43,755 nucleotides of DNA from Candidatus Aquidulcis sp. (GTDB lineage Bacteria > Chloroflexota > Anaerolineae > UBA4142). A program made the translations under genes and the position numbers. The stretch is taken from assembly GCA_020723345.1 (NCBI GenBank), contig DYJA01000056.1:1-43755 (forward strand), in the 5' to 3' direction. A model generated the notes under the pieces. That model did not search any database and was not told the DNA's origin. It worked only from the letters and a program-made list of their open reading frames with translations. Shown piece after piece: positions 1 to 43,755 of this stretch (position 1 is its first letter; every line of letters starts with the position of its first letter).

Positions 1-160
1 TCGTCATGCCGAGCGAATCGCCGACGAGCACGATGTCCACTCCGGCTTTTTCGACGAGATCCGCCATCGGATAATCGTAGCAGGTGATCATCGTGATCGG
101 TTGCCCGGTTCGCATTTTTTCGTACAACGTACCGAGCGTTACTTTTTGTCGTCCAGCCAT
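1..160 (-). CDS. panB: 3-methyl-2-oxobutanoate hydroxymethyltransferase (ketopantoate hydroxymethyltransferase), N-terminal part
   Basis: Only the first 53 codons lie in the window; the gene runs off the left edge. The protein starts [10 protein letters not shown] and reaches [11 protein letters not shown] and [12 protein letters not shown]. These are the classic PanB opening blocks, the last one being part of the metal and substrate site of the (beta/alpha)8 barrel. The enzyme transfers a hydroxymethyl group from methylene-tetrahydrofolate to 2-oxoisovalerate, the first committed step of pantothenate synthesis, in the cytoplasm. A GGAGG (166-170 on the plus strand as its complement) lies five bases before the ATG. 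It follows homoserine dehydrogenase by 87 bases on the same strand, so it is probably the last or a late gene of the operon starting near 4420. The identity is firm for the visible part; completeness cannot be judged. Confidence 0.9.
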
Positions 161-247
161 TGATGCCTCCTGTGGTTAGCGGAGACGGCTCCCATGCCGT
201 CGAATGTTCGAGCATGGGAGCCCGAACCGCTAATTCGAGATGATTGT

Positions 248-1285
248 TCAGCCGCGCAGTTTGCGATGGATCGCGAGCAGATCGCACACAAGCGCGAATC
301 CAGTTTCGCGACGACCCGCGCCAGGACCCACCACCGTCACATCGCCGAGCAATTCGGTGGTGTAAACAATCGCGTTCGTCGCGCCTTTGACCGCCGCAAG
401 TGGATGGCGCAGTGGAACACGCGTCGGACGCACGCTCGCGCGAACTTGCCCATTTACTTTTTCGATTGTTCCCAAAAGTTTCCAGCACTCGCCCGCGGCT
501 TGTGCTTGCGCGATTTGTTGCGCGTCGAGTTGCGTGATGCCAACGCGATCAACCTCTGTCATCGTCAGCGGCGCGTCCATCAGCAAATTGCTCAAGATGA
601 CGACTTTGCCTGCCGCGTCGTACCCTTCGACATCGCCCACCGGATCCGCTTCGGCATAACCTTTCGCTTGCGCGTCGGCGAGCGCCGCCGCGTAACTCGC
701 GCCGGTTTCCATCTGCGTCAAAATGAAATTGGTTGTGCCGTTGAAGATACCTTGAATACGCTTGATCCCGGCGGCGACGAGCATTTCTCTGCCGATTCGA
801 ATGACCGGCGTGCCGCTCATCACGGTACCTTCAACTCCGATTTCCAGATTTTTGCTGCGCGCCATTTGATCGAGTTCGGGGAACGCCAGCGCGATCGGAC
901 CCTTATTCGTCGTGACGACGTGTTTGCCGTTTTGCAGCGCGGCGCGCAAGTGCGTCAATGCGGGTTCGCCGGTTCGAAGATCGGTGTACGTCAATTCGAT
1001 CACGATGTCCGCGTTACTCTTGGCGATGGTGACAAGCGCGTCCCAGCCGCGCTGCGGCGCGCGCACGTCGTCGAAATTTCCTTTTGTCTGGATCGCGGCG
1101 AGGAGTGTTGCCGGATCCAGTCCGTCGGGATTGTAGACACTCCCCTTTTGCAAATCGCTCACCGCGACGATGCTGAACTGCGCGCCAAAACGCTGCGCCA
1201 ACAACGCGCCTTGCTCCTTCAGAATTTGCGCGAATCCTTGCCCAACATTTCCAAAGCCCAACACGGCGAGGCGATAAGTACGCAT
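248..1285 (-). CDS. hom: Homoserine dehydrogenase (short form, no ACT domain)
   Basis: A 345-residue NAD(P)-dependent dehydrogenase that reduces aspartate semialdehyde to homoserine in the threonine/methionine branch. The N-terminal Rossmann motif GFGNVG is at residues 10-15. TTNKGP (125-130) carries the conserved lysine. NGTTNFIL (182-189) and DVEGYDAAGK (218-227) give the substrate-binding and catalytic Asp/Lys residues of the family. Many bacterial enzymes have about 430 residues with a C-terminal ACT regulatory domain; this one stops after the catalytic part, so allosteric threonine control is not expected. GGAGGAACAACC precedes the ATG. It lies downstream of the HcnB-like gene across a 13-bp hairpin and upstream of panB. 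An anabolic role is standard, but its place behind an amino-acid oxidase operon is unusual. Confidence 0.9.
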   Translation of the reverse strand: MRTYRLAVLGFGNVGQGFAQILKEQGALLAQRFGAQFSIVAVSDLQKGSVYNPDGLDPATLLAAIQTKGNFDDVRAPQRGWDALVTIAKSNADIVIELTYTDLRTGEPALTHLRAALQNGKHVVTTNKGPIALAFPELDQMARSKNLEIGVEGTVMSGTPVIRIGREMLVAAGIKRIQGIFNGTTNFILTQMETGASYAAALADAQAKGYAEADPVGDVEGYDAAGKVVILSNLLMDAPLTMTEVDRVGITQLDAQQIAQAQAAGECWKLLGTIEKVNGQVRASVRPTRVPLRHPLAAVKGATNAIVYTTELLGDVTVVGPGAGRRETGFALVCDLLAIHRKLRG

Positions 1286-1305
1286 GGTTGTTCCTCCGAA
1301 AACAG

Positions 1306-1347
1306 TTTGTAGTGCGCGCTTGAGCGCGATGAATCGCGCACTACAAA
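1306..1347. repeat. Intergenic hairpin, 13-bp perfect stem
   Basis: TTTGTAGTGCGCG (1306-1318) is the exact reverse complement of CGCGCACTACAAA (1335-1347), with a 16-base loop. It fills the gap between the HcnB-like gene and homoserine dehydrogenase. There is no following T-run on the minus strand, so a simple intrinsic terminator is not supported. It may attenuate or protect mRNA, or be a miniature repeat element. Confidence 0.75.
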
Positions 1348-1351
1348 TACG

Positions 1352-2809
1352 TTACGATGTCACAAACAGATTCTTGATCTGAATCGGCACGACCGGCGGA
1401 CGAATGTGCGGCAACCCGATTTCCGGAACCGAACACTGATGCGCTCGCGCGAGCAACATCGCGACGTTGGAATAGCAGTACCGCCCCTGGCAAACGCCCA
1501 TTCCAACGCGCGTGCGAATTTTTGCGCCGCGAAAATCGTGCGCGCCATCGGCAACGCCCGCTTTGATTTGCGCGGCGGTGATGCCTTCACAACGACAGAT
1601 CACCGTGTCGTCTTCGATCAGATCAAGCAACCCAGGACGAATTCTAAAACGATCCCACAGCATCGCGCCGAATCGCGACTCGTGTTCGACAGATGGGCGC
1701 AACTGCGCGCGCCGCGCGTTCGCCGATTCCGGCGACAATCGCCCAACGCGTTCCAACGCCGAGATGCCGGCGACTTGCCCTTGCAATCCCGCAAGTCCTT
1801 TGCCGCCAACGCCGGTCACATCGCCCGCGACGAAAACGCCGGGCACATCGGTTTGCATCCGGTCATCGTGGCGCGGAAAGTGCGCGCACAAGCGCGGCGA
1901 ATAGTCGTGCGCGCAACCCAGATGCAGCGTCAATTCGATGGACGGCGCAAAACCGTACGCGACGCAAATCGTGTCCACGTCGAGCGTTTTTTCCGTGCCG
2001 CGAATCGGCTTGCCTTCGGCATCCACCTGACCGATGATCGCGCCGGTCACGCCGGTCTCCGGTGTTCCCAGCGCGCGAAATATCGCATGTCGAAACAGAA
2101 ACGGAACGCGGTGGACGAGGAGTGATCGCAGAAAAGTCGCGCCTTCGATCAGGCGACTCCATTGCCCCCACAGCGCGGTCGGCAAGCGCCACCATTCATC
2201 GCCCGCCGCGCACGTGTCGAGGAACGCGACGATCTCGGCCCCGGCATCCACTAGCGTTGTCACGGCTGCCATTTGCAGCGGACCTGTTCCCGCGACGACG
2301 ACGCGCGCGCCGGGCACGATGCCTTGCGTCTTGACGATGAAATCGGTACCGCCTGGCGTAATTATACCAGGAATCGTCCAACCTGGAAAGGGCAATGGAC
2401 GATCATAAACCCCCGGCGCAAGAATCAACGCGCGGGTCTGGACGACGCGCTGTGGGTGATCGGGATTTTCCGTGTAGAGTGTGAACGCGTCATCTGCGTT
2501 GTCCTTGCCGTTTCCGAACGTCGCTTCGGCGCCGTGGAAAATACCCCACACTTGAGTAGAACACCAAATCTCCACAGAGTTGCGCGACAACGCGTCTAAC
2601 TTGGCGCGCAGTTCTTGCTGACCCGCTTCGTGCAGCGCGTCGAACTTGCCAGCCAACTGAGCGGGCAGTTGTTTGTAAAAATGTCCTCCCAGCGCATTGC
2701 CGCTGTCGATCAACAACATGCGCGCGCCCGCGGACGCGGTTTCAATCGCCGCAGTAATCCCGGCAGGTCCGCCGCCGATTACGACGACATCGTAATTCAG
2801 GATTGACAT
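1352..2809 (-). CDS. FAD-dependent amine/opine oxidase large subunit with C-terminal [2Fe-2S] domain (HcnB/OoxA/LhpE-like), copy 1
   Basis: A 485-residue flavoprotein. The N-terminal FAD-binding motif GGGPAG is at residues 12-17, a second nucleotide-binding region lies near ARVVVAGTGPLQ, and the late FAD motif TDVPGVFVAGD is present. The C-terminus has a BFD-like iron-sulfur module with CRCEGI followed by GMGVCQGRYC, giving four cysteines in CxC...CxxxxC order. Relatives are the alpha subunits of hydrogen cyanide synthase, nopaline/octopine oxidase and D-hydroxyproline dehydrogenase; all oxidise a C-N bond and pass electrons through flavin and Fe-S centres. It overlaps the small subunit by 13 bases and sits with the DAO-type subunit, so the three form one complex. 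The family is certain; the substrate is not visible. Confidence 0.85.
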   Translation of the reverse strand: MSILNYDVVVIGGGPAGITAAIETASAGARMLLIDSGNALGGHFYKQLPAQLAGKFDALHEAGQQELRAKLDALSRNSVEIWCSTQVWGIFHGAEATFGNGKDNADDAFTLYTENPDHPQRVVQTRALILAPGVYDRPLPFPGWTIPGIITPGGTDFIVKTQGIVPGARVVVAGTGPLQMAAVTTLVDAGAEIVAFLDTCAAGDEWWRLPTALWGQWSRLIEGATFLRSLLVHRVPFLFRHAIFRALGTPETGVTGAIIGQVDAEGKPIRGTEKTLDVDTICVAYGFAPSIELTLHLGCAHDYSPRLCAHFPRHDDRMQTDVPGVFVAGDVTGVGGKGLAGLQGQVAGISALERVGRLSPESANARRAQLRPSVEHESRFGAMLWDRFRIRPGLLDLIEDDTVICRCEGITAAQIKAGVADGAHDFRGAKIRTRVGMGVCQGRYCYSNVAMLLARAHQCSVPEIGLPHIRPPVVPIQIKNLFVTS

Positions 2810-3078
2810 GTTTCAACTTTCATCCCAGGTCGCGCCATCGTCCGGCACGCCTGGCAAAATTCGCCGTCGACCATCGTTAAACATTGCAGACAGACGCCCA
2901 TCCCGCAGTATAAACGATTCACACTGCCGCTGATCGGATCGTGATGAAAGCGTCGGATCCCGGCGGCGAGCAGCGCGGTTGCGATCGTCTCGCCCGGATA
3001 TGCTTCGACCGGTTTGCCGTCCACTTGGATCTCGAATCGTTCGCCGCGCTGAATTTGCGCGAGTCGCCTTGCCTGCAT
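2797..3078 (-). CDS. Small [2Fe-2S] subunit of the amine/opine oxidase (HcnA-like), copy 1
   Basis: A 93-residue protein of plant-type ferredoxin fold. The central signature LYCGMGVCLQCL plus a later ACRTMARPGM gives the CxxxxCxxC...C cluster ligands. The N-terminal QVDGKPVEAYPGETIATALL is the usual beta-grasp opening of HcnA-type subunits. Two further starts lie just upstream (GTG 3084, ATG 3081); ATG 3078 is chosen because AGAGG lies five bases before it. The stop overlaps the start of the large subunit, indicating coupled translation and fixed stoichiometry. Its role is to carry an Fe-S centre in the heterotrimeric oxidase formed with the neighbours at 1352 and 3191. Confidence 0.85.
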   Translation of the reverse strand: MQARRLAQIQRGERFEIQVDGKPVEAYPGETIATALLAAGIRRFHHDPISGSVNRLYCGMGVCLQCLTMVDGEFCQACRTMARPGMKVETCQS

Positions 3079-3119
3079 CATCACCTCTTATAGATAAACC
3101 AAATGAACATTGGACAATT

Positions 3120-3186
3120 GGACACTGATGAACGTTGATGAACACTGATAAGAATAATCTGTGCGCATCTGTGTTTATCTGTGTCC
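3120..3186. repeat. Word-type hairpin repeat (ACACTGATGA / TCTGTGT)
   Basis: The left arm holds GGACACTGATGA, GTTGATGA and ACACTGATAA; the right arm holds ATCTGTGCGC, ATCTGTGTTT and ATCTGTGTCC. The outermost six bases GGACAC and GTGTCC pair exactly and the interior pairs imperfectly. It lies between the DAO-type subunit and the small subunit of copy 1. The element at 39369-39433 uses the same words. Confidence 0.65.
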
Positions 3187-3190
3187 TATA

Positions 3191-4378
3191 TTAATTCGCA
3201 TCAAACCGTTCCCACGCGAAAGGTTTCAACTTGTCTGAATCGACTGTGCCGCTGAAAATCTCCGCGACGATCTTGCCAGTGATCGCCGAAAACGCCAAGC
3301 CATCGCCGCCGTGTCCGGTCGCGGCGATGAAACCCGGCAAGCCCGGCGCGCGCCCAATGATTGGCATCTGATCCGGCGTGAGCGGTCGCAGCCCGGCGTA
3401 CGCGCGGATGACGTGTACGTTCGCGAGCGACGGCGTGATGTCGGCGAGCAATCGGCACAATTCGCTGATTCCGGCGTACGTATTGCGCGAATCATAACCG
3501 GCGGGTTCGCGCGTGCTGCCCACGAGAAAATTTCCGCGCGCGACTTGTACCAACGTGATCCCGACCGTACGCTTGGGCGATGTTGCGTCAGCGGTCGCGG
3601 TCGTGCTGGCTTTGCTCAACAGATACTTTGCCGAGATCAGCGTCCCGCGCATCCGGCGCAACATCGCTTGGGTAATGAGCAACTCGCCTTTGAGCGGCGC
3701 GACCGGCATCTCTAGCCCGACCATCTGCGCGACGCGCGATGCCCAAACTCCCGCGGCGTTCACCACCGTACCAGTTCGAATCTTGCCTTTGTTCGTCATC
3801 ACTGCTACAATACGGTCGCCTTGCTTTTCGATGCCGGTGACCTGCACGCCGATGCACAATTGCGCGCCTAATCGACGCGCGGCGCGCGCATAAGCCATCA
3901 CTAATTCGAGGGGATTGACCTGGGCATCGGCAGGTGAGAAGGACGCGCCGAGCACCGTTGGTCCGAGGACGGGCATCAACGCGCGCGCTTGCGCGCCGTC
4001 AACCATCTGGACGGCGAGTCCAAGTTTTTGCAGTGTCGCCGCCACATCCTGGACAACTTGCCATTCTGTTTCCGAACACGCCGCCAGCAAACTGCCGGTA
4101 TGTTCAAATTCAAACGATCGGTCGAATTCGTCGTGCAGTTGGTCGAGCAACGCGAGACTCTCATTCGCGAAAGCAAGTTTCGTCGCGGACGTTTTTGTTT
4201 GCAGCAACGCGGCCGCCGCCGCCGCGCTCGTCGTTCCAGCGCCGATGTCATCGCGTTCGAGCAGACAGACGCGCACGCCCGCGCGACTACAAAAATAAGC
4301 AATCGAAGTACCAACGACGCCTCCGCCCACGACTACGACGTCAGCGCTCGATGGCAAATCCTGAATTGGATGGGTCAT
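3191..4378 (-). CDS. DAO-family FAD oxidoreductase subunit (HcnC/LhpB-like glycine/D-amino-acid oxidase), copy 1
   Basis: A 395-residue flavoprotein with the dinucleotide motif VVGGGVVG (residues 16-23), the ERDDIGAGTTSAA loop that follows FAD binding in the DAO family, and the C-terminal RPLTPDQMPIIGR...GFIAATGHGGDG block that closes the FAD site. It oxidises an amine next to a carboxylate, such as glycine, a D-amino acid or an opine, to an imine. It is the first gene after the promoter at 4428-4456, then come the small and large subunits. That C-A-B order differs from the A-B-C order of the second copy at 34383-37167. No clear Shine-Dalgarno precedes the ATG and the predicted leader is about 40 bases. 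Confidence 0.85.
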   Translation of the reverse strand: MTHPIQDLPSSADVVVVGGGVVGTSIAYFCSRAGVRVCLLERDDIGAGTTSAAAAAALLQTKTSATKLAFANESLALLDQLHDEFDRSFEFEHTGSLLAACSETEWQVVQDVAATLQKLGLAVQMVDGAQARALMPVLGPTVLGASFSPADAQVNPLELVMAYARAARRLGAQLCIGVQVTGIEKQGDRIVAVMTNKGKIRTGTVVNAAGVWASRVAQMVGLEMPVAPLKGELLITQAMLRRMRGTLISAKYLLSKASTTATADATSPKRTVGITLVQVARGNFLVGSTREPAGYDSRNTYAGISELCRLLADITPSLANVHVIRAYAGLRPLTPDQMPIIGRAPGLPGFIAATGHGGDGLAFSAITGKIVAEIFSGTVDSDKLKPFAWERFDAN

Positions 4379-4402
4379 TTTGATCTGAATGAGGGATATT
4401 GT

Positions 4403-4441
4403 GATTTGCTATATTCGCAGTATATATAGTATAATCCGCAA
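4403..4441. promoter_or_regulatory. Probable IclR operator between divergent genes
   Basis: GATTTGC (4403-4409) and AATCCGCAA (4433-4441) form an inverted repeat. Their starts are 30 bases apart, exactly as in the perfect 15-bp inverted repeat at 5433-5480. The site covers the -10 and start region of the minus-strand oxidase promoter and the candidate plus-strand promoter of the IclR gene. Repression or activation by the adjacent IclR protein is inferred from position and the shared sequence. Confidence 0.65.
4406..4435 (+). promoter_or_regulatory. Candidate promoter for the IclR gene
   Basis: TTGCTA (4406-4411), an 18-base spacer, and a perfect TATAAT (4430-4435). It overlaps the divergent oxidase promoter and the operator, an arrangement common for autoregulated IclR genes. 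The -35 is a weak match, so this is less certain than the facing promoter. Confidence 0.4.
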
Positions 4442-4456
4442 TAGAATTGTTGTCAA
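4428..4456 (-). promoter_or_regulatory. Sigma70-type promoter of oxidase copy 1 operon
   Basis: Read on the minus strand: TTGACA (4456-4451), a 17-base spacer, TATACT (4433-4428). The core TTGCGGATTATACTATA (complement of 4425-4441) is identical to 5439-5455 at the transporter promoter. Transcription would begin near 4421 and give a leader of roughly 40 bases before the ATG at 4378. Confidence 0.75.
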
Positions 4457-4470
4457 GTCGGTGGAAAGCG

Positions 4471-4571
4471 CGGGCGACTAAAAGTCGCAGCAACCAAAGC
4501 ACAAAGCCGACCTTCGTCGGCTCTAGTCTGCGGCGGCAGACTTTGTGATGTTGTTGCCGCGACTTAGTCGC
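4471..4571. repeat. Chain of four short hairpins in the IclR leader
   Basis: Four consecutive small stems: GCGACT/AGTCGC (4474-4488), GCCGAC/GTCGGC (4506-4521), AGTCTGC/GCAGACT (4525-4542) and GCGACT/AGTCGC (4559-4571). The first and last share the same arms, so the block is also symmetric as a whole. It ends about 20 bases before the IclR ribosome-binding site. The style resembles the hairpin chain at 43579-43755. It may be a repeat element or may affect mRNA stability. Confidence 0.7.
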
Positions 4572-4602
4572 CTGTCAAAAACGATTGCCCCGGAGGAACT
4601 CG

Positions 4603-5388
4603 ATGAAGAACTCGCGGCACGAACGAAACTTTCTCAAAACCCTCGAACGTGGATTGCGCGTGTTAGGCGCGTTCACGCCGGTCAAGCCCAATCTATCGTT
4701 GACGGAAATCGCGCAGGTGCTGGGCGATGATCCAAGCACGGCGTATCGTTTCGTCTACACACTCGAATCGCTGGGTTACATCGGGCGGGATCCGCAAACG
4801 CGGCTTTATCACGTGACTCCGAAAATTTTCGCGCTCGCGATTTCACTCGTCGGTCCGCGTAATCTCAAAAAGGTTTGTTTGCCATACTTGGAGCGTTTGC
4901 GCGATCGGACGGGCGAAACCGCCGTTTTATCCGTGCGAGATGGGGCAGAAATCGTCATAATTGAGGTTGTCGAGACGCCACAGACGCTTGCGCCGCGCGG
5001 TTGGCTGGGAGGACGTGTACCGGCGTACTGCAGCGCGATGGGCAAAGCGATCCTGGCGCATTTGCCCGAAAACGAACTGACCCAGGTGCTGAATTCGATT
5101 ACGCTCGCGCCCCGTACTCCCAAAACGATAACGAATCGTTTGCAACTGATGGACGATCTTGCGAAAACGCGCCAGCGCGGTTGGTCGCAGAACGACGAAG
5201 AGTTCAACTTGGGCGTCGTGTCCGTCGGCGCGCCAATTCTTTCGAACGATCGCGTCATCGCCGCGATCTGCGTTGATGTTCCGACCGCGCGGATCGCCGA
5301 TCAACGCGCCATCGAACTACTCGCGCACGAAGTCGTCGCCGTCACAAAAGAGATTTCCGGCTTAGGTAACTACGACCTCGGAGGTTAA
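4603..5388 (+). CDS. IclR-family transcriptional regulator
   Basis: A 261-residue regulator. The N-terminal winged helix-turn-helix covers LERGLRVLGAFTPVKPNLSL to GDDPSTAYRFVYTLESLGYI (residues about 11-60). The C-terminal ligand-binding domain includes RDRTGETAVLSVRDGAEI and RGWSQNDEEFNLGVVSVGAP, the usual IclR effector-domain block. The start is ATG 4603, because GGAGG (4592-4596) sits six bases before it; an in-frame TTG at 4585 has no such site. The gene lies between two promoters that share an inverted repeat, one driving the oxidase operon and one driving the Liv-type transporter. It is therefore the likely regulator of both. The effector is unknown; a substrate of the oxidase or transporter is a reasonable guess. 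Confidence 0.9.
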   Translation: MKNSRHERNFLKTLERGLRVLGAFTPVKPNLSLTEIAQVLGDDPSTAYRFVYTLESLGYIGRDPQTRLYHVTPKIFALAISLVGPRNLKKVCLPYLERLRDRTGETAVLSVRDGAEIVIIEVVETPQTLAPRGWLGGRVPAYCSAMGKAILAHLPENELTQVLNSITLAPRTPKTITNRLQLMDDLAKTRQRGWSQNDEEFNLGVVSVGAPILSNDRVIAAICVDVPTARIADQRAIELLAHEVVAVTKEISGLGNYDLGG

Positions 5389-5423
5389 GTCAACACCCAA
5401 TTTTCGCTCTTCCTTTCCGCGAC

Positions 5424-5452
5424 TTGACAAAATTTGATTTGCGGATTATACT
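5424..5452 (+). promoter_or_regulatory. Sigma70-type promoter of the Liv-type transporter operon
   Basis: TTGACA (5424-5429), a 17-base spacer, TATACT (5447-5452). It begins 35 bases after the IclR stop. The segment 5439-5455 is identical to the core of the oxidase promoter at 4425-4441 (opposite strand). The start point should be near 5459, giving a leader of about 150 bases. Confidence 0.8.
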
Positions 5453-5480
5453 ATAGTCACTGCTAAATCCGCAAATCAAA
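5433..5480. promoter_or_regulatory. Perfect 15-bp inverted repeat, probable IclR operator
   Basis: TTTGATTTGCGGATT (5433-5447) pairs perfectly with AATCCGCAAATCAAA (5466-5480) across 18 bases. It overlaps the spacer and -10 and extends past the expected transcription start. A bound dimer of dimers would block RNA polymerase. The half-sites recur at 4403-4441 with the same spacing. Confidence 0.75.
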
Positions 5481-5608
5481 AGGAAGGGAGGGTGAACATC
5501 CGGAGAAACCACCACGAACGAAATCAAATTGGGTGGAGGTGTGTTTCGATTTTCGGGTTGAGACACATCTCGCAAGTTGAACAAGACCTTTCGAGGAGGA
5601 AAGAATTT

Positions 5609-6853
5609 ATGCGCGCGAACACATTTCGCGTTATCGCGATGTTTGTTTTGCTCGGGCTGGTGGCGACCGCTTGCAGCGCGCCCGCCGCACCGACGACTCC
5701 AGCCCAAGCCCCCACTGCGCCCGCCGCTAAACCCGCCGCCAAGCCGCCTGTCTACATGGGCGCGCTGTTGCCTTTGTCGGAACCCGGCGCGCCGCAAGCC
5801 GGTCAACTGATCTTGCGCGGCATTCAAATGGGCGCGGAGTACGTCAACACCGTCCTGGGTGGGTCCGTCGACGGTCGCCCCGTCGAAATAGTCACCGAAG
5901 ACGACAAGGGCACGCCGGAAGTTGGCGCATCCGGTTATCGTCGTCTCGTCCAGGAAAAGAAAGTCGCCGGTGTGACCGGCTGCTATCACAGTTCCGTGTG
6001 CCTCGCGGTCAACGAAGTCGCGAAGGAACTCGGCGTTCCCGTCATCGTCACGCAAGGATCGAACGCCGCGATCACTGCCTCCCGCATTCCTCAAGTTTTC
6101 CGCACACACCTGATCGATCCGATCCGCGCGATCGCGTTGATTGATTTTGCGAAGAGTCAGGGTCACAAAAAAGTCGCGATCATGGCGGACAACACCGATT
6201 TCGGCGTTGGCTTGACCACCGCCGTCAAGAACGAAGGTGCCGCGCAGGGTTTGCAGGTCAAAGCGACCGTTTACGATCGCGCCGCAGTTGACTTGACGCC
6301 GGAATTGTTGGAGATCAAATCGTGGGGACCGGAGATCATTTTCAATGGCGGCACCGGCAACACCGAACACCGCATCGTCGACCAAGCATTCGACATCGGA
6401 CTCTTCCCCAAGATTCCGATGCTGGCAACTTCGGACTGGCCCTATCGCAGTGAAGAATATTGGAAGTTGCATCCGAAGAATGGCGTGGGCATCTACATTC
6501 TCACCGCGTACCATCAAGATATGGCGTTGACCAAGAGCGGCAAGTGGCTGTACGACGCGTACATGAAAAAATACGGCGAAGCCCCAACGTATTCCACGCT
6601 GAATGGTTTTGGCGATCTCGTCCTTTTGGCGGAAGCGGCAAAGCGCGCCGGTTCCACCGACGGCAAGGCGATGGTCAAAGAACTTGAGACGGGCAGTTTC
6701 GAGTTCTGGGCTGGCACGGTCACGATGCCGCAAGGCGAGGGCGCGATGTGGCATCAATGGACGCCGCCGGTTGTGATCACGCAGTACGCCGCTGCGAACC
6801 AACTTCCCAAAGACGCCAAACTCGTCTACACTTTCAACTACAAAGCCAAGTAA
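5609..6853 (+). CDS. ABC transporter substrate-binding lipoprotein, branched-chain amino acid/amide type (LivJ-like)
   Basis: A 414-residue binding protein. The signal peptide ends in the lipobox LVATAC with the lipidated cysteine at residue 22, then an Ala/Pro/Thr-rich linker to about residue 48. The mature fold starts YMGALLPLSEPGAPQAGQ, with the type I periplasmic-binding pattern (MGAEYVNTVLGG, VAGVTGCYHSS, KKVAIMADNTDFGVG). The reading frame is open upstream from 5492, but AGGAGG before ATG 5609 and the signal peptide fix the start. It delivers the substrate to LivH/LivM. The natural ligand may be an amino acid, amide or urea-like compound; nothing in the sequence decides. It is the first gene of the operon 5609-12047. 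Confidence 0.88.
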   Translation: MRANTFRVIAMFVLLGLVATACSAPAAPTTPAQAPTAPAAKPAAKPPVYMGALLPLSEPGAPQAGQLILRGIQMGAEYVNTVLGGSVDGRPVEIVTEDDKGTPEVGASGYRRLVQEKKVAGVTGCYHSSVCLAVNEVAKELGVPVIVTQGSNAAITASRIPQVFRTHLIDPIRAIALIDFAKSQGHKKVAIMADNTDFGVGLTTAVKNEGAAQGLQVKATVYDRAAVDLTPELLEIKSWGPEIIFNGGTGNTEHRIVDQAFDIGLFPKIPMLATSDWPYRSEEYWKLHPKNGVGIYILTAYHQDMALTKSGKWLYDAYMKKYGEAPTYSTLNGFGDLVLLAEAAKRAGSTDGKAMVKELETGSFEFWAGTVTMPQGEGAMWHQWTPPVVITQYAAANQLPKDAKLVYTFNYKAK

Positions 6854-6869
6854 TCCGTCGAATCGTGGT

Positions 6870-6943
6870 GTAAGGGCGAAGCATTTTTCGCATCCTGAGC
6901 GGAGCGCGACGAAGTCGAAGGACGAAAAATGCTTCGCCCCTAC
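6870..6943. repeat. Hairpin repeat with 21-base arms
   Basis: The left arm 6870-6890 contains AGGGCGAAGCATTTTTCG; the right arm 6923-6943 contains CGAAAAATGCTTCGCCC; only one pair mismatches. The 32-base loop contains CCTGAGCGGAG and GAAGTCGAAGGA. The loop of the element at 28579-28635 carries a related CCTGAGCGTAGTCGAAGG. It lies between the binding protein and the DapA-like gene. Confidence 0.75.
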
Positions 6944-6965
6944 TGACTGCCAAAAAAGAGCAACC

Positions 6966-7853
6966 ATGAGAAAAATCTTGTTTCGCGGTACTGCCACCGC
7001 GCTGATCACGCCCTTTCTTCCAAACGGCGAAGTAGATTGCGCCGGGCTGAAGCGAAACGTCGCGTTTCAAATCGAGAATGGGATTCAGGCATTGGTACCG
7101 CTCGGCACCACGGGCGAGACGCCAACGCTCGACGAAAAGGAACGCGAATCCGTGATGCGCGTCGTCGTCGAAACGGCGCGCGCGACGCACAAAAATATTC
7201 CGGTGATCATGGGCGCGGGCACCAACTCGACGAAGAAGACGATTGAAAACGCGAAGCACGCCGAAGCGTGGGGCGCGGACGCGGTATTGATCGTCACGCC
7301 GTACTACAACAAGCCGACCCAAGCCGGCATCGTCGCGCATTTTTCCGCCGTGAGCGCGGCGGTTAAAATTCCCATCATCGTCTACAACATCAAGAGCAGA
7401 ACCGGCACGAACATCGAGACGCCGACGATGCGGAAACTCGCGCAGTTGGAAAACATCATCGCGGTCAAGGAAGCCTCCGGCGACATCGCGCAAATGACGG
7501 ATGTGCTCGACCAGGTTCCCGACATCGCGGTTTATTCCGGCGATGACGCGATGACGCTGCCGCTGATCGCGTTGGGCGGATTGGGAATCATTTCAGTCGT
7601 GAGCAACTTGCTGCCGAGCCAAGTCGTCGCGATGACGAACGCGGCGTTGGACGGCGACATCGCGCGCGCGCGCAAGCTCCACTTTGATTTGCTGCCGATT
7701 TTCAAAGGCGCGTTCGTCGAGACGAATCCCGCTCCGATCAAGTACGCGATGAACAAGCGCGGGCTGGCGGCTGGCTCTCTGCGATTGCCCCTGGTCGAAA
7801 TGACGACAGAGAATCAAGCCAAACTCGATGCGATCCTGATGCAGTACCGCTGA
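6966..7853 (+). CDS. dapA: DapA/N-acetylneuraminate-lyase family protein, probable 4-hydroxy-tetrahydrodipicolinate synthase
   Basis: A 295-residue class I aldolase of full family length. GTTGE is at residues 47-51, TPYYNKPTQ at 111-119, the catalytic tyrosine Y140 in VYN, R145 in SRTG and the Schiff-base lysine K168 in AVKEASGD. True DapA enzymes condense pyruvate with aspartate semialdehyde. The YNxxSRTG stretch has lysine where YNVPSRTG is usual. Retention of the arginine favours genuine DapA, but the gene sits between subunits of an amino-acid transporter and near an oxidase of the D-hydroxyproline-dehydrogenase type. In the hydroxyproline pathway a DapA homologue works as a deaminase (LhpC/HypD). 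A catabolic lyase or deaminase role is therefore a serious alternative. Confidence 0.8.
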   Translation: MRKILFRGTATALITPFLPNGEVDCAGLKRNVAFQIENGIQALVPLGTTGETPTLDEKERESVMRVVVETARATHKNIPVIMGAGTNSTKKTIENAKHAEAWGADAVLIVTPYYNKPTQAGIVAHFSAVSAAVKIPIIVYNIKSRTGTNIETPTMRKLAQLENIIAVKEASGDIAQMTDVLDQVPDIAVYSGDDAMTLPLIALGGLGIISVVSNLLPSQVVAMTNAALDGDIARARKLHFDLLPIFKGAFVETNPAPIKYAMNKRGLAAGSLRLPLVEMTTENQAKLDAILMQYR

Positions 7854-7939
7854 TTGTCATTGCGAGGACGGTTTTTGTCCGAAGCAATCCCCAAATCGCG
7901 GCTTGGGGATTGCTTCGCAAAAAACGCTCGCAATGACAA
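7854..7939. repeat. Long hairpin repeat (CATTGCGAGG...CTCGCAATGAC type)
   Basis: The left arm contains TTGTCATTGCGAGG and GAAGCAATCCCCAA; the right arm contains TTGGGGATTGCTTCG and CGCTCGCAATGACAA. The block starts exactly after the dapA stop and ends 23 bases before livH. I recall sequences of this type as widespread dispersed repeats in unrelated bacteria; that recollection is unverified here. Confidence 0.75.
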
Positions 7940-7962
7940 GTCGCTCTCCCTCGGAATGCCGA

Positions 7963-8859
7963 ATGACCATTACACCTGAACTCTTGCTCAATTTCACCAT
8001 CGCCGGTTTGATGATCGGCGTGCTGTACGCGCTGATGGCGCTCGGGATCACTTTCATTTACAGCATCATGAAAATGATCAACTGGGCGATGGGCGAGTTC
8101 TACATGTTGGGCAGTTACGTCCAATGGGCGCTCGTCGTTTTTCTTTTGGGCGCGGATTATTGGTTCGTCGGTATTATCGGTTCGATGATCCTGGTTTTCG
8201 TCGTCGGCTTGATCGTGCAGCGCGTTCTCATCAGTCCGATGTTTACGTCGGGAATGGAACGCCGCGACGAGTACGGCACCGTCGTCACGATTGCGTTGTC
8301 GCTGTTCTTGCGAAACTTGATGACCGTGCTCAGCGGACCCGACACGCGCACGCCGGGCAGATTTCTTCCGCCGGTGACGCTCGGCACGCTGCCGGTGAGC
8401 GGCGACCGCTTTGCGGCATTCGTCGGCGCGCTCCTTTTGATCTTTTTGTTTTACTTGTTGCTGAACTACACCTGGGTCGGCATGGCGTTCAAAGCCAGTT
8501 CGCAAAATCGCGTTGGCGTGCAAACCGCCGGGATCAACATCTTGCGGATCGACCAAGCCGCGTTCGCCATCGGCGTGATGCTTGCCGCTGCGGCGGGCGC
8601 GCTGCTCGCGCCGGTCTTTTTGGTTTACCCGTCGAACGGCGCGATTGCCACCGTGAAAGGTTTCGAGATCATCATCATCGGCGGGATGGGGTCGATTCCC
8701 GGCGCGGTCCTCGGCGCGATCGCGCTTGGCTTGACCGAAAGTTTGGGATCGGTGTTCATCAGTTCGGGTTTGCGCGACGTGTTCGGCTTTGTGCTGTTGA
8801 TCATCATCTTGTTGATCAAACCAACCGGACTTTTTGGCGAGCGCGAGCGGCTGAGTTGA
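7963..8859 (+). CDS. livH: Branched-chain-type ABC transporter permease (LivH-like)
   Basis: A 298-residue integral membrane protein with about eight hydrophobic segments. The N-terminus has the LivH pattern GLMIGVLYALMALGITFIY and NWAMGEFYMLG; the C-terminal half has GFEIIIIGGMGSIPGAVLGA, the usual permease loop contacting the ATPase. ATG 7963 is chosen over the in-frame upstream start at 7903, which lies inside the repeat and would add a non-membrane tail. It forms the channel with LivM, powered by LivG and LivF, for the substrate caught by the lipoprotein at 5609. Confidence 0.9.
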   Translation: MTITPELLLNFTIAGLMIGVLYALMALGITFIYSIMKMINWAMGEFYMLGSYVQWALVVFLLGADYWFVGIIGSMILVFVVGLIVQRVLISPMFTSGMERRDEYGTVVTIALSLFLRNLMTVLSGPDTRTPGRFLPPVTLGTLPVSGDRFAAFVGALLLIFLFYLLLNYTWVGMAFKASSQNRVGVQTAGINILRIDQAAFAIGVMLAAAAGALLAPVFLVYPSNGAIATVKGFEIIIIGGMGSIPGAVLGAIALGLTESLGSVFISSGLRDVFGFVLLIIILLIKPTGLFGERERLS

Positions 8860-8866
8860 CGCAATA

Positions 8867-9562
8867 ATGACAGACGCACCTCTGGGCATTCTGATGTTGG
8901 ATACCCGCTTTCCGCGTATTCCCGGCGATGTGGGAAATCCACTCTCGTATCCATTTCCAATCCTGAAGAAAATTGTCCCCGGCGCAACTGTCGCCAAAGT
9001 TCTTTTTGGCGACGCGGCGGATTTGCTCGATCAGTTTGTCGCGGCGGCGCGCGAACTCGAACAGCAAGGCGCGATTGCGCTCACGAGCAGTTGCGGATTT
9101 CTATCGCCGCTGCAAAAACCAATCGCCGACGCGGTGCGCGTGCCGGTGTTTCTCTCGTCGCTGTCTCAAGTCCCACTCGCGCACACGTTGACCCAGGGGC
9201 GGATCGGCATTCTCACCGCGAACACGGCGAATGTGACCCAGGTTGTGCTGACGAGCGCGGGAATCGCGCCGCCGATCAAAATTGCGCTTGCGGGATTGGA
9301 AAACAGCGACGCGTTTCGCAGCGCGATTCTTTCCGATGGTACGCAACTGGACAAAGAGCAAATCGAAAAGGACGTCGTCGCGCTGGCAAGCGATCTCCTC
9401 GCGCGGCATCGCGATCTCTCCGCGTTTGTCTTCGAATGTCACAACTTGCCGCCGTACACGCGAGCCGTCCAAGCGGCAACGCGCAAACCGGTTTTCGATA
9501 TTGTGTCGTTTGCGAACTGGGTTTATCGCGCGATCACAAGCGGCGGATTCCCGCGCGCGTAA
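8867..9562 (+). CDS. Aspartate/glutamate (Asp/Glu/hydantoin) racemase family protein
   Basis: A 231-residue cytoplasmic protein seven bases after livH. It carries the paired cysteines expected for a cofactor-independent racemase or related enzyme: C76 in TSSCGF and C191 in FECHNLPPY. GRIGILTANT (111-120) marks the second lobe. Families with this fold include aspartate racemase, hydantoin racemase, maleate isomerase and arylmalonate decarboxylase, so the exact reaction is open. Its position between livH and livG suggests it acts on the imported compound or its first product, perhaps switching stereochemistry before or after the DapA-like step. Subfamily assignment would need a tree. Confidence 0.75.
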   Translation: MTDAPLGILMLDTRFPRIPGDVGNPLSYPFPILKKIVPGATVAKVLFGDAADLLDQFVAAARELEQQGAIALTSSCGFLSPLQKPIADAVRVPVFLSSLSQVPLAHTLTQGRIGILTANTANVTQVVLTSAGIAPPIKIALAGLENSDAFRSAILSDGTQLDKEQIEKDVVALASDLLARHRDLSAFVFECHNLPPYTRAVQAATRKPVFDIVSFANWVYRAITSGGFPRA

Positions 9563-9567
9563 TCAGC

Positions 9568-9594
9568 CACAGGGAACACAGGGAACACAGGGAA
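9568..9594. repeat. Three perfect tandem copies of CACAGGGAA
   Basis: Nine-base unit repeated three times directly upstream of livG; the purine run that follows supplies its ribosome-binding region. It looks like one arm of the word-type repeats seen in other gaps (compare CACAGAGA words at 15509-15578), without a matching second arm. Confidence 0.8.
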
Positions 9595-9598
9595 AAAG

Positions 9599-10336
9599 AT
9601 GGAACCAATCATCGAGACGCGTAACCTGACCCGTCGTTTCGGCGGGTTGGTCGCGGTGAACGAAATGAATCTTGCCATCGAGCGCGGCGAAGTGCGCGGC
9701 TTGATCGGACCCAACGGCTCCGGCAAGACCACGCTGATCAATTTGATCTCCGGCGTGTACGAGCCAACCTCCGGCGACGTACTTTTCAATGGAAAAAGCA
9801 TCGCGGGCTGGAGTCCCAATCGCATCGCGAATTACGGCTTGCTCCGCTCGTTTCAGGTGCCGCGCCTGTTCGGCAGTATGAGCGTGATGGAAAACATGCT
9901 GATCGCGCGCTTTGCCGATTTTCGTCTCGACTATCGCAAAGATTATGATGGCGCGACAGAAAAAGCGCAGCAACTCCTCGAAATGGCAGAACTCGATCCG
10001 CTGCGCGACAAACCGGCGAAGATTCTTTCCGGCGGGCAGAAAGCGCTCTTGCAAATCGTACGCGGCTTTATGGTGGACAACATCTCTGTGTATCTCCTCG
10101 ACGAGCCGTTCGCTGGCGTCAACGTCGTCGTCAAAGAAACGATCATGAAAGTGATCGAACAGATGCGCCAAGCTGGCGTGACTTTCCTCCTGGTCAGCCA
10201 CGAAATGGCGTCGGTGCGGCGAATGTGTTCGCGCGTGACTGTCATGGCGCAAGGCGCGCGGATCGCGGAAGGAAGCATGGAAGAGGTCGCCGCCAATCCG
10301 CAAGTGATCGACGCCTACCTGGGAGGGAAAAAGTGA
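9599..10336 (+). CDS. livG: ABC transporter ATP-binding protein (LivG-like)
   Basis: A 245-residue ATPase. Walker A GPNGSGKT is at residues 37-44, the signature LSGGQ at about 142-146, Walker B VYLLDEPF, and the switch histidine in LLVSHEM. The RNLTRRFGGLVAVNEMNLAIERGEV opening is typical of LivG. It hydrolyses ATP on the cytoplasmic face to drive LivH/LivM. The next gene, livF, starts in a GTGA overlap with this stop, so the two ATPases are translationally coupled. Confidence 0.92.
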   Translation: MEPIIETRNLTRRFGGLVAVNEMNLAIERGEVRGLIGPNGSGKTTLINLISGVYEPTSGDVLFNGKSIAGWSPNRIANYGLLRSFQVPRLFGSMSVMENMLIARFADFRLDYRKDYDGATEKAQQLLEMAELDPLRDKPAKILSGGQKALLQIVRGFMVDNISVYLLDEPFAGVNVVVKETIMKVIEQMRQAGVTFLLVSHEMASVRRMCSRVTVMAQGARIAEGSMEEVAANPQVIDAYLGGKK

Positions 10337-11058
10337 ACCTCCAAGTGGATAACGTCATCGCCGGATATCAAGAAGGCATTGATATTCTGAACAACATCTC
10401 GTTGATGGTGAAACCGGAGTCGGTTGCGATCATCATCGGTCCGAATGGCGCGGGCAAGTCCACACTGCTCAAGACGATTTATGGTTTTCTACGACCGCGC
10501 AGCGGCGCGATCCGTTTTGGCGATCGCGGCATCGCGACGATGCCGCCGCACGAGATCAAGCATCTGGGAATCAGTTACATTCCGCAAGAGTTCAACATCT
10601 TTCCGCAGTTGACGGTCGAACAAAATCTGCGAATGGGCGCGTGGATTTTTCGGAACGATAAAGCGCGTCTCGCCCGGCAACTCGATCACACGTACGAAAT
10701 TTTTCCCGCGCTCAAACGATTCAGCAAAACGCGCGCGAACACGCTCAGCGGCGGACAACTGCGGATGCTTTCGATTGCCAAAGAAGTGATGACGAGTCCA
10801 AAGTTGATGTTGGTGGACGAGCCGACCGCGGGTTTGTCGCCCAAAGTTGCGACGGAGGCGTACGAGTTTCTGATTCAAACGCAGCGCGCGCTCAAATCGG
10901 CGATGCTCTTGGTCGATCACAACATGGAAGAAGCCATCGAACTTGCCGACTATGTTTACGTCGTGGACATGGGACGCGTGCGCGTGCATGGACCCCGGTC
11001 GGAATTCGACGCGGCGCGCCTGCGCCAAATCATCCAAGATTGCCTGCTCGGGGTGTGA
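10333..11058 (+). CDS. livF: ABC transporter ATP-binding protein (LivF-like)
   Basis: A 241-residue ATPase starting at GTG 10333, which overlaps the livG stop by four bases; GGGAGGG at 10321-10327 is its ribosome-binding site. Walker A GPNGAGKS is at residues 36-43, signature LSGGQLRML, Walker B LMLVDEPTAGLSP, and the switch histidine in LLVDHNMEEA. The open frame extends upstream to 10225 inside livG, but that part is only the shadow of livG. It pairs with LivG as the second ATPase. Confidence 0.92.
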   Translation: MNLQVDNVIAGYQEGIDILNNISLMVKPESVAIIIGPNGAGKSTLLKTIYGFLRPRSGAIRFGDRGIATMPPHEIKHLGISYIPQEFNIFPQLTVEQNLRMGAWIFRNDKARLARQLDHTYEIFPALKRFSKTRANTLSGGQLRMLSIAKEVMTSPKLMLVDEPTAGLSPKVATEAYEFLIQTQRALKSAMLLVDHNMEEAIELADYVYVVDMGRVRVHGPRSEFDAARLRQIIQDCLLGV

Positions 11059-11066
11059 GGATCGAA

Positions 11067-12047
11067 ATGCAAAAACGATGGGCGCACTTGAAGAACGCCA
11101 ATTATCTGCTCGCCGGACTGATCGTGATCGGGCTCGCGATTGCTCCGGCGTGGCTGGGCGACTACGCCAAACACATCGTCATTCTCAGTTTGTATTACGT
11201 GATCATGGCAGCAAGTTGGAATTTGTTGGCAGGATACACCGGACAGTTTTCTCTCGCGCATCAATCTTTTGCCGCGCTGGGTGGTTACGCGTCCGGTCTG
11301 CTGATTCTCTACTTCAAAGTTCCACTCGTCGTCGGATTCCTCGCCGCCATCGTTACGACGATGCTCACCGGATATTTTCTGGGTCGGCTGGTTTTGAAAA
11401 TGCGCGGCATTTACCTCGCCGTCGCCACCTGGGCATTCTCCGAGTCGTTTCGTCTGACGATTGCGGCAGCGTACACGTACACGCGCGGCGATCAGGGATT
11501 GCCGGTTCCGCCGCTCTTTCAATCGTTGAATCCGATTTGGTATTATTATCTTTTTCTCGCGCTCACCGTCGTCCTGCTACTCGTGATGTATCTCGTTCTC
11601 AAATCGCCGATTGGTTCTTTTCTGCGCGCGATCAAAGACGACGAACTTGCCGCAATGGCGCTGGGCGTGGACACGGTCAAGTGGAAACTGTTCATCATGA
11701 CGTTTGCCAGCACGATCGCGGGAATTGCCGGTTTCTTTTACGCGCATTACATCGTCATTCTGTCGCCGGTCATGCTCTCGTTCAACGAAATCGGCAAGAT
11801 CGTGATCATGGTCGTGTTCGGCGGCTTGGGCACATTTGTCGGACCGCTGATCGGCGCGCCGGTGATCGTGATTCTTTCGGAGTTGATGCGCGATCTGGCG
11901 GAGTGGAACATGGTGTTTTACTCGCTCTGCGTCATCGTCATCATGCGAACGTACCGCGAAGGGATCGCCAGTTTGGCGCGCCGCGTTTTGGAGCGATTCG
12001 GGATGCGTAGAAAAATTGCGCTTGCCAACGACAAGCCCACGCCATGA
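11067..12047 (+). CDS. livM: Branched-chain-type ABC transporter permease (LivM-like)
   Basis: A 326-residue membrane protein with about nine to ten hydrophobic segments. LivM hallmarks are SWNLLAGYTGQFSLAHQSFA, the cytoplasmic SPIGSFLRAIKDDELAAMALG motif and VIMVVFGGLGTFVGPLIGAP. The start is ATG 11067, eight bases after the livF stop, with AGGA before it. It is the last gene of the operon; a GC-rich hairpin follows at 12110-12130. It completes the five-part transporter. Confidence 0.92.
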   Translation: MQKRWAHLKNANYLLAGLIVIGLAIAPAWLGDYAKHIVILSLYYVIMAASWNLLAGYTGQFSLAHQSFAALGGYASGLLILYFKVPLVVGFLAAIVTTMLTGYFLGRLVLKMRGIYLAVATWAFSESFRLTIAAAYTYTRGDQGLPVPPLFQSLNPIWYYYLFLALTVVLLLVMYLVLKSPIGSFLRAIKDDELAAMALGVDTVKWKLFIMTFASTIAGIAGFFYAHYIVILSPVMLSFNEIGKIVIMVVFGGLGTFVGPLIGAPVIVILSELMRDLAEWNMVFYSLCVIVIMRTYREGIASLARRVLERFGMRRKIALANDKPTP

Positions 12048-12109
12048 GGAATCGAAAATGCAACTTGCAGAACGAGTCATGCAGCGATGATATGATCGAT
12101 CAAACCGTC

Positions 12110-12130
12110 GGGCGCGTTTTGGACGCGCCC
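12110..12130. terminator. GC-rich hairpin after livM, possible terminator
   Basis: GGGCGCGT (12110-12117) pairs with ACGCGCCC (12123-12130) around a five-base loop, 62 bases after the livM stop. No T-run follows, so it would not be a standard intrinsic terminator. Confidence 0.4.
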
Positions 12131-12154
12131 GGGATGCGCTTGCAAGGAATGTAG

Positions 12155-12553
12155 CCCATTGCGCCGTATCGCGCGGTGGATGTTTTTAAATCCACAGACG
12201 CGTCCGCGGACGCGGTGGACTTTTCCGAGATTCGCGGACAAGAACACGTCAAGCGCGCGCTCGATGTCTTCGATTCTGCCCGCGCTCGCGCTCGAAGAAT
12301 CGCTCGAAATCACGCGGATCTATTCCGTGAACGACATGTTGCCGATGGATTCGCCGCTGGTGCGGCATCGACCGTTCCGCGCGCCGCATCACACGATCTC
12401 GCACGCGGGCTGGGTCGGCGGCGGACGCTGGCGCCGTCCCGGCGAGATCTCGCTCGCGCATCGCGGCGTGTTGTTTCTCGACGAACTCCCCGAATTCGAT
12501 TCGCGCTCGCTTGAGTAATGCGCCAGCCGCTCGACAACAAAATCCGTGCGTAA
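12155..12553 (+). pseudogene. Decayed YifB/ComM-type Mg-chelatase-like AAA ATPase fragment
   Basis: Three pieces of one family appear in order but in different frames. Piece 1 (about 12155-12265): [10 protein letters not shown] ... [18 protein letters not shown]. Piece 2 (about 12265-12515): [57 protein letters not shown]. Piece 3 (12518-12550): MRQPLDNKI. Between pieces 1 and 2 the segment that should hold the Walker A (GPPGxGKT) is missing, about 20 codons. Between pieces 2 and 3 one base appears lost, creating a TAA. The N-terminal Lon-like domain and the C-terminus are absent. YifB/ComM proteins are ATPases linked to DNA processing and transformation. This copy cannot work; it is either a dead remnant or the end of an old rearrangement. 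Confidence 0.8.
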
Positions 12554-12762
12554 CGACTTGCAGTGTTTCAACTTGAGCACATTGACGACATTAGCGAAGT
12601 TTCTGCTCGCAAACACCACGATTCCTGCGGCGAAATCAAACAGCCATCAGATCCTTCATCCGTGAATTTGAAAATCACACGCGCCGGTCTGTTAACGCGG
12701 TCACTGAGTGTCAAAAGTCGCCTGTGCGTTGCGCAATGGGCAAGTTGAACCCACACCAAGTC
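12554..12762. other. Gene-free stretch between convergent operons
   Basis: No coding region with family resemblance, hairpin or promoter is visible here. A stretch near 12580-12620 reading LTTLAKFLLA in one frame could be a further degraded piece of the same AAA ATPase (compare LTFPANFMLV in the family), but this is too weak to assign. Confidence 0.4.
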
Positions 12763-13362
12763 TTAGAGATGTTCGAGCCGGGCGACATCCAGCACGAAAA
12801 TTGTTGCAACCGGCTCGTTCGTCGGATTCATTTTGCAGACCCGCCGGATTTGCTCCACGATCGAGTCTACGCGTTCCGCGCGCACACCGCTGAGGATGGT
12901 CGCGTTGCCGCGCCGCCAGAAACCGCCGGTCGTGCTGATCAGGGTCGCGCGATAACTCCAATCGGTCAGTGTTTCGATGAGTTTCCCTGCTTGTTCTTGC
13001 GCGACGATGGCGAGGATCATGTGCAGCGCGCCTGGCTCGCTCGGCGCGCGCTGTGAGTCCACGATTACGCGAGCCGCGCCCCAGTGTACATAGCGCGTCA
13101 CGGGAAATACGAAAATCGTCGCGCCGCCGACAATCGTCCCTGCGGGTACGGTTCGCTTGTGGCAACACATCTTGAGCAAACCCAGCGCGCGCTCGACCTC
13201 GCCCGCGCGCAAGCCAATGAGCAGCGTGACATTGCGCGCGCGCAAAAAGCCGCCCACGCTCGCGATCAGTGTGACCGCAAAACCCGCGCGGTTGAGCGCG
13301 CCGATTGCCGCGTCGGCGTCTTCGCGTTGGATGATCGCCAGCGCGAGCGCATCAATCTCCAT
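12763..13362 (-). CDS. Tandem cyclic-di-AMP receptor (DarA/PstA-type PII-like) protein
   Basis: A 199-residue protein made of two copies of the PII-like c-di-AMP receptor domain. Domain 1 (about 5-92) has ALAIIQREDADAAIGAL and ASVGGFLRARNVTLLIG; domain 2 (about 113-199) has MILAIVAQEQAGKLIETL and STTGGFWRRGNATILSG. The GGF plus GN-T-L-(I/S)-G pattern is the family signature. Usual members are single domains of about 110 residues that trimerise and bind c-di-AMP between subunits. A fused pair breaks the simple trimer symmetry. The ATG overlaps the upstream C45 gene by 11 bases, so the two are co-translated. Ligand binding is inferred. Nothing in the window makes or degrades c-di-AMP. Confidence 0.75.
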   Translation of the reverse strand: MEIDALALAIIQREDADAAIGALNRAGFAVTLIASVGGFLRARNVTLLIGLRAGEVERALGLLKMCCHKRTVPAGTIVGGATIFVFPVTRYVHWGAARVIVDSQRAPSEPGALHMILAIVAQEQAGKLIETLTDWSYRATLISTTGGFWRRGNATILSGVRAERVDSIVEQIRRVCKMNPTNEPVATIFVLDVARLEHL

Positions 13363-14413
13363 TTAAGGTGTACCTCTCGTAACTGCCCTGGCAGGGCCAG
13401 CCATTGCAAAACAAGAGTTGCCGCCGCGCGGGGAGATAAATCGCGGCGGAGATCGTGTCCGCATCGTTGATCGGACGATGGCGGCAAAGCGCGGTCGCGC
13501 CGTGATGCGCCGCGATCCGCTTGGCGTGCGCCACGTCCAGCGCGCCGCGCGCCTGCTCGAGCAACGCGCGCGCGATTTCATAACGCGCGCGCGTCTCGTC
13601 GTAGGTCGTGCTGTTCCGCAAAACGTTTGCGTCGCGCAACTCCGCGCTGACGAAATGATTCGTGGCAACGACGATGTCTTGAAGCGGCGTAATGAAACCG
13701 CACACGCGAAATCCATTTTCGACTACCGCGCACTCACCGTCAGCGTCTGCCAGAATCAGATTGCCCGCGCCCATACAGCGGACACTTTTCAAGTACGCCA
13801 GCGCGTCTGCCGTACTCGCGCAGCGTTCCAAAATGTTCATCATCAGCGTAAAGCGCGCCAAGCCAGGTCCCAAATCGCGCGACGACACGTGCGTATCGGC
13901 GATGGCTAGCCCGCGCTCGTTCATTCCGGAACTGAACACGCCTGGACTACCCGCGCTCGTCACATAAATGGAACGATAGCCCTCGCGCAGCGCGGCGTAG
14001 GCGATCACGCGCAGCGGGATGTGTCCCTCGTAGTAATCGCGATTCTTGACGAGGATCGGCGCGCCGTCGCGCGTGGCTGAGCGCGATGCCGCCCAAACCG
14101 TACATCCTTCGGGCTGCGTCTTGGCAAGCAGCAGGTCTTCGAGGTACGACGCGGCGACGTACTGAAACAATCGCTCGAGCGGAATTTGCAGTGCGTCCGC
14201 GATGCCCTCCACCATCATCAGCGTCGAGCGCGCGTGCGTCTCCCACACGCGTTTCACTTCGTCCAAGACCGGCATATCCAAGCCGCCGGTCCGCGTCAGC
14301 GCTTCCAACCGCGCGCCGATGGTCGTCAAAATCAAAGGACGCAGGTCACAGACCTGCTTCCCGTGTTGCAACCCCATCTGATAATGATCGCCGTGCAGTG
14401 ATAATACTTTCAT
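13352..14413 (-). CDS. C45-family peptidase/acyltransferase (acyl-CoA:6-aminopenicillanate acyltransferase-like)
   Basis: A 353-residue Ntn-hydrolase. The opening GDHYQMGLQHGKQV matches the N-terminal part of this family. The nucleophile is probably C104 in EGCTVWAA, where autocleavage would expose the cysteine. NRDYYEGH and SAGSPGVFSSGMNERGLAIADT follow, then a GAGNLILADADGECAVVE region near residue 230. Members cleave or transfer acyl groups on amide nitrogens (N-acyl amino acids, penicillin-type compounds). ATG 14413 is chosen over the in-frame TTG at 14437. It follows oppF and could hydrolyse the imported peptide or N-acyl compound in the cytoplasm. The substrate is unknown. Confidence 0.75.
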   Translation of the reverse strand: MKVLSLHGDHYQMGLQHGKQVCDLRPLILTTIGARLEALTRTGGLDMPVLDEVKRVWETHARSTLMMVEGIADALQIPLERLFQYVAASYLEDLLLAKTQPEGCTVWAASRSATRDGAPILVKNRDYYEGHIPLRVIAYAALREGYRSIYVTSAGSPGVFSSGMNERGLAIADTHVSSRDLGPGLARFTLMMNILERCASTADALAYLKSVRCMGAGNLILADADGECAVVENGFRVCGFITPLQDIVVATNHFVSAELRDANVLRNSTTYDETRARYEIARALLEQARGALDVAHAKRIAAHHGATALCRHRPINDADTISAAIYLPARRQLLFCNGWPCQGSYERYTLNGD

Positions 14414-14437
14414 CTTGCAAGCAACATTGATCCGCAA

Positions 14438-14458
14438 GGGCGCAATTCAATTGCGCCC
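14438..14458. repeat. Compact perfect hairpin GGGCGCAATT/AATTGCGCCC
   Basis: Ten-base arms around a single C, just 15 bases before the oppF stop codon region and directly upstream of the C45 gene. The arms must open in the middle to fold. It may be a miniature repeat element or an mRNA-processing stem between oppF and the C45 gene. Confidence 0.7.
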
Positions 14459-14473
14459 CCTACGGTGGATGAA

Positions 14474-15490
14474 TCACTGATATTTCCAGCACGCGACGCG
14501 CTGTTTGCCAACTTCAAAAAACGGCGGCGTCTCATTCTCGCAGATCGAACCGACGCGCGCGAAACAGCGCGGATGAAAACGACAACCGCTCGGCGGATTG
14601 ATCGGACTGGGCACTGTCCCCTGCAAAATGATGCGCTGACGCCGCGCCGCCTTGTCGAGCGAGGGAATCGCCGCGAGCAACGCCTGGGTGTACGGATGCA
14701 GCGGCTGCGCGTACAGATCGTCGGTCGCGCCTTCTTCGGCGATGCGACCCAGGTACATCACCGCGACGCGATCGCTGATGTGATGGATCAGCGAAAGATC
14801 GTGCGCGATGAACAAGTACGTCAGATGAAATTCGTCCTGCAATTCCTCCAGCAGATTGATCACCTGCGCCTGAATCGAAACGTCGAGTGAAGACACTGGC
14901 TCGTCGGCGACGATGAATTGCGGCTGCATCGCAAGCGCGCGCGCGATGCCGATGCGCTGGCGCTGCCCGCCCGAAAACTGATGCGGATACTGATCGAGGT
15001 TGCGCGGATGCAACCCCACGCGCCGCAACAACGCGATGATCGTTTCCTCGCGTTCGTTGAGGTCTTTCAAGCCACGATTGATCAGCGGCGTCGCGATAAT
15101 TTCGCGAATCGTCTTGCGCGGATTGAGCGACGAATACGGATTTTGGAAAATGACTTGCGCGACGCGATAAAAACCCAATCGCTCGATGGGTGTAGATTTG
15201 TCTCCGCCAGACGGCAATCCTTCACGCAGCGAAAATCCTTTGAAGAAGATCTCACCCGCGGTCGGAATATCGAGACGACTGATCACGCGCCCGAGCGTCG
15301 TCTTGCCGCAACCACTTTCGCCGACCAAGCCGACGGTTTCGCCTTGCCAGATTTTCAAACTAACGCCATCCACCGCGGACACGACGATATTTTTTGCGCG
15401 CGCGAGCAAGCGCGCGAGCGCGCCTGGGCGAATCGTAAAATGGCGTTTGAGATCGCGCGTTTCGATGAGAGGAATATCGGTCGGATTCAT
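14474..15490 (-). CDS. oppF: Peptide ABC transporter ATP-binding protein (OppF/DppF-like)
   Basis: A 338-residue ATPase. Walker A GESGCGKT is at residues 57-64, the insertion FQNPYSSLNPRKTI marks the Opp/Dpp subfamily, signature FSGGQRQRIGIARAL, Walker B FIVADEPVSSLD, and the C-terminal oligopeptide motif PSGCRFHPRC. It works with OppD to power the DppB/DppC channel encoded upstream. A 70-base word-type hairpin separates it from oppD. It is one of only two peptide-type ATPase genes in the window, although three permease pairs are present. Confidence 0.92.
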   Translation of the reverse strand: MNPTDIPLIETRDLKRHFTIRPGALARLLARAKNIVVSAVDGVSLKIWQGETVGLVGESGCGKTTLGRVISRLDIPTAGEIFFKGFSLREGLPSGGDKSTPIERLGFYRVAQVIFQNPYSSLNPRKTIREIIATPLINRGLKDLNEREETIIALLRRVGLHPRNLDQYPHQFSGGQRQRIGIARALAMQPQFIVADEPVSSLDVSIQAQVINLLEELQDEFHLTYLFIAHDLSLIHHISDRVAVMYLGRIAEEGATDDLYAQPLHPYTQALLAAIPSLDKAARRQRIILQGTVPSPINPPSGCRFHPRCFARVGSICENETPPFFEVGKQRVACWKYQ

Positions 15491-15508
15491 TTCAGTTGTC
15501 CGATTTCA

Positions 15509-15578
15509 GCCACAGAGATCACAGAGAACACAGAGGTATAAACAAGGTTTTCTCTGTGTCCCCTGTGTCCTCTGTGGC
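15509..15578. repeat. Word-type hairpin repeat (CACAGAGA / TCTCTGTG)
   Basis: The left arm GCCACAGAG...CACAGAGAACACAGAGG is answered by TCTCTGTGTCCCCTGTG...CTCTGTGGC. The outer nine bases GCCACAGAG (15509-15517) and CTCTGTGGC (15570-15578) pair exactly. The right edge touches the oppD stop codon. Confidence 0.8.
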
Positions 15579-16567
15579 TAATCTGGCGTCGCCGAACTAT
15601 GGCGCAGGCAGCGAACCAGATGTCCAGGCGCGATCTCGAAAAATGGAATCAGATCGTTTTGACAAATCGGCTGCATCTCACTGCACCGTTCGGCGAACGC
15701 GCAGCCAGGCGGCACATTCGCCAGATCGGGCACGTTGCCTGGGATCGGCTCGATGCGCGTGCGCTGCGCGGAGATGCGCGGAATGCACGTCAGCAATCCG
15801 CGTGTGTACGGATGTTGCGGCGTTTCGATGACTTGGTCCGTCGTCCCGATCTCGACGAGGCGTCCCGCGTACATCACCGCGATGCGCTGGCAAAATTCGG
15901 CGGCGAGATCGAGATTGTGCGTCACGAGCACGATCGCGGTGCCGCGCGCTTCATTGATGCGCCGCATCAAGTCCATGATTTGCGCTTGAATCGTCACATC
16001 GAGCGAGGTGGTCGGTTCGTCGGCGAGCAAGATTTTCGGTTCGCACGCCAGCGCGATCGCGATGAGCGCGCGCTGTTGCATTCCGCCGCTGAACTGGTGC
16101 GGGTATTCGTGAAAACGATCCGTCGGCGACGAGATGCCGACTTCGGACATCAATTCGATGACGCGTTCTTTTTCCCGCGCGAAATGATTTTGCGCGATGT
16201 GATGAATTCGCAGCGATTCGCGAATTTGCTCGCCCACGGGAAACGCGGGATTGAGCGTGCTGAGCGGATCTTGGAAAACCATCGCGATATCTTTGCCGCG
16301 AATTTGGCGCATCGCGCCGTCGGATAACTTGAGCAAGTCGCGTCCCTGAAATAGCGCTTGACCTGCGGCGATGCGACCTGGCGTGGAAATCAAACGCAAG
16401 ATCGAAAGCATCGTTACACTCTTGCCGCATCCCGATTCGCCGACGATGCCGAGGAGTTCGCCTTGCGCCAAACTCAAACTCACATCGGCGACCGCACGCA
16501 CTAGCCCGCGCCGCGTCGGAAATACGGTCGTCAGGTTTTTCAGTTCGAGGAGAGGTGTGTTCGTCAT
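15578..16567 (-). CDS. oppD: Peptide ABC transporter ATP-binding protein (OppD/DppD-like)
   Basis: A 329-residue ATPase. Walker A GESGCGKS is at residues 43-50, FQDPLSTLNPAFPVGEQI in the subfamily insertion, signature FSGGMQQRALIAIALA, Walker B ILLADEPTTSLD, switch histidine in VTHNLDLAAE, and the C-terminal PPGCAFAERC motif. It pairs with OppF. The stop codon is inside the edge of the downstream repeat, which may have supplied the last codons. It lies between dppC and oppF in a contiguous minus-strand operon. Confidence 0.92.
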   Translation of the reverse strand: MTNTPLLELKNLTTVFPTRRGLVRAVADVSLSLAQGELLGIVGESGCGKSVTMLSILRLISTPGRIAAGQALFQGRDLLKLSDGAMRQIRGKDIAMVFQDPLSTLNPAFPVGEQIRESLRIHHIAQNHFAREKERVIELMSEVGISSPTDRFHEYPHQFSGGMQQRALIAIALACEPKILLADEPTTSLDVTIQAQIMDLMRRINEARGTAIVLVTHNLDLAAEFCQRIAVMYAGRLVEIGTTDQVIETPQHPYTRGLLTCIPRISAQRTRIEPIPGNVPDLANVPPGCAFAERCSEMQPICQNDLIPFFEIAPGHLVRCLRHSSATPD

Positions 16568-16588
16568 TGTGGTCAGTTTTCAATATTC

Positions 16589-16642
16589 AGTGTTCGGTGT
16601 TCAGTGTTCAGTCTGGATACTGAATACTGAACACTGAACACT
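16589..16642. repeat. Word-type hairpin repeat (CAGTGTTC / GAACACTG)
   Basis: The left arm 16589-16612 is built from AGTGTTCGGTGTTCAGTG words, the right arm 16619-16642 from ACTGAATACTGAACACTG words. They pair with few mismatches around a six-base loop. The right edge overlaps the dppC stop codon (16641-16643). CAGTGTTC and its variants recur at 17587, 25440 and 37169. Confidence 0.8.
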
Positions 16643-17573
16643 ACTCGATCTTGAGTCGCGGATCGAGAATATCGCGCAACCCTTCGCCAAAGATGTTGAT
16701 CGCAACGACGAGCAACAAAATCGCCAGACCTGGGAAGGTGGAAACCCACCACGCCACGAGCAAATAATCGCGTCCGCTCGCGACCATCGAGCCCCACGCG
16801 GGGGTGGGCGGCTGAATGCCCAGTCCCAGAAAACTGAGACTCGCTTCCATGATGATCATGTAACCCAGGCGGAGCGTGCCAAGCACAAAGACCGATTGAA
16901 TCACGTTCGGCAAAATTTCCGAGACGATGATCGCCAGATTGCTTTGCCCCGCGACGCGCGCGCCGTCCACGTATTCTTTCGTTCGCTCTCCCAGCACTTC
17001 GCCGCGCACCAAGCGAAAGAATTCGACCCAGCCCTTGAACGCGAGCGCCATCACTAGATTGACAAAGCCAGGTCCCAAAAATGCCATCACGCCAATCGCA
17101 AAGATGAGAAACGGAAACGCGAGGAGCAAGTCGGCAAAGCGCGAGAGGATTTCGTCGAGCCAACCGCGATAATAGCCCGCGAACGCGCCGAGCGCGGTGC
17201 CGACGATCACGGAAATCGCAACGCTGAGCAAACCGACCGCGAGCGAAACGCGCGTGCCGTAGATGATGCGCGTGAGGAGATCGCGCCCTTGATCGTCCGT
17301 GCCGAGCGGGTACTTCCAATTCCCCTCCGCTTCCCACGCGGGCGGCTCAAAGCGCAACAACAGCGTGCCGCGCGTTGGATCGTGAATCGTAATCTGCGCG
17401 GCGAAGACCGCGGCGAGAATAAAAGCCGCGACGACGATGCCGCCGAGCAGGACAACGGGGCGTTGCCACAGTTCGTACCCCAACTCGGCGAGGGCGCGCC
17501 ACCAGAGCCGCAAGCGGATGCGGAACGAGTAATCCCAACCGCGCGCAACGCGCGTCGGTGCGTGTGCCGTCAT
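16641..17573 (-). CDS. dppC: Peptide ABC transporter permease (DppC/OppC-like), set 1
   Basis: A 310-residue membrane protein with an N-terminal cytoplasmic tail and about six hydrophobic segments. GTDDQGRDLLTRIIYGTRVSL is the DppC hallmark; the ATPase-contact loop reads ...DGARVAGQSNLAIIVSEILPN, and the end reads GEGLRDILDPRLKIE. ATG 17573 is preferred to the in-frame start at 17606, since the extra 11 residues lack family character and lie in repeat sequence. It forms the channel with the DppB at 17657, fed by the lipoprotein at 18851 and powered by OppD/OppF. Confidence 0.9.
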   Translation of the reverse strand: MTAHAPTRVARGWDYSFRIRLRLWWRALAELGYELWQRPVVLLGGIVVAAFILAAVFAAQITIHDPTRGTLLLRFEPPAWEAEGNWKYPLGTDDQGRDLLTRIIYGTRVSLAVGLLSVAISVIVGTALGAFAGYYRGWLDEILSRFADLLLAFPFLIFAIGVMAFLGPGFVNLVMALAFKGWVEFFRLVRGEVLGERTKEYVDGARVAGQSNLAIIVSEILPNVIQSVFVLGTLRLGYMIIMEASLSFLGLGIQPPTPAWGSMVASGRDYLLVAWWVSTFPGLAILLLVVAINIFGEGLRDILDPRLKIE

Positions 17574-17586
17574 CTGTACCCCGATT

Positions 17587-17662
17587 AGTGAACAGTCAAC
17601 AGTCAACAGTGTTCACCGTTCACTGTTTACTGTTCACTGTTCACTGATTCACTGATTCACAG
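17587..17662. repeat. Word-type hairpin repeat (AACAGTCAACAGTG / CACTGTTTACTG)
   Basis: The left side repeats AACAGTCAACAGT; the right side repeats GTTCACTGTTTACTGTTCACTG, then GATTCACTGATTCAC. The right edge overlaps the dppB stop codon (17657-17659). Very similar words occur at 25440-25475. Confidence 0.75.
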
Positions 17663-18667
17663 CGTAATTTTCGGATTCAAATACGTGTACAAAATATCCA
17701 CGACGAGATTGGTCAAGACGAAGGTGATCGCGTAAATCATTACCGCGCCTTGAATGAGCGGAAAATCGCGATTGAAAATCGCGTCCACGACCAAGCGCCC
17801 CAAGCCGGGCCAACTGAACACCGTTTCGACGATCATGTTGCCGCCGAGCAGCACGCCGACTTGCAAACCGACGACGGTGACGGTGGGGATGAGCGCGTTG
17901 CGGAGCGCGTGCTTCATCACGACATCCCACTCGGTCGCGCCTTTCGCGCGCGCAAGTTTGACGTAATCGCTCCGCAACACTTCGAGCATACTCGAACGCA
18001 GGACGCGCGCGATGATCGCGGCGACGCCCGCGCCCAATGTGATGGACGGCAACAGCAGGTGCAACAAACTATCTTTCAACGCGGGCAGATTGCCCGTGAG
18101 CAAACTATCCAGCACGTACAACCCCGTCACCTCTTGTAGTTCGACGTCGTAACTGATGCGTCCTTGCGCGGGCAGAATTTGCAGATACACCGCAAAAAAG
18201 AGAATCAGCACAATGCCCAACCAAAAGCCAGGCATCGAAATTCCCAGGAACGCGCCTGCCATACTCAAACGGTCGAGGAGCGAATTTTGCCGCACCGCCG
18301 AAAGAATCCCAATCGGCAGCGCGATGATGAGACTGATCAGCAGCGCGCCAATCGTCATCTCGATCGTTGCGGGCAAACGTTCGACGAGCAGATCAACGAC
18401 GGGTTTGTTGCGGATGTACGAGTAACCCAGGTTGCCGCGCAGCGCGTCGCCCAAAAAGTATCCGAGTTGCACATGGAGCGGTTCGTCCAAGTGAAATTGA
18501 TGACGCAATTGCTCGATCTCGCGTTGGGAGGCAGCGGCAGAGCGACCGAGCATAATATCCACCGGATCGCCCGGCGTGAGCCGGATGAAAAAGAAAACGA
18601 TGATCGCGACGCCGAACATAATCGGAATCGTCGTCAGAACGCGCTCGAGGATTTTGATCGCTTTCAT
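17657..18667 (-). CDS. dppB: Peptide ABC transporter permease (DppB/OppB-like), set 1
   Basis: A 336-residue membrane protein beginning MKAIKILERVLTTIPIMFGV. FFIRLTPGDPVDIMLG is the DppB N-terminal hallmark, HFDLDEP-type spacing is kept in QFHLDEPLHVQLGYFL, and the contact loop EVLRSDYVKLARAKGATEWD precedes HALRNALIPTVTVVGLQVG. The in-frame start 24 bases upstream would add MPSPDLCV and lies in repeat sequence; ATG 18667 fits the family. It makes the translocation pore with DppC. About six transmembrane helices are visible. Confidence 0.9.
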   Translation of the reverse strand: MKAIKILERVLTTIPIMFGVAIIVFFFIRLTPGDPVDIMLGRSAAASQREIEQLRHQFHLDEPLHVQLGYFLGDALRGNLGYSYIRNKPVVDLLVERLPATIEMTIGALLISLIIALPIGILSAVRQNSLLDRLSMAGAFLGISMPGFWLGIVLILFFAVYLQILPAQGRISYDVELQEVTGLYVLDSLLTGNLPALKDSLLHLLLPSITLGAGVAAIIARVLRSSMLEVLRSDYVKLARAKGATEWDVVMKHALRNALIPTVTVVGLQVGVLLGGNMIVETVFSWPGLGRLVVDAIFNRDFPLIQGAVMIYAITFVLTNLVVDILYTYLNPKITL

Positions 18668-18684
18668 GACACACAAGTCCGGAG

Positions 18685-18852
18685 AGGGCATCAGCGGGCA
18701 TTGAGGGCGCAGAGGGGATAAGAGGGCATCAGCGGGCGTAGAAGGCGTAGAGGGCGCGCCTTCCCTGCCTTCTTATGCCTTCTATTGCCTACTCCTGCCT
18801 TCTCTGTCTTCTTATCCCTTCTAACGCCCTCTCAACCCCTCTGACTCCCTCT
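18685..18852. repeat. Long purine/pyrimidine word-type hairpin repeat
   Basis: The left part (to about 18760) is made of GAGGGCATCAGCGGGC, GGGCGCAGAGG and GGCGTAGAGGGC words; the right part is made of GCCTTCTTATGCC, CTTCTCTGTC and GCCCTCTCAACCCC words. They are imperfect reverse complements. It is the largest repeat in the window, fills the dppB to binding-protein gap and runs into the stop codon of the binding protein. Confidence 0.75.
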
Positions 18853-20548
18853 ACTTCAAACACACATCGTGCAAATTCTCGCGGCTGTCGGACGCGGGCG
18901 CCCAGTTCTGGACGCGCGCCGCCGCGGCTTCGATGGCTTCGGGCAACACGAGGAAGAGCGCGGGCGCTTCATCGTAAATCAGTTTCTGCGCTTCGTTGTA
19001 GATTACTTTGCGCTTGGCAACGTCATTTTCGATTTCGCCGTCTTTGATCAGCTTGTCGACGCGCGCGTTCGCATACCCCGAAAAATTGCCGCGCCCGTAG
19101 GTCGAGCCCGTGACGAGAGAGTGCCACTTGGCTTCGATATGACCGACGGGATCGAACGCCGAGTCGCCCCAGTCGCCGACGTACGCCTGGCGCTCGCGCG
19201 CGAGCAGTTTCGGGCGCACGACGTTGTATTCCCACACGCGCACGCTCGCGTCAATGCCAACATCGCGCAGCATCGTCGCGACGGCTTCGGTGACGGGTCG
19301 GAGCGAGTCAATCGTATCAATGACGAACGCGAGCGGCTTGCCGTCCTTCATCAACATGCCGCTAGCGTCGGGCGTCCAGCCCGCTTCTTTCAGCAACGCC
19401 AATGCTTTGGCTTTGTCGTACGTGTATGGCTTCAAACTGGGATCGGCAAAGTTGTTCGTCGGCATCAGCGCGCCGCCGAGCGGCTGCGCCAGACCGTTGT
19501 ACACTTTTTTGATGATGAGGTTCTTGTCCACCGCATAGTTCAACGCTTGGCGCACCTTGACATCGGTGAAGGGGGCTTGGGTGACGTTGAACTCCATCCA
19601 GATGGGACGCGTCCCTGCAACGCTCTTGACTTGAACGCCGGGAACTTTTTTCAGCGTGTCCACCAACTCGGCGGGCACTTCGGTGATGATGTCCACTTCG
19701 CCCGCGAGCAGCGCCGCGACGCGCGTCGAATTTTCAGGAATCACGCGAAAGACCGCGCGCGACACACACGCCTTGCCGACGGGCGTGAGATCGGGCGCGC
19801 CGCCAAAGTAATCGGCAAAGCGTTCGAGCACGACTTCTTCCAGACCAGTTTTGGACGATACGAACTTGAATGGACCCGTGCCCAGCGGTTTTTCGATCAG
19901 TCCTTTCGTGCCGACTTTGGTGACGTACGCTTTGGAGACGATTTGCGTGTGGACGAGCATCTGCATCGCGGCGGGCCACGGCGCCGTAAAATTCACGACG
20001 ACGGTATAGTCGTCTTTCTTTTCAGCGGAACCAAAAGGACCAAGAAAACCCTTGCGGAGCGCGGTGTGCGGCTGCGGAAATTCGATGGCGTTGGGCTTGA
20101 AGACGCGCTCGAAGGTGTAGATCACGTCGTCCGCTTTCAACTCGCTGCCGTCGTGGAACTTGACGCCCTTGCGCAGTTTGATTTCCAGCGTCTTGGTGTC
20201 GAGCCACTTGATTGACTCGGCGATCTCATTATGCACGCCGCTTGTCTTGTCACGTGTCACCAAGCCGTCGTATAGATTGCGGATCACCGTCTCGGCTTCG
20301 CGACTGCTGTGATCGGCGGGATCGATTCCCGATGGCGCGCGCGCCAACGCGACCACGAGCGTGTCGCGACCTGGGACGGCAGTCGGCTGGACGACGACGG
20401 TTCTCTCTGCGACGACGGTCTTTTCGACGATCTTCTCGACGGGCTTTTCGACGACCTTCTCGATGACCTGGGGCGTCGGCGTCGCGCATGCGGCGAGCAA
20501 CACGAGGATCGCCAACGCGCTAAATTGAATCATTCGAACTCGGTTCAT
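18851..20548 (-). CDS. Peptide-type ABC transporter substrate-binding lipoprotein (SBP_bac_5 / DppA family), set 1
   Basis: A 565-residue extracytoplasmic protein. The lipobox LLAAC puts the lipid anchor at C21. A repetitive stalk of V-E-K/P units (VIEKVVEKPVEKIVEKTVV) spans about residues 28-46 and probably forms a helical spacer from the membrane. The domain begins RDTLVVALARAPSGIDPADH and shows the family block LRKGVKFHDGSELKADDVIYTF. GGAGGAAAAGC precedes the ATG. Ligands of this family include peptides, opines, nickel and sugars. Its neighbour opine dehydrogenase makes an opine or peptide ligand plausible. It lies upstream of the matching permeases and ATPases. Confidence 0.9.
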   Translation of the reverse strand: MNRVRMIQFSALAILVLLAACATPTPQVIEKVVEKPVEKIVEKTVVAERTVVVQPTAVPGRDTLVVALARAPSGIDPADHSSREAETVIRNLYDGLVTRDKTSGVHNEIAESIKWLDTKTLEIKLRKGVKFHDGSELKADDVIYTFERVFKPNAIEFPQPHTALRKGFLGPFGSAEKKDDYTVVVNFTAPWPAAMQMLVHTQIVSKAYVTKVGTKGLIEKPLGTGPFKFVSSKTGLEEVVLERFADYFGGAPDLTPVGKACVSRAVFRVIPENSTRVAALLAGEVDIITEVPAELVDTLKKVPGVQVKSVAGTRPIWMEFNVTQAPFTDVKVRQALNYAVDKNLIIKKVYNGLAQPLGGALMPTNNFADPSLKPYTYDKAKALALLKEAGWTPDASGMLMKDGKPLAFVIDTIDSLRPVTEAVATMLRDVGIDASVRVWEYNVVRPKLLARERQAYVGDWGDSAFDPVGHIEAKWHSLVTGSTYGRGNFSGYANARVDKLIKDGEIENDVAKRKVIYNEAQKLIYDEAPALFLVLPEAIEAAAARVQNWAPASDSRENLHDVCLK

Positions 20549-20645
20549 GCTTTTCCTCCTTCGCTTGAATGAACAACCCTCAACTTGGACAAGTGTATGT
20601 CGTCACCGCATCGCATCCCCCCTTTCTGCGATCAACAGGACAGCC

Positions 20646-21728
20646 CTACGTTTCTCCCTTGATCAATGTTTTTACCTGTGTGACGTTCAGTCCTTCAATT
20701 CCCAATTGCCGAGCATTTCTGCCATCCCGCCAAAAATCGCGTCCCGACAACGCGCACGCTACATGTGCCAGACCTTCGCACGCGGGCATCGGCACATTCG
20801 CGATGCGCCCCAGCGCGACCATCGGCACGAGACCCATCGGCACATCTTCCCAAATGTAGCGCACATCAATCGAGCGCGGCGCGGCGATGCCGCGATACGC
20901 CGCGTTGCTCTGGATGCGCTCGTATAGCGTGTCGCCGGTAATGCCGTCGTAACTGCGCGCCAGCCACTCGCACGCGGATTGCGCGCGTACGCCGAACGCG
21001 CGCGCCACGGCGAGCCGCTCCGCATCCATCACTTCGATGAATCGCGCAATGCTCGGCGTCAGATCGCGATAAAACTCGAACGGCGCGCCCGACTCGATGC
21101 GCCCGACGCTGAGAATCGTCGTCGTCGGATGAAACATCGCGCCGATGTTGTCCAGCCCCGTTTCCAAAACATCTGCCGCCGCGACGAATTGCGGAAAGAG
21201 CGGATTCACGCGTTCCAACACGCGCGCGGTGTCGCACGCGGGCAGCGCGGCGAGCGTCACTTCGCGCTTGACCATCGAAATCCGCACGCGCGCGGGCGCC
21301 GAAAGGCGGCACGTGTACAACAACGTTTGCGCTTCCGCGACGAGCACGCGCGCCTTAATGCCGCGCGCGCGCAGCACGTTGCGAAACTCGAGCGCGCCGC
21401 CTGTGCGACCTGGGTTCAGCACGATCACTTGGTCGTCGCGCAGATGTGGCGCGCACGCTTCCGCCATAAACGCGTGCGCGTTCGCAGGCACGACGACAAA
21501 GATGAAATCGGCGTTCGCGACGACCGGCGCGATGTCGGTCGTGATGAGTTCGAGCGCGCCGAATCCTGCGACGACGCCTTCGCACGTCACACCGCGCGCG
21601 TTCTGCAGATCGGCGATTTCGTGCGCGAACTTGTTGTAGACGCGGACGGGATAGCCGCGCAACGCGAGATCGCCCGCGAACGCGTGCGCGCCATTACCCG
21701 CGCCGAGAATTGCAATGGGGGGGTTCAT
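20646..21728 (-). CDS. NAD(P)-dependent opine dehydrogenase (octopine/nopaline dehydrogenase family), copy 1
   Basis: A 360-residue protein. The N-terminal NAD(P) motif is GAGNGA (residues 9-14) with AGDLALRGYPVRVYN. The C-terminal opine domain has a conserved histidine in MFHPTTT, a long helix with MDAERLAVARAFG, and DVRYIWEDVPMGLVPM. Opine dehydrogenases reductively join an amino acid and a 2-oxoacid, or run the reverse oxidation. The ATG overlaps the stop of the upstream B12 mutase gene in ATGA, with GGAGG before it, so the two proteins are made together. The open frame extends to 21968 on the same strand, but that is shadow. The substrate pair is unknown; copy 2 is at 33294. Confidence 0.85.
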   Translation of the reverse strand: MNPPIAILGAGNGAHAFAGDLALRGYPVRVYNKFAHEIADLQNARGVTCEGVVAGFGALELITTDIAPVVANADFIFVVVPANAHAFMAEACAPHLRDDQVIVLNPGRTGGALEFRNVLRARGIKARVLVAEAQTLLYTCRLSAPARVRISMVKREVTLAALPACDTARVLERVNPLFPQFVAAADVLETGLDNIGAMFHPTTTILSVGRIESGAPFEFYRDLTPSIARFIEVMDAERLAVARAFGVRAQSACEWLARSYDGITGDTLYERIQSNAAYRGIAAPRSIDVRYIWEDVPMGLVPMVALGRIANVPMPACEGLAHVACALSGRDFWRDGRNARQLGIEGLNVTQVKTLIKGET

Positions 21729-24700
21729 TTGCGCACTCCTCCGGCAGGTTGTCCCATCTCCAGTGAAATCAATTCGCGTTTCATCACGCGCAGTGCTTGC
21801 TCTGGATCCACGCGTCCGTACAATCCGCCGAGAATGCTCACGAGGTACTGCGCGTCGAGCAACACGCGACCGTTCGGGCGCAGGACGTGCGGCTCGTCGG
21901 GATTGTAGATCACGCCTTGCGCGATCAGCGCGAGATCGTCCAGATAGCCGGGCGCGCGCTCCTGACACTTGTGATACACCGTGCCGCCGATAATCAACAC
22001 GGTAACGGGCTGATTCAAAAAGTTAACGCCGTGCTGCAAAAAGTACGTCTCGGTCTCGTCCACATAGCCAACGTGTTTGCGCGTCGCTGTTGCCAAAATC
22101 TCGCGCGCTAACCAAGAACGCGCGGCATTTTCCATCGCCGTATTCGGGACGACGTGCGGATTGGACGCGATCCAGGTCAGGTAGCGGTCCAAATCTACTT
22201 CGGTGTGTTGATTGCGGCTCAGAAGAAATTGACCAAACTGGTCATTACCGGGAACAAAGACGTTCGGAAATCGTTGCGCCAAGAACGTACTCAATTCCTG
22301 CCGCATCGCGCCATTCTTGAAGCGATCCAGTTCTTTGAGATTCTCGGCGTTGTACGCGAGACCGTACTTGCCTTCCACGCGGCGATACGCCAGCGGAGTA
22401 TTCGGCGTCTTGAGAATCGTCCGCTTGACGCGCTTGGCGTTGTCGGGTCCCTCGTACACAAAGAGCGGATTGTCAGTGACGTTGGAGAAAAAATCAGTCG
22501 TGGCTCCGCCGATGTCGAGCGCGAGAATGTTGCCCAACCCCTCTTCCTTGCCGTGCCCACGCACCAACAAGTTGATGCCGCGAAAAGCCGCGCGCGGCGT
22601 TGGGATAAAGGGCGCGTCCATATATTTCTCGACGACGTCGAATCCCTTGCCGCGAATGATGACGGTCTGGAACAGTTCGCGAATCGTTTCGTTGACGACT
22701 TCGATTTGAAAACGATTCACTTCCGGCATAACGTTCTGGGTCACGCGAATATCGATCTTGTGCGCGTGAAAGATGTTTTCGACTTGCTCGCGAATGTCAT
22801 TGTTACCGGCGTAGATCACGGGTACGCCGTATTGCGCGTACCCGGCATAGCGCGCGTTCTCCGCAAGCAGACGCGCGTTGTGTAACTCGTGCTCCGTGTC
22901 CCCGCCTTCGTTCGTGCCGCCCGCCATCAAAATAATCTCCGGCTGATCGGTGGTGTAGATCGCGCGCGCCTGCTCCGGCGTCAACTTGCCGGAGTAACTC
23001 GCCAACAATTTCGCTCCGGCGGTCAGCGCGGCGAGATCGGCGGCAAAGCCGGATTCCTCCTCGGTCAGCGAAACGGTCACCATCTTCAAGCCACCCTTGG
23101 CGCTCGAACAGGGGAGGCGCACGTCGAACTGACTCATCGCGTCGTCGAGCGGTTTCCAGTCCCCGCGCGCTTGACACGCAGGAAGCACGCCGAGTCCATT
23201 CGCCAAACCGATGCGAATGTCGTCCACGGTCGTGGGAACGTATCTTAGCCCAAAACGCGCGTTCTTGACATCAAACAAACCGACCTTGGTGAACGTCGAG
23301 CCAAAGTCCACGACCAGGGCTTGCTTGGTCTGCGCTTTAAGTTGCGCGATGCTCTTGCCCTTGATGGCGACTTCTTGATCGCTGACCTCTTCCTCCATCG
23401 CCTCCGTTTCGGTGATGAACGATTCGTCGGCGGCAACCGAAATGTTCTTGTCGAAGTACCAGGGGAAACGCTGCCGCACCAAATCGACGCGCTGAAACTC
23501 ATCCTTCACTGGAATGCCGTCCCAGGCGTCAATGCGGCACGCGCCATCCACGACCTTGGTCTTGCACTTGCCGATCATTTCGTACTTGCGATCGGCGACC
23601 GTCAAATGCGGCGCTTGATATAAACCGATTTGCAAACCGAGATCGAGCGCATCGGGGCTGATGAGTCCGCACGTTTTCGTCGAGTAGTGGTCTTCATTCG
23701 CGAAAGAGAGCAACATCGTCTCGTAGTTGCGATCTTTATTCTCGCTGGGCTCCTTCGCCCAATCGTCAAAGTTGGCAATCGCGACGGGACCTTCATAGCC
23801 GCCGAGCAGCGCGCCGTGCAGAATGTTGTACATCGCCGCGCGTTTTAATTCCGCGATCCGATGGCGAACCCAGGGATCCGCCCAGATGTCGGGCACGTGC
23901 CCTTTCGCAAAATCCCAACACACTTGCTTGGTGATCTGGCACGACTCGATGATGTCTTCGGCTTTGGCTTCGTGATGCGCTTCCGAGTGCGTGACGACGT
24001 GCAGAATGTCCGGCTCGAGATAGAGTTGCGTGTAAATGCCGAACGCGAGATGTCCTTTGGCTTGATGCAGGTCGGGCGGAAAACTCGGCAAACCCGAACG
24101 CGTTTGCTTGATGATCTTGAAATCGTAATGGCGCGTCAGCGGCTCGATCAATTCGTACGCGGCTTTCATCTTGGCGAGATCGTCGAGCGCGGAAATCTCC
24201 GGCGGCAACTCGAACATCATTTGCATCACGTATTGCGTGACGCCTAGTTTCAGCGCCATCAAACCGACGAGGACGTGATCGGTCACCTGCATATCGTCGC
24301 TCGCGTAACGCAAGCCCCATTGATGCGGATCGTTGATCTCGCACGGCTTGCCAACGCTTGCCCAGTATCGGATCACGTCGTAATGTTCGCGGAACGAATC
24401 GTGAATCGAAATCGGACCGCGTCCGTCCATCCGATTGTAGAAAAAGATCGGCACGGCGGGGAAACACGAGTTGAGATGTTCCTGCCACAGTTTCGCGAGT
24501 TCGAGCAATTCGTCGGTGCCGCTGTAGATGCGCGTCATCGGATAATTGCCGCGGCGCGTCGCGGCTTTGAGTCGTTTCAGATCTTCGATCGTGCGGATCG
24601 GCGCGCCACCTTGCCCCGCGAGATATTTGCGGGGGTCTTCTTCGCCGCGAATGAATTTGGCGAGCAGTTCCTGCGACGTTTGATCGGGCGCGAGCGAAAC

Positions 24701-25402
24701 GATTTCGAGCGCGCCGGCGTCCGCGAGTGTTTCGATGCCGTCAATCGTCGGCTCGATCGTTTCCGCGGCAATGCCGATGTGCGCGCGAATGATCGGACGA
24801 TTCTCACGCTCGCGCACTTGTTGGATGCGCTCGACCAAGTAATCTGACCAGCGAATCAGCGTTTCCTCGCGTTCGACTGGCTCGCGCCGCGCAAAGCGTT
24901 CCAGTTCTTCCATCGTGATGTAATCGTCCGCGATCACGTCGAAGAAATGATCGAATTCGGGTTTGTCGCTGTAATCCTGGCTGACTTGTTCGAGATCAAA
25001 GTGACGTTCTTCGGGCGGCGTGAACGGATCGGGTTCGAGCGGCACGCCCGTCATCGTGCGGACGAGATTCGCGGCGGGGCGTAAGCCGCCAAAACAGAAT
25101 CGAATCCCAGAATCTTTGGGGTGCAACCCGTACTGGGTCGCGGTCGTAACGAATTCGCCGATGAGTTTGTCCACGTGCAGATCACCCAGCCGCATCGAAA
25201 CGCCGACGATTTCGGGGCGCGCTTCTCGAATCTTGTTGATCACTTCGGGAATCGGCACCGCGGGTCCCAGTTTGACCGAGACGTAGCCGAGTCCCATGTC
25301 TTGCATCCAATCGGCAAAATTTTCGACGCCGAGATTGTGAACACACTTGCCAATCGCGCCGACCATCACGCGGCGTTTTTTGCGAGGATCCGATGTATCC
25401 AT
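21725..25402 (-). CDS. Fused cobalamin-dependent mutase: B12-binding domain, GlmE-like barrel, MutL/GlmL ATPase
   Basis: One 1225-residue chain. Residues 11-120 form a B12-binding Rossmann domain with CVHNLG (20-25), where H22 would ligand cobalt; the usual DxHxxG aspartate is cysteine. Residues about 200-640 resemble the GlmE/MutE TIM barrel only distantly (GPISIHDSFREHYDVIRYW, TDHVLVGLMALKLGV, THSEAHHEAKAEDI). Residues about 693-1225 are clearly MutL/GlmL: DFGSTFTK (699-706), CSSAKGGLKM (765-774), MAGGT (826-830), DIGGATTD (963-970). In glutamate mutase these are separate genes (mutS, mutL, mutE). MutL-type ATPases are thought to reactivate the B12 enzyme. The start is ATG 25402, with AAGGA five bases before it. 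The gene is coupled to an opine dehydrogenase. The substrate is unassigned; a carbon-skeleton or amino-group shift on an amino acid is likely. Confidence 0.8.
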   Translation of the reverse strand: MDTSDPRKKRRVMVGAIGKCVHNLGVENFADWMQDMGLGYVSVKLGPAVPIPEVINKIREARPEIVGVSMRLGDLHVDKLIGEFVTTATQYGLHPKDSGIRFCFGGLRPAANLVRTMTGVPLEPDPFTPPEERHFDLEQVSQDYSDKPEFDHFFDVIADDYITMEELERFARREPVEREETLIRWSDYLVERIQQVRERENRPIIRAHIGIAAETIEPTIDGIETLADAGALEIVSLAPDQTSQELLAKFIRGEEDPRKYLAGQGGAPIRTIEDLKRLKAATRRGNYPMTRIYSGTDELLELAKLWQEHLNSCFPAVPIFFYNRMDGRGPISIHDSFREHYDVIRYWASVGKPCEINDPHQWGLRYASDDMQVTDHVLVGLMALKLGVTQYVMQMMFELPPEISALDDLAKMKAAYELIEPLTRHYDFKIIKQTRSGLPSFPPDLHQAKGHLAFGIYTQLYLEPDILHVVTHSEAHHEAKAEDIIESCQITKQVCWDFAKGHVPDIWADPWVRHRIAELKRAAMYNILHGALLGGYEGPVAIANFDDWAKEPSENKDRNYETMLLSFANEDHYSTKTCGLISPDALDLGLQIGLYQAPHLTVADRKYEMIGKCKTKVVDGACRIDAWDGIPVKDEFQRVDLVRQRFPWYFDKNISVAADESFITETEAMEEEVSDQEVAIKGKSIAQLKAQTKQALVVDFGSTFTKVGLFDVKNARFGLRYVPTTVDDIRIGLANGLGVLPACQARGDWKPLDDAMSQFDVRLPCSSAKGGLKMVTVSLTEEESGFAADLAALTAGAKLLASYSGKLTPEQARAIYTTDQPEIILMAGGTNEGGDTEHELHNARLLAENARYAGYAQYGVPVIYAGNNDIREQVENIFHAHKIDIRVTQNVMPEVNRFQIEVVNETIRELFQTVIIRGKGFDVVEKYMDAPFIPTPRAAFRGINLLVRGHGKEEGLGNILALDIGGATTDFFSNVTDNPLFVYEGPDNAKRVKRTILKTPNTPLAYRRVEGKYGLAYNAENLKELDRFKNGAMRQELSTFLAQRFPNVFVPGNDQFGQFLLSRNQHTEVDLDRYLTWIASNPHVVPNTAMENAARSWLAREILATATRKHVGYVDETETYFLQHGVNFLNQPVTVLIIGGTVYHKCQERAPGYLDDLALIAQGVIYNPDEPHVLRPNGRVLLDAQYLVSILGGLYGRVDPEQALRVMKRELISLEMGQPAGGVRK

Positions 25403-25417
25403 ATCCATCCTTGAAAA

Positions 25418-25496
25418 TGACCGCCGACGGCGGACCGCTGTGTTCACTGTTTACTGTTTACTGTTCACTGATTGCAGTCGGTGGTCGGCGGTCGTA
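25418..25496. repeat. Composite hairpin repeat between rpiR-type gene and B12 mutase
   Basis: The outer arms are GACCGCCGACGGCGGACCG on the left and CGGTGGTCGGCGGTC on the right. The centre is filled by TTCACTGTTTACTG words like those at 17587-17662. The 15-mer GACCGCCGACGGCGG (25419-25433) recurs exactly at 31927-31941. Confidence 0.75.
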
Positions 25497-25498
25497 GA

Positions 25499-26356
25499 TT
25501 ACTCCAGCACCAACTTGCCGCGCCGATATGCGGCGTCCACCTGGCGCAGCGCGCGCGCGGTTTCCTTGGGACGGGTGAACGACAGCGCGGCGATGAACGC
25601 GTTCATCAGCGCGAGCATACTCGTGAGCGAAAGCGAGTGTGCCGCGCCGTCCGTCGCGATTTGAAACGCGTAATCGGCGCGCTGCGCGATCGGCGTGACG
25701 ATGCTATCGCTAATCGCGACGCGCGTCGCGCCGATACTTTGCGCGCGCTCCATCGCCGCGACGGTGTCCGCGACGTAGCGCCACACGCTGATGCCGATGA
25801 CCGCGCTGGTCTTTTTGAGTGAGACGAGTTCGAGCGCAAGGGGGATACCGCCGTTGAGCGCGGCGCGCGCGCGCAAGCCCATCACCGTGAGCGAATGCGT
25901 CAAGTACAGCGCGGGTCCCGCCGAAAGTCCGCCCGCGACGACGAGGATATCGCTGGCTTTGGCGAGCGCGCGTATGGCAGACCAAAAGCGCGCGGAGTTG
26001 AGCAGGTCAATCGTCTTGCTCAGGTTTTGCGCGTCCAGTTCGAAAACGCGCTGGGCAATGTCTGTTGTGTTCGCGCGAGTGCGCTTGTCTTCGATCTGCT
26101 GAACTTTGTGGACGTAGGTGGGCAGTTTGGCGCGGACGGCGGCTTGGAGTTCGGGATAGCCGTCATAGCCGATGGCTTGGCAAAAACGCACGACGGTCGC
26201 GTTGCTCACGCCGACTTTTTCGCCCAATTCGGCGGCGGAGGCGAACGCGACGAACAAGCTGTTGGCGAGGATAAAGCGCGCCAACTTTTGATGCGCGCGA
26301 CTCAACGTGGGGAAGACGGCGGTGATCCGATTTTCGAGTGGGGCGGCATTGCCCAT
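25499..26356 (-). CDS. MurR/RpiR-family transcriptional regulator
   Basis: A 285-residue regulator. The N-terminal RpiR helix-turn-helix domain (about 1-75) includes SRAHQKLARFIL and AAELGEKVGVSNATVVRFCQ. The C-terminal SIS domain (about 120-260) includes ILVVAGGLSAGPALYLTHSL and RVAISDSIVTPIA; SIS domains usually bind sugar phosphates, though RpiR homologues also control amino-acid genes. ATG 26356 gives the typical N-terminus MGNAAPLENR; an in-frame ATG at 26368 overlaps the ribosome-binding AAAGG. It is the first gene of the minus-strand operon through 12763 and faces the plus-strand operon. An imperfect inverted repeat lies just upstream of its promoter, so autoregulation is plausible. 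Confidence 0.88.
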   Translation of the reverse strand: MGNAAPLENRITAVFPTLSRAHQKLARFILANSLFVAFASAAELGEKVGVSNATVVRFCQAIGYDGYPELQAAVRAKLPTYVHKVQQIEDKRTRANTTDIAQRVFELDAQNLSKTIDLLNSARFWSAIRALAKASDILVVAGGLSAGPALYLTHSLTVMGLRARAALNGGIPLALELVSLKKTSAVIGISVWRYVADTVAAMERAQSIGATRVAISDSIVTPIAQRADYAFQIATDGAAHSLSLTSMLALMNAFIAALSFTRPKETARALRQVDAAYRRGKLVLE

Positions 26357-26415
26357 ACGAATTCTCATCCTTTGTGAACGGGATGGTCACCTATCAATCG
26401 GTGGTTTCACGGAGG

Positions 26416-26444
26416 ATTATACCATACATCGAGGCAGAGTGCAA
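26416..26444 (-). promoter_or_regulatory. Sigma70-type promoter of the RpiR/B12-mutase operon
   Basis: Read on the minus strand: TTGCAC (26444-26439), a 17-base spacer ending in TGG (extended -10), TATAAT (26421-26416). It gives a leader of about 50 bases to the ATG at 26356. Confidence 0.7.
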
Positions 26445-26481
26445 TAGTTGTTACATAGACGTACTGCCAATGCAACAATTA
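26445..26481. promoter_or_regulatory. Imperfect inverted repeat upstream of the RpiR promoter
   Basis: TAGTTGTTACAT (26445-26456) and ATGCAACAATTA (26470-26481) match as reverse complements at 10 of 12 positions with a 13-base spacer. It abuts the -35 element, a position suited to an activator or autorepressor. Binding by the adjacent RpiR protein is inferred. Confidence 0.5.
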
Positions 26482-26600
26482 TTACAGTAGACCCAACCGC
26501 GCACCGGCGTTCTCCAGCAGCCGCACGAGGTAGGGCGATCTCTGCCAACGCAAGCTGGAAACCTCTCGCTGGCTCCTTACACTCCGAGCGGGAGTCGAGT

Positions 26601-26614
26601 TCGACGATCGTCGA
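26601..26614. promoter_or_regulatory. 14-bp perfect palindrome TCGACGATCGTCGA
   Basis: A gapless palindrome ending 12 bases before the -35 of the plus-strand promoter at 26627. The position fits an operator or activator site in the divergent control region. No second copy was noticed in the window. Confidence 0.45.
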
Positions 26615-26626
26615 GGAACGAATCCT

Positions 26627-26655
26627 TTGACAACCGATTGCCCTTGTGATATAGT
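26627..26655 (+). promoter_or_regulatory. Strong sigma70-type promoter of the second opine/oxidase operon
   Basis: TTGACA (26627-26632), a 17-base spacer, TATAGT (26650-26655) with TGA directly before it (extended -10). The start point should be near 26662. Confidence 0.75.
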
Positions 26656-26661
26656 CAAGTC

Positions 26662-26842
26662 CCTTGCGGGAGGTGATAGGCGACTTTATCACGGCGGCAC
26701 GTTTTCGCATCACGCGGCTGCCGGCGCGGCTGGGCTAGCCACCCTGGAGCACATCGTAGCGCGCGATCTGAGCGCGCGCGCTGAGACGCTACGCGCGCTT
26801 TCATTCGCTCGACAAACCCCACATTCGAGAAGGAGGATTTCG
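26662..26842 (+). other. Long structured 5' leader of the second operon
   Basis: About 180 bases lie between the predicted transcript start and the ATG at 26843. They contain a GTAGCG ... CGCTAC pair near 26757-26797 around GC-rich repeats and a GCCGGCGCGGC segment. I recognise no riboswitch family, and the conserved cobalamin, TPP and glycine riboswitch cores are not evident. The frame is open from 26627 into the gene, but the signal peptide marks the true start. Confidence 0.4.
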
Positions 26843-28567
26843 ATGAAGATCAAGTTGTCAGTGATGATGCTGTCGGTGCTTGCGTTGGTCATCGTCGTCG
26901 CTTGCACTCCCGCACCAACTCCCGCTCCGACCGCCGCTCCCCCGACAGCGGCGCCCAAGCCAACCGAAGCGCCCAAACCCACGGTCGCGCCGACCGCGGT
27001 ACCCAAGCCCACCGAAGCGCCCAAGCCCACGACTGCGCCCCGCACCGGCGGCACGCTCCGCTTTGGGCAAAACGTGGCTGACGTCGGCAACCTCGATCCG
27101 CACTATGCCACCACGACAGGGGATCGCAGTCTCGTGGACATGGTGTTCAACGCGTTGATTCGCTACGTTCCAGGCGATGGCTCCAAGTTTGAGCCGGACC
27201 TGGCGACCGCGCTCCCCGAACCGAAGATTGTCGGCGGCAAGCAAGAGTGGACGTTCACGTTGCGCAAAGGCGTCATGTGTCATCCGACGGAAGGCGTGCC
27301 CTCGTACGAACTGACGAGTGCGGACGTCGTCTACTCGCTCACCAAATCGGCAGACGCCAAGCGTTCCGCTTACGCGGGCGAGTACACTGGGATGACCTTT
27401 GCGGCGGTGGATCCCTACACCGTCAAGATCACGCTCGACCAACCCCTTTCGCCTGTTCTCTTTTTCCCCAAGATCGCCAACTACTCGGGCGGCTTTATCG
27501 TCTGCAAGCAAGCCGCGGAAAAACTGGGCGCGGACAAAATGAAGACCACGCCCGTCGGCACAGGTCCCTTCGTGTTCAAATCGTACAGCCCGAAGGAAAA
27601 AATCGAGTTGGTGGCGAACGACAAGTACTTTCGCGGGATGCCGCAACTCGACGGCGTGAGTTTCCGCTACATGGCTGACCTCACCAGTCGCGAACTCGGC
27701 TTGCTCGGTGGGCAACTCGACGCGATCAATGGCGCGCCCGACAAGGCGTGGGTGGACAAGATGGCGAAATCCGCCAACGTCCAAGTGGATGTCTTTGGTG
27801 TGGGCGAGGTCGCGACGCTCCACTTTAACCCGACGGTCAAGCCCCTCGACCAACTGGCAGTGCGCCAAGCCATCGCTTACGCGCTGGATCGCGATGAATT
27901 CCTGGCTCTCGTCGGCGACAAGGTCGGCGGCAAAGTGTACTCGTTCGTGCCAGCGCAGTTCCTGGCGGGCGGCTTGACGCAAGCCGAAGTTGCGGCGAAG
28001 GGCTTGGAGTACAAGACTGACATCGCCAAAGCCAAGAAGATGCTGGCGGATGCGGGCTATGCCAACGGCTTTCCGCTGTCAATGGTCACTTCGGAGATGA
28101 CGGGCTATCGCGTCCTCTACGAGTCCATGCAAGCGCAACTCGCCAAAGTCGGCATCAAGGCAGAGGTCAAGGTCGTCGACCACACGACGATGCACGATAC
28201 CATCCGCAAGAATCTGAACGCGCTGGTCATCTACATCGCCTGGCGTCCGAATGCGGATGCGTACTTCACCCGCTTTTTCCACTCGGACTCGATCATCATC
28301 ACGGGCAAAAAGCCCGACACGAACTTTACGAACTATAGCAAGATTGACAAGTTGATCGAGCAGGCGCGCTTTGAGACGGATGCGGCAAAGCAAGTCACCT
28401 TGTGGAAGGAAGCCGAAGTTCAACTGCTGCAAGACATGATCGTGTACCCGATCCAGTATCAGAACCAGGTCTACGCGCGCTCCAAAGCCGTGGACTATGG
28501 GCACGAGTTGAAATCGGTGCTCGCGCTCTACCCTGGCGTTGACGAGAAAACCAAGTTGGTGAAATAG
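26843..28567 (+). CDS. Peptide-type ABC transporter substrate-binding lipoprotein (SBP_bac_5 family), set 2
   Basis: A 574-residue protein. The signal peptide MKIKLSVMMLSVLALVIVVAC places the lipidated cysteine at residue 21. A Pro/Thr/Ala/Lys linker built from PTEAPKPT-like units runs to about residue 67. The binding fold starts GGTLRFGQNVADVGNLDPHY and has the family block TFTLRKGVMCHPTEGVPSYELTSADV split by a short insertion. AGGAGG precedes ATG 26843. It feeds the DppB/DppC at 28649-30465. The operon carries an opine dehydrogenase and an opine-oxidase-like complex, so an opine or N-substituted amino acid is the favoured guess. Confidence 0.9.
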   Translation: MKIKLSVMMLSVLALVIVVACTPAPTPAPTAAPPTAAPKPTEAPKPTVAPTAVPKPTEAPKPTTAPRTGGTLRFGQNVADVGNLDPHYATTTGDRSLVDMVFNALIRYVPGDGSKFEPDLATALPEPKIVGGKQEWTFTLRKGVMCHPTEGVPSYELTSADVVYSLTKSADAKRSAYAGEYTGMTFAAVDPYTVKITLDQPLSPVLFFPKIANYSGGFIVCKQAAEKLGADKMKTTPVGTGPFVFKSYSPKEKIELVANDKYFRGMPQLDGVSFRYMADLTSRELGLLGGQLDAINGAPDKAWVDKMAKSANVQVDVFGVGEVATLHFNPTVKPLDQLAVRQAIAYALDRDEFLALVGDKVGGKVYSFVPAQFLAGGLTQAEVAAKGLEYKTDIAKAKKMLADAGYANGFPLSMVTSEMTGYRVLYESMQAQLAKVGIKAEVKVVDHTTMHDTIRKNLNALVIYIAWRPNADAYFTRFFHSDSIIITGKKPDTNFTNYSKIDKLIEQARFETDAAKQVTLWKEAEVQLLQDMIVYPIQYQNQVYARSKAVDYGHELKSVLALYPGVDEKTKLVK

Positions 28568-28578
28568 TCTCGGCTCAC

Positions 28579-28635
28579 AGACCCGAAGGGTCCGCCCTGA
28601 GCGTAGTCGAAGGGTCTCCCAGACCCTTCGGGTCT
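28579..28635. repeat. Hairpin repeat AGACCCGAAGGGTC / GACCCTTCGGGTCT
   Basis: Perfect 14-base arms (28579-28592 and 28622-28635). The loop contains CGCCCTGAGCGTAGTCGAAGG, related to the loop at 6891-6922. It lies between the binding protein and dppB of set 2. Confidence 0.8.
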
Positions 28636-28648
28636 ACTGGATACGATC

Positions 28649-29590
28649 ATGCTGCGATACATCGCGCAACGACTCGTCTTTTCGATCCCCGTCTTTCTTG
28701 GCGTCGTGACGATCGTCTTCCTCGTCGTGCGCGTCCTGCCCGGCGATCCCGCGCAAGCCGCGCTGGGGGATTATGCTTCGAAAGAGGCGGTTAATGCGCT
28801 GCGCGAGAAGATGGGGTTGAACGATCCGCTGCCGGTGCAGTACGTGCGCTTTCTCGCGGATTTGCTGCGCGGCGATCTCGGCAAATCCATGATCACCGCC
28901 TCGCCCATCCGCGACGAGATCGCGCACAACCTGCCGTTCACGCTCGAACTGACCTTCACCGCGATTTTGATCGGCGCCGCCCTGGGCATCCCCATCGGCG
29001 TTTACACCGCCACGAATCGCAATCGGCTGCCCGATTACGTCGGGCGCGTCCTGTCGCTCGCGGGTCTTTCGGTGCCGGCGTTCTATCTCGGCATTCTTTT
29101 GATTTTGCTTTTCGCGATCGAACTGAAATGGCTGCCGGCCATCGGCGGCGGCGATCTGAGCGACCCGAAAGATAACGTCAGTCACCTGATCTTGCCCGCG
29201 CTCACGCTGGGGTTGGTGATGACCGCGTCGGTCGCGCGCCTGTCGCGTTCGGCGATGCTCAACGTGCTCAGCCAGGACTATGTCAGAACGGCGCGCGCCA
29301 AGGGACTGATGGAACTGGTCGTGCTGCTCCGCCACGCTTTGCGCTCCGCGTTGATTCCGATTGTCTCGCTCACCGGAGTTTGGGCGGTGGGACTCATCGG
29401 CGATTCAGTCACGACGGAGATCGTCTTTTCGCGTCCCGGCTTGGGCAAGATGATGGTGGGCGCGATGTTGCAGCGCGACTATACCGCGCTGCAATCTATC
29501 ATGGCGATCTACACGGGCTTTGTCGTCATCATCAACCTGACCACCGATTTGATTTACGGGTTCGCTGACCCGCGGATCAGGACCAAGTGA
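28649..29590 (+). CDS. dppB: Peptide ABC transporter permease (DppB-like), set 2
   Basis: A 313-residue membrane protein starting MLRYIAQRLVFSIPVFLGVV. FLVVRVLPGDPAQAALG and GLNDPLPVQYVRFLADLLRGDLG are DppB hallmarks. The ATPase contact loop reads QDYVRTARAKGLMELVVLL, followed by HALRSALIPIVSLTGVW. It pairs with the DppC that starts in a four-base overlap. No ATPase gene follows in this operon, so it probably borrows OppD/OppF from 14474-16567 or uses ones outside the window. Confidence 0.92.
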   Translation: MLRYIAQRLVFSIPVFLGVVTIVFLVVRVLPGDPAQAALGDYASKEAVNALREKMGLNDPLPVQYVRFLADLLRGDLGKSMITASPIRDEIAHNLPFTLELTFTAILIGAALGIPIGVYTATNRNRLPDYVGRVLSLAGLSVPAFYLGILLILLFAIELKWLPAIGGGDLSDPKDNVSHLILPALTLGLVMTASVARLSRSAMLNVLSQDYVRTARAKGLMELVVLLRHALRSALIPIVSLTGVWAVGLIGDSVTTEIVFSRPGLGKMMVGAMLQRDYTALQSIMAIYTGFVVIINLTTDLIYGFADPRIRTK

Positions 29591-30465
29591 AAGCGATGAA
29601 CAGAGAAACGCACACTCCCAAGTTGATCAGCCAGCGTCAGCGGTTGTGGCGCACCTTCATCCGCAACCGCGCGGCAGTCATCGGATTGCTCCTGACGATT
29701 CTCGTCATTTTCGTTTCTGCCGCCGCGCCGCTGATTGCGCTGCAGGATCCACTCGATCAGAGCGCGCGGAATCGGCTCAAGCCGCCGGATGAAACGTACC
29801 TTTTGGGTCGCGACACGTTTGGGCGCGACGTTTTCGCGCGCGTGCTGTACGCGGGGCGTGTCTCACTCGTGGTTGGCGTCGCCGCGATCTTGGTAGGCGG
29901 AGTCATCGGCACGATCCTGGGCTTGGTCGCGGGCTACAGCGGCGGCAAGGTCGAAAACGCGATCATGCGCTTTGTGGATATTCTGATGGCATTTCCAAGT
30001 TTGCTCTTGGGATTGACGGTACTGGCTGTCCTCGGTCCGGGATTGGAAAAGATGATTCTGGCAATCGGGATCATGTTTTCGCCCGGCTTTGCGCGCGTCG
30101 TGCACGGTTCGACGCTATCGGTCAAGGCGCAGGAATTCGTACAAGCCGCGCACTGCGTCGGCGCGCATCAGACGCGCATTCTGCGCCTGCACATCCTGCC
30201 CAACGTCCTCGGCGAGATCGTCGTGCTGGGCAGTTTGTGGACCGCTTCCGCGATCCGCGTCGAGGCAAGTTTGAGTTTCATCGGCTTGGGCGTCGCGCCG
30301 CCAACGCCGACGTGGGGCAACATGATTCGCGACGGTACAATGCACCTGACGAATGCGCCCTGGCTTTCGGTGTTCCCAGGACTCGCGATCCTCATCACCG
30401 TTCTCGCCTTCAACCTGCTCGGCGACGGACTGCGCGACGTGCTGGATCCGCGGTTGCAAACATAG
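29587..30465 (+). CDS. dppC: Peptide ABC transporter permease (DppC-like), set 2
   Basis: A 292-residue membrane protein. LLGRDTFGRDVFARVLYAGRVS is the DppC hallmark, the contact loop is QAAHCVGAHQTRILRLHILPN, and the end GDGLRDVLDPRLQT is typical. The start is GTG 29587, overlapping the dppB stop as GTGA with AGGA before it; ATG 29596 is an alternative that removes three residues. It forms the pore with DppB. Confidence 0.9.
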   Translation: MKAMNRETHTPKLISQRQRLWRTFIRNRAAVIGLLLTILVIFVSAAAPLIALQDPLDQSARNRLKPPDETYLLGRDTFGRDVFARVLYAGRVSLVVGVAAILVGGVIGTILGLVAGYSGGKVENAIMRFVDILMAFPSLLLGLTVLAVLGPGLEKMILAIGIMFSPGFARVVHGSTLSVKAQEFVQAAHCVGAHQTRILRLHILPNVLGEIVVLGSLWTASAIRVEASLSFIGLGVAPPTPTWGNMIRDGTMHLTNAPWLSVFPGLAILITVLAFNLLGDGLRDVLDPRLQT

Positions 30466-30590
30466 TCAATCGGGCAACCAGGCAGCCAGGCAATCAGGCG
30501 ATCAGGCAATCAGTGACTGGTTGACTGGTTGCCCGATTGCCTGGTTGCCCGATTGACTGGTTGCCCGATTGACTGATCGACCAATTAACC
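30466..30590. repeat. Word-type hairpin repeat (CAATCGGGCAACCAGG / CCTGGTTGCCCGATTG)
   Basis: The left arm strings together CAATCGGGCAACCAGG, CAGCCAGG, CAATCAGG and CGATCAGG. The right arm strings together ACTGGTTG, CCCGATTG and CCTGGTTG. The unit is eight bases with one- or two-base variants. It starts immediately after the dppC stop and ends two bases before the next start codon. Confidence 0.85.
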
Positions 30591-30592
30591 AA

Positions 30593-31921
30593 ATGTCTGC
30601 CACCGCACAACTCGTCTCCTTCATCTGCCATCTCGATCCCGCGCGCTTGCCCGATTCACTTTTGCAACACGCGACGCGCTGCGTCCTCGATCTGATTGGC
30701 GTTGCGATTGCCGGCGCGCGCGCGCCAATGTCAGAGATCAGCGCGCGCTTCGGCTACGAGCAATTCGCGCCCGGCGATTGCACGGTCATCGGCGCGCAGC
30801 AGCCGCTGAACGCGTGCGGCGCGACCTGGGTGAACGGCACGTACGCGAGCGCGCTCGACATGGACGACGGCAACCGCATGGCGATGGGGCACCCCGGCGC
30901 GAACGTCATTCCCGCCGCGCTCGCCGTCGCGGAGCAGACGCGCGCGACCGGTCGTGAGTTTCTCACTGCAATCGTCGCGGGGTACGAAGTCGCCGTGCGC
31001 GCGAGCGCGGCGCGCGTCGCGTGGTACAAAGACAAGATGTACTCGACGGGCATTTGGGGTGTGTTTGGCGCGACCGCCGCGGCGGGCAAGTTGCACAAGT
31101 TCGATGAGCCGACCCTGCAAGCGGCGCTTGGCACGGCGGGTTCGCACGGACCCTTTCCGCCCGGCGGCTTGCAGGCGAATCACGCGATGGTGAAAGAGGT
31201 GATCGCGTGGAGCGGGATGACGGGAGTTGCCGCGGCGCTCCTCGCGCAGCGCGGCTTTATCGGTCCGCCAGACATCATGGATTATTCGCGACGTTGGGAC
31301 ACTGCCGCGCTCGTGGACGGACTGGGTAGCGAATACGCTATCGCGAACACGTACTTCAAGCCGTACGCGGTGTGTCGTTGGGCGCACGCTGCGGTGGACG
31401 CGGCATTGGCGCTAAAAAAGCAGCACCGCCTCCAAGTTGCGGAAATCGAAAAAGTTCGCGTCGATTCGTTTTGGGAAGTGACGCGCCTCGTCAATTACGC
31501 GCCGAGCAACACCGTCGGCGCGCAGTTCAGCATCCCGTTCGCGCTCGCGCTCGCGCTGACGTACGATCAGATCATGCCGGAGCAAGTAAGCGACGCGAAT
31601 CTGCGCGATCAAGCCGTCGTGGATCTCGCGCGCAAAGCGCAAGTCGTCGTGGACGATGAACTGAACCGGCAATTTCCCGCCAAGACGATGGCGCGCGTGA
31701 CGATTGAAACGCCGCGCGGCGCGTTTCAAACGACGGTCGAGTATCCGCGCGGCAATCCCGAAAATCCGCTGAGCGACGCCGAACTCGCGACCAAGTTCCG
31801 CGCGCTCGCCGCGCCCATCGTCGGCGACGACACATGCGAGAAACTGCAAGTCGCGATTCGCGACCTCGCGAGCGCGCGGGCTGTTTCGGCGTTGACGCAG
31901 TTGCTGGGATACGACCGCTGA
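30593..31921 (+). CDS. MmgE/PrpD-family protein
   Basis: A 442-residue protein with the family N-terminal part FICHLDPARLPDSLLQHATRCVLDLIGVAIAG, the HPGANVIPAALAVAE active-site region, an ALDMDD motif near residue 85, and the C-terminal domain FKPYAVCRWAHAAVDAALAL. Known members include 2-methylcitrate dehydratase, cis-aconitate decarboxylase and an iminodisuccinate epimerase. The last activity is notable in an opine-type operon, because iminodisuccinate is an N-substituted amino acid. The start is ATG 30593; an in-frame start at 30569 lies in the repeat. The exact reaction is not decidable from sequence alone. Confidence 0.85.
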   Translation: MSATAQLVSFICHLDPARLPDSLLQHATRCVLDLIGVAIAGARAPMSEISARFGYEQFAPGDCTVIGAQQPLNACGATWVNGTYASALDMDDGNRMAMGHPGANVIPAALAVAEQTRATGREFLTAIVAGYEVAVRASAARVAWYKDKMYSTGIWGVFGATAAAGKLHKFDEPTLQAALGTAGSHGPFPPGGLQANHAMVKEVIAWSGMTGVAAALLAQRGFIGPPDIMDYSRRWDTAALVDGLGSEYAIANTYFKPYAVCRWAHAAVDAALALKKQHRLQVAEIEKVRVDSFWEVTRLVNYAPSNTVGAQFSIPFALALALTYDQIMPEQVSDANLRDQAVVDLARKAQVVVDDELNRQFPAKTMARVTIETPRGAFQTTVEYPRGNPENPLSDAELATKFRALAAPIVGDDTCEKLQVAIRDLASARAVSALTQLLGYDR

Positions 31922-31958
31922 CGGCAGACCGCCGACGGCGGTCAGTTGTCGGCAGTCA
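31919..31958. repeat. Short hairpin repeat with GACCGCCGACGGCGG word
   Basis: TGACGGCAGACCGCC is answered by GGCGGTC and TCGGCAGTCA. The 15-mer at 31927-31941 is identical to 25419-25433. The left edge is the stop codon of the MmgE/PrpD gene. Confidence 0.7.
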
Positions 31959-31981
31959 TTTGCAGATTCGAGGAGGATCGA

Positions 31982-33142
31982 TTGAAGATACTCGTTCTCG
32001 GCACTGGGCTGCAAGGGCGCGCCGCGCTGCACGATCTGGCGCGCAGTCGCGACGTTGCGCGCGTCATCGCCGCCGATGCGGACCTGGACGCGCTCACGCG
32101 TTACCTGGCGCGTCTCCAGAGCGACAAGATCGATGCGGTCAAGTTGGACGCGCGCGATGAAAACCAGGTCGCGCGATTGATGCGGCAGGTCGACGCGGTC
32201 ATCGTCCTGCTCCCCACCGCGTTTCACGTTGCGATGGCGCGGCTGGCGGTCGCGCACGGAATTCATCTGGTCAATTCATCCTACGCGCCGCCCGAGTTTC
32301 GCGACATCGGACGCGCGGCAGAGGCGCGCGGCTTGACCCTTTTGCCGGAATTCGGTTTGGATCCAGGCATTGACCTCGTGCTAGCGGGGCAAGCGGTCAA
32401 GCAACTGGACGAGGCGCATCAGTTTTACAGTTACGGCGCGGGGTTTCCCGAACCGCAAGCCGCGACGGGACCGCTGCGCTACAAAATCACCTGGACGTTC
32501 GATGGCGTGCTGAAAGCGTACCGGCGCGACGCGCGCGTGATTCGCGACGGCAAAATCGTGGATGTGCCCGGTCGCGAGATTTTCGCGCCGGCGAACATCC
32601 ACATCGTCGAGACGAAAGAATGGGGCGCGCTGGAGGCGTACCCCAACGGCGACGTCGTCCCGTACTTGAACGCGATGGGAATCGCATCCACCATCCGCGA
32701 CGCGGGACGCTTTGCGATGCGCTATCCGGGTCACTGCGCGTTTTGGTACACGCTGGCGCAGTTGGGATTTCTGGACGATGCCCCGCCGATCGCCGGGGTC
32801 GCGCCGCGCGAGTTCGTGCGCGCGCTGCTCGAGCCGCAACTGCAATTCGCGGACGACGAACGCGACGTCGCGCTGATTCGCCTGGACGTGCGCGGCGTCA
32901 AGGATGGTCGCAAACTGCATCTGGTCTACGAGGTGATTGACCAGCGCGACCTGGAGACTGGCTTGATGGCGATGAATCGGACGGTGGGATACACCACGAG
33001 CATTGGCGCGCAGATGATTTTGCGCGGGGATATTCGCAAACGCGGTCTGCTCTCTCCGCTCGGCGACGTCCCTGCCGATTTATTTTTCGATGAGTTACGC
33101 CAACGCGGAATTAGCGTGCAGCAATATCAATACGAAGAATAA
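31982..33142 (+). CDS. Saccharopine-dehydrogenase-like / saccharopine reductase family oxidoreductase
   Basis: A 386-residue NAD(P)-binding protein starting at TTG 31982; AGGAGG (31971-31976) lies five bases before it. The Rossmann start is KILVLGTGLQGRAALHDLA, the second half has LPEFGLDPGIDLVLAGQAVK, and the substrate domain includes ATGPLRYKITWTFDGVLKAY, a pattern of lysine 6-dehydrogenase and saccharopine dehydrogenase relatives. Such enzymes oxidise C-N bonds of secondary amines or amino acids. It lies directly upstream of an opine dehydrogenase and the oxidase genes, which reinforces the C-N cleavage theme. The substrate is unknown. Confidence 0.8.
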   Translation: MKILVLGTGLQGRAALHDLARSRDVARVIAADADLDALTRYLARLQSDKIDAVKLDARDENQVARLMRQVDAVIVLLPTAFHVAMARLAVAHGIHLVNSSYAPPEFRDIGRAAEARGLTLLPEFGLDPGIDLVLAGQAVKQLDEAHQFYSYGAGFPEPQAATGPLRYKITWTFDGVLKAYRRDARVIRDGKIVDVPGREIFAPANIHIVETKEWGALEAYPNGDVVPYLNAMGIASTIRDAGRFAMRYPGHCAFWYTLAQLGFLDDAPPIAGVAPREFVRALLEPQLQFADDERDVALIRLDVRGVKDGRKLHLVYEVIDQRDLETGLMAMNRTVGYTTSIGAQMILRGDIRKRGLLSPLGDVPADLFFDELRQRGISVQQYQYEE

Positions 33143-33174
33143 AAAGAGACTGTAGCATGTCCACCGATTCACCA

Positions 33175-33239
33175 ACCGCAGAGGCGCAGAGAGCGCAGAG
33201 TTTATGTTTTTTTCTCTGCGTCTCTGCGTTCTCTGCGGT
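33175..33239. repeat. Word-type hairpin repeat (ACCGCAGAGGCGCAGAGA / TCTCTGCG)
   Basis: The left arm ACCGCAGAG-GCGCAGAGA-GCGCAGAG and right arm CTCTGCGTCTCTGCGTTCTCTGCGGT pair over nearly the full length, with ACCGCAGAG/CTCTGCGGT outermost. It lies between the saccharopine-dehydrogenase-like gene and the opine dehydrogenase. Confidence 0.85.
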
Positions 33240-33293
33240 CAAATTGGGATGATGCGCGGTCGTCATGCTACGCTGTCAATAAAGAGGAGAAAA

Positions 33294-34373
33294 ATGGAAA
33301 AGAAAATCGCAGTCATCGGCGCGGGGAATGGCGGCACCGCAATTGCCGGAGATTTGACTCTGGCGGGACACGAGTGTCGCCTGTTTGATTTTGAACAGTG
33401 GGCAGAAAATGTGAACGCAGTCAACGCGCAGGGCGGCATCAAAGTCACCGGCGTCGCGCACACGGGTTTTGCCAAGATCGCGCTCGCCACAACCGACCTG
33501 CGCGCGGCGGTGGATGGCGCGGAACTGATCATGGTCGCGACGCAGGCGCTCACGCATACGATGGTTGCCGAAGCGCTCGCGCCGCTGGTACGTTCGGGGC
33601 AGGTGATCATCCTGTGGCCCGGCTCGGGCGGCACACTCGAAATGCGTCGCGTCTTCGACAAAAAGCGCGTCAAGGCGGACGTGATTCTTGCCGAGGGCGC
33701 GACGCTGCCGTACTGCTGTCGTCGCCTTGAAGGTCCAGGCACGGTGAACATTCATCGCATTGACGGTCCGCGCAACTACGTCGCCGCGCTGCCCGCGAGT
33801 CGCACGCCCCAACTGATGCAATCGCTCGACGGCGTGTACGATACGGTTGTGCCAGCGCGCAGCATCATCGAACCCGCGCTCTACAATCCGAACATCATCG
33901 TGCATCCCGCCGGCGCGCTCTTCAACATGGGACGCATCGAGTTCAGCCAGGGCGAGTTTTGGATGTACAAAGAAGGCATCACGCCGTCGGTCAAGAAAAT
34001 CATCAACGGGATGGATCGCGAGCGCGCAGCGATCATGAAAAAACTGGGATACGAGCCAAGAACTTATGCCCAGGTTTTTGACGATCTCTTCCACGTCAGC
34101 GTCGAAGAATTCGCCAAGGCGTCGAGCAAGGGACCCTTCTCGATGCAAGACCGCTACATCACCGAAGATGTGCCGATGGGCGTCACGCTCACCGCATCGC
34201 TCGGACGCAAACTCGGCATCCCGACGCCGACGTACGATGCGATCATTCACATCGCGTCCATCGTCAACGAGACTGATTACTTCAAGACGGGACGCAATCT
34301 CAAGAACCTGGGTCTCCAGAATTGGACGGCGCGCCAACTCCAAAAGTACGTGACGACCGGCAAGCGATCATAG
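33294..34373 (+). CDS. NAD(P)-dependent opine dehydrogenase (octopine/nopaline dehydrogenase family), copy 2
   Basis: A 359-residue protein. The NAD(P) motif GAGNGG is at residues 9-14, followed by AGDLTLAGHECRLFD. The opine domain has the conserved histidine in IIVHPAGALFNMGRIE, then GMDRERAAIMKKLGYEPR and DRYITEDVPMGVTL. It shares the RYI(W/T)EDVPMG block and the histidine site with copy 1 but differs widely elsewhere, so it is an old paralogue rather than a recent copy. GAGGAGAAAA precedes ATG 33294. Nine bases later the HcnA-like gene begins. An enzyme that can form or split opines thus precedes an opine-oxidase-type complex. Confidence 0.87.
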   Translation: MEKKIAVIGAGNGGTAIAGDLTLAGHECRLFDFEQWAENVNAVNAQGGIKVTGVAHTGFAKIALATTDLRAAVDGAELIMVATQALTHTMVAEALAPLVRSGQVIILWPGSGGTLEMRRVFDKKRVKADVILAEGATLPYCCRRLEGPGTVNIHRIDGPRNYVAALPASRTPQLMQSLDGVYDTVVPARSIIEPALYNPNIIVHPAGALFNMGRIEFSQGEFWMYKEGITPSVKKIINGMDRERAAIMKKLGYEPRTYAQVFDDLFHVSVEEFAKASSKGPFSMQDRYITEDVPMGVTLTASLGRKLGIPTPTYDAIIHIASIVNETDYFKTGRNLKNLGLQNWTARQLQKYVTTGKRS

Positions 34374-34382
34374 GATTTGGAA

Positions 34383-34673
34383 ATGTCACGCATCAAAGAT
34401 TCACCTGAATTTCAGCGCGGCGCGCCCGTGACGATCATCGTGGACGGCGCGCCGCTGCCGGCGTTCGTCGGCGAGACGATCGCGGGCGCGTTGCTTGCCT
34501 CGGGGCGACGCGCGTGGCAACACACGCGACACGGACAACCGCGCGGAATGTTCTGCGGCATCGGCGTTTGCTTCGACTGCCTGGTGACCGTGAACGGCGC
34601 GTCAAAAGTGCGCGCGTGCTTGACGCCCGTTGCCGAAGGCATGATCGTGCAAACGCAGGAGACGACGCCATGA
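34383..34673 (+). CDS. Small [2Fe-2S] subunit of the amine/opine oxidase (HcnA-like), copy 2
   Basis: A 96-residue ferredoxin-fold protein. VTIIVDGAPLPAFVGETIAG is the beta-grasp opening and MFCGIGVCFDCLVTVNG plus VRACLTP supply the cluster cysteines (CxxxxCxxC...C). The start is ATG 34383, with AGGA seven bases upstream. Its stop overlaps the next start in ATGA. It matches copy 1 (2797-3078) in length and cysteine layout. Confidence 0.87.
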   Translation: MSRIKDSPEFQRGAPVTIIVDGAPLPAFVGETIAGALLASGRRAWQHTRHGQPRGMFCGIGVCFDCLVTVNGASKVRACLTPVAEGMIVQTQETTP

Positions 34674-36046
34674 CCGAACAAGTCGAAATCGCGGTGGTCG
34701 GCGCGGGACCGGGCGGGTTGTGCGCCGCGCTCGCCGCCGCGCAAGCGGGCGCGCAAGTCGCGCTGATTGACAACAATCGGCATCCTGGCGGTCAATACTA
34801 TCGCCAGACCGCGCGCGAGTTTCGCGGTGCGCCGTCGTCGCATCAACGCGAAGGCGCGGCGCTGCTGCAACAAGCCATCGCCGCGGGCGTGCGCATCATC
34901 GCCGAGACGAATGTCTGGGGCGCGTTCGACGACAAGGTGCTCGCGCTGAACGACGGCGCGGCGACGACGTACTTGCAAGCGCGCGCGATCATCCTCGCGA
35001 CTGGCGCGTACGATCGCCCCGTCGCGTTCCCTGGTTGGACGCTGCCCGGCGTGATGACCGCTGGCGCGGTTCAAACCTTGATAAAAGAGCAACGCATTTT
35101 AGCGGGCAAGCGATTTCTCCTCGCGGGCACAGGACCCTTGCAACTCGTCCTCGCGGCAGAACTGGCGCGGGCAGGCGCGCAGGTCGTCGCCGTGCTCGAA
35201 GGCAGCCGCGTCTTTCCGCGCGTGTTGCAACACGCGGGCGCGCTGTGGAATCAGTGGGAGCGATTGAGTGAGGGATTGAGCAGTTGGCTCACGCTGGCGC
35301 GACATCGGATTCCGTACCGCGTTGGTTGGGGCATCGTCGCGGCAGAGGGCGCGGCACAAGTCGAACAAGCAACCATCGCGCGATTGGACGGAAACTGGCG
35401 ACCGATTCGCGGCAGCGAGGAAAAAATCGCGTGCGACACGATCGCGCTGGGCTATGGATTTGTCCCGTTCAACACGCTGTCGCGACTTTTGGGCGCGCGC
35501 CAAGAATGGCGACCCGAACTCGGCGGCGAGGTGCCCGCGCGCGACGCGCAAATGCAGACGAGCGCGCCTGGCGTGTACGCGGTGGGCGATTGCGCCGGCA
35601 TCGGCGGCGCAGCGCTCGCGCGCGTCGAAGGACAGATCGCGGGGAGCGCCGCAGCCGCGCAGGTGGGACATGGCACGGCGGATGCGATTCCCGCGCGCGC
35701 GTCCGCGCTCGCGCGGGAACGACGATTCCAGCGGATGTACGCCGCGCTCTTCACCCCCGGCGTGGGGCTGTACGAGTTGAGTCAGGACGACACGATTCTC
35801 TGTCGCTGCGAAGAAATCACGCAAGCCGAGGTGCGCCACGCGCTCGCGCTCGGCGCGGACACGACGAACGAGGTCAAGTTGATCACGCGCGGCGGCATGG
35901 GCGATTGCCAGGGGCGGATGTGCGCGCACCTGATCGCGCATTTCATCGCGCGCGAGACGGGGCGATCAGTCGCGCAAGTTGGCATGTTGCCGCCGCGTCC
36001 ACCGATCTTTCCAATTCCGATTACTGCATTGGGGGTGACGCGATGA
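34670..36046 (+). CDS. FAD-dependent amine/opine oxidase large subunit with C-terminal [2Fe-2S] domain (HcnB/OoxA-like), copy 2
   Basis: A 458-residue flavoprotein. GAGPGG (residues 11-16) binds FAD, RFLLAGTGPLQLVLAAELARAG is the second Rossmann motif, SAPGVYAVGDCAGIGG the late FAD motif, and the C-terminus has CRCEEI ... GGMGDCQGRMC with four cysteine ligands. It is joined to both neighbours by ATGA overlaps, so the complex is made in equal amounts. Relatives oxidise glycine to cyanide, opines to amino acid plus oxoacid, or D-hydroxyproline. The opine dehydrogenase next door favours an opine-type substrate; this is inference. Confidence 0.87.
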   Translation: MTEQVEIAVVGAGPGGLCAALAAAQAGAQVALIDNNRHPGGQYYRQTAREFRGAPSSHQREGAALLQQAIAAGVRIIAETNVWGAFDDKVLALNDGAATTYLQARAIILATGAYDRPVAFPGWTLPGVMTAGAVQTLIKEQRILAGKRFLLAGTGPLQLVLAAELARAGAQVVAVLEGSRVFPRVLQHAGALWNQWERLSEGLSSWLTLARHRIPYRVGWGIVAAEGAAQVEQATIARLDGNWRPIRGSEEKIACDTIALGYGFVPFNTLSRLLGARQEWRPELGGEVPARDAQMQTSAPGVYAVGDCAGIGGAALARVEGQIAGSAAAAQVGHGTADAIPARASALARERRFQRMYAALFTPGVGLYELSQDDTILCRCEEITQAEVRHALALGADTTNEVKLITRGGMGDCQGRMCAHLIAHFIARETGRSVAQVGMLPPRPPIFPIPITALGVTR

Positions 36047-37167
36047 ATGATCGACGCAGGATCAGCGCGGAGGCAGTCGTCATCGGCGGCGGCATCGTCG
36101 GCTGCGCGAGCGCGTACTACCTGGCGCGGCGCGGCGTGCAAGTCGCGCTACTCGAAAAAGCGACCATCGGCGGCGAAGCATCGGGGCGCAATGGCGGCGG
36201 CGTGCGACAGCAGTGTCGCGATCGGCGCGAGCGTCCCTTCGCGATCGCGAGCGTCAAACTGTGGGAAGGTTTACAAGCGGAACTTGGATTCGACATCGAG
36301 TACGTGCAAGGCGGCAACATCCGCATGGCGGCGAACGACGCGCGGATGGAGTCGCTGCGGCGCGAGGGCGCGGAAGAACTCGAAGATGGTTTGCAGGTGG
36401 AACTGTGGGATCGCGATGAACTGCGTCGCCGCGCGCCGTATCTCGGCGACGTGTTCATCGGCGCGAAATACTGCGCGACCGACGGCACCGCGAATCCGAT
36501 TCTCACAACCAAAGCGTTCGGCTGGGCGGCGCAGCGGCTTGGCGCGACGATTTTGACGCGCACCGAAGCGGTGAGCATCGGCGTCGAGGGCGCGCGCGTC
36601 GCGTCGGTCACGGGTCGCGACCAGGATGGCGAAATCGTCGTCGAAGCGCCGTGGGTGATCAACGCGGCGGGACCTTGGTCAGCCGCGCTGAGCCGCGCCA
36701 TCGGCGTCGAGATACCGGTCGAACCGGCGCGCTCGGTCATCGCGATTACGCAACGTTGCGCGCCGTTGTTTCGGGAGTTCATCTCGTCGCACGACCTGGG
36801 GGTGTACGCGCGGCAAGCGCGCGAGGGACAGGTGCACGTCGGGGGGACCAACGTGCCTCCGCACACGTTCGATCAGCGCGCGCCCGCCGATGTGCTGGAG
36901 CATCTGGCGCGCGGCGCGGCGCAGATGATTCCCGCGCTGCGCGGCGCAAACTTTTTGCGTTCCTGGGCAGGCACGTTGGAGATGACGCCGGATAAAGTTC
37001 CAATCCTGGGATATGTTGACCGCGTCAAAGGTTACATCCTCGCAACCGGGTTCAGCGGTCACGGCTTTTGTCTGGGACCCATCGCGGGCAAACTCGTCAG
37101 CGAACTCGTCGTGGACGGCGCGCCATCGCTGTCGCTGCACGAGGTTCGGTTTTCGCGGTTCGGATAA
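36043..37167 (+). CDS. DAO-family FAD oxidoreductase subunit (HcnC/OoxB-like), copy 2
   Basis: A 374-residue flavoprotein. The FAD motif IGGGIVG (14-20) is followed by LLEKATIGGEASGRNGGGV. The C-terminal block LEMTPDKVPILGY ... YILATGFSGHGFCLGPIAGK is typical of the DAO/sarcosine-oxidase beta group. ATG 36043 overlaps the previous stop as ATGA, with GGGGGTG before it. The open frame upstream (from 35284) is only a shadow of the large subunit. Gene order here is A-B-C, against C-A-B in copy 1. It holds the amine-oxidising flavin of the complex. Confidence 0.87.
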   Translation: MNDRRRISAEAVVIGGGIVGCASAYYLARRGVQVALLEKATIGGEASGRNGGGVRQQCRDRRERPFAIASVKLWEGLQAELGFDIEYVQGGNIRMAANDARMESLRREGAEELEDGLQVELWDRDELRRRAPYLGDVFIGAKYCATDGTANPILTTKAFGWAAQRLGATILTRTEAVSIGVEGARVASVTGRDQDGEIVVEAPWVINAAGPWSAALSRAIGVEIPVEPARSVIAITQRCAPLFREFISSHDLGVYARQAREGQVHVGGTNVPPHTFDQRAPADVLEHLARGAAQMIPALRGANFLRSWAGTLEMTPDKVPILGYVDRVKGYILATGFSGHGFCLGPIAGKLVSELVVDGAPSLSLHEVRFSRFG

Positions 37168-37168
37168 C

Positions 37169-37246
37169 TGCCAGTTTTCAGTAGGCAGTGTTCAGTGTTC
37201 AGCAGACAATAGTCATATACTGAATACTGCATACTGAACGCTGGCA
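37169..37246. repeat. Word-type hairpin repeat (CAGTGTTCAGTGTTCAG / CTGAATACTG)
   Basis: The outer arms TGCCAG (37169-37174) and CTGGCA (37241-37246) enclose GCAGTGTTCAGTGTTCAG and TACTGAATACTGCATACTG words. It uses the same words as 16589-16642 and starts right after the oxidase stop codon. Confidence 0.75.
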
Positions 37247-37260
37247 CTCTGGAGGTTTGT

Positions 37261-37650
37261 ATGGGCAAAGAACTCATTATTCTCATCGGCAAGGAAGAAT
37301 GCACGGCGGAGTTGTTGACACAAGCCGCGCCGCGTACGTGCGACATCATCGCGCGCGCGTTACCGCTCGAAGGTCTGCTGACTCACGCCAAGTTGGTCGA
37401 TCGCGAAGTCTTTTTCCAATTGCCTTTCTTCATCGACGCGGTGGAAAATAGCAAATGGTCGGAGAAAGGCGATCTCGCTTTTTGGAACGGGCGGCAGTCG
37501 CTCTGCATTTTCTACGACGACTGTGTGCCGCTGGGCAGCACGCCCACCTTCGCGCGCGTTACCAAGAACTTGGAAGGGCTGGCGCGCGAAGCGGCGGAGG
37601 TGTGGGACAAGCCAGGCAAGCGCATCGTCATCAAAGCGAAAGAAGGTTGA
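37261..37650 (+). CDS. DUF3830 family protein (cyclophilin-like fold)
   Basis: A 129-residue protein with GKEECTAELLTQAAPRTCDI followed by ARALPLEGLLTHAKLVDREVFF, the DUF3830 pattern, and LAFWNGRQSLCIFYDD with SCIFY-like central strands. Members are small, soluble and of unknown function; they are predicted to share the cyclophilin-like beta barrel. GGAGGTTTGT precedes the ATG. The gene lies after the oxidase complex and before an unknown helical protein, one base between the two. Its steady company with ABC and amine-metabolism genes here suggests a helper or ligand-binding role, but no reaction can be named. Confidence 0.7.
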   Translation: MGKELIILIGKEECTAELLTQAAPRTCDIIARALPLEGLLTHAKLVDREVFFQLPFFIDAVENSKWSEKGDLAFWNGRQSLCIFYDDCVPLGSTPTFARVTKNLEGLAREAAEVWDKPGKRIVIKAKEG

Positions 37651-37651
37651 G

Positions 37652-38119
37652 ATGTTGAACCCGACACTCGATAAAATCATCGCCGCGCGCCAAGCGATTT
37701 GGCTGAACGCGCCAGCAGACATCGCGCGGCTGCGCACGAAAAAAGGAACGCGCCACCAAGGCGCTTCGGCGGTACTCTACGCCACTGCCAAGTTGGGGCA
37801 ACTGGCGGTATTCCTGAATCACCTGCGGCAAGTCGCGCAACAGAACAAAGTTGACCTGGAAACGATGCGGGTGACAACGGACTCACTTTTGGAATTCTAC
37901 GCGAGTCAGTACGGCGGTTTCTACGGCTTGACCGACACAGCCCAAATCGTGCGCTTGGGGAAAGACGCGCTCGCGGAGGTCAAAACGCTGGAGGAGTACG
38001 TACAACTCGTGGGCGAACTCGCGCTCTATGTTAGCCGCGTGGACTATTGGGTAGATTTTCTAGTTCCCTGGGCAAAGTTTGGCGAGACGTACGAGCAGCT
38101 CGCGGCGCAGCGCAAGTAG
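37652..38119 (+). CDS. Unknown 155-residue helical protein
   Basis: I do not recognise this family. The protein is soluble-looking with no signal peptide or membrane segment. It is rich in Leu, Ala, Gln and charged residues, with predicted amphipathic helices (LDKIIAARQAIWLNAPADIA, GQLAVFLNHLRQVAQQ, LEEYVQLVGELALYVS) and an aromatic C-terminal part (YWVDFLVPWAKFGETYEQL). The ATG follows the DUF3830 stop by one base, with AGAAGG before it, so the two are tightly linked and may act together. It is the last gene of the plus-strand operon. Length and composition suggest an all-helical binding or adaptor protein. Confidence 0.65.
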   Translation: MLNPTLDKIIAARQAIWLNAPADIARLRTKKGTRHQGASAVLYATAKLGQLAVFLNHLRQVAQQNKVDLETMRVTTDSLLEFYASQYGGFYGLTDTAQIVRLGKDALAEVKTLEEYVQLVGELALYVSRVDYWVDFLVPWAKFGETYEQLAAQRK

Positions 38120-38169
38120 CACAGCCCTCCTGGGTTTGGTAGATTGGCTGGGATGACATTTCGATTCTC

Positions 38170-39351
38170 CTACAACAAATTGACGCGGCAACCTTCTTCT
38201 GCCGATTGGTAGGCGGCGTACATTACCTCGACGACCTTGCGCCCTAAACGCGCGTCGGACAAAGGCGCGCGGTCGAACGCGACGGCTTCGACAAAGTCGC
38301 GCATTTCTTGCGGATAGCCCAGCAGCCATTCTTCGTCAACGCTGGGGTACGTCCATCCGGCTTTGGTGCTGACTTTTTCCATGATGTACTCATTCACAAA
38401 GGTCTGATCGTCCGGCGCGTACGCTTTCAACATCCCGCTGTGCCCCATGTCGCAATCCACGCGCGCGTTCGTCAAGTAGACCTGCAAGGTGTCTTTCATT
38501 CCGCCCAGCACGATGTCGGATGCCTGGATCAACGCGCGCGAACCATCGGAAAATGTCACGATCACCGCGCACCAGTTTTCGACATCGTGCCAATCCGCGA
38601 CTAGCCATTTGCCCGCGTCGCGAAAGCACGGCAACTGGCTCAGATTGTCTGCTTCGGCAGTCACCGCTTGAACGCGAATCGGTTTGCCCTCGCGGCGCAA
38701 TCCTTCCTGCTCTTTCAAATAGAGCGCGATGCCGATCGGATGCGCGGCGAGCCGCACGAGCGCGCCGCCCCCAGCGTGCTGCCACGTTTTGGCGTACGCC
38801 GCGTGTGAGCCGCTGTGACTTTCCTCCGCGCGAATTTCCAAGATCGCACCGCCGCTCGCGGCGACCAGCCGCGCGGCTTTTTGGACGACCGGCGAGTACA
38901 GCCAGTTCTCGGCGTACATCAATTTGACGCGCGCGTGTTCCGCCGCGGCGATCATGCGGTCCGCGCTCTGCAAAGATTCCGCGAGCATCAATCGTTTCGA
39001 CGTCGCGCCCACCGGCTCGCTCGCGCCCGCGCCGCCAAAATATCCGGTGAACGGCTTTTCGACGATGATGTGCTTGCCGGCTTGCGCCGCCTCGATCGCC
39101 AAGAGTTCGTGCAGATGATTGGGGACGCACAGGTCAACCAGGTTGATGTCCTGCCGATCCAGGATCCGGCGATAATCGTCGTAGCAATCGGCAATCCGAT
39201 ATTGCCGCGCCAATTCCTGCGCTTGCGCGAGCGGCACCGCCGCGACCGCGGCGATGTCTAAATCCAGGTCGGTGATGCGCCGGTACGCGCGCGCGTGAAT
39301 GTTTCCAACAAACCCCGCGCCGATCAGACCGACGCGAACTTTTCCTGACAT
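38170..39351 (-). CDS. Gfo/Idh/MocA-family NAD(P)-dependent oxidoreductase
   Basis: A 393-residue dehydrogenase. The Rossmann motif GAGFVG is at residues 11-16, DLCVPNHLHELLAIEAAQAGKHIIVEKP carries the family EKP motif, and the C-terminal substrate domain includes GGALVRLAAHPIGIALYL with the usual histidine. The start is ATG 39351, with AGGAGA upstream. Members oxidise or reduce sugars, inositols or related alcohols. It is the last gene visible in the minus-strand operon with PreA, LacI and DppBC. The substrate cannot be read from the sequence. Confidence 0.87.
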   Translation of the reverse strand: MSGKVRVGLIGAGFVGNIHARAYRRITDLDLDIAAVAAVPLAQAQELARQYRIADCYDDYRRILDRQDINLVDLCVPNHLHELLAIEAAQAGKHIIVEKPFTGYFGGAGASEPVGATSKRLMLAESLQSADRMIAAAEHARVKLMYAENWLYSPVVQKAARLVAASGGAILEIRAEESHSGSHAAYAKTWQHAGGGALVRLAAHPIGIALYLKEQEGLRREGKPIRVQAVTAEADNLSQLPCFRDAGKWLVADWHDVENWCAVIVTFSDGSRALIQASDIVLGGMKDTLQVYLTNARVDCDMGHSGMLKAYAPDDQTFVNEYIMEKVSTKAGWTYPSVDEEWLLGYPQEMRDFVEAVAFDRAPLSDARLGRKVVEVMYAAYQSAEEGCRVNLL

Positions 39352-39368
39352 GGTCTCTCCTGAAAATA

Positions 39369-39433
39369 GGACACAGATAAACACTGATGAACACTGGTTT
39401 TTGATCTGTGTCAATCTGTGTGAATCAGTGTCC
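39369..39433. repeat. Word-type hairpin repeat (ACACTGATGA / ATCTGTGT)
   Basis: GGACACAGATAAACACTGATGAACACTGG on the left, split as needed, is answered by GATCTGTGTCAATCTGTGTG and CAGTGTCC on the right. GGACAC and GTGTCC are the outer pair. It is the same word family as 3120-3186. Confidence 0.75.
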
Positions 39434-39487
39434 CATCCTTTTTCATCCGAACGTTGGTGAACGCAAGTTCATGGGGAATCCCTCTCT

Positions 39488-40663
39488 CTATCCCGCCAAC
39501 GCCAACGCCTTGCTCGGACACACGGCTACGCAGATGCTACAACCGTAGCACTTGGCTTCGTCAACAATTGCTTTTTTGTCCACCAGTGTGATCGCGTGGC
39601 AATGCGCGGGCTTCAAACACAAGGCGCAGCCGTTGCACCGTTCCAGGTCGACGCTGGGCGCGCCGGGGATCGCTTCGAGATCGGCGGCGGCGCGGAGGTT
39701 GGGCAGCGCGCGCCCGACGATCTCGGCGTACGAGCTGTAACCCTGGTCTTCGATAAACTTGTCCATGCCTGTGACGATTTTGGTTACGACTTCCCAACCG
39801 CGCCACATGATTTCGGTGCAAGCCGTGACGAGCGTTGCGCCGTACATCATAAACTCGATGCCGTGCCGCCAGTTCTGCAAGCCACCGCCGCCGATAATCG
39901 GAATCTTGACGCGGCGCGCGGTCTGCGCGACTGCGGCGTAGCCCATCAAGCGCGTCGCCGGTCCGCCGAGACTGCCCATGCTCGCGCCGCGCAGCAAAGG
40001 ATAGATGCGCTCCGGATGATAAATGTCGACCGGCGGCAGCGAGAGTTGCGCGCCCGCGAGACATATACCAGCCGCGCCGCCCACCTCACACGCGCGCGCG
40101 ATCTCGGTAATGTCGGTCACATTCGGCGTGAGTTTGCACACGACCGGAATGCGGACCGATTCGCTGAGCACTTGCGCGACGCGGCGCGACGCGTCCGGGT
40201 CTTGCCCGGTCAACGCGCCGCCGCGCTCGCCCTGTTTGTCGTCACCCAATTCGCCCAACTGTTTCGCGGTGAGCAGAATATTGGGACAGATCAAATTCGC
40301 TTCGATCATGTCCGCGCCCGCGTTTTCCATCGCTTTGGCGAGCCGCGCCCAGCCATCGAGATCGCCCGCGTCGTGCGTGATGTTCGTCATGATGACGAGC
40401 GACGTGCGTTTCTTCGCCTGCTCGACCAGCCGCACACCTTCGTCAAGATCGAGCCGGCGATCGTGACACACGATGCTGCCGACGCGCGGATCGTTGTACA
40501 TTCGCAACTTGCCGTAAAAAGGTTGCTTGATAAAAGTCAGTTTCGTGCTTGCCGCTGCCGCGCCCGCGCGATCGGCTTCCTCAAGGACTTGTATGGTTGC
40601 AGTCAAGGGACTGGAGGCGACCACGAAGGGATTTTTGAATTTGACGCCCGCAAACTCGATCAT
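39488..40663 (-). CDS. PreA-like dihydropyrimidine/dihydroorotate dehydrogenase with two 4Fe-4S centres
   Basis: A 391-residue FMN enzyme. The barrel starts FAGVKFKNPFVVASSPLTA, has EANLICPNI near residue 128 (the usual Asn/Cys active-site area), SLGGPATRLMGYAAVAQTAR, and the phosphate loop IPIIGGGGLQNWRHGIEFMMYGA. The C-terminus carries ferredoxin motifs CNGCALC and CYGCSICVAVCP. Standard PreA partners PreT; no PreT is seen here. In this family the enzyme reduces uracil/thymine or related rings. AGGAG overlapping the lacI stop is its ribosome-binding site. Context with a LacI regulator, Gfo/Idh enzyme and peptide permease leaves the true substrate open. Confidence 0.82.
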   Translation of the reverse strand: MIEFAGVKFKNPFVVASSPLTATIQVLEEADRAGAAAASTKLTFIKQPFYGKLRMYNDPRVGSIVCHDRRLDLDEGVRLVEQAKKRTSLVIMTNITHDAGDLDGWARLAKAMENAGADMIEANLICPNILLTAKQLGELGDDKQGERGGALTGQDPDASRRVAQVLSESVRIPVVCKLTPNVTDITEIARACEVGGAAGICLAGAQLSLPPVDIYHPERIYPLLRGASMGSLGGPATRLMGYAAVAQTARRVKIPIIGGGGLQNWRHGIEFMMYGATLVTACTEIMWRGWEVVTKIVTGMDKFIEDQGYSSYAEIVGRALPNLRAAADLEAIPGAPSVDLERCNGCALCLKPAHCHAITLVDKKAIVDEAKCYGCSICVAVCPSKALALAG

Positions 40664-40671
40664 GCTATCTC

Positions 40672-41703
40672 CTAACCAGCAATCCGACTCACCGATTGTC
40701 TTTCGATCAAGGTATGGTTGAGCCAGAGCACCGGCTCAATTTCTTCGTCGTTTAGCAAACGCACGAGTTGGCGCATTCCGGTCGCGCCCATTTCGTACAA
40801 CGGGATTTGAACCGTCGTCAGCGGCGGGTCGACGTATTGCGTGGACAAAATATCGTCTAAGCCGACCAAACTAATATCGGTGGGAATTCGCAAGCCGCGT
40901 TGTTTCAGCGCGACCATCGCGCCGATCGCCATCTCGTCGTTCGACGACATGATCGCAGTCGGGAGCCGATCGATCGCCAGCAATCGTTCGATCGCGCGAA
41001 TGCCGCCTTGAAAACGAAAATCGCCGGGAATGACCAGCGCCGGATCGAACGCGATCCCGGCGGCTTGCAGCGCGTCGCGATAACCTTCCGTGCGCAGGCG
41101 CGTCGTATTCAGTCCCGCGGGACCGGATAACATTCCGATGCGGCGATGTCCATATTGAATCAGATAACTTGTGCCGTCGCGCACCGCCGCGCGATTGTCG
41201 ATCGTGACTTCACACGCCGGGAACAGATGCTCGCTCAGCCCGACCACGCCGACGTTGCGGCGCTCCATTTGCTCGACGAGCGCGCGCATCTCGCGCAAAT
41301 AATTCTCGTCCGTCAGACCGCCGCCCGCGAAAATCAAACCGCGCACGCGATAATTCAGCAGCGTGCGGACGTAGGTCAACTCCACGGCGGGAATGCGATC
41401 CGAGTTGCAGACGATGACGATGTAGCCGTTTTCACGCGCCACGTCTTCGATCCCGCGCACGATCGCGCTAAAGTACGGATCGTTCGTGTCGCCGACGATG
41501 ACGCCGATCATGCACGTTTGGCGCGTCGCGAGCGCGCGCGCGACCTCGCTTGGCGCGAAACCCATTTCGGCGACTACCTTGAGGACGCGGCGGCGCGTCG
41601 CTGCGCTGACCGGATGATCGCTGTTGTTCACGACGCGCGAAGCCGTCGCAATCGAGACGCGCGCTTTGCGCGCGACGTCGGCAATCGTTGGATTCTTTTT
41701 CAT
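40672..41703 (-). CDS. LacI-family transcriptional regulator
   Basis: A 343-residue repressor. The N-terminal helix-turn-helix TIADVARKARVSIATASRVVN (read in two parts) is followed by the hinge AALATRQ-like VARALATRQT, then the periplasmic-binding-like domain IGVIVGDTNDPYFSAIVRGIE and TAIMSSNDEMAIGAMVAL. ATG 41703 begins five bases after the dppC stop; the open frame to 42063 is shadow. It sits inside the operon between permeases and enzymes, so it is probably autoregulated with the transporter. LacI effectors are usually sugars or nucleosides, which fits a PreA-type neighbour. Confidence 0.9.
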   Translation of the reverse strand: MKKNPTIADVARKARVSIATASRVVNNSDHPVSAATRRRVLKVVAEMGFAPSEVARALATRQTCMIGVIVGDTNDPYFSAIVRGIEDVARENGYIVIVCNSDRIPAVELTYVRTLLNYRVRGLIFAGGGLTDENYLREMRALVEQMERRNVGVVGLSEHLFPACEVTIDNRAAVRDGTSYLIQYGHRRIGMLSGPAGLNTTRLRTEGYRDALQAAGIAFDPALVIPGDFRFQGGIRAIERLLAIDRLPTAIMSSNDEMAIGAMVALKQRGLRIPTDISLVGLDDILSTQYVDPPLTTVQIPLYEMGATGMRQLVRLLNDEEIEPVLWLNHTLIERQSVSRIAG

Positions 41704-41708
41704 ATTGC

Positions 41709-42590
41709 TCAAATCCGCATCCGTGGATCCAGCGCGTCGCGCAGACCATCGCCGACGAAATTGATCGCGATCACGGTCAGCGAAATGAGCGCGCCGGGAT
41801 AAATCGCGATCTCGGGCGCCATCCGCAGATAGCGCTGCGCGTTTTGCAGCATATTGCCCCAGGATGGCGTCGGCGGCTGGATCCCATAACCCAGGTACGA
41901 CAGCGCCGACTCCAAAAGGATTCCACTCGCCACTTGCAACGTCGCCGCGACGATGATCGGTCCCAGCGTGTTCGGCAAAATATGTCGCGCGATGATGCGA
42001 AACGTCGGCACACCGGTTGCCCACGCCGCCTGGCAGAATTCGCGTTCCTTGATGGACAAACACTCGGCGCGAATGATGCGCGCCACGCCCATCCAGGATA
42101 ACAATCCAATGATCAGCACGATAAAGGTCAAGTTCGTTTCAAGAAAAGAACCCAGCACAAGCGCCAAAGGAAACATCGGAATCGAAAGCATGATATTGAT
42201 GAACGATGACAGTAGCGTGTCCACCCGTCCGCCGAAAAAACCAGCGACCGACCCGATCAGCACGCCCAACACGACGGTGAGAATCGAGGAGACCAAGCCG
42301 ACCGTCAGCGAAATGCGCGCGGCGTACACCAGCCGCGCGAGCATGTCGCGCCCGACATCGTCGGTTCCCAGAATGTGTTCCGGGCTGGGCGGCGCGAGAA
42401 TGTCGAGACTGATCGCGTCGGGATTGTACGGCGTGACGAGCGGCGCAAAGATCGCGACGAAACCCAGGATCGCCAAAACGACGACGCCCAGCGTCGCGAG
42501 TTGATGTTTCCGAAAAAAGTGTAGAATGCCGGGGCGCTTGCGCGCGGAGGCATGCATCAATGCATTTGAGGTCGGGCTTGGCGCAGACAT
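41709..42590 (-). CDS. dppC: Peptide ABC transporter permease (DppC-like), set 3
   Basis: A 293-residue membrane protein. The DppC hallmark ILGTDDVGRDMLARLVYAARIS, the contact loop CQAAWATGVPTFRIIARHILPN and the end GDGLRDALDPRMRI are all present, with about six hydrophobic segments. It starts nine bases after the dppB stop. No ATPase gene is visible for this set. The binding protein is presumably to the right of the window. Confidence 0.92.
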   Translation of the reverse strand: MSAPSPTSNALMHASARKRPGILHFFRKHQLATLGVVVLAILGFVAIFAPLVTPYNPDAISLDILAPPSPEHILGTDDVGRDMLARLVYAARISLTVGLVSSILTVVLGVLIGSVAGFFGGRVDTLLSSFINIMLSIPMFPLALVLGSFLETNLTFIVLIIGLLSWMGVARIIRAECLSIKEREFCQAAWATGVPTFRIIARHILPNTLGPIIVAATLQVASGILLESALSYLGYGIQPPTPSWGNMLQNAQRYLRMAPEIAIYPGALISLTVIAINFVGDGLRDALDPRMRI

Positions 42591-42599
42591 TTGAACTCA

Positions 42600-43550
42600 C
42601 TATCCCATTTTGATTCTTGGATCAATCCAACCATAAGTCAGATCGGCGAGCAAATTGCCGACGATCGTGAGAATCGCCATAATCATAAATGCCGCCATCA
42701 GGACCGGATAATCGCGCGAGGTCAACGAATCGGCGAGCAATTTGCCCATTCCGGGCCAGGCGAAGACGACTTCGGTAATCATCGCGCCGCCGATCAAGTT
42801 GCCGCCCTGCAAACCGATCAGCGTCACGAGCGGCAGCAGCGCGTTCCGTAACGCGTGCCGATAGATGACGACGACTTCTTTCAGACCTTTGGCGCGCGCG
42901 ACGCGAACGTACTCTTGCGCGATTACGTCCAACATGGACGAACGAACGTAGCGGCTCCACCCGGCGATGTACAGTGTTGCTAGCACGGACGCGGGACCGA
43001 TGATGTGAATGAACCAATCCCACCAGTTGAATTCCATCCCGATCGTCGCGTTGCCACCCGAAGGCAAAAGACGCCAACGCACGGAAAAAGTCAGCAAGAG
43101 CATCATCCCCAACCAAAAAGTCGGAATAGAAATTCCTAACATTGAAAAAACGCTCGCGAGATACTGCACCCACCGCCGCTTGCTGATCGCCGAGATGACG
43201 CCAAAGGGGACGGAAAGCGCGACTGCGATCAGAAGCGCGACGAGCATCAATTGAATTGTGTTCGGCGCGCGTCCCCACAGCACGGTGGTCACGGGATCGC
43301 GATATCTGAATGAGGTGCCCCAATTTCCGCTCAAGATGCCGGTCAGCCAATTCCAGTACTGGATCGGAACCGGTTGATCGGTGCCGAGCAGCTTTTCGAG
43401 TCGCGCGATATCTTCGGGACCGGCATCGGGCGAGGCGTACATTGCCGCGGGCCCACCGGGCGCGAGGTGCACCAACCCGAAGAGCAAAAGCGAAACCGCG
43501 ATCAGGGTTGGAATGGCGACCAGAATTCGTCGAACAAGATACTTGCTCAT
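42600..43550 (-). CDS. dppB: Peptide ABC transporter permease (DppB-like), set 3
   Basis: A 316-residue membrane protein starting MSKYLVRRILVAIPTLIAVS. LLFGLVHLAPGGPAAMYAS corresponds to the LxPGDP block, with glycine replacing aspartate. The contact loop is QEYVRVARAKGLKEVVVIYR, then HALRNALLPLVTLIGLQ. CAGGTATCGC precedes the ATG. It is the first gene of this operon in the window; a hairpin repeat begins 28 bases upstream of it. Confidence 0.92.
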   Translation of the reverse strand: MSKYLVRRILVAIPTLIAVSLLLFGLVHLAPGGPAAMYASPDAGPEDIARLEKLLGTDQPVPIQYWNWLTGILSGNWGTSFRYRDPVTTVLWGRAPNTIQLMLVALLIAVALSVPFGVISAISKRRWVQYLASVFSMLGISIPTFWLGMMLLLTFSVRWRLLPSGGNATIGMEFNWWDWFIHIIGPASVLATLYIAGWSRYVRSSMLDVIAQEYVRVARAKGLKEVVVIYRHALRNALLPLVTLIGLQGGNLIGGAMITEVVFAWPGMGKLLADSLTSRDYPVLMAAFMIMAILTIVGNLLADLTYGWIDPRIKMG

Positions 43551-43578
43551 GCGATACCTGGGTCAGACTTCCGAAGCG

Positions 43579-43755
43579 CTGCCGCCGATTGGAAATCGGC
43601 GTCTCAACAAGGTGAAAATCGGTTGCAAACCGATTGGATTTCAACCCAATTCCATCGGGTTTCTACCTCACTGAGACCCCGAATTCTATTCGGGGGGCTT
43701 CTGCCGCCGATTGGAAATCGGCGTCTCAACAAGGTGAAAATCGGTTGCAAACCGA
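43579..43755. repeat. 55-bp direct repeat with chained hairpins (cut by window edge)
   Basis: 43579-43633 and 43701-43755 are identical over 55 bases, 122 bases apart. Each copy holds two stems: CCGATTGGAAATCGG and ATCGGTTGCAAACCGA. The 67-base spacer holds ACCCAATTCCATCGGGT and CCCCGAATTCTATTCGGGG. The second copy runs to the window end, so more units may follow. Confidence 0.85.

Follow-up and report, generated by a model that had tools for sequence, protein, structure and literature searches.

AdoCbl mutases that rearrange carbon skeletons are few in number, and every known one has defined a pathway. Glutamate mutase has the fold closest to that of the protein described here, and it likewise comprises a B12-binding domain, a mutase barrel and a MutL reactivase, but these are divided among three chains (GlmS, GlmE and GlmL) rather than joined in one. 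GlmE holds its substrate with R66, R100 and R149 together with E171 and Y177 (PMC10947579), and MutL is a chaperone that reactivates glutamate mutase (PMC4682846). In architecture, the closest precedent is IcmF, in which an isobutyryl-CoA mutase and the G-protein chaperone for its AdoCbl cofactor form a single chain (PMC10481361). IcmF contains a MeaB-type P-loop GTPase and acts on CoA thioesters, whereas the present protein has an ASKHA ATPase and a GlmE-type barrel. A similar barrel fold is seen in ornithine 4,5-aminomutase and lysine 5,6-aminomutase, and the ornithine pathway also includes a GlmL-like protein, but both enzymes use PLP. As regards the neighbouring gene, a 2024 report on metagenomic opine dehydrogenases (mODHs) demonstrated by experiment that Arg111 and Gly198 (1bg6 numbering) confer a preference for L-Asp and L-Glu, that the double swap A111R/N198G carries this acidic preference over, and that mutagenesis of the pair turns a Phe preference into one for Asp (PMC10787698).

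The window, i.e., the whole stretch of DNA that was analysed (43,755 nucleotides), is a complete contig of a 6.3-Mb genome that is 95.5% complete. The operon studied here runs in the order RpiR, mutase-MutL, opine dehydrogenase, solute-binding protein, two permeases, two ATPases and C45/AAT amidase, with the following features:

25499..26368, minus strand: RpiR-family regulator, first gene of the operon (HTH_6 and SIS)
21725..25402, minus strand: putative fused B12-dependent mutase and MutL reactivase, 1,225 aa (reading frame, start codon, PF13941, full-length relatives)
24953..25381, minus strand: B12-binding (Rossmann) domain, residues about 8-150 (PF02310 at E 6.3e-5, sub-threshold; model; conserved residues)
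25328..25345, minus strand: C-V-H-N-L-G motif
23480..24853, minus strand: predicted mutase TIM barrel with C-terminal extension, residues about 184-641 (structural alignment to 1cb7_B; hhalign to GlmE)
21770..23317, minus strand: MutL/GlmL-type ASKHA ATPase domain, residues about 696-1211 (PF13941; identity to GlmL; fold)
20646..21728, minus strand: Octopine_DH-family dehydrogenase, 360 aa (PF02317, E 2e-42; 1bg6)
14474..20548, minus strand: dipeptide/opine-type ABC importer with SBP_bac_5, two permeases and two ATPases (PF00496, PF00528, oligo_HPY)
13352..14437, minus strand: C45/AAT-type acyltransferase or amide hydrolase, last gene of the operon (PF03417, E 9.6e-20)

The reading frame of the fused gene (21725-25447, minus strand) is open over 1,240 codons, and an ATG at 25402, with AAGGA five bases upstream, gives a protein of 1,225 aa. 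Its chain order is B12-binding domain, AdoCbl-mutase TIM barrel and intact MutL ATPase. A sequence-only reading of the locus had proposed that a single gene joins these three parts, and this was borne out by the open reading frame, the PF13941 match, the cobalt-site motif and the predicted fold. A three-part chain of this kind was found full-length in 46 relatives, and since it recurs in dozens of genomes at 59-94% identity, a chance architecture can be excluded. We found no paper on the fusion in the open-access literature, a search that left subscription journals mostly outside, and to our knowledge this would be the first AdoCbl mutase with a built-in ASKHA-type reactivase.

In the B12-binding domain, the PF02310 match is weak and falls below the Pfam gathering score, but the assignment is made nonetheless because the C-V-H-x-x-G motif is conserved and the model predicts an appropriate fold of alternating strands and helices. 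In 57 aligned sequences, C20, V21, H22 and G25 are invariant and S69 and G106 nearly so, which provides the features of a base-off/His-on cobalamin motif: a histidine at the ligand position, a glycine after it, and a serine and a glycine further on. By alignment, H22 occupies the cobalt-ligand position and C20 stands where the aspartate of DxHxxG would be; we treated this aspartate as a usual but variable mark of AdoCbl mutases, not as a strict one. The first reading had described the altered motif as a property of this gene. The retained histidine and the Cys-for-Asp exchange both stand, but the exchange is not peculiar to the window, as all 97 family members counted have cysteine, and the Cys-Val-His motif is common to the MutL-fused clade and a stand-alone sister clade. 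It also sets the family apart from glutamate mutase.

The barrel is far from GlmE in sequence. When the barrel was searched by sequence alone against Pfam, NCBIfam and PDB, nothing matched, and neither Met_asp_mut_E (PF06368) nor the aminomutase family models of Pfam and NCBIfam matched the protein up to E 0.1. A profile-profile comparison with hhalign did align the barrel with GlmE, colinearly over 347 columns (E 8.7e-5, probability 60%). The AlphaFold2 model of residues 1-653 was built from 57 relatives and has a mean pLDDT of 87.7. Its top Foldseek match is glutamate mutase GlmE (1cb7_B, E 4.7e-14), followed in order by lysine 5,6-aminomutase, ornithine 4,5-aminomutase and methylmalonyl-CoA mutases. 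VIA-align ranks the predicted fold in the same way, with GlmE best (1cb7_B, Z 27.4, rmsd 3.0 over 373 residues), then lysine 5,6-aminomutase (Z 25.8), ornithine 4,5-aminomutase (Z 23.9) and methylmalonyl-CoA mutase (Z 19.3). By its predicted TIM-barrel fold and its histidine motif, the mutase half is placed in the AdoCbl mutase superfamily of GlmE, aminomutase and methylmalonyl-CoA mutase barrels.

Two alternatives bear on this placement. The protein might be no mutase at all but a corrinoid methyltransferase or a B12-sensing protein with a borrowed barrel, as the best phmmer matches of its B12 domain include, weakly, a methyltransferase corrinoid protein. We regard this as very improbable: the barrel reaches Z 27 to mutases versus about 15 to dihydropteroate-synthase-type barrels, the equivalent of GlmE E330 is retained, and the attached MutL is known as a reactivating chaperone of glutamate mutase (PMC4682846). 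A PLP- and B12-dependent aminomutase, similar to the ornithine 4,5- or lysine 5,6-enzyme, would agree with Z values nearly as high as that of GlmE and with an ornithine-racemase-like gene (below the curated cut-off) at three related loci, and yet it too seems improbable, if slightly less so, given that GlmE leads by more than 1 Z, that the aminomutase models remain unmatched and that the specificity signature of the partner dehydrogenase (see below) is acidic and not basic.

The assignment of the C-terminal half is straightforward. PF13941 matches residues 711-1226 of the long form with E 8.5e-90 and 302 bits against a cut-off of 27, both phosphate motifs (DFGSTFTK and DIGGATTD) are intact, and the domain is 31% identical to a GlmL encoded beside GlmE (E 1e-62). 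Its model (pLDDT 85.9) matches ASKHA ATPases, including the diol dehydratase reactivase 2d0o, and the NCBIfam model NF040744 (GlmL-like, ornithine pathway) matches the protein below its cut-off. The domain contains a flavodoxin-like insert that 4r3u_C and CheY match about equally well; we do not claim it as a mimic of the B12 domain that displaces the real one, as the fold is too common. Taken together, sequence and models support the view of the protein as a putative AdoCbl mutase that shares one chain with its MutL reactivase, is distant from GlmE and is coupled to an opine dehydrogenase. MutL-family rescuers are normally separate proteins, and a fused reactivase would open cofactor rescue by this family to structural study in one stable chain, much as IcmF gave such access for G-protein chaperones.

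To see how far the family extends, we examined 400 genomes sampled from the phylum, with E below 1e-50 defining a strong relative, and scanned 84,980 species genomes. The first search gave 28 genomes with a strong relative; the frame was long enough for the fusion only in the window and in genome G184, and the rest were stand-alone mutases. The second gave 415 relatives, of which the best 80 were classified into 57 fused-type loci (59-94% identity over the best segment, with a contig end truncating some of them) and 23 more distant loci (33-39% identity), 22 of the latter being evaluated as stand-alone mutase loci. Among these best 80 of 415, the records that contain the fused type have the labels Chloroflexota, Bacillota, Bipolaricaulota, Atribacterota, Aerophobetes, SAR324, Spirochaetales, Actinomycetota, Desulfovibrio and UASB270, and there is a single contig labelled Lokiarchaeota, which clusters within Atribacteria and might be a binning error. 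In all, about 50 MutL-fused relatives from about ten phyla were seen, and all those found appear to lie in metagenome-assembled genomes (MAGs); the closest relatives come from MAGs labelled Chloroflexi or Anaerolineae. The stand-alone sister clade was found in Chloroflexota and Lokiarchaeota, and in a tree the MutL-fused members form a single clade apart from it. The mutase family is widespread, uncharacterised and unnamed. Genomes of the class often have a separate MutL of about 600 aa whether or not a stand-alone mutase is present, and none was seen in G283 and G361, two genomes with a stand-alone mutase; we accordingly do not claim a separate MutL as companion of the stand-alone enzymes.

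Glutamate mutase pairs with methylaspartate ammonia-lyase, whereas the present family pairs with an opine dehydrogenase. The stop codon of the window mutase and the start codon of its dehydrogenase overlap as ATGA. Of 72 evaluable loci, 71 have an Octopine_DH-family gene right next to the mutase and on its strand, namely 45/46 fused loci, 4/4 members of the fused clade cut by a contig end and 22/22 stand-alone loci; the sole exception, L067, is a fused locus with both flanks present. For comparison, the genome of the window has only three PF02317 genes in its 6.3 Mb. The partners fall into two lineages that are far apart: in the group of the window and in the stand-alone clade they resemble N-(1-D-carboxyethyl)-L-norvaline dehydrogenase (1bg6, E 7.9e-89 for the window gene), and in most fused loci they resemble scallop octopine dehydrogenase (3c7a, E 2.8e-75 for L055). 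The lineage of the partner thus changes and yet the enzyme class beside the mutase stays the same, which argues for a functional link. The coupling had been suggested from the window alone, and it proved far stronger than could be seen there. No paper on the pairing was found in the open-access literature, and subscription papers on it may exist. A second cluster, on the opposite strand of the window, has an opine dehydrogenase of its own and was left out of the operon.

The residues of the partner dehydrogenases give some indication of what they act on. The window enzyme has Lys35, Arg111, Gly198, His202 and Asp297 (1bg6 numbering), and the His-Asp dyad is kept in nearly all partners, eight of which have Glu at the Asp position. 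Arg111 and Gly198 are present together in 88 of 88 partner sequences (81 distinct), from both lineages and including the window gene, but the pair is absent from each of the 19 unpaired Chloroflexota PF02317 genes compared, including two in the window's own genome; the reference enzymes have Ala/Asn and Gln/Tyr at these positions. Fisher's test for paired versus unpaired genes gives p 7.6e-21, a value that is descriptive only, because the sequences share ancestry. In addition, Arg35 and His108 of the mODHs recur in most stand-alone partners (PMC10787698), and the partners are probably related to those enzymes, as judged from shared residues. With the specificity carried over from them, the signature suggests acidic amino acids of the Asp/Glu type. 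In the passages of that report that were consulted, no genomic link of mODHs to a B12 mutase was seen. The pairing might provide a physiological context for metagenomic Asp/Glu-specific opine dehydrogenases.

The active site of the barrel was compared with that of GlmE in the same spirit. In three MAFFT modes, R66, R100, R149, E171 and Y177 of GlmE align with H208, Q244, Y293, P315 and F321, and hhalign concurs for R66, R149, E171 and Y177, with R100 falling adjacent to Q244. The marks of glutamate mutase, i.e., the arginine claw and E171, are thus absent, replaced mostly by residues that are invariant across the 57 relatives (H208, Q244 and Y293), while G68 and E330 are retained as G210 and E474. 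Five other arginines of the barrel (R206, R291, R328, R365 and R435) are also invariant; judging from the sequence and the secondary structure, they lie at the ends of barrel strands and would be at the barrel mouth or face the cofactor. The replacement of claw residues by invariant ones points to a site that is conserved but unlike that of glutamate mutase, and still rich in arginine.

One explanation for this pattern would be a divergent glutamate mutase that still forms 3-methylaspartate, with the claw rebuilt from other arginines and the dehydrogenase freeing glutamate from a glutamate opine. Indeed, GlmE is the closest fold, the partner signature suits Glu/Asp, and R206 and R291 share their strands with the residues aligned to R66 and R149, which they precede by two positions. 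Glutamate-type neighbours also occur at other loci, namely D-glutamate-cyclase-like genes (4 loci), gamma-glutamyltransferase (3) and C26 gamma-glutamyl-type hydrolase (5), and one related locus has a glutamate 2,3-aminomutase above the curated cut-off. Against this, R66, R100, R149 and E171 are all replaced, Met_asp_mut_E does not match, and in the window's own, 95.5% complete genome neither GlmE (PF06368 at E 0.001) nor methylaspartate ammonia-lyase (PF07476) was found. We consider a divergent glutamate mutase unlikely. The caution of the sequence-only reading about glutamate as a substrate holds, but because of the Asp/Glu-like signature of the dehydrogenase, glutamate or a close derivative is still a candidate despite the lost claw. 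The ORFs L132-L138, which match PF06368 weakly, were classed as methylmalonyl-CoA-mutase-like, on the translations of L132 and L133 only.

In another explanation, the substrate of the mutase would be the opine itself, i.e., a tricarboxylate like N-(1-carboxyethyl)glutamate or -aspartate, and the dehydrogenase would cleave or form the rearranged opine. Five invariant barrel arginines, versus three in the claw of GlmE, would suit such a substrate, as would the near-obligate pairing and the fact that roughly every second fused-type locus has a peptide/opine-type importer: among 58 such loci, window included, a permease was counted in 30, a solute-binding protein in 29 and RpiR in 24. The stand-alone mutase/dehydrogenase pairs, however, have no conserved importer, and we know of no AdoCbl mutase that takes an N-substituted amino acid. 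This explanation, which is a narrower version of the one we favour, is a tentative one, somewhat easier to entertain than a divergent glutamate mutase.

The reading we favour, with a probability of roughly 0.6, is a new AdoCbl mutase subfamily that works with an opine dehydrogenase for acidic amino acids and that in one clade is self-reactivating. The near-constant pairing with a dehydrogenase of acidic signature suggests that the mutase probably performs a B12 reaction on such compounds, and the best-supported substrate class would be an acidic amino acid or an opine of one. The glutamate-type neighbours at other loci agree with such a substrate. AdoCbl would bind base-off with H22 as lower ligand, and C20 would hydrogen-bond the ligand as the usual aspartate does. 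The adenosyl radical would arise at the barrel, with E474 in place of GlmE E330, and attack an acidic amino acid or its N-carboxyalkyl derivative (an opine of the Glu/Asp type) gripped by R206, R291, R328, R365, R435, H208, Q244 and Y293. The dehydrogenase would join the same amino acid to a 2-oxo acid, for example pyruvate, or cleave their opine, and uptake of the compound would be the task of the ABC importer. The pathway might run as catabolism of an imported opine or as opine formation serving as a redox sink. Upon loss or oxidation of AdoCbl, the tethered MutL, an ASKHA ATPase, would hydrolyse ATP, open the mutase, expel the dead cofactor and exchange the damaged cobalamin for intact AdoCbl, the tether keeping rescue always at hand.

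If so, a family locked to an opine dehydrogenase would represent an overlooked B12-dependent step in the metabolism of opines or acidic amino acids. We give about even odds to the wider proposition that an acidic amino acid or its opine undergoes a previously unknown AdoCbl-dependent carbon-skeleton reaction, carried out by a two-enzyme module with opine dehydrogenase in many bacterial phyla and some Asgard archaea, one clade of which has a built-in ASKHA-type reactivase and is thereby a counterpart of IcmF with an unrelated chaperone.

Lastly, we looked at the remaining neighbours and at the supply of cofactor. The C45/AAT-type gene is also present at L079, L086 and L104, and rarer neighbours include Amidohydro_3 amidohydrolases (5 loci) and a TRAP-type importer (6 loci). 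No cobalamin riboswitch was found in the window and five loci. The genome of the window encodes a CobA/BtuR adenosyltransferase and methylmalonyl-CoA mutases, and AdoCbl is thus probably available and seems to be both made and used.

Among the evaluable loci of the fused mutase, whose B12-binding domain, barrel and MutL ATPase form one chain, L067 is the sole case with no opine dehydrogenase adjoining the mutase; its RpiR gene and ABC importer are both there. Two ORFs take the place of the single fused gene at loci L064 and L087, the break falling inside the mutase half, which may reflect either an assembly frameshift or a natural split. At loci L076, L080, L082 and L086, the opine dehydrogenase gene and the fused mutase gene are immediately preceded by a D-glutamate-cyclase-like gene (PF14336) and a GntR/FCD-type regulator, an arrangement that spans genomes of three phyla. 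At locus L084, the fused mutase has the following neighbour:

L084 12039-13289, glutamate 2,3-aminomutase gene, ~0.4 kb downstream

MutL is also common in this class as a separate protein of ~600 aa, with or without a mutase of the fused or stand-alone family, as in this example:

L048 7940-9730 (G000:C128), separate MutL, ~600 aa

The predicted model of the window protein's MutL domain contains a flavodoxin-like insert (residues ~770-915), whose structural fit to B12-binding domains and to CheY is of similar quality (Z 11-12). Judging from this model, the insert could mimic the B12 domain in reactivation.

The stand-alone mutase and its dehydrogenase were found in four Lokiarchaeota MAGs (L112, L115, L121 and L123). 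These form their own deep branch, and thus the mutase-dehydrogenase module may be old or may have been exchanged with Asgard archaea. The fused type also occurs on a Lokiarchaeota contig (L090), where it sits on a short branch within Atribacteria sequences; this contig is probably misbinned.

Lastly, the window holds a second gene cluster:

26627-34373, + strand, second cluster, opposite in orientation to the mutase operon
33204-34373, + strand, second Octopine_DH gene, without Arg111/Gly198

The cluster encodes another SBP_bac_5 protein, permeases, an MmgE/PrpD protein and a saccharopine-dehydrogenase-like protein, and looks like a separate catabolic unit for an opine or imino acid.
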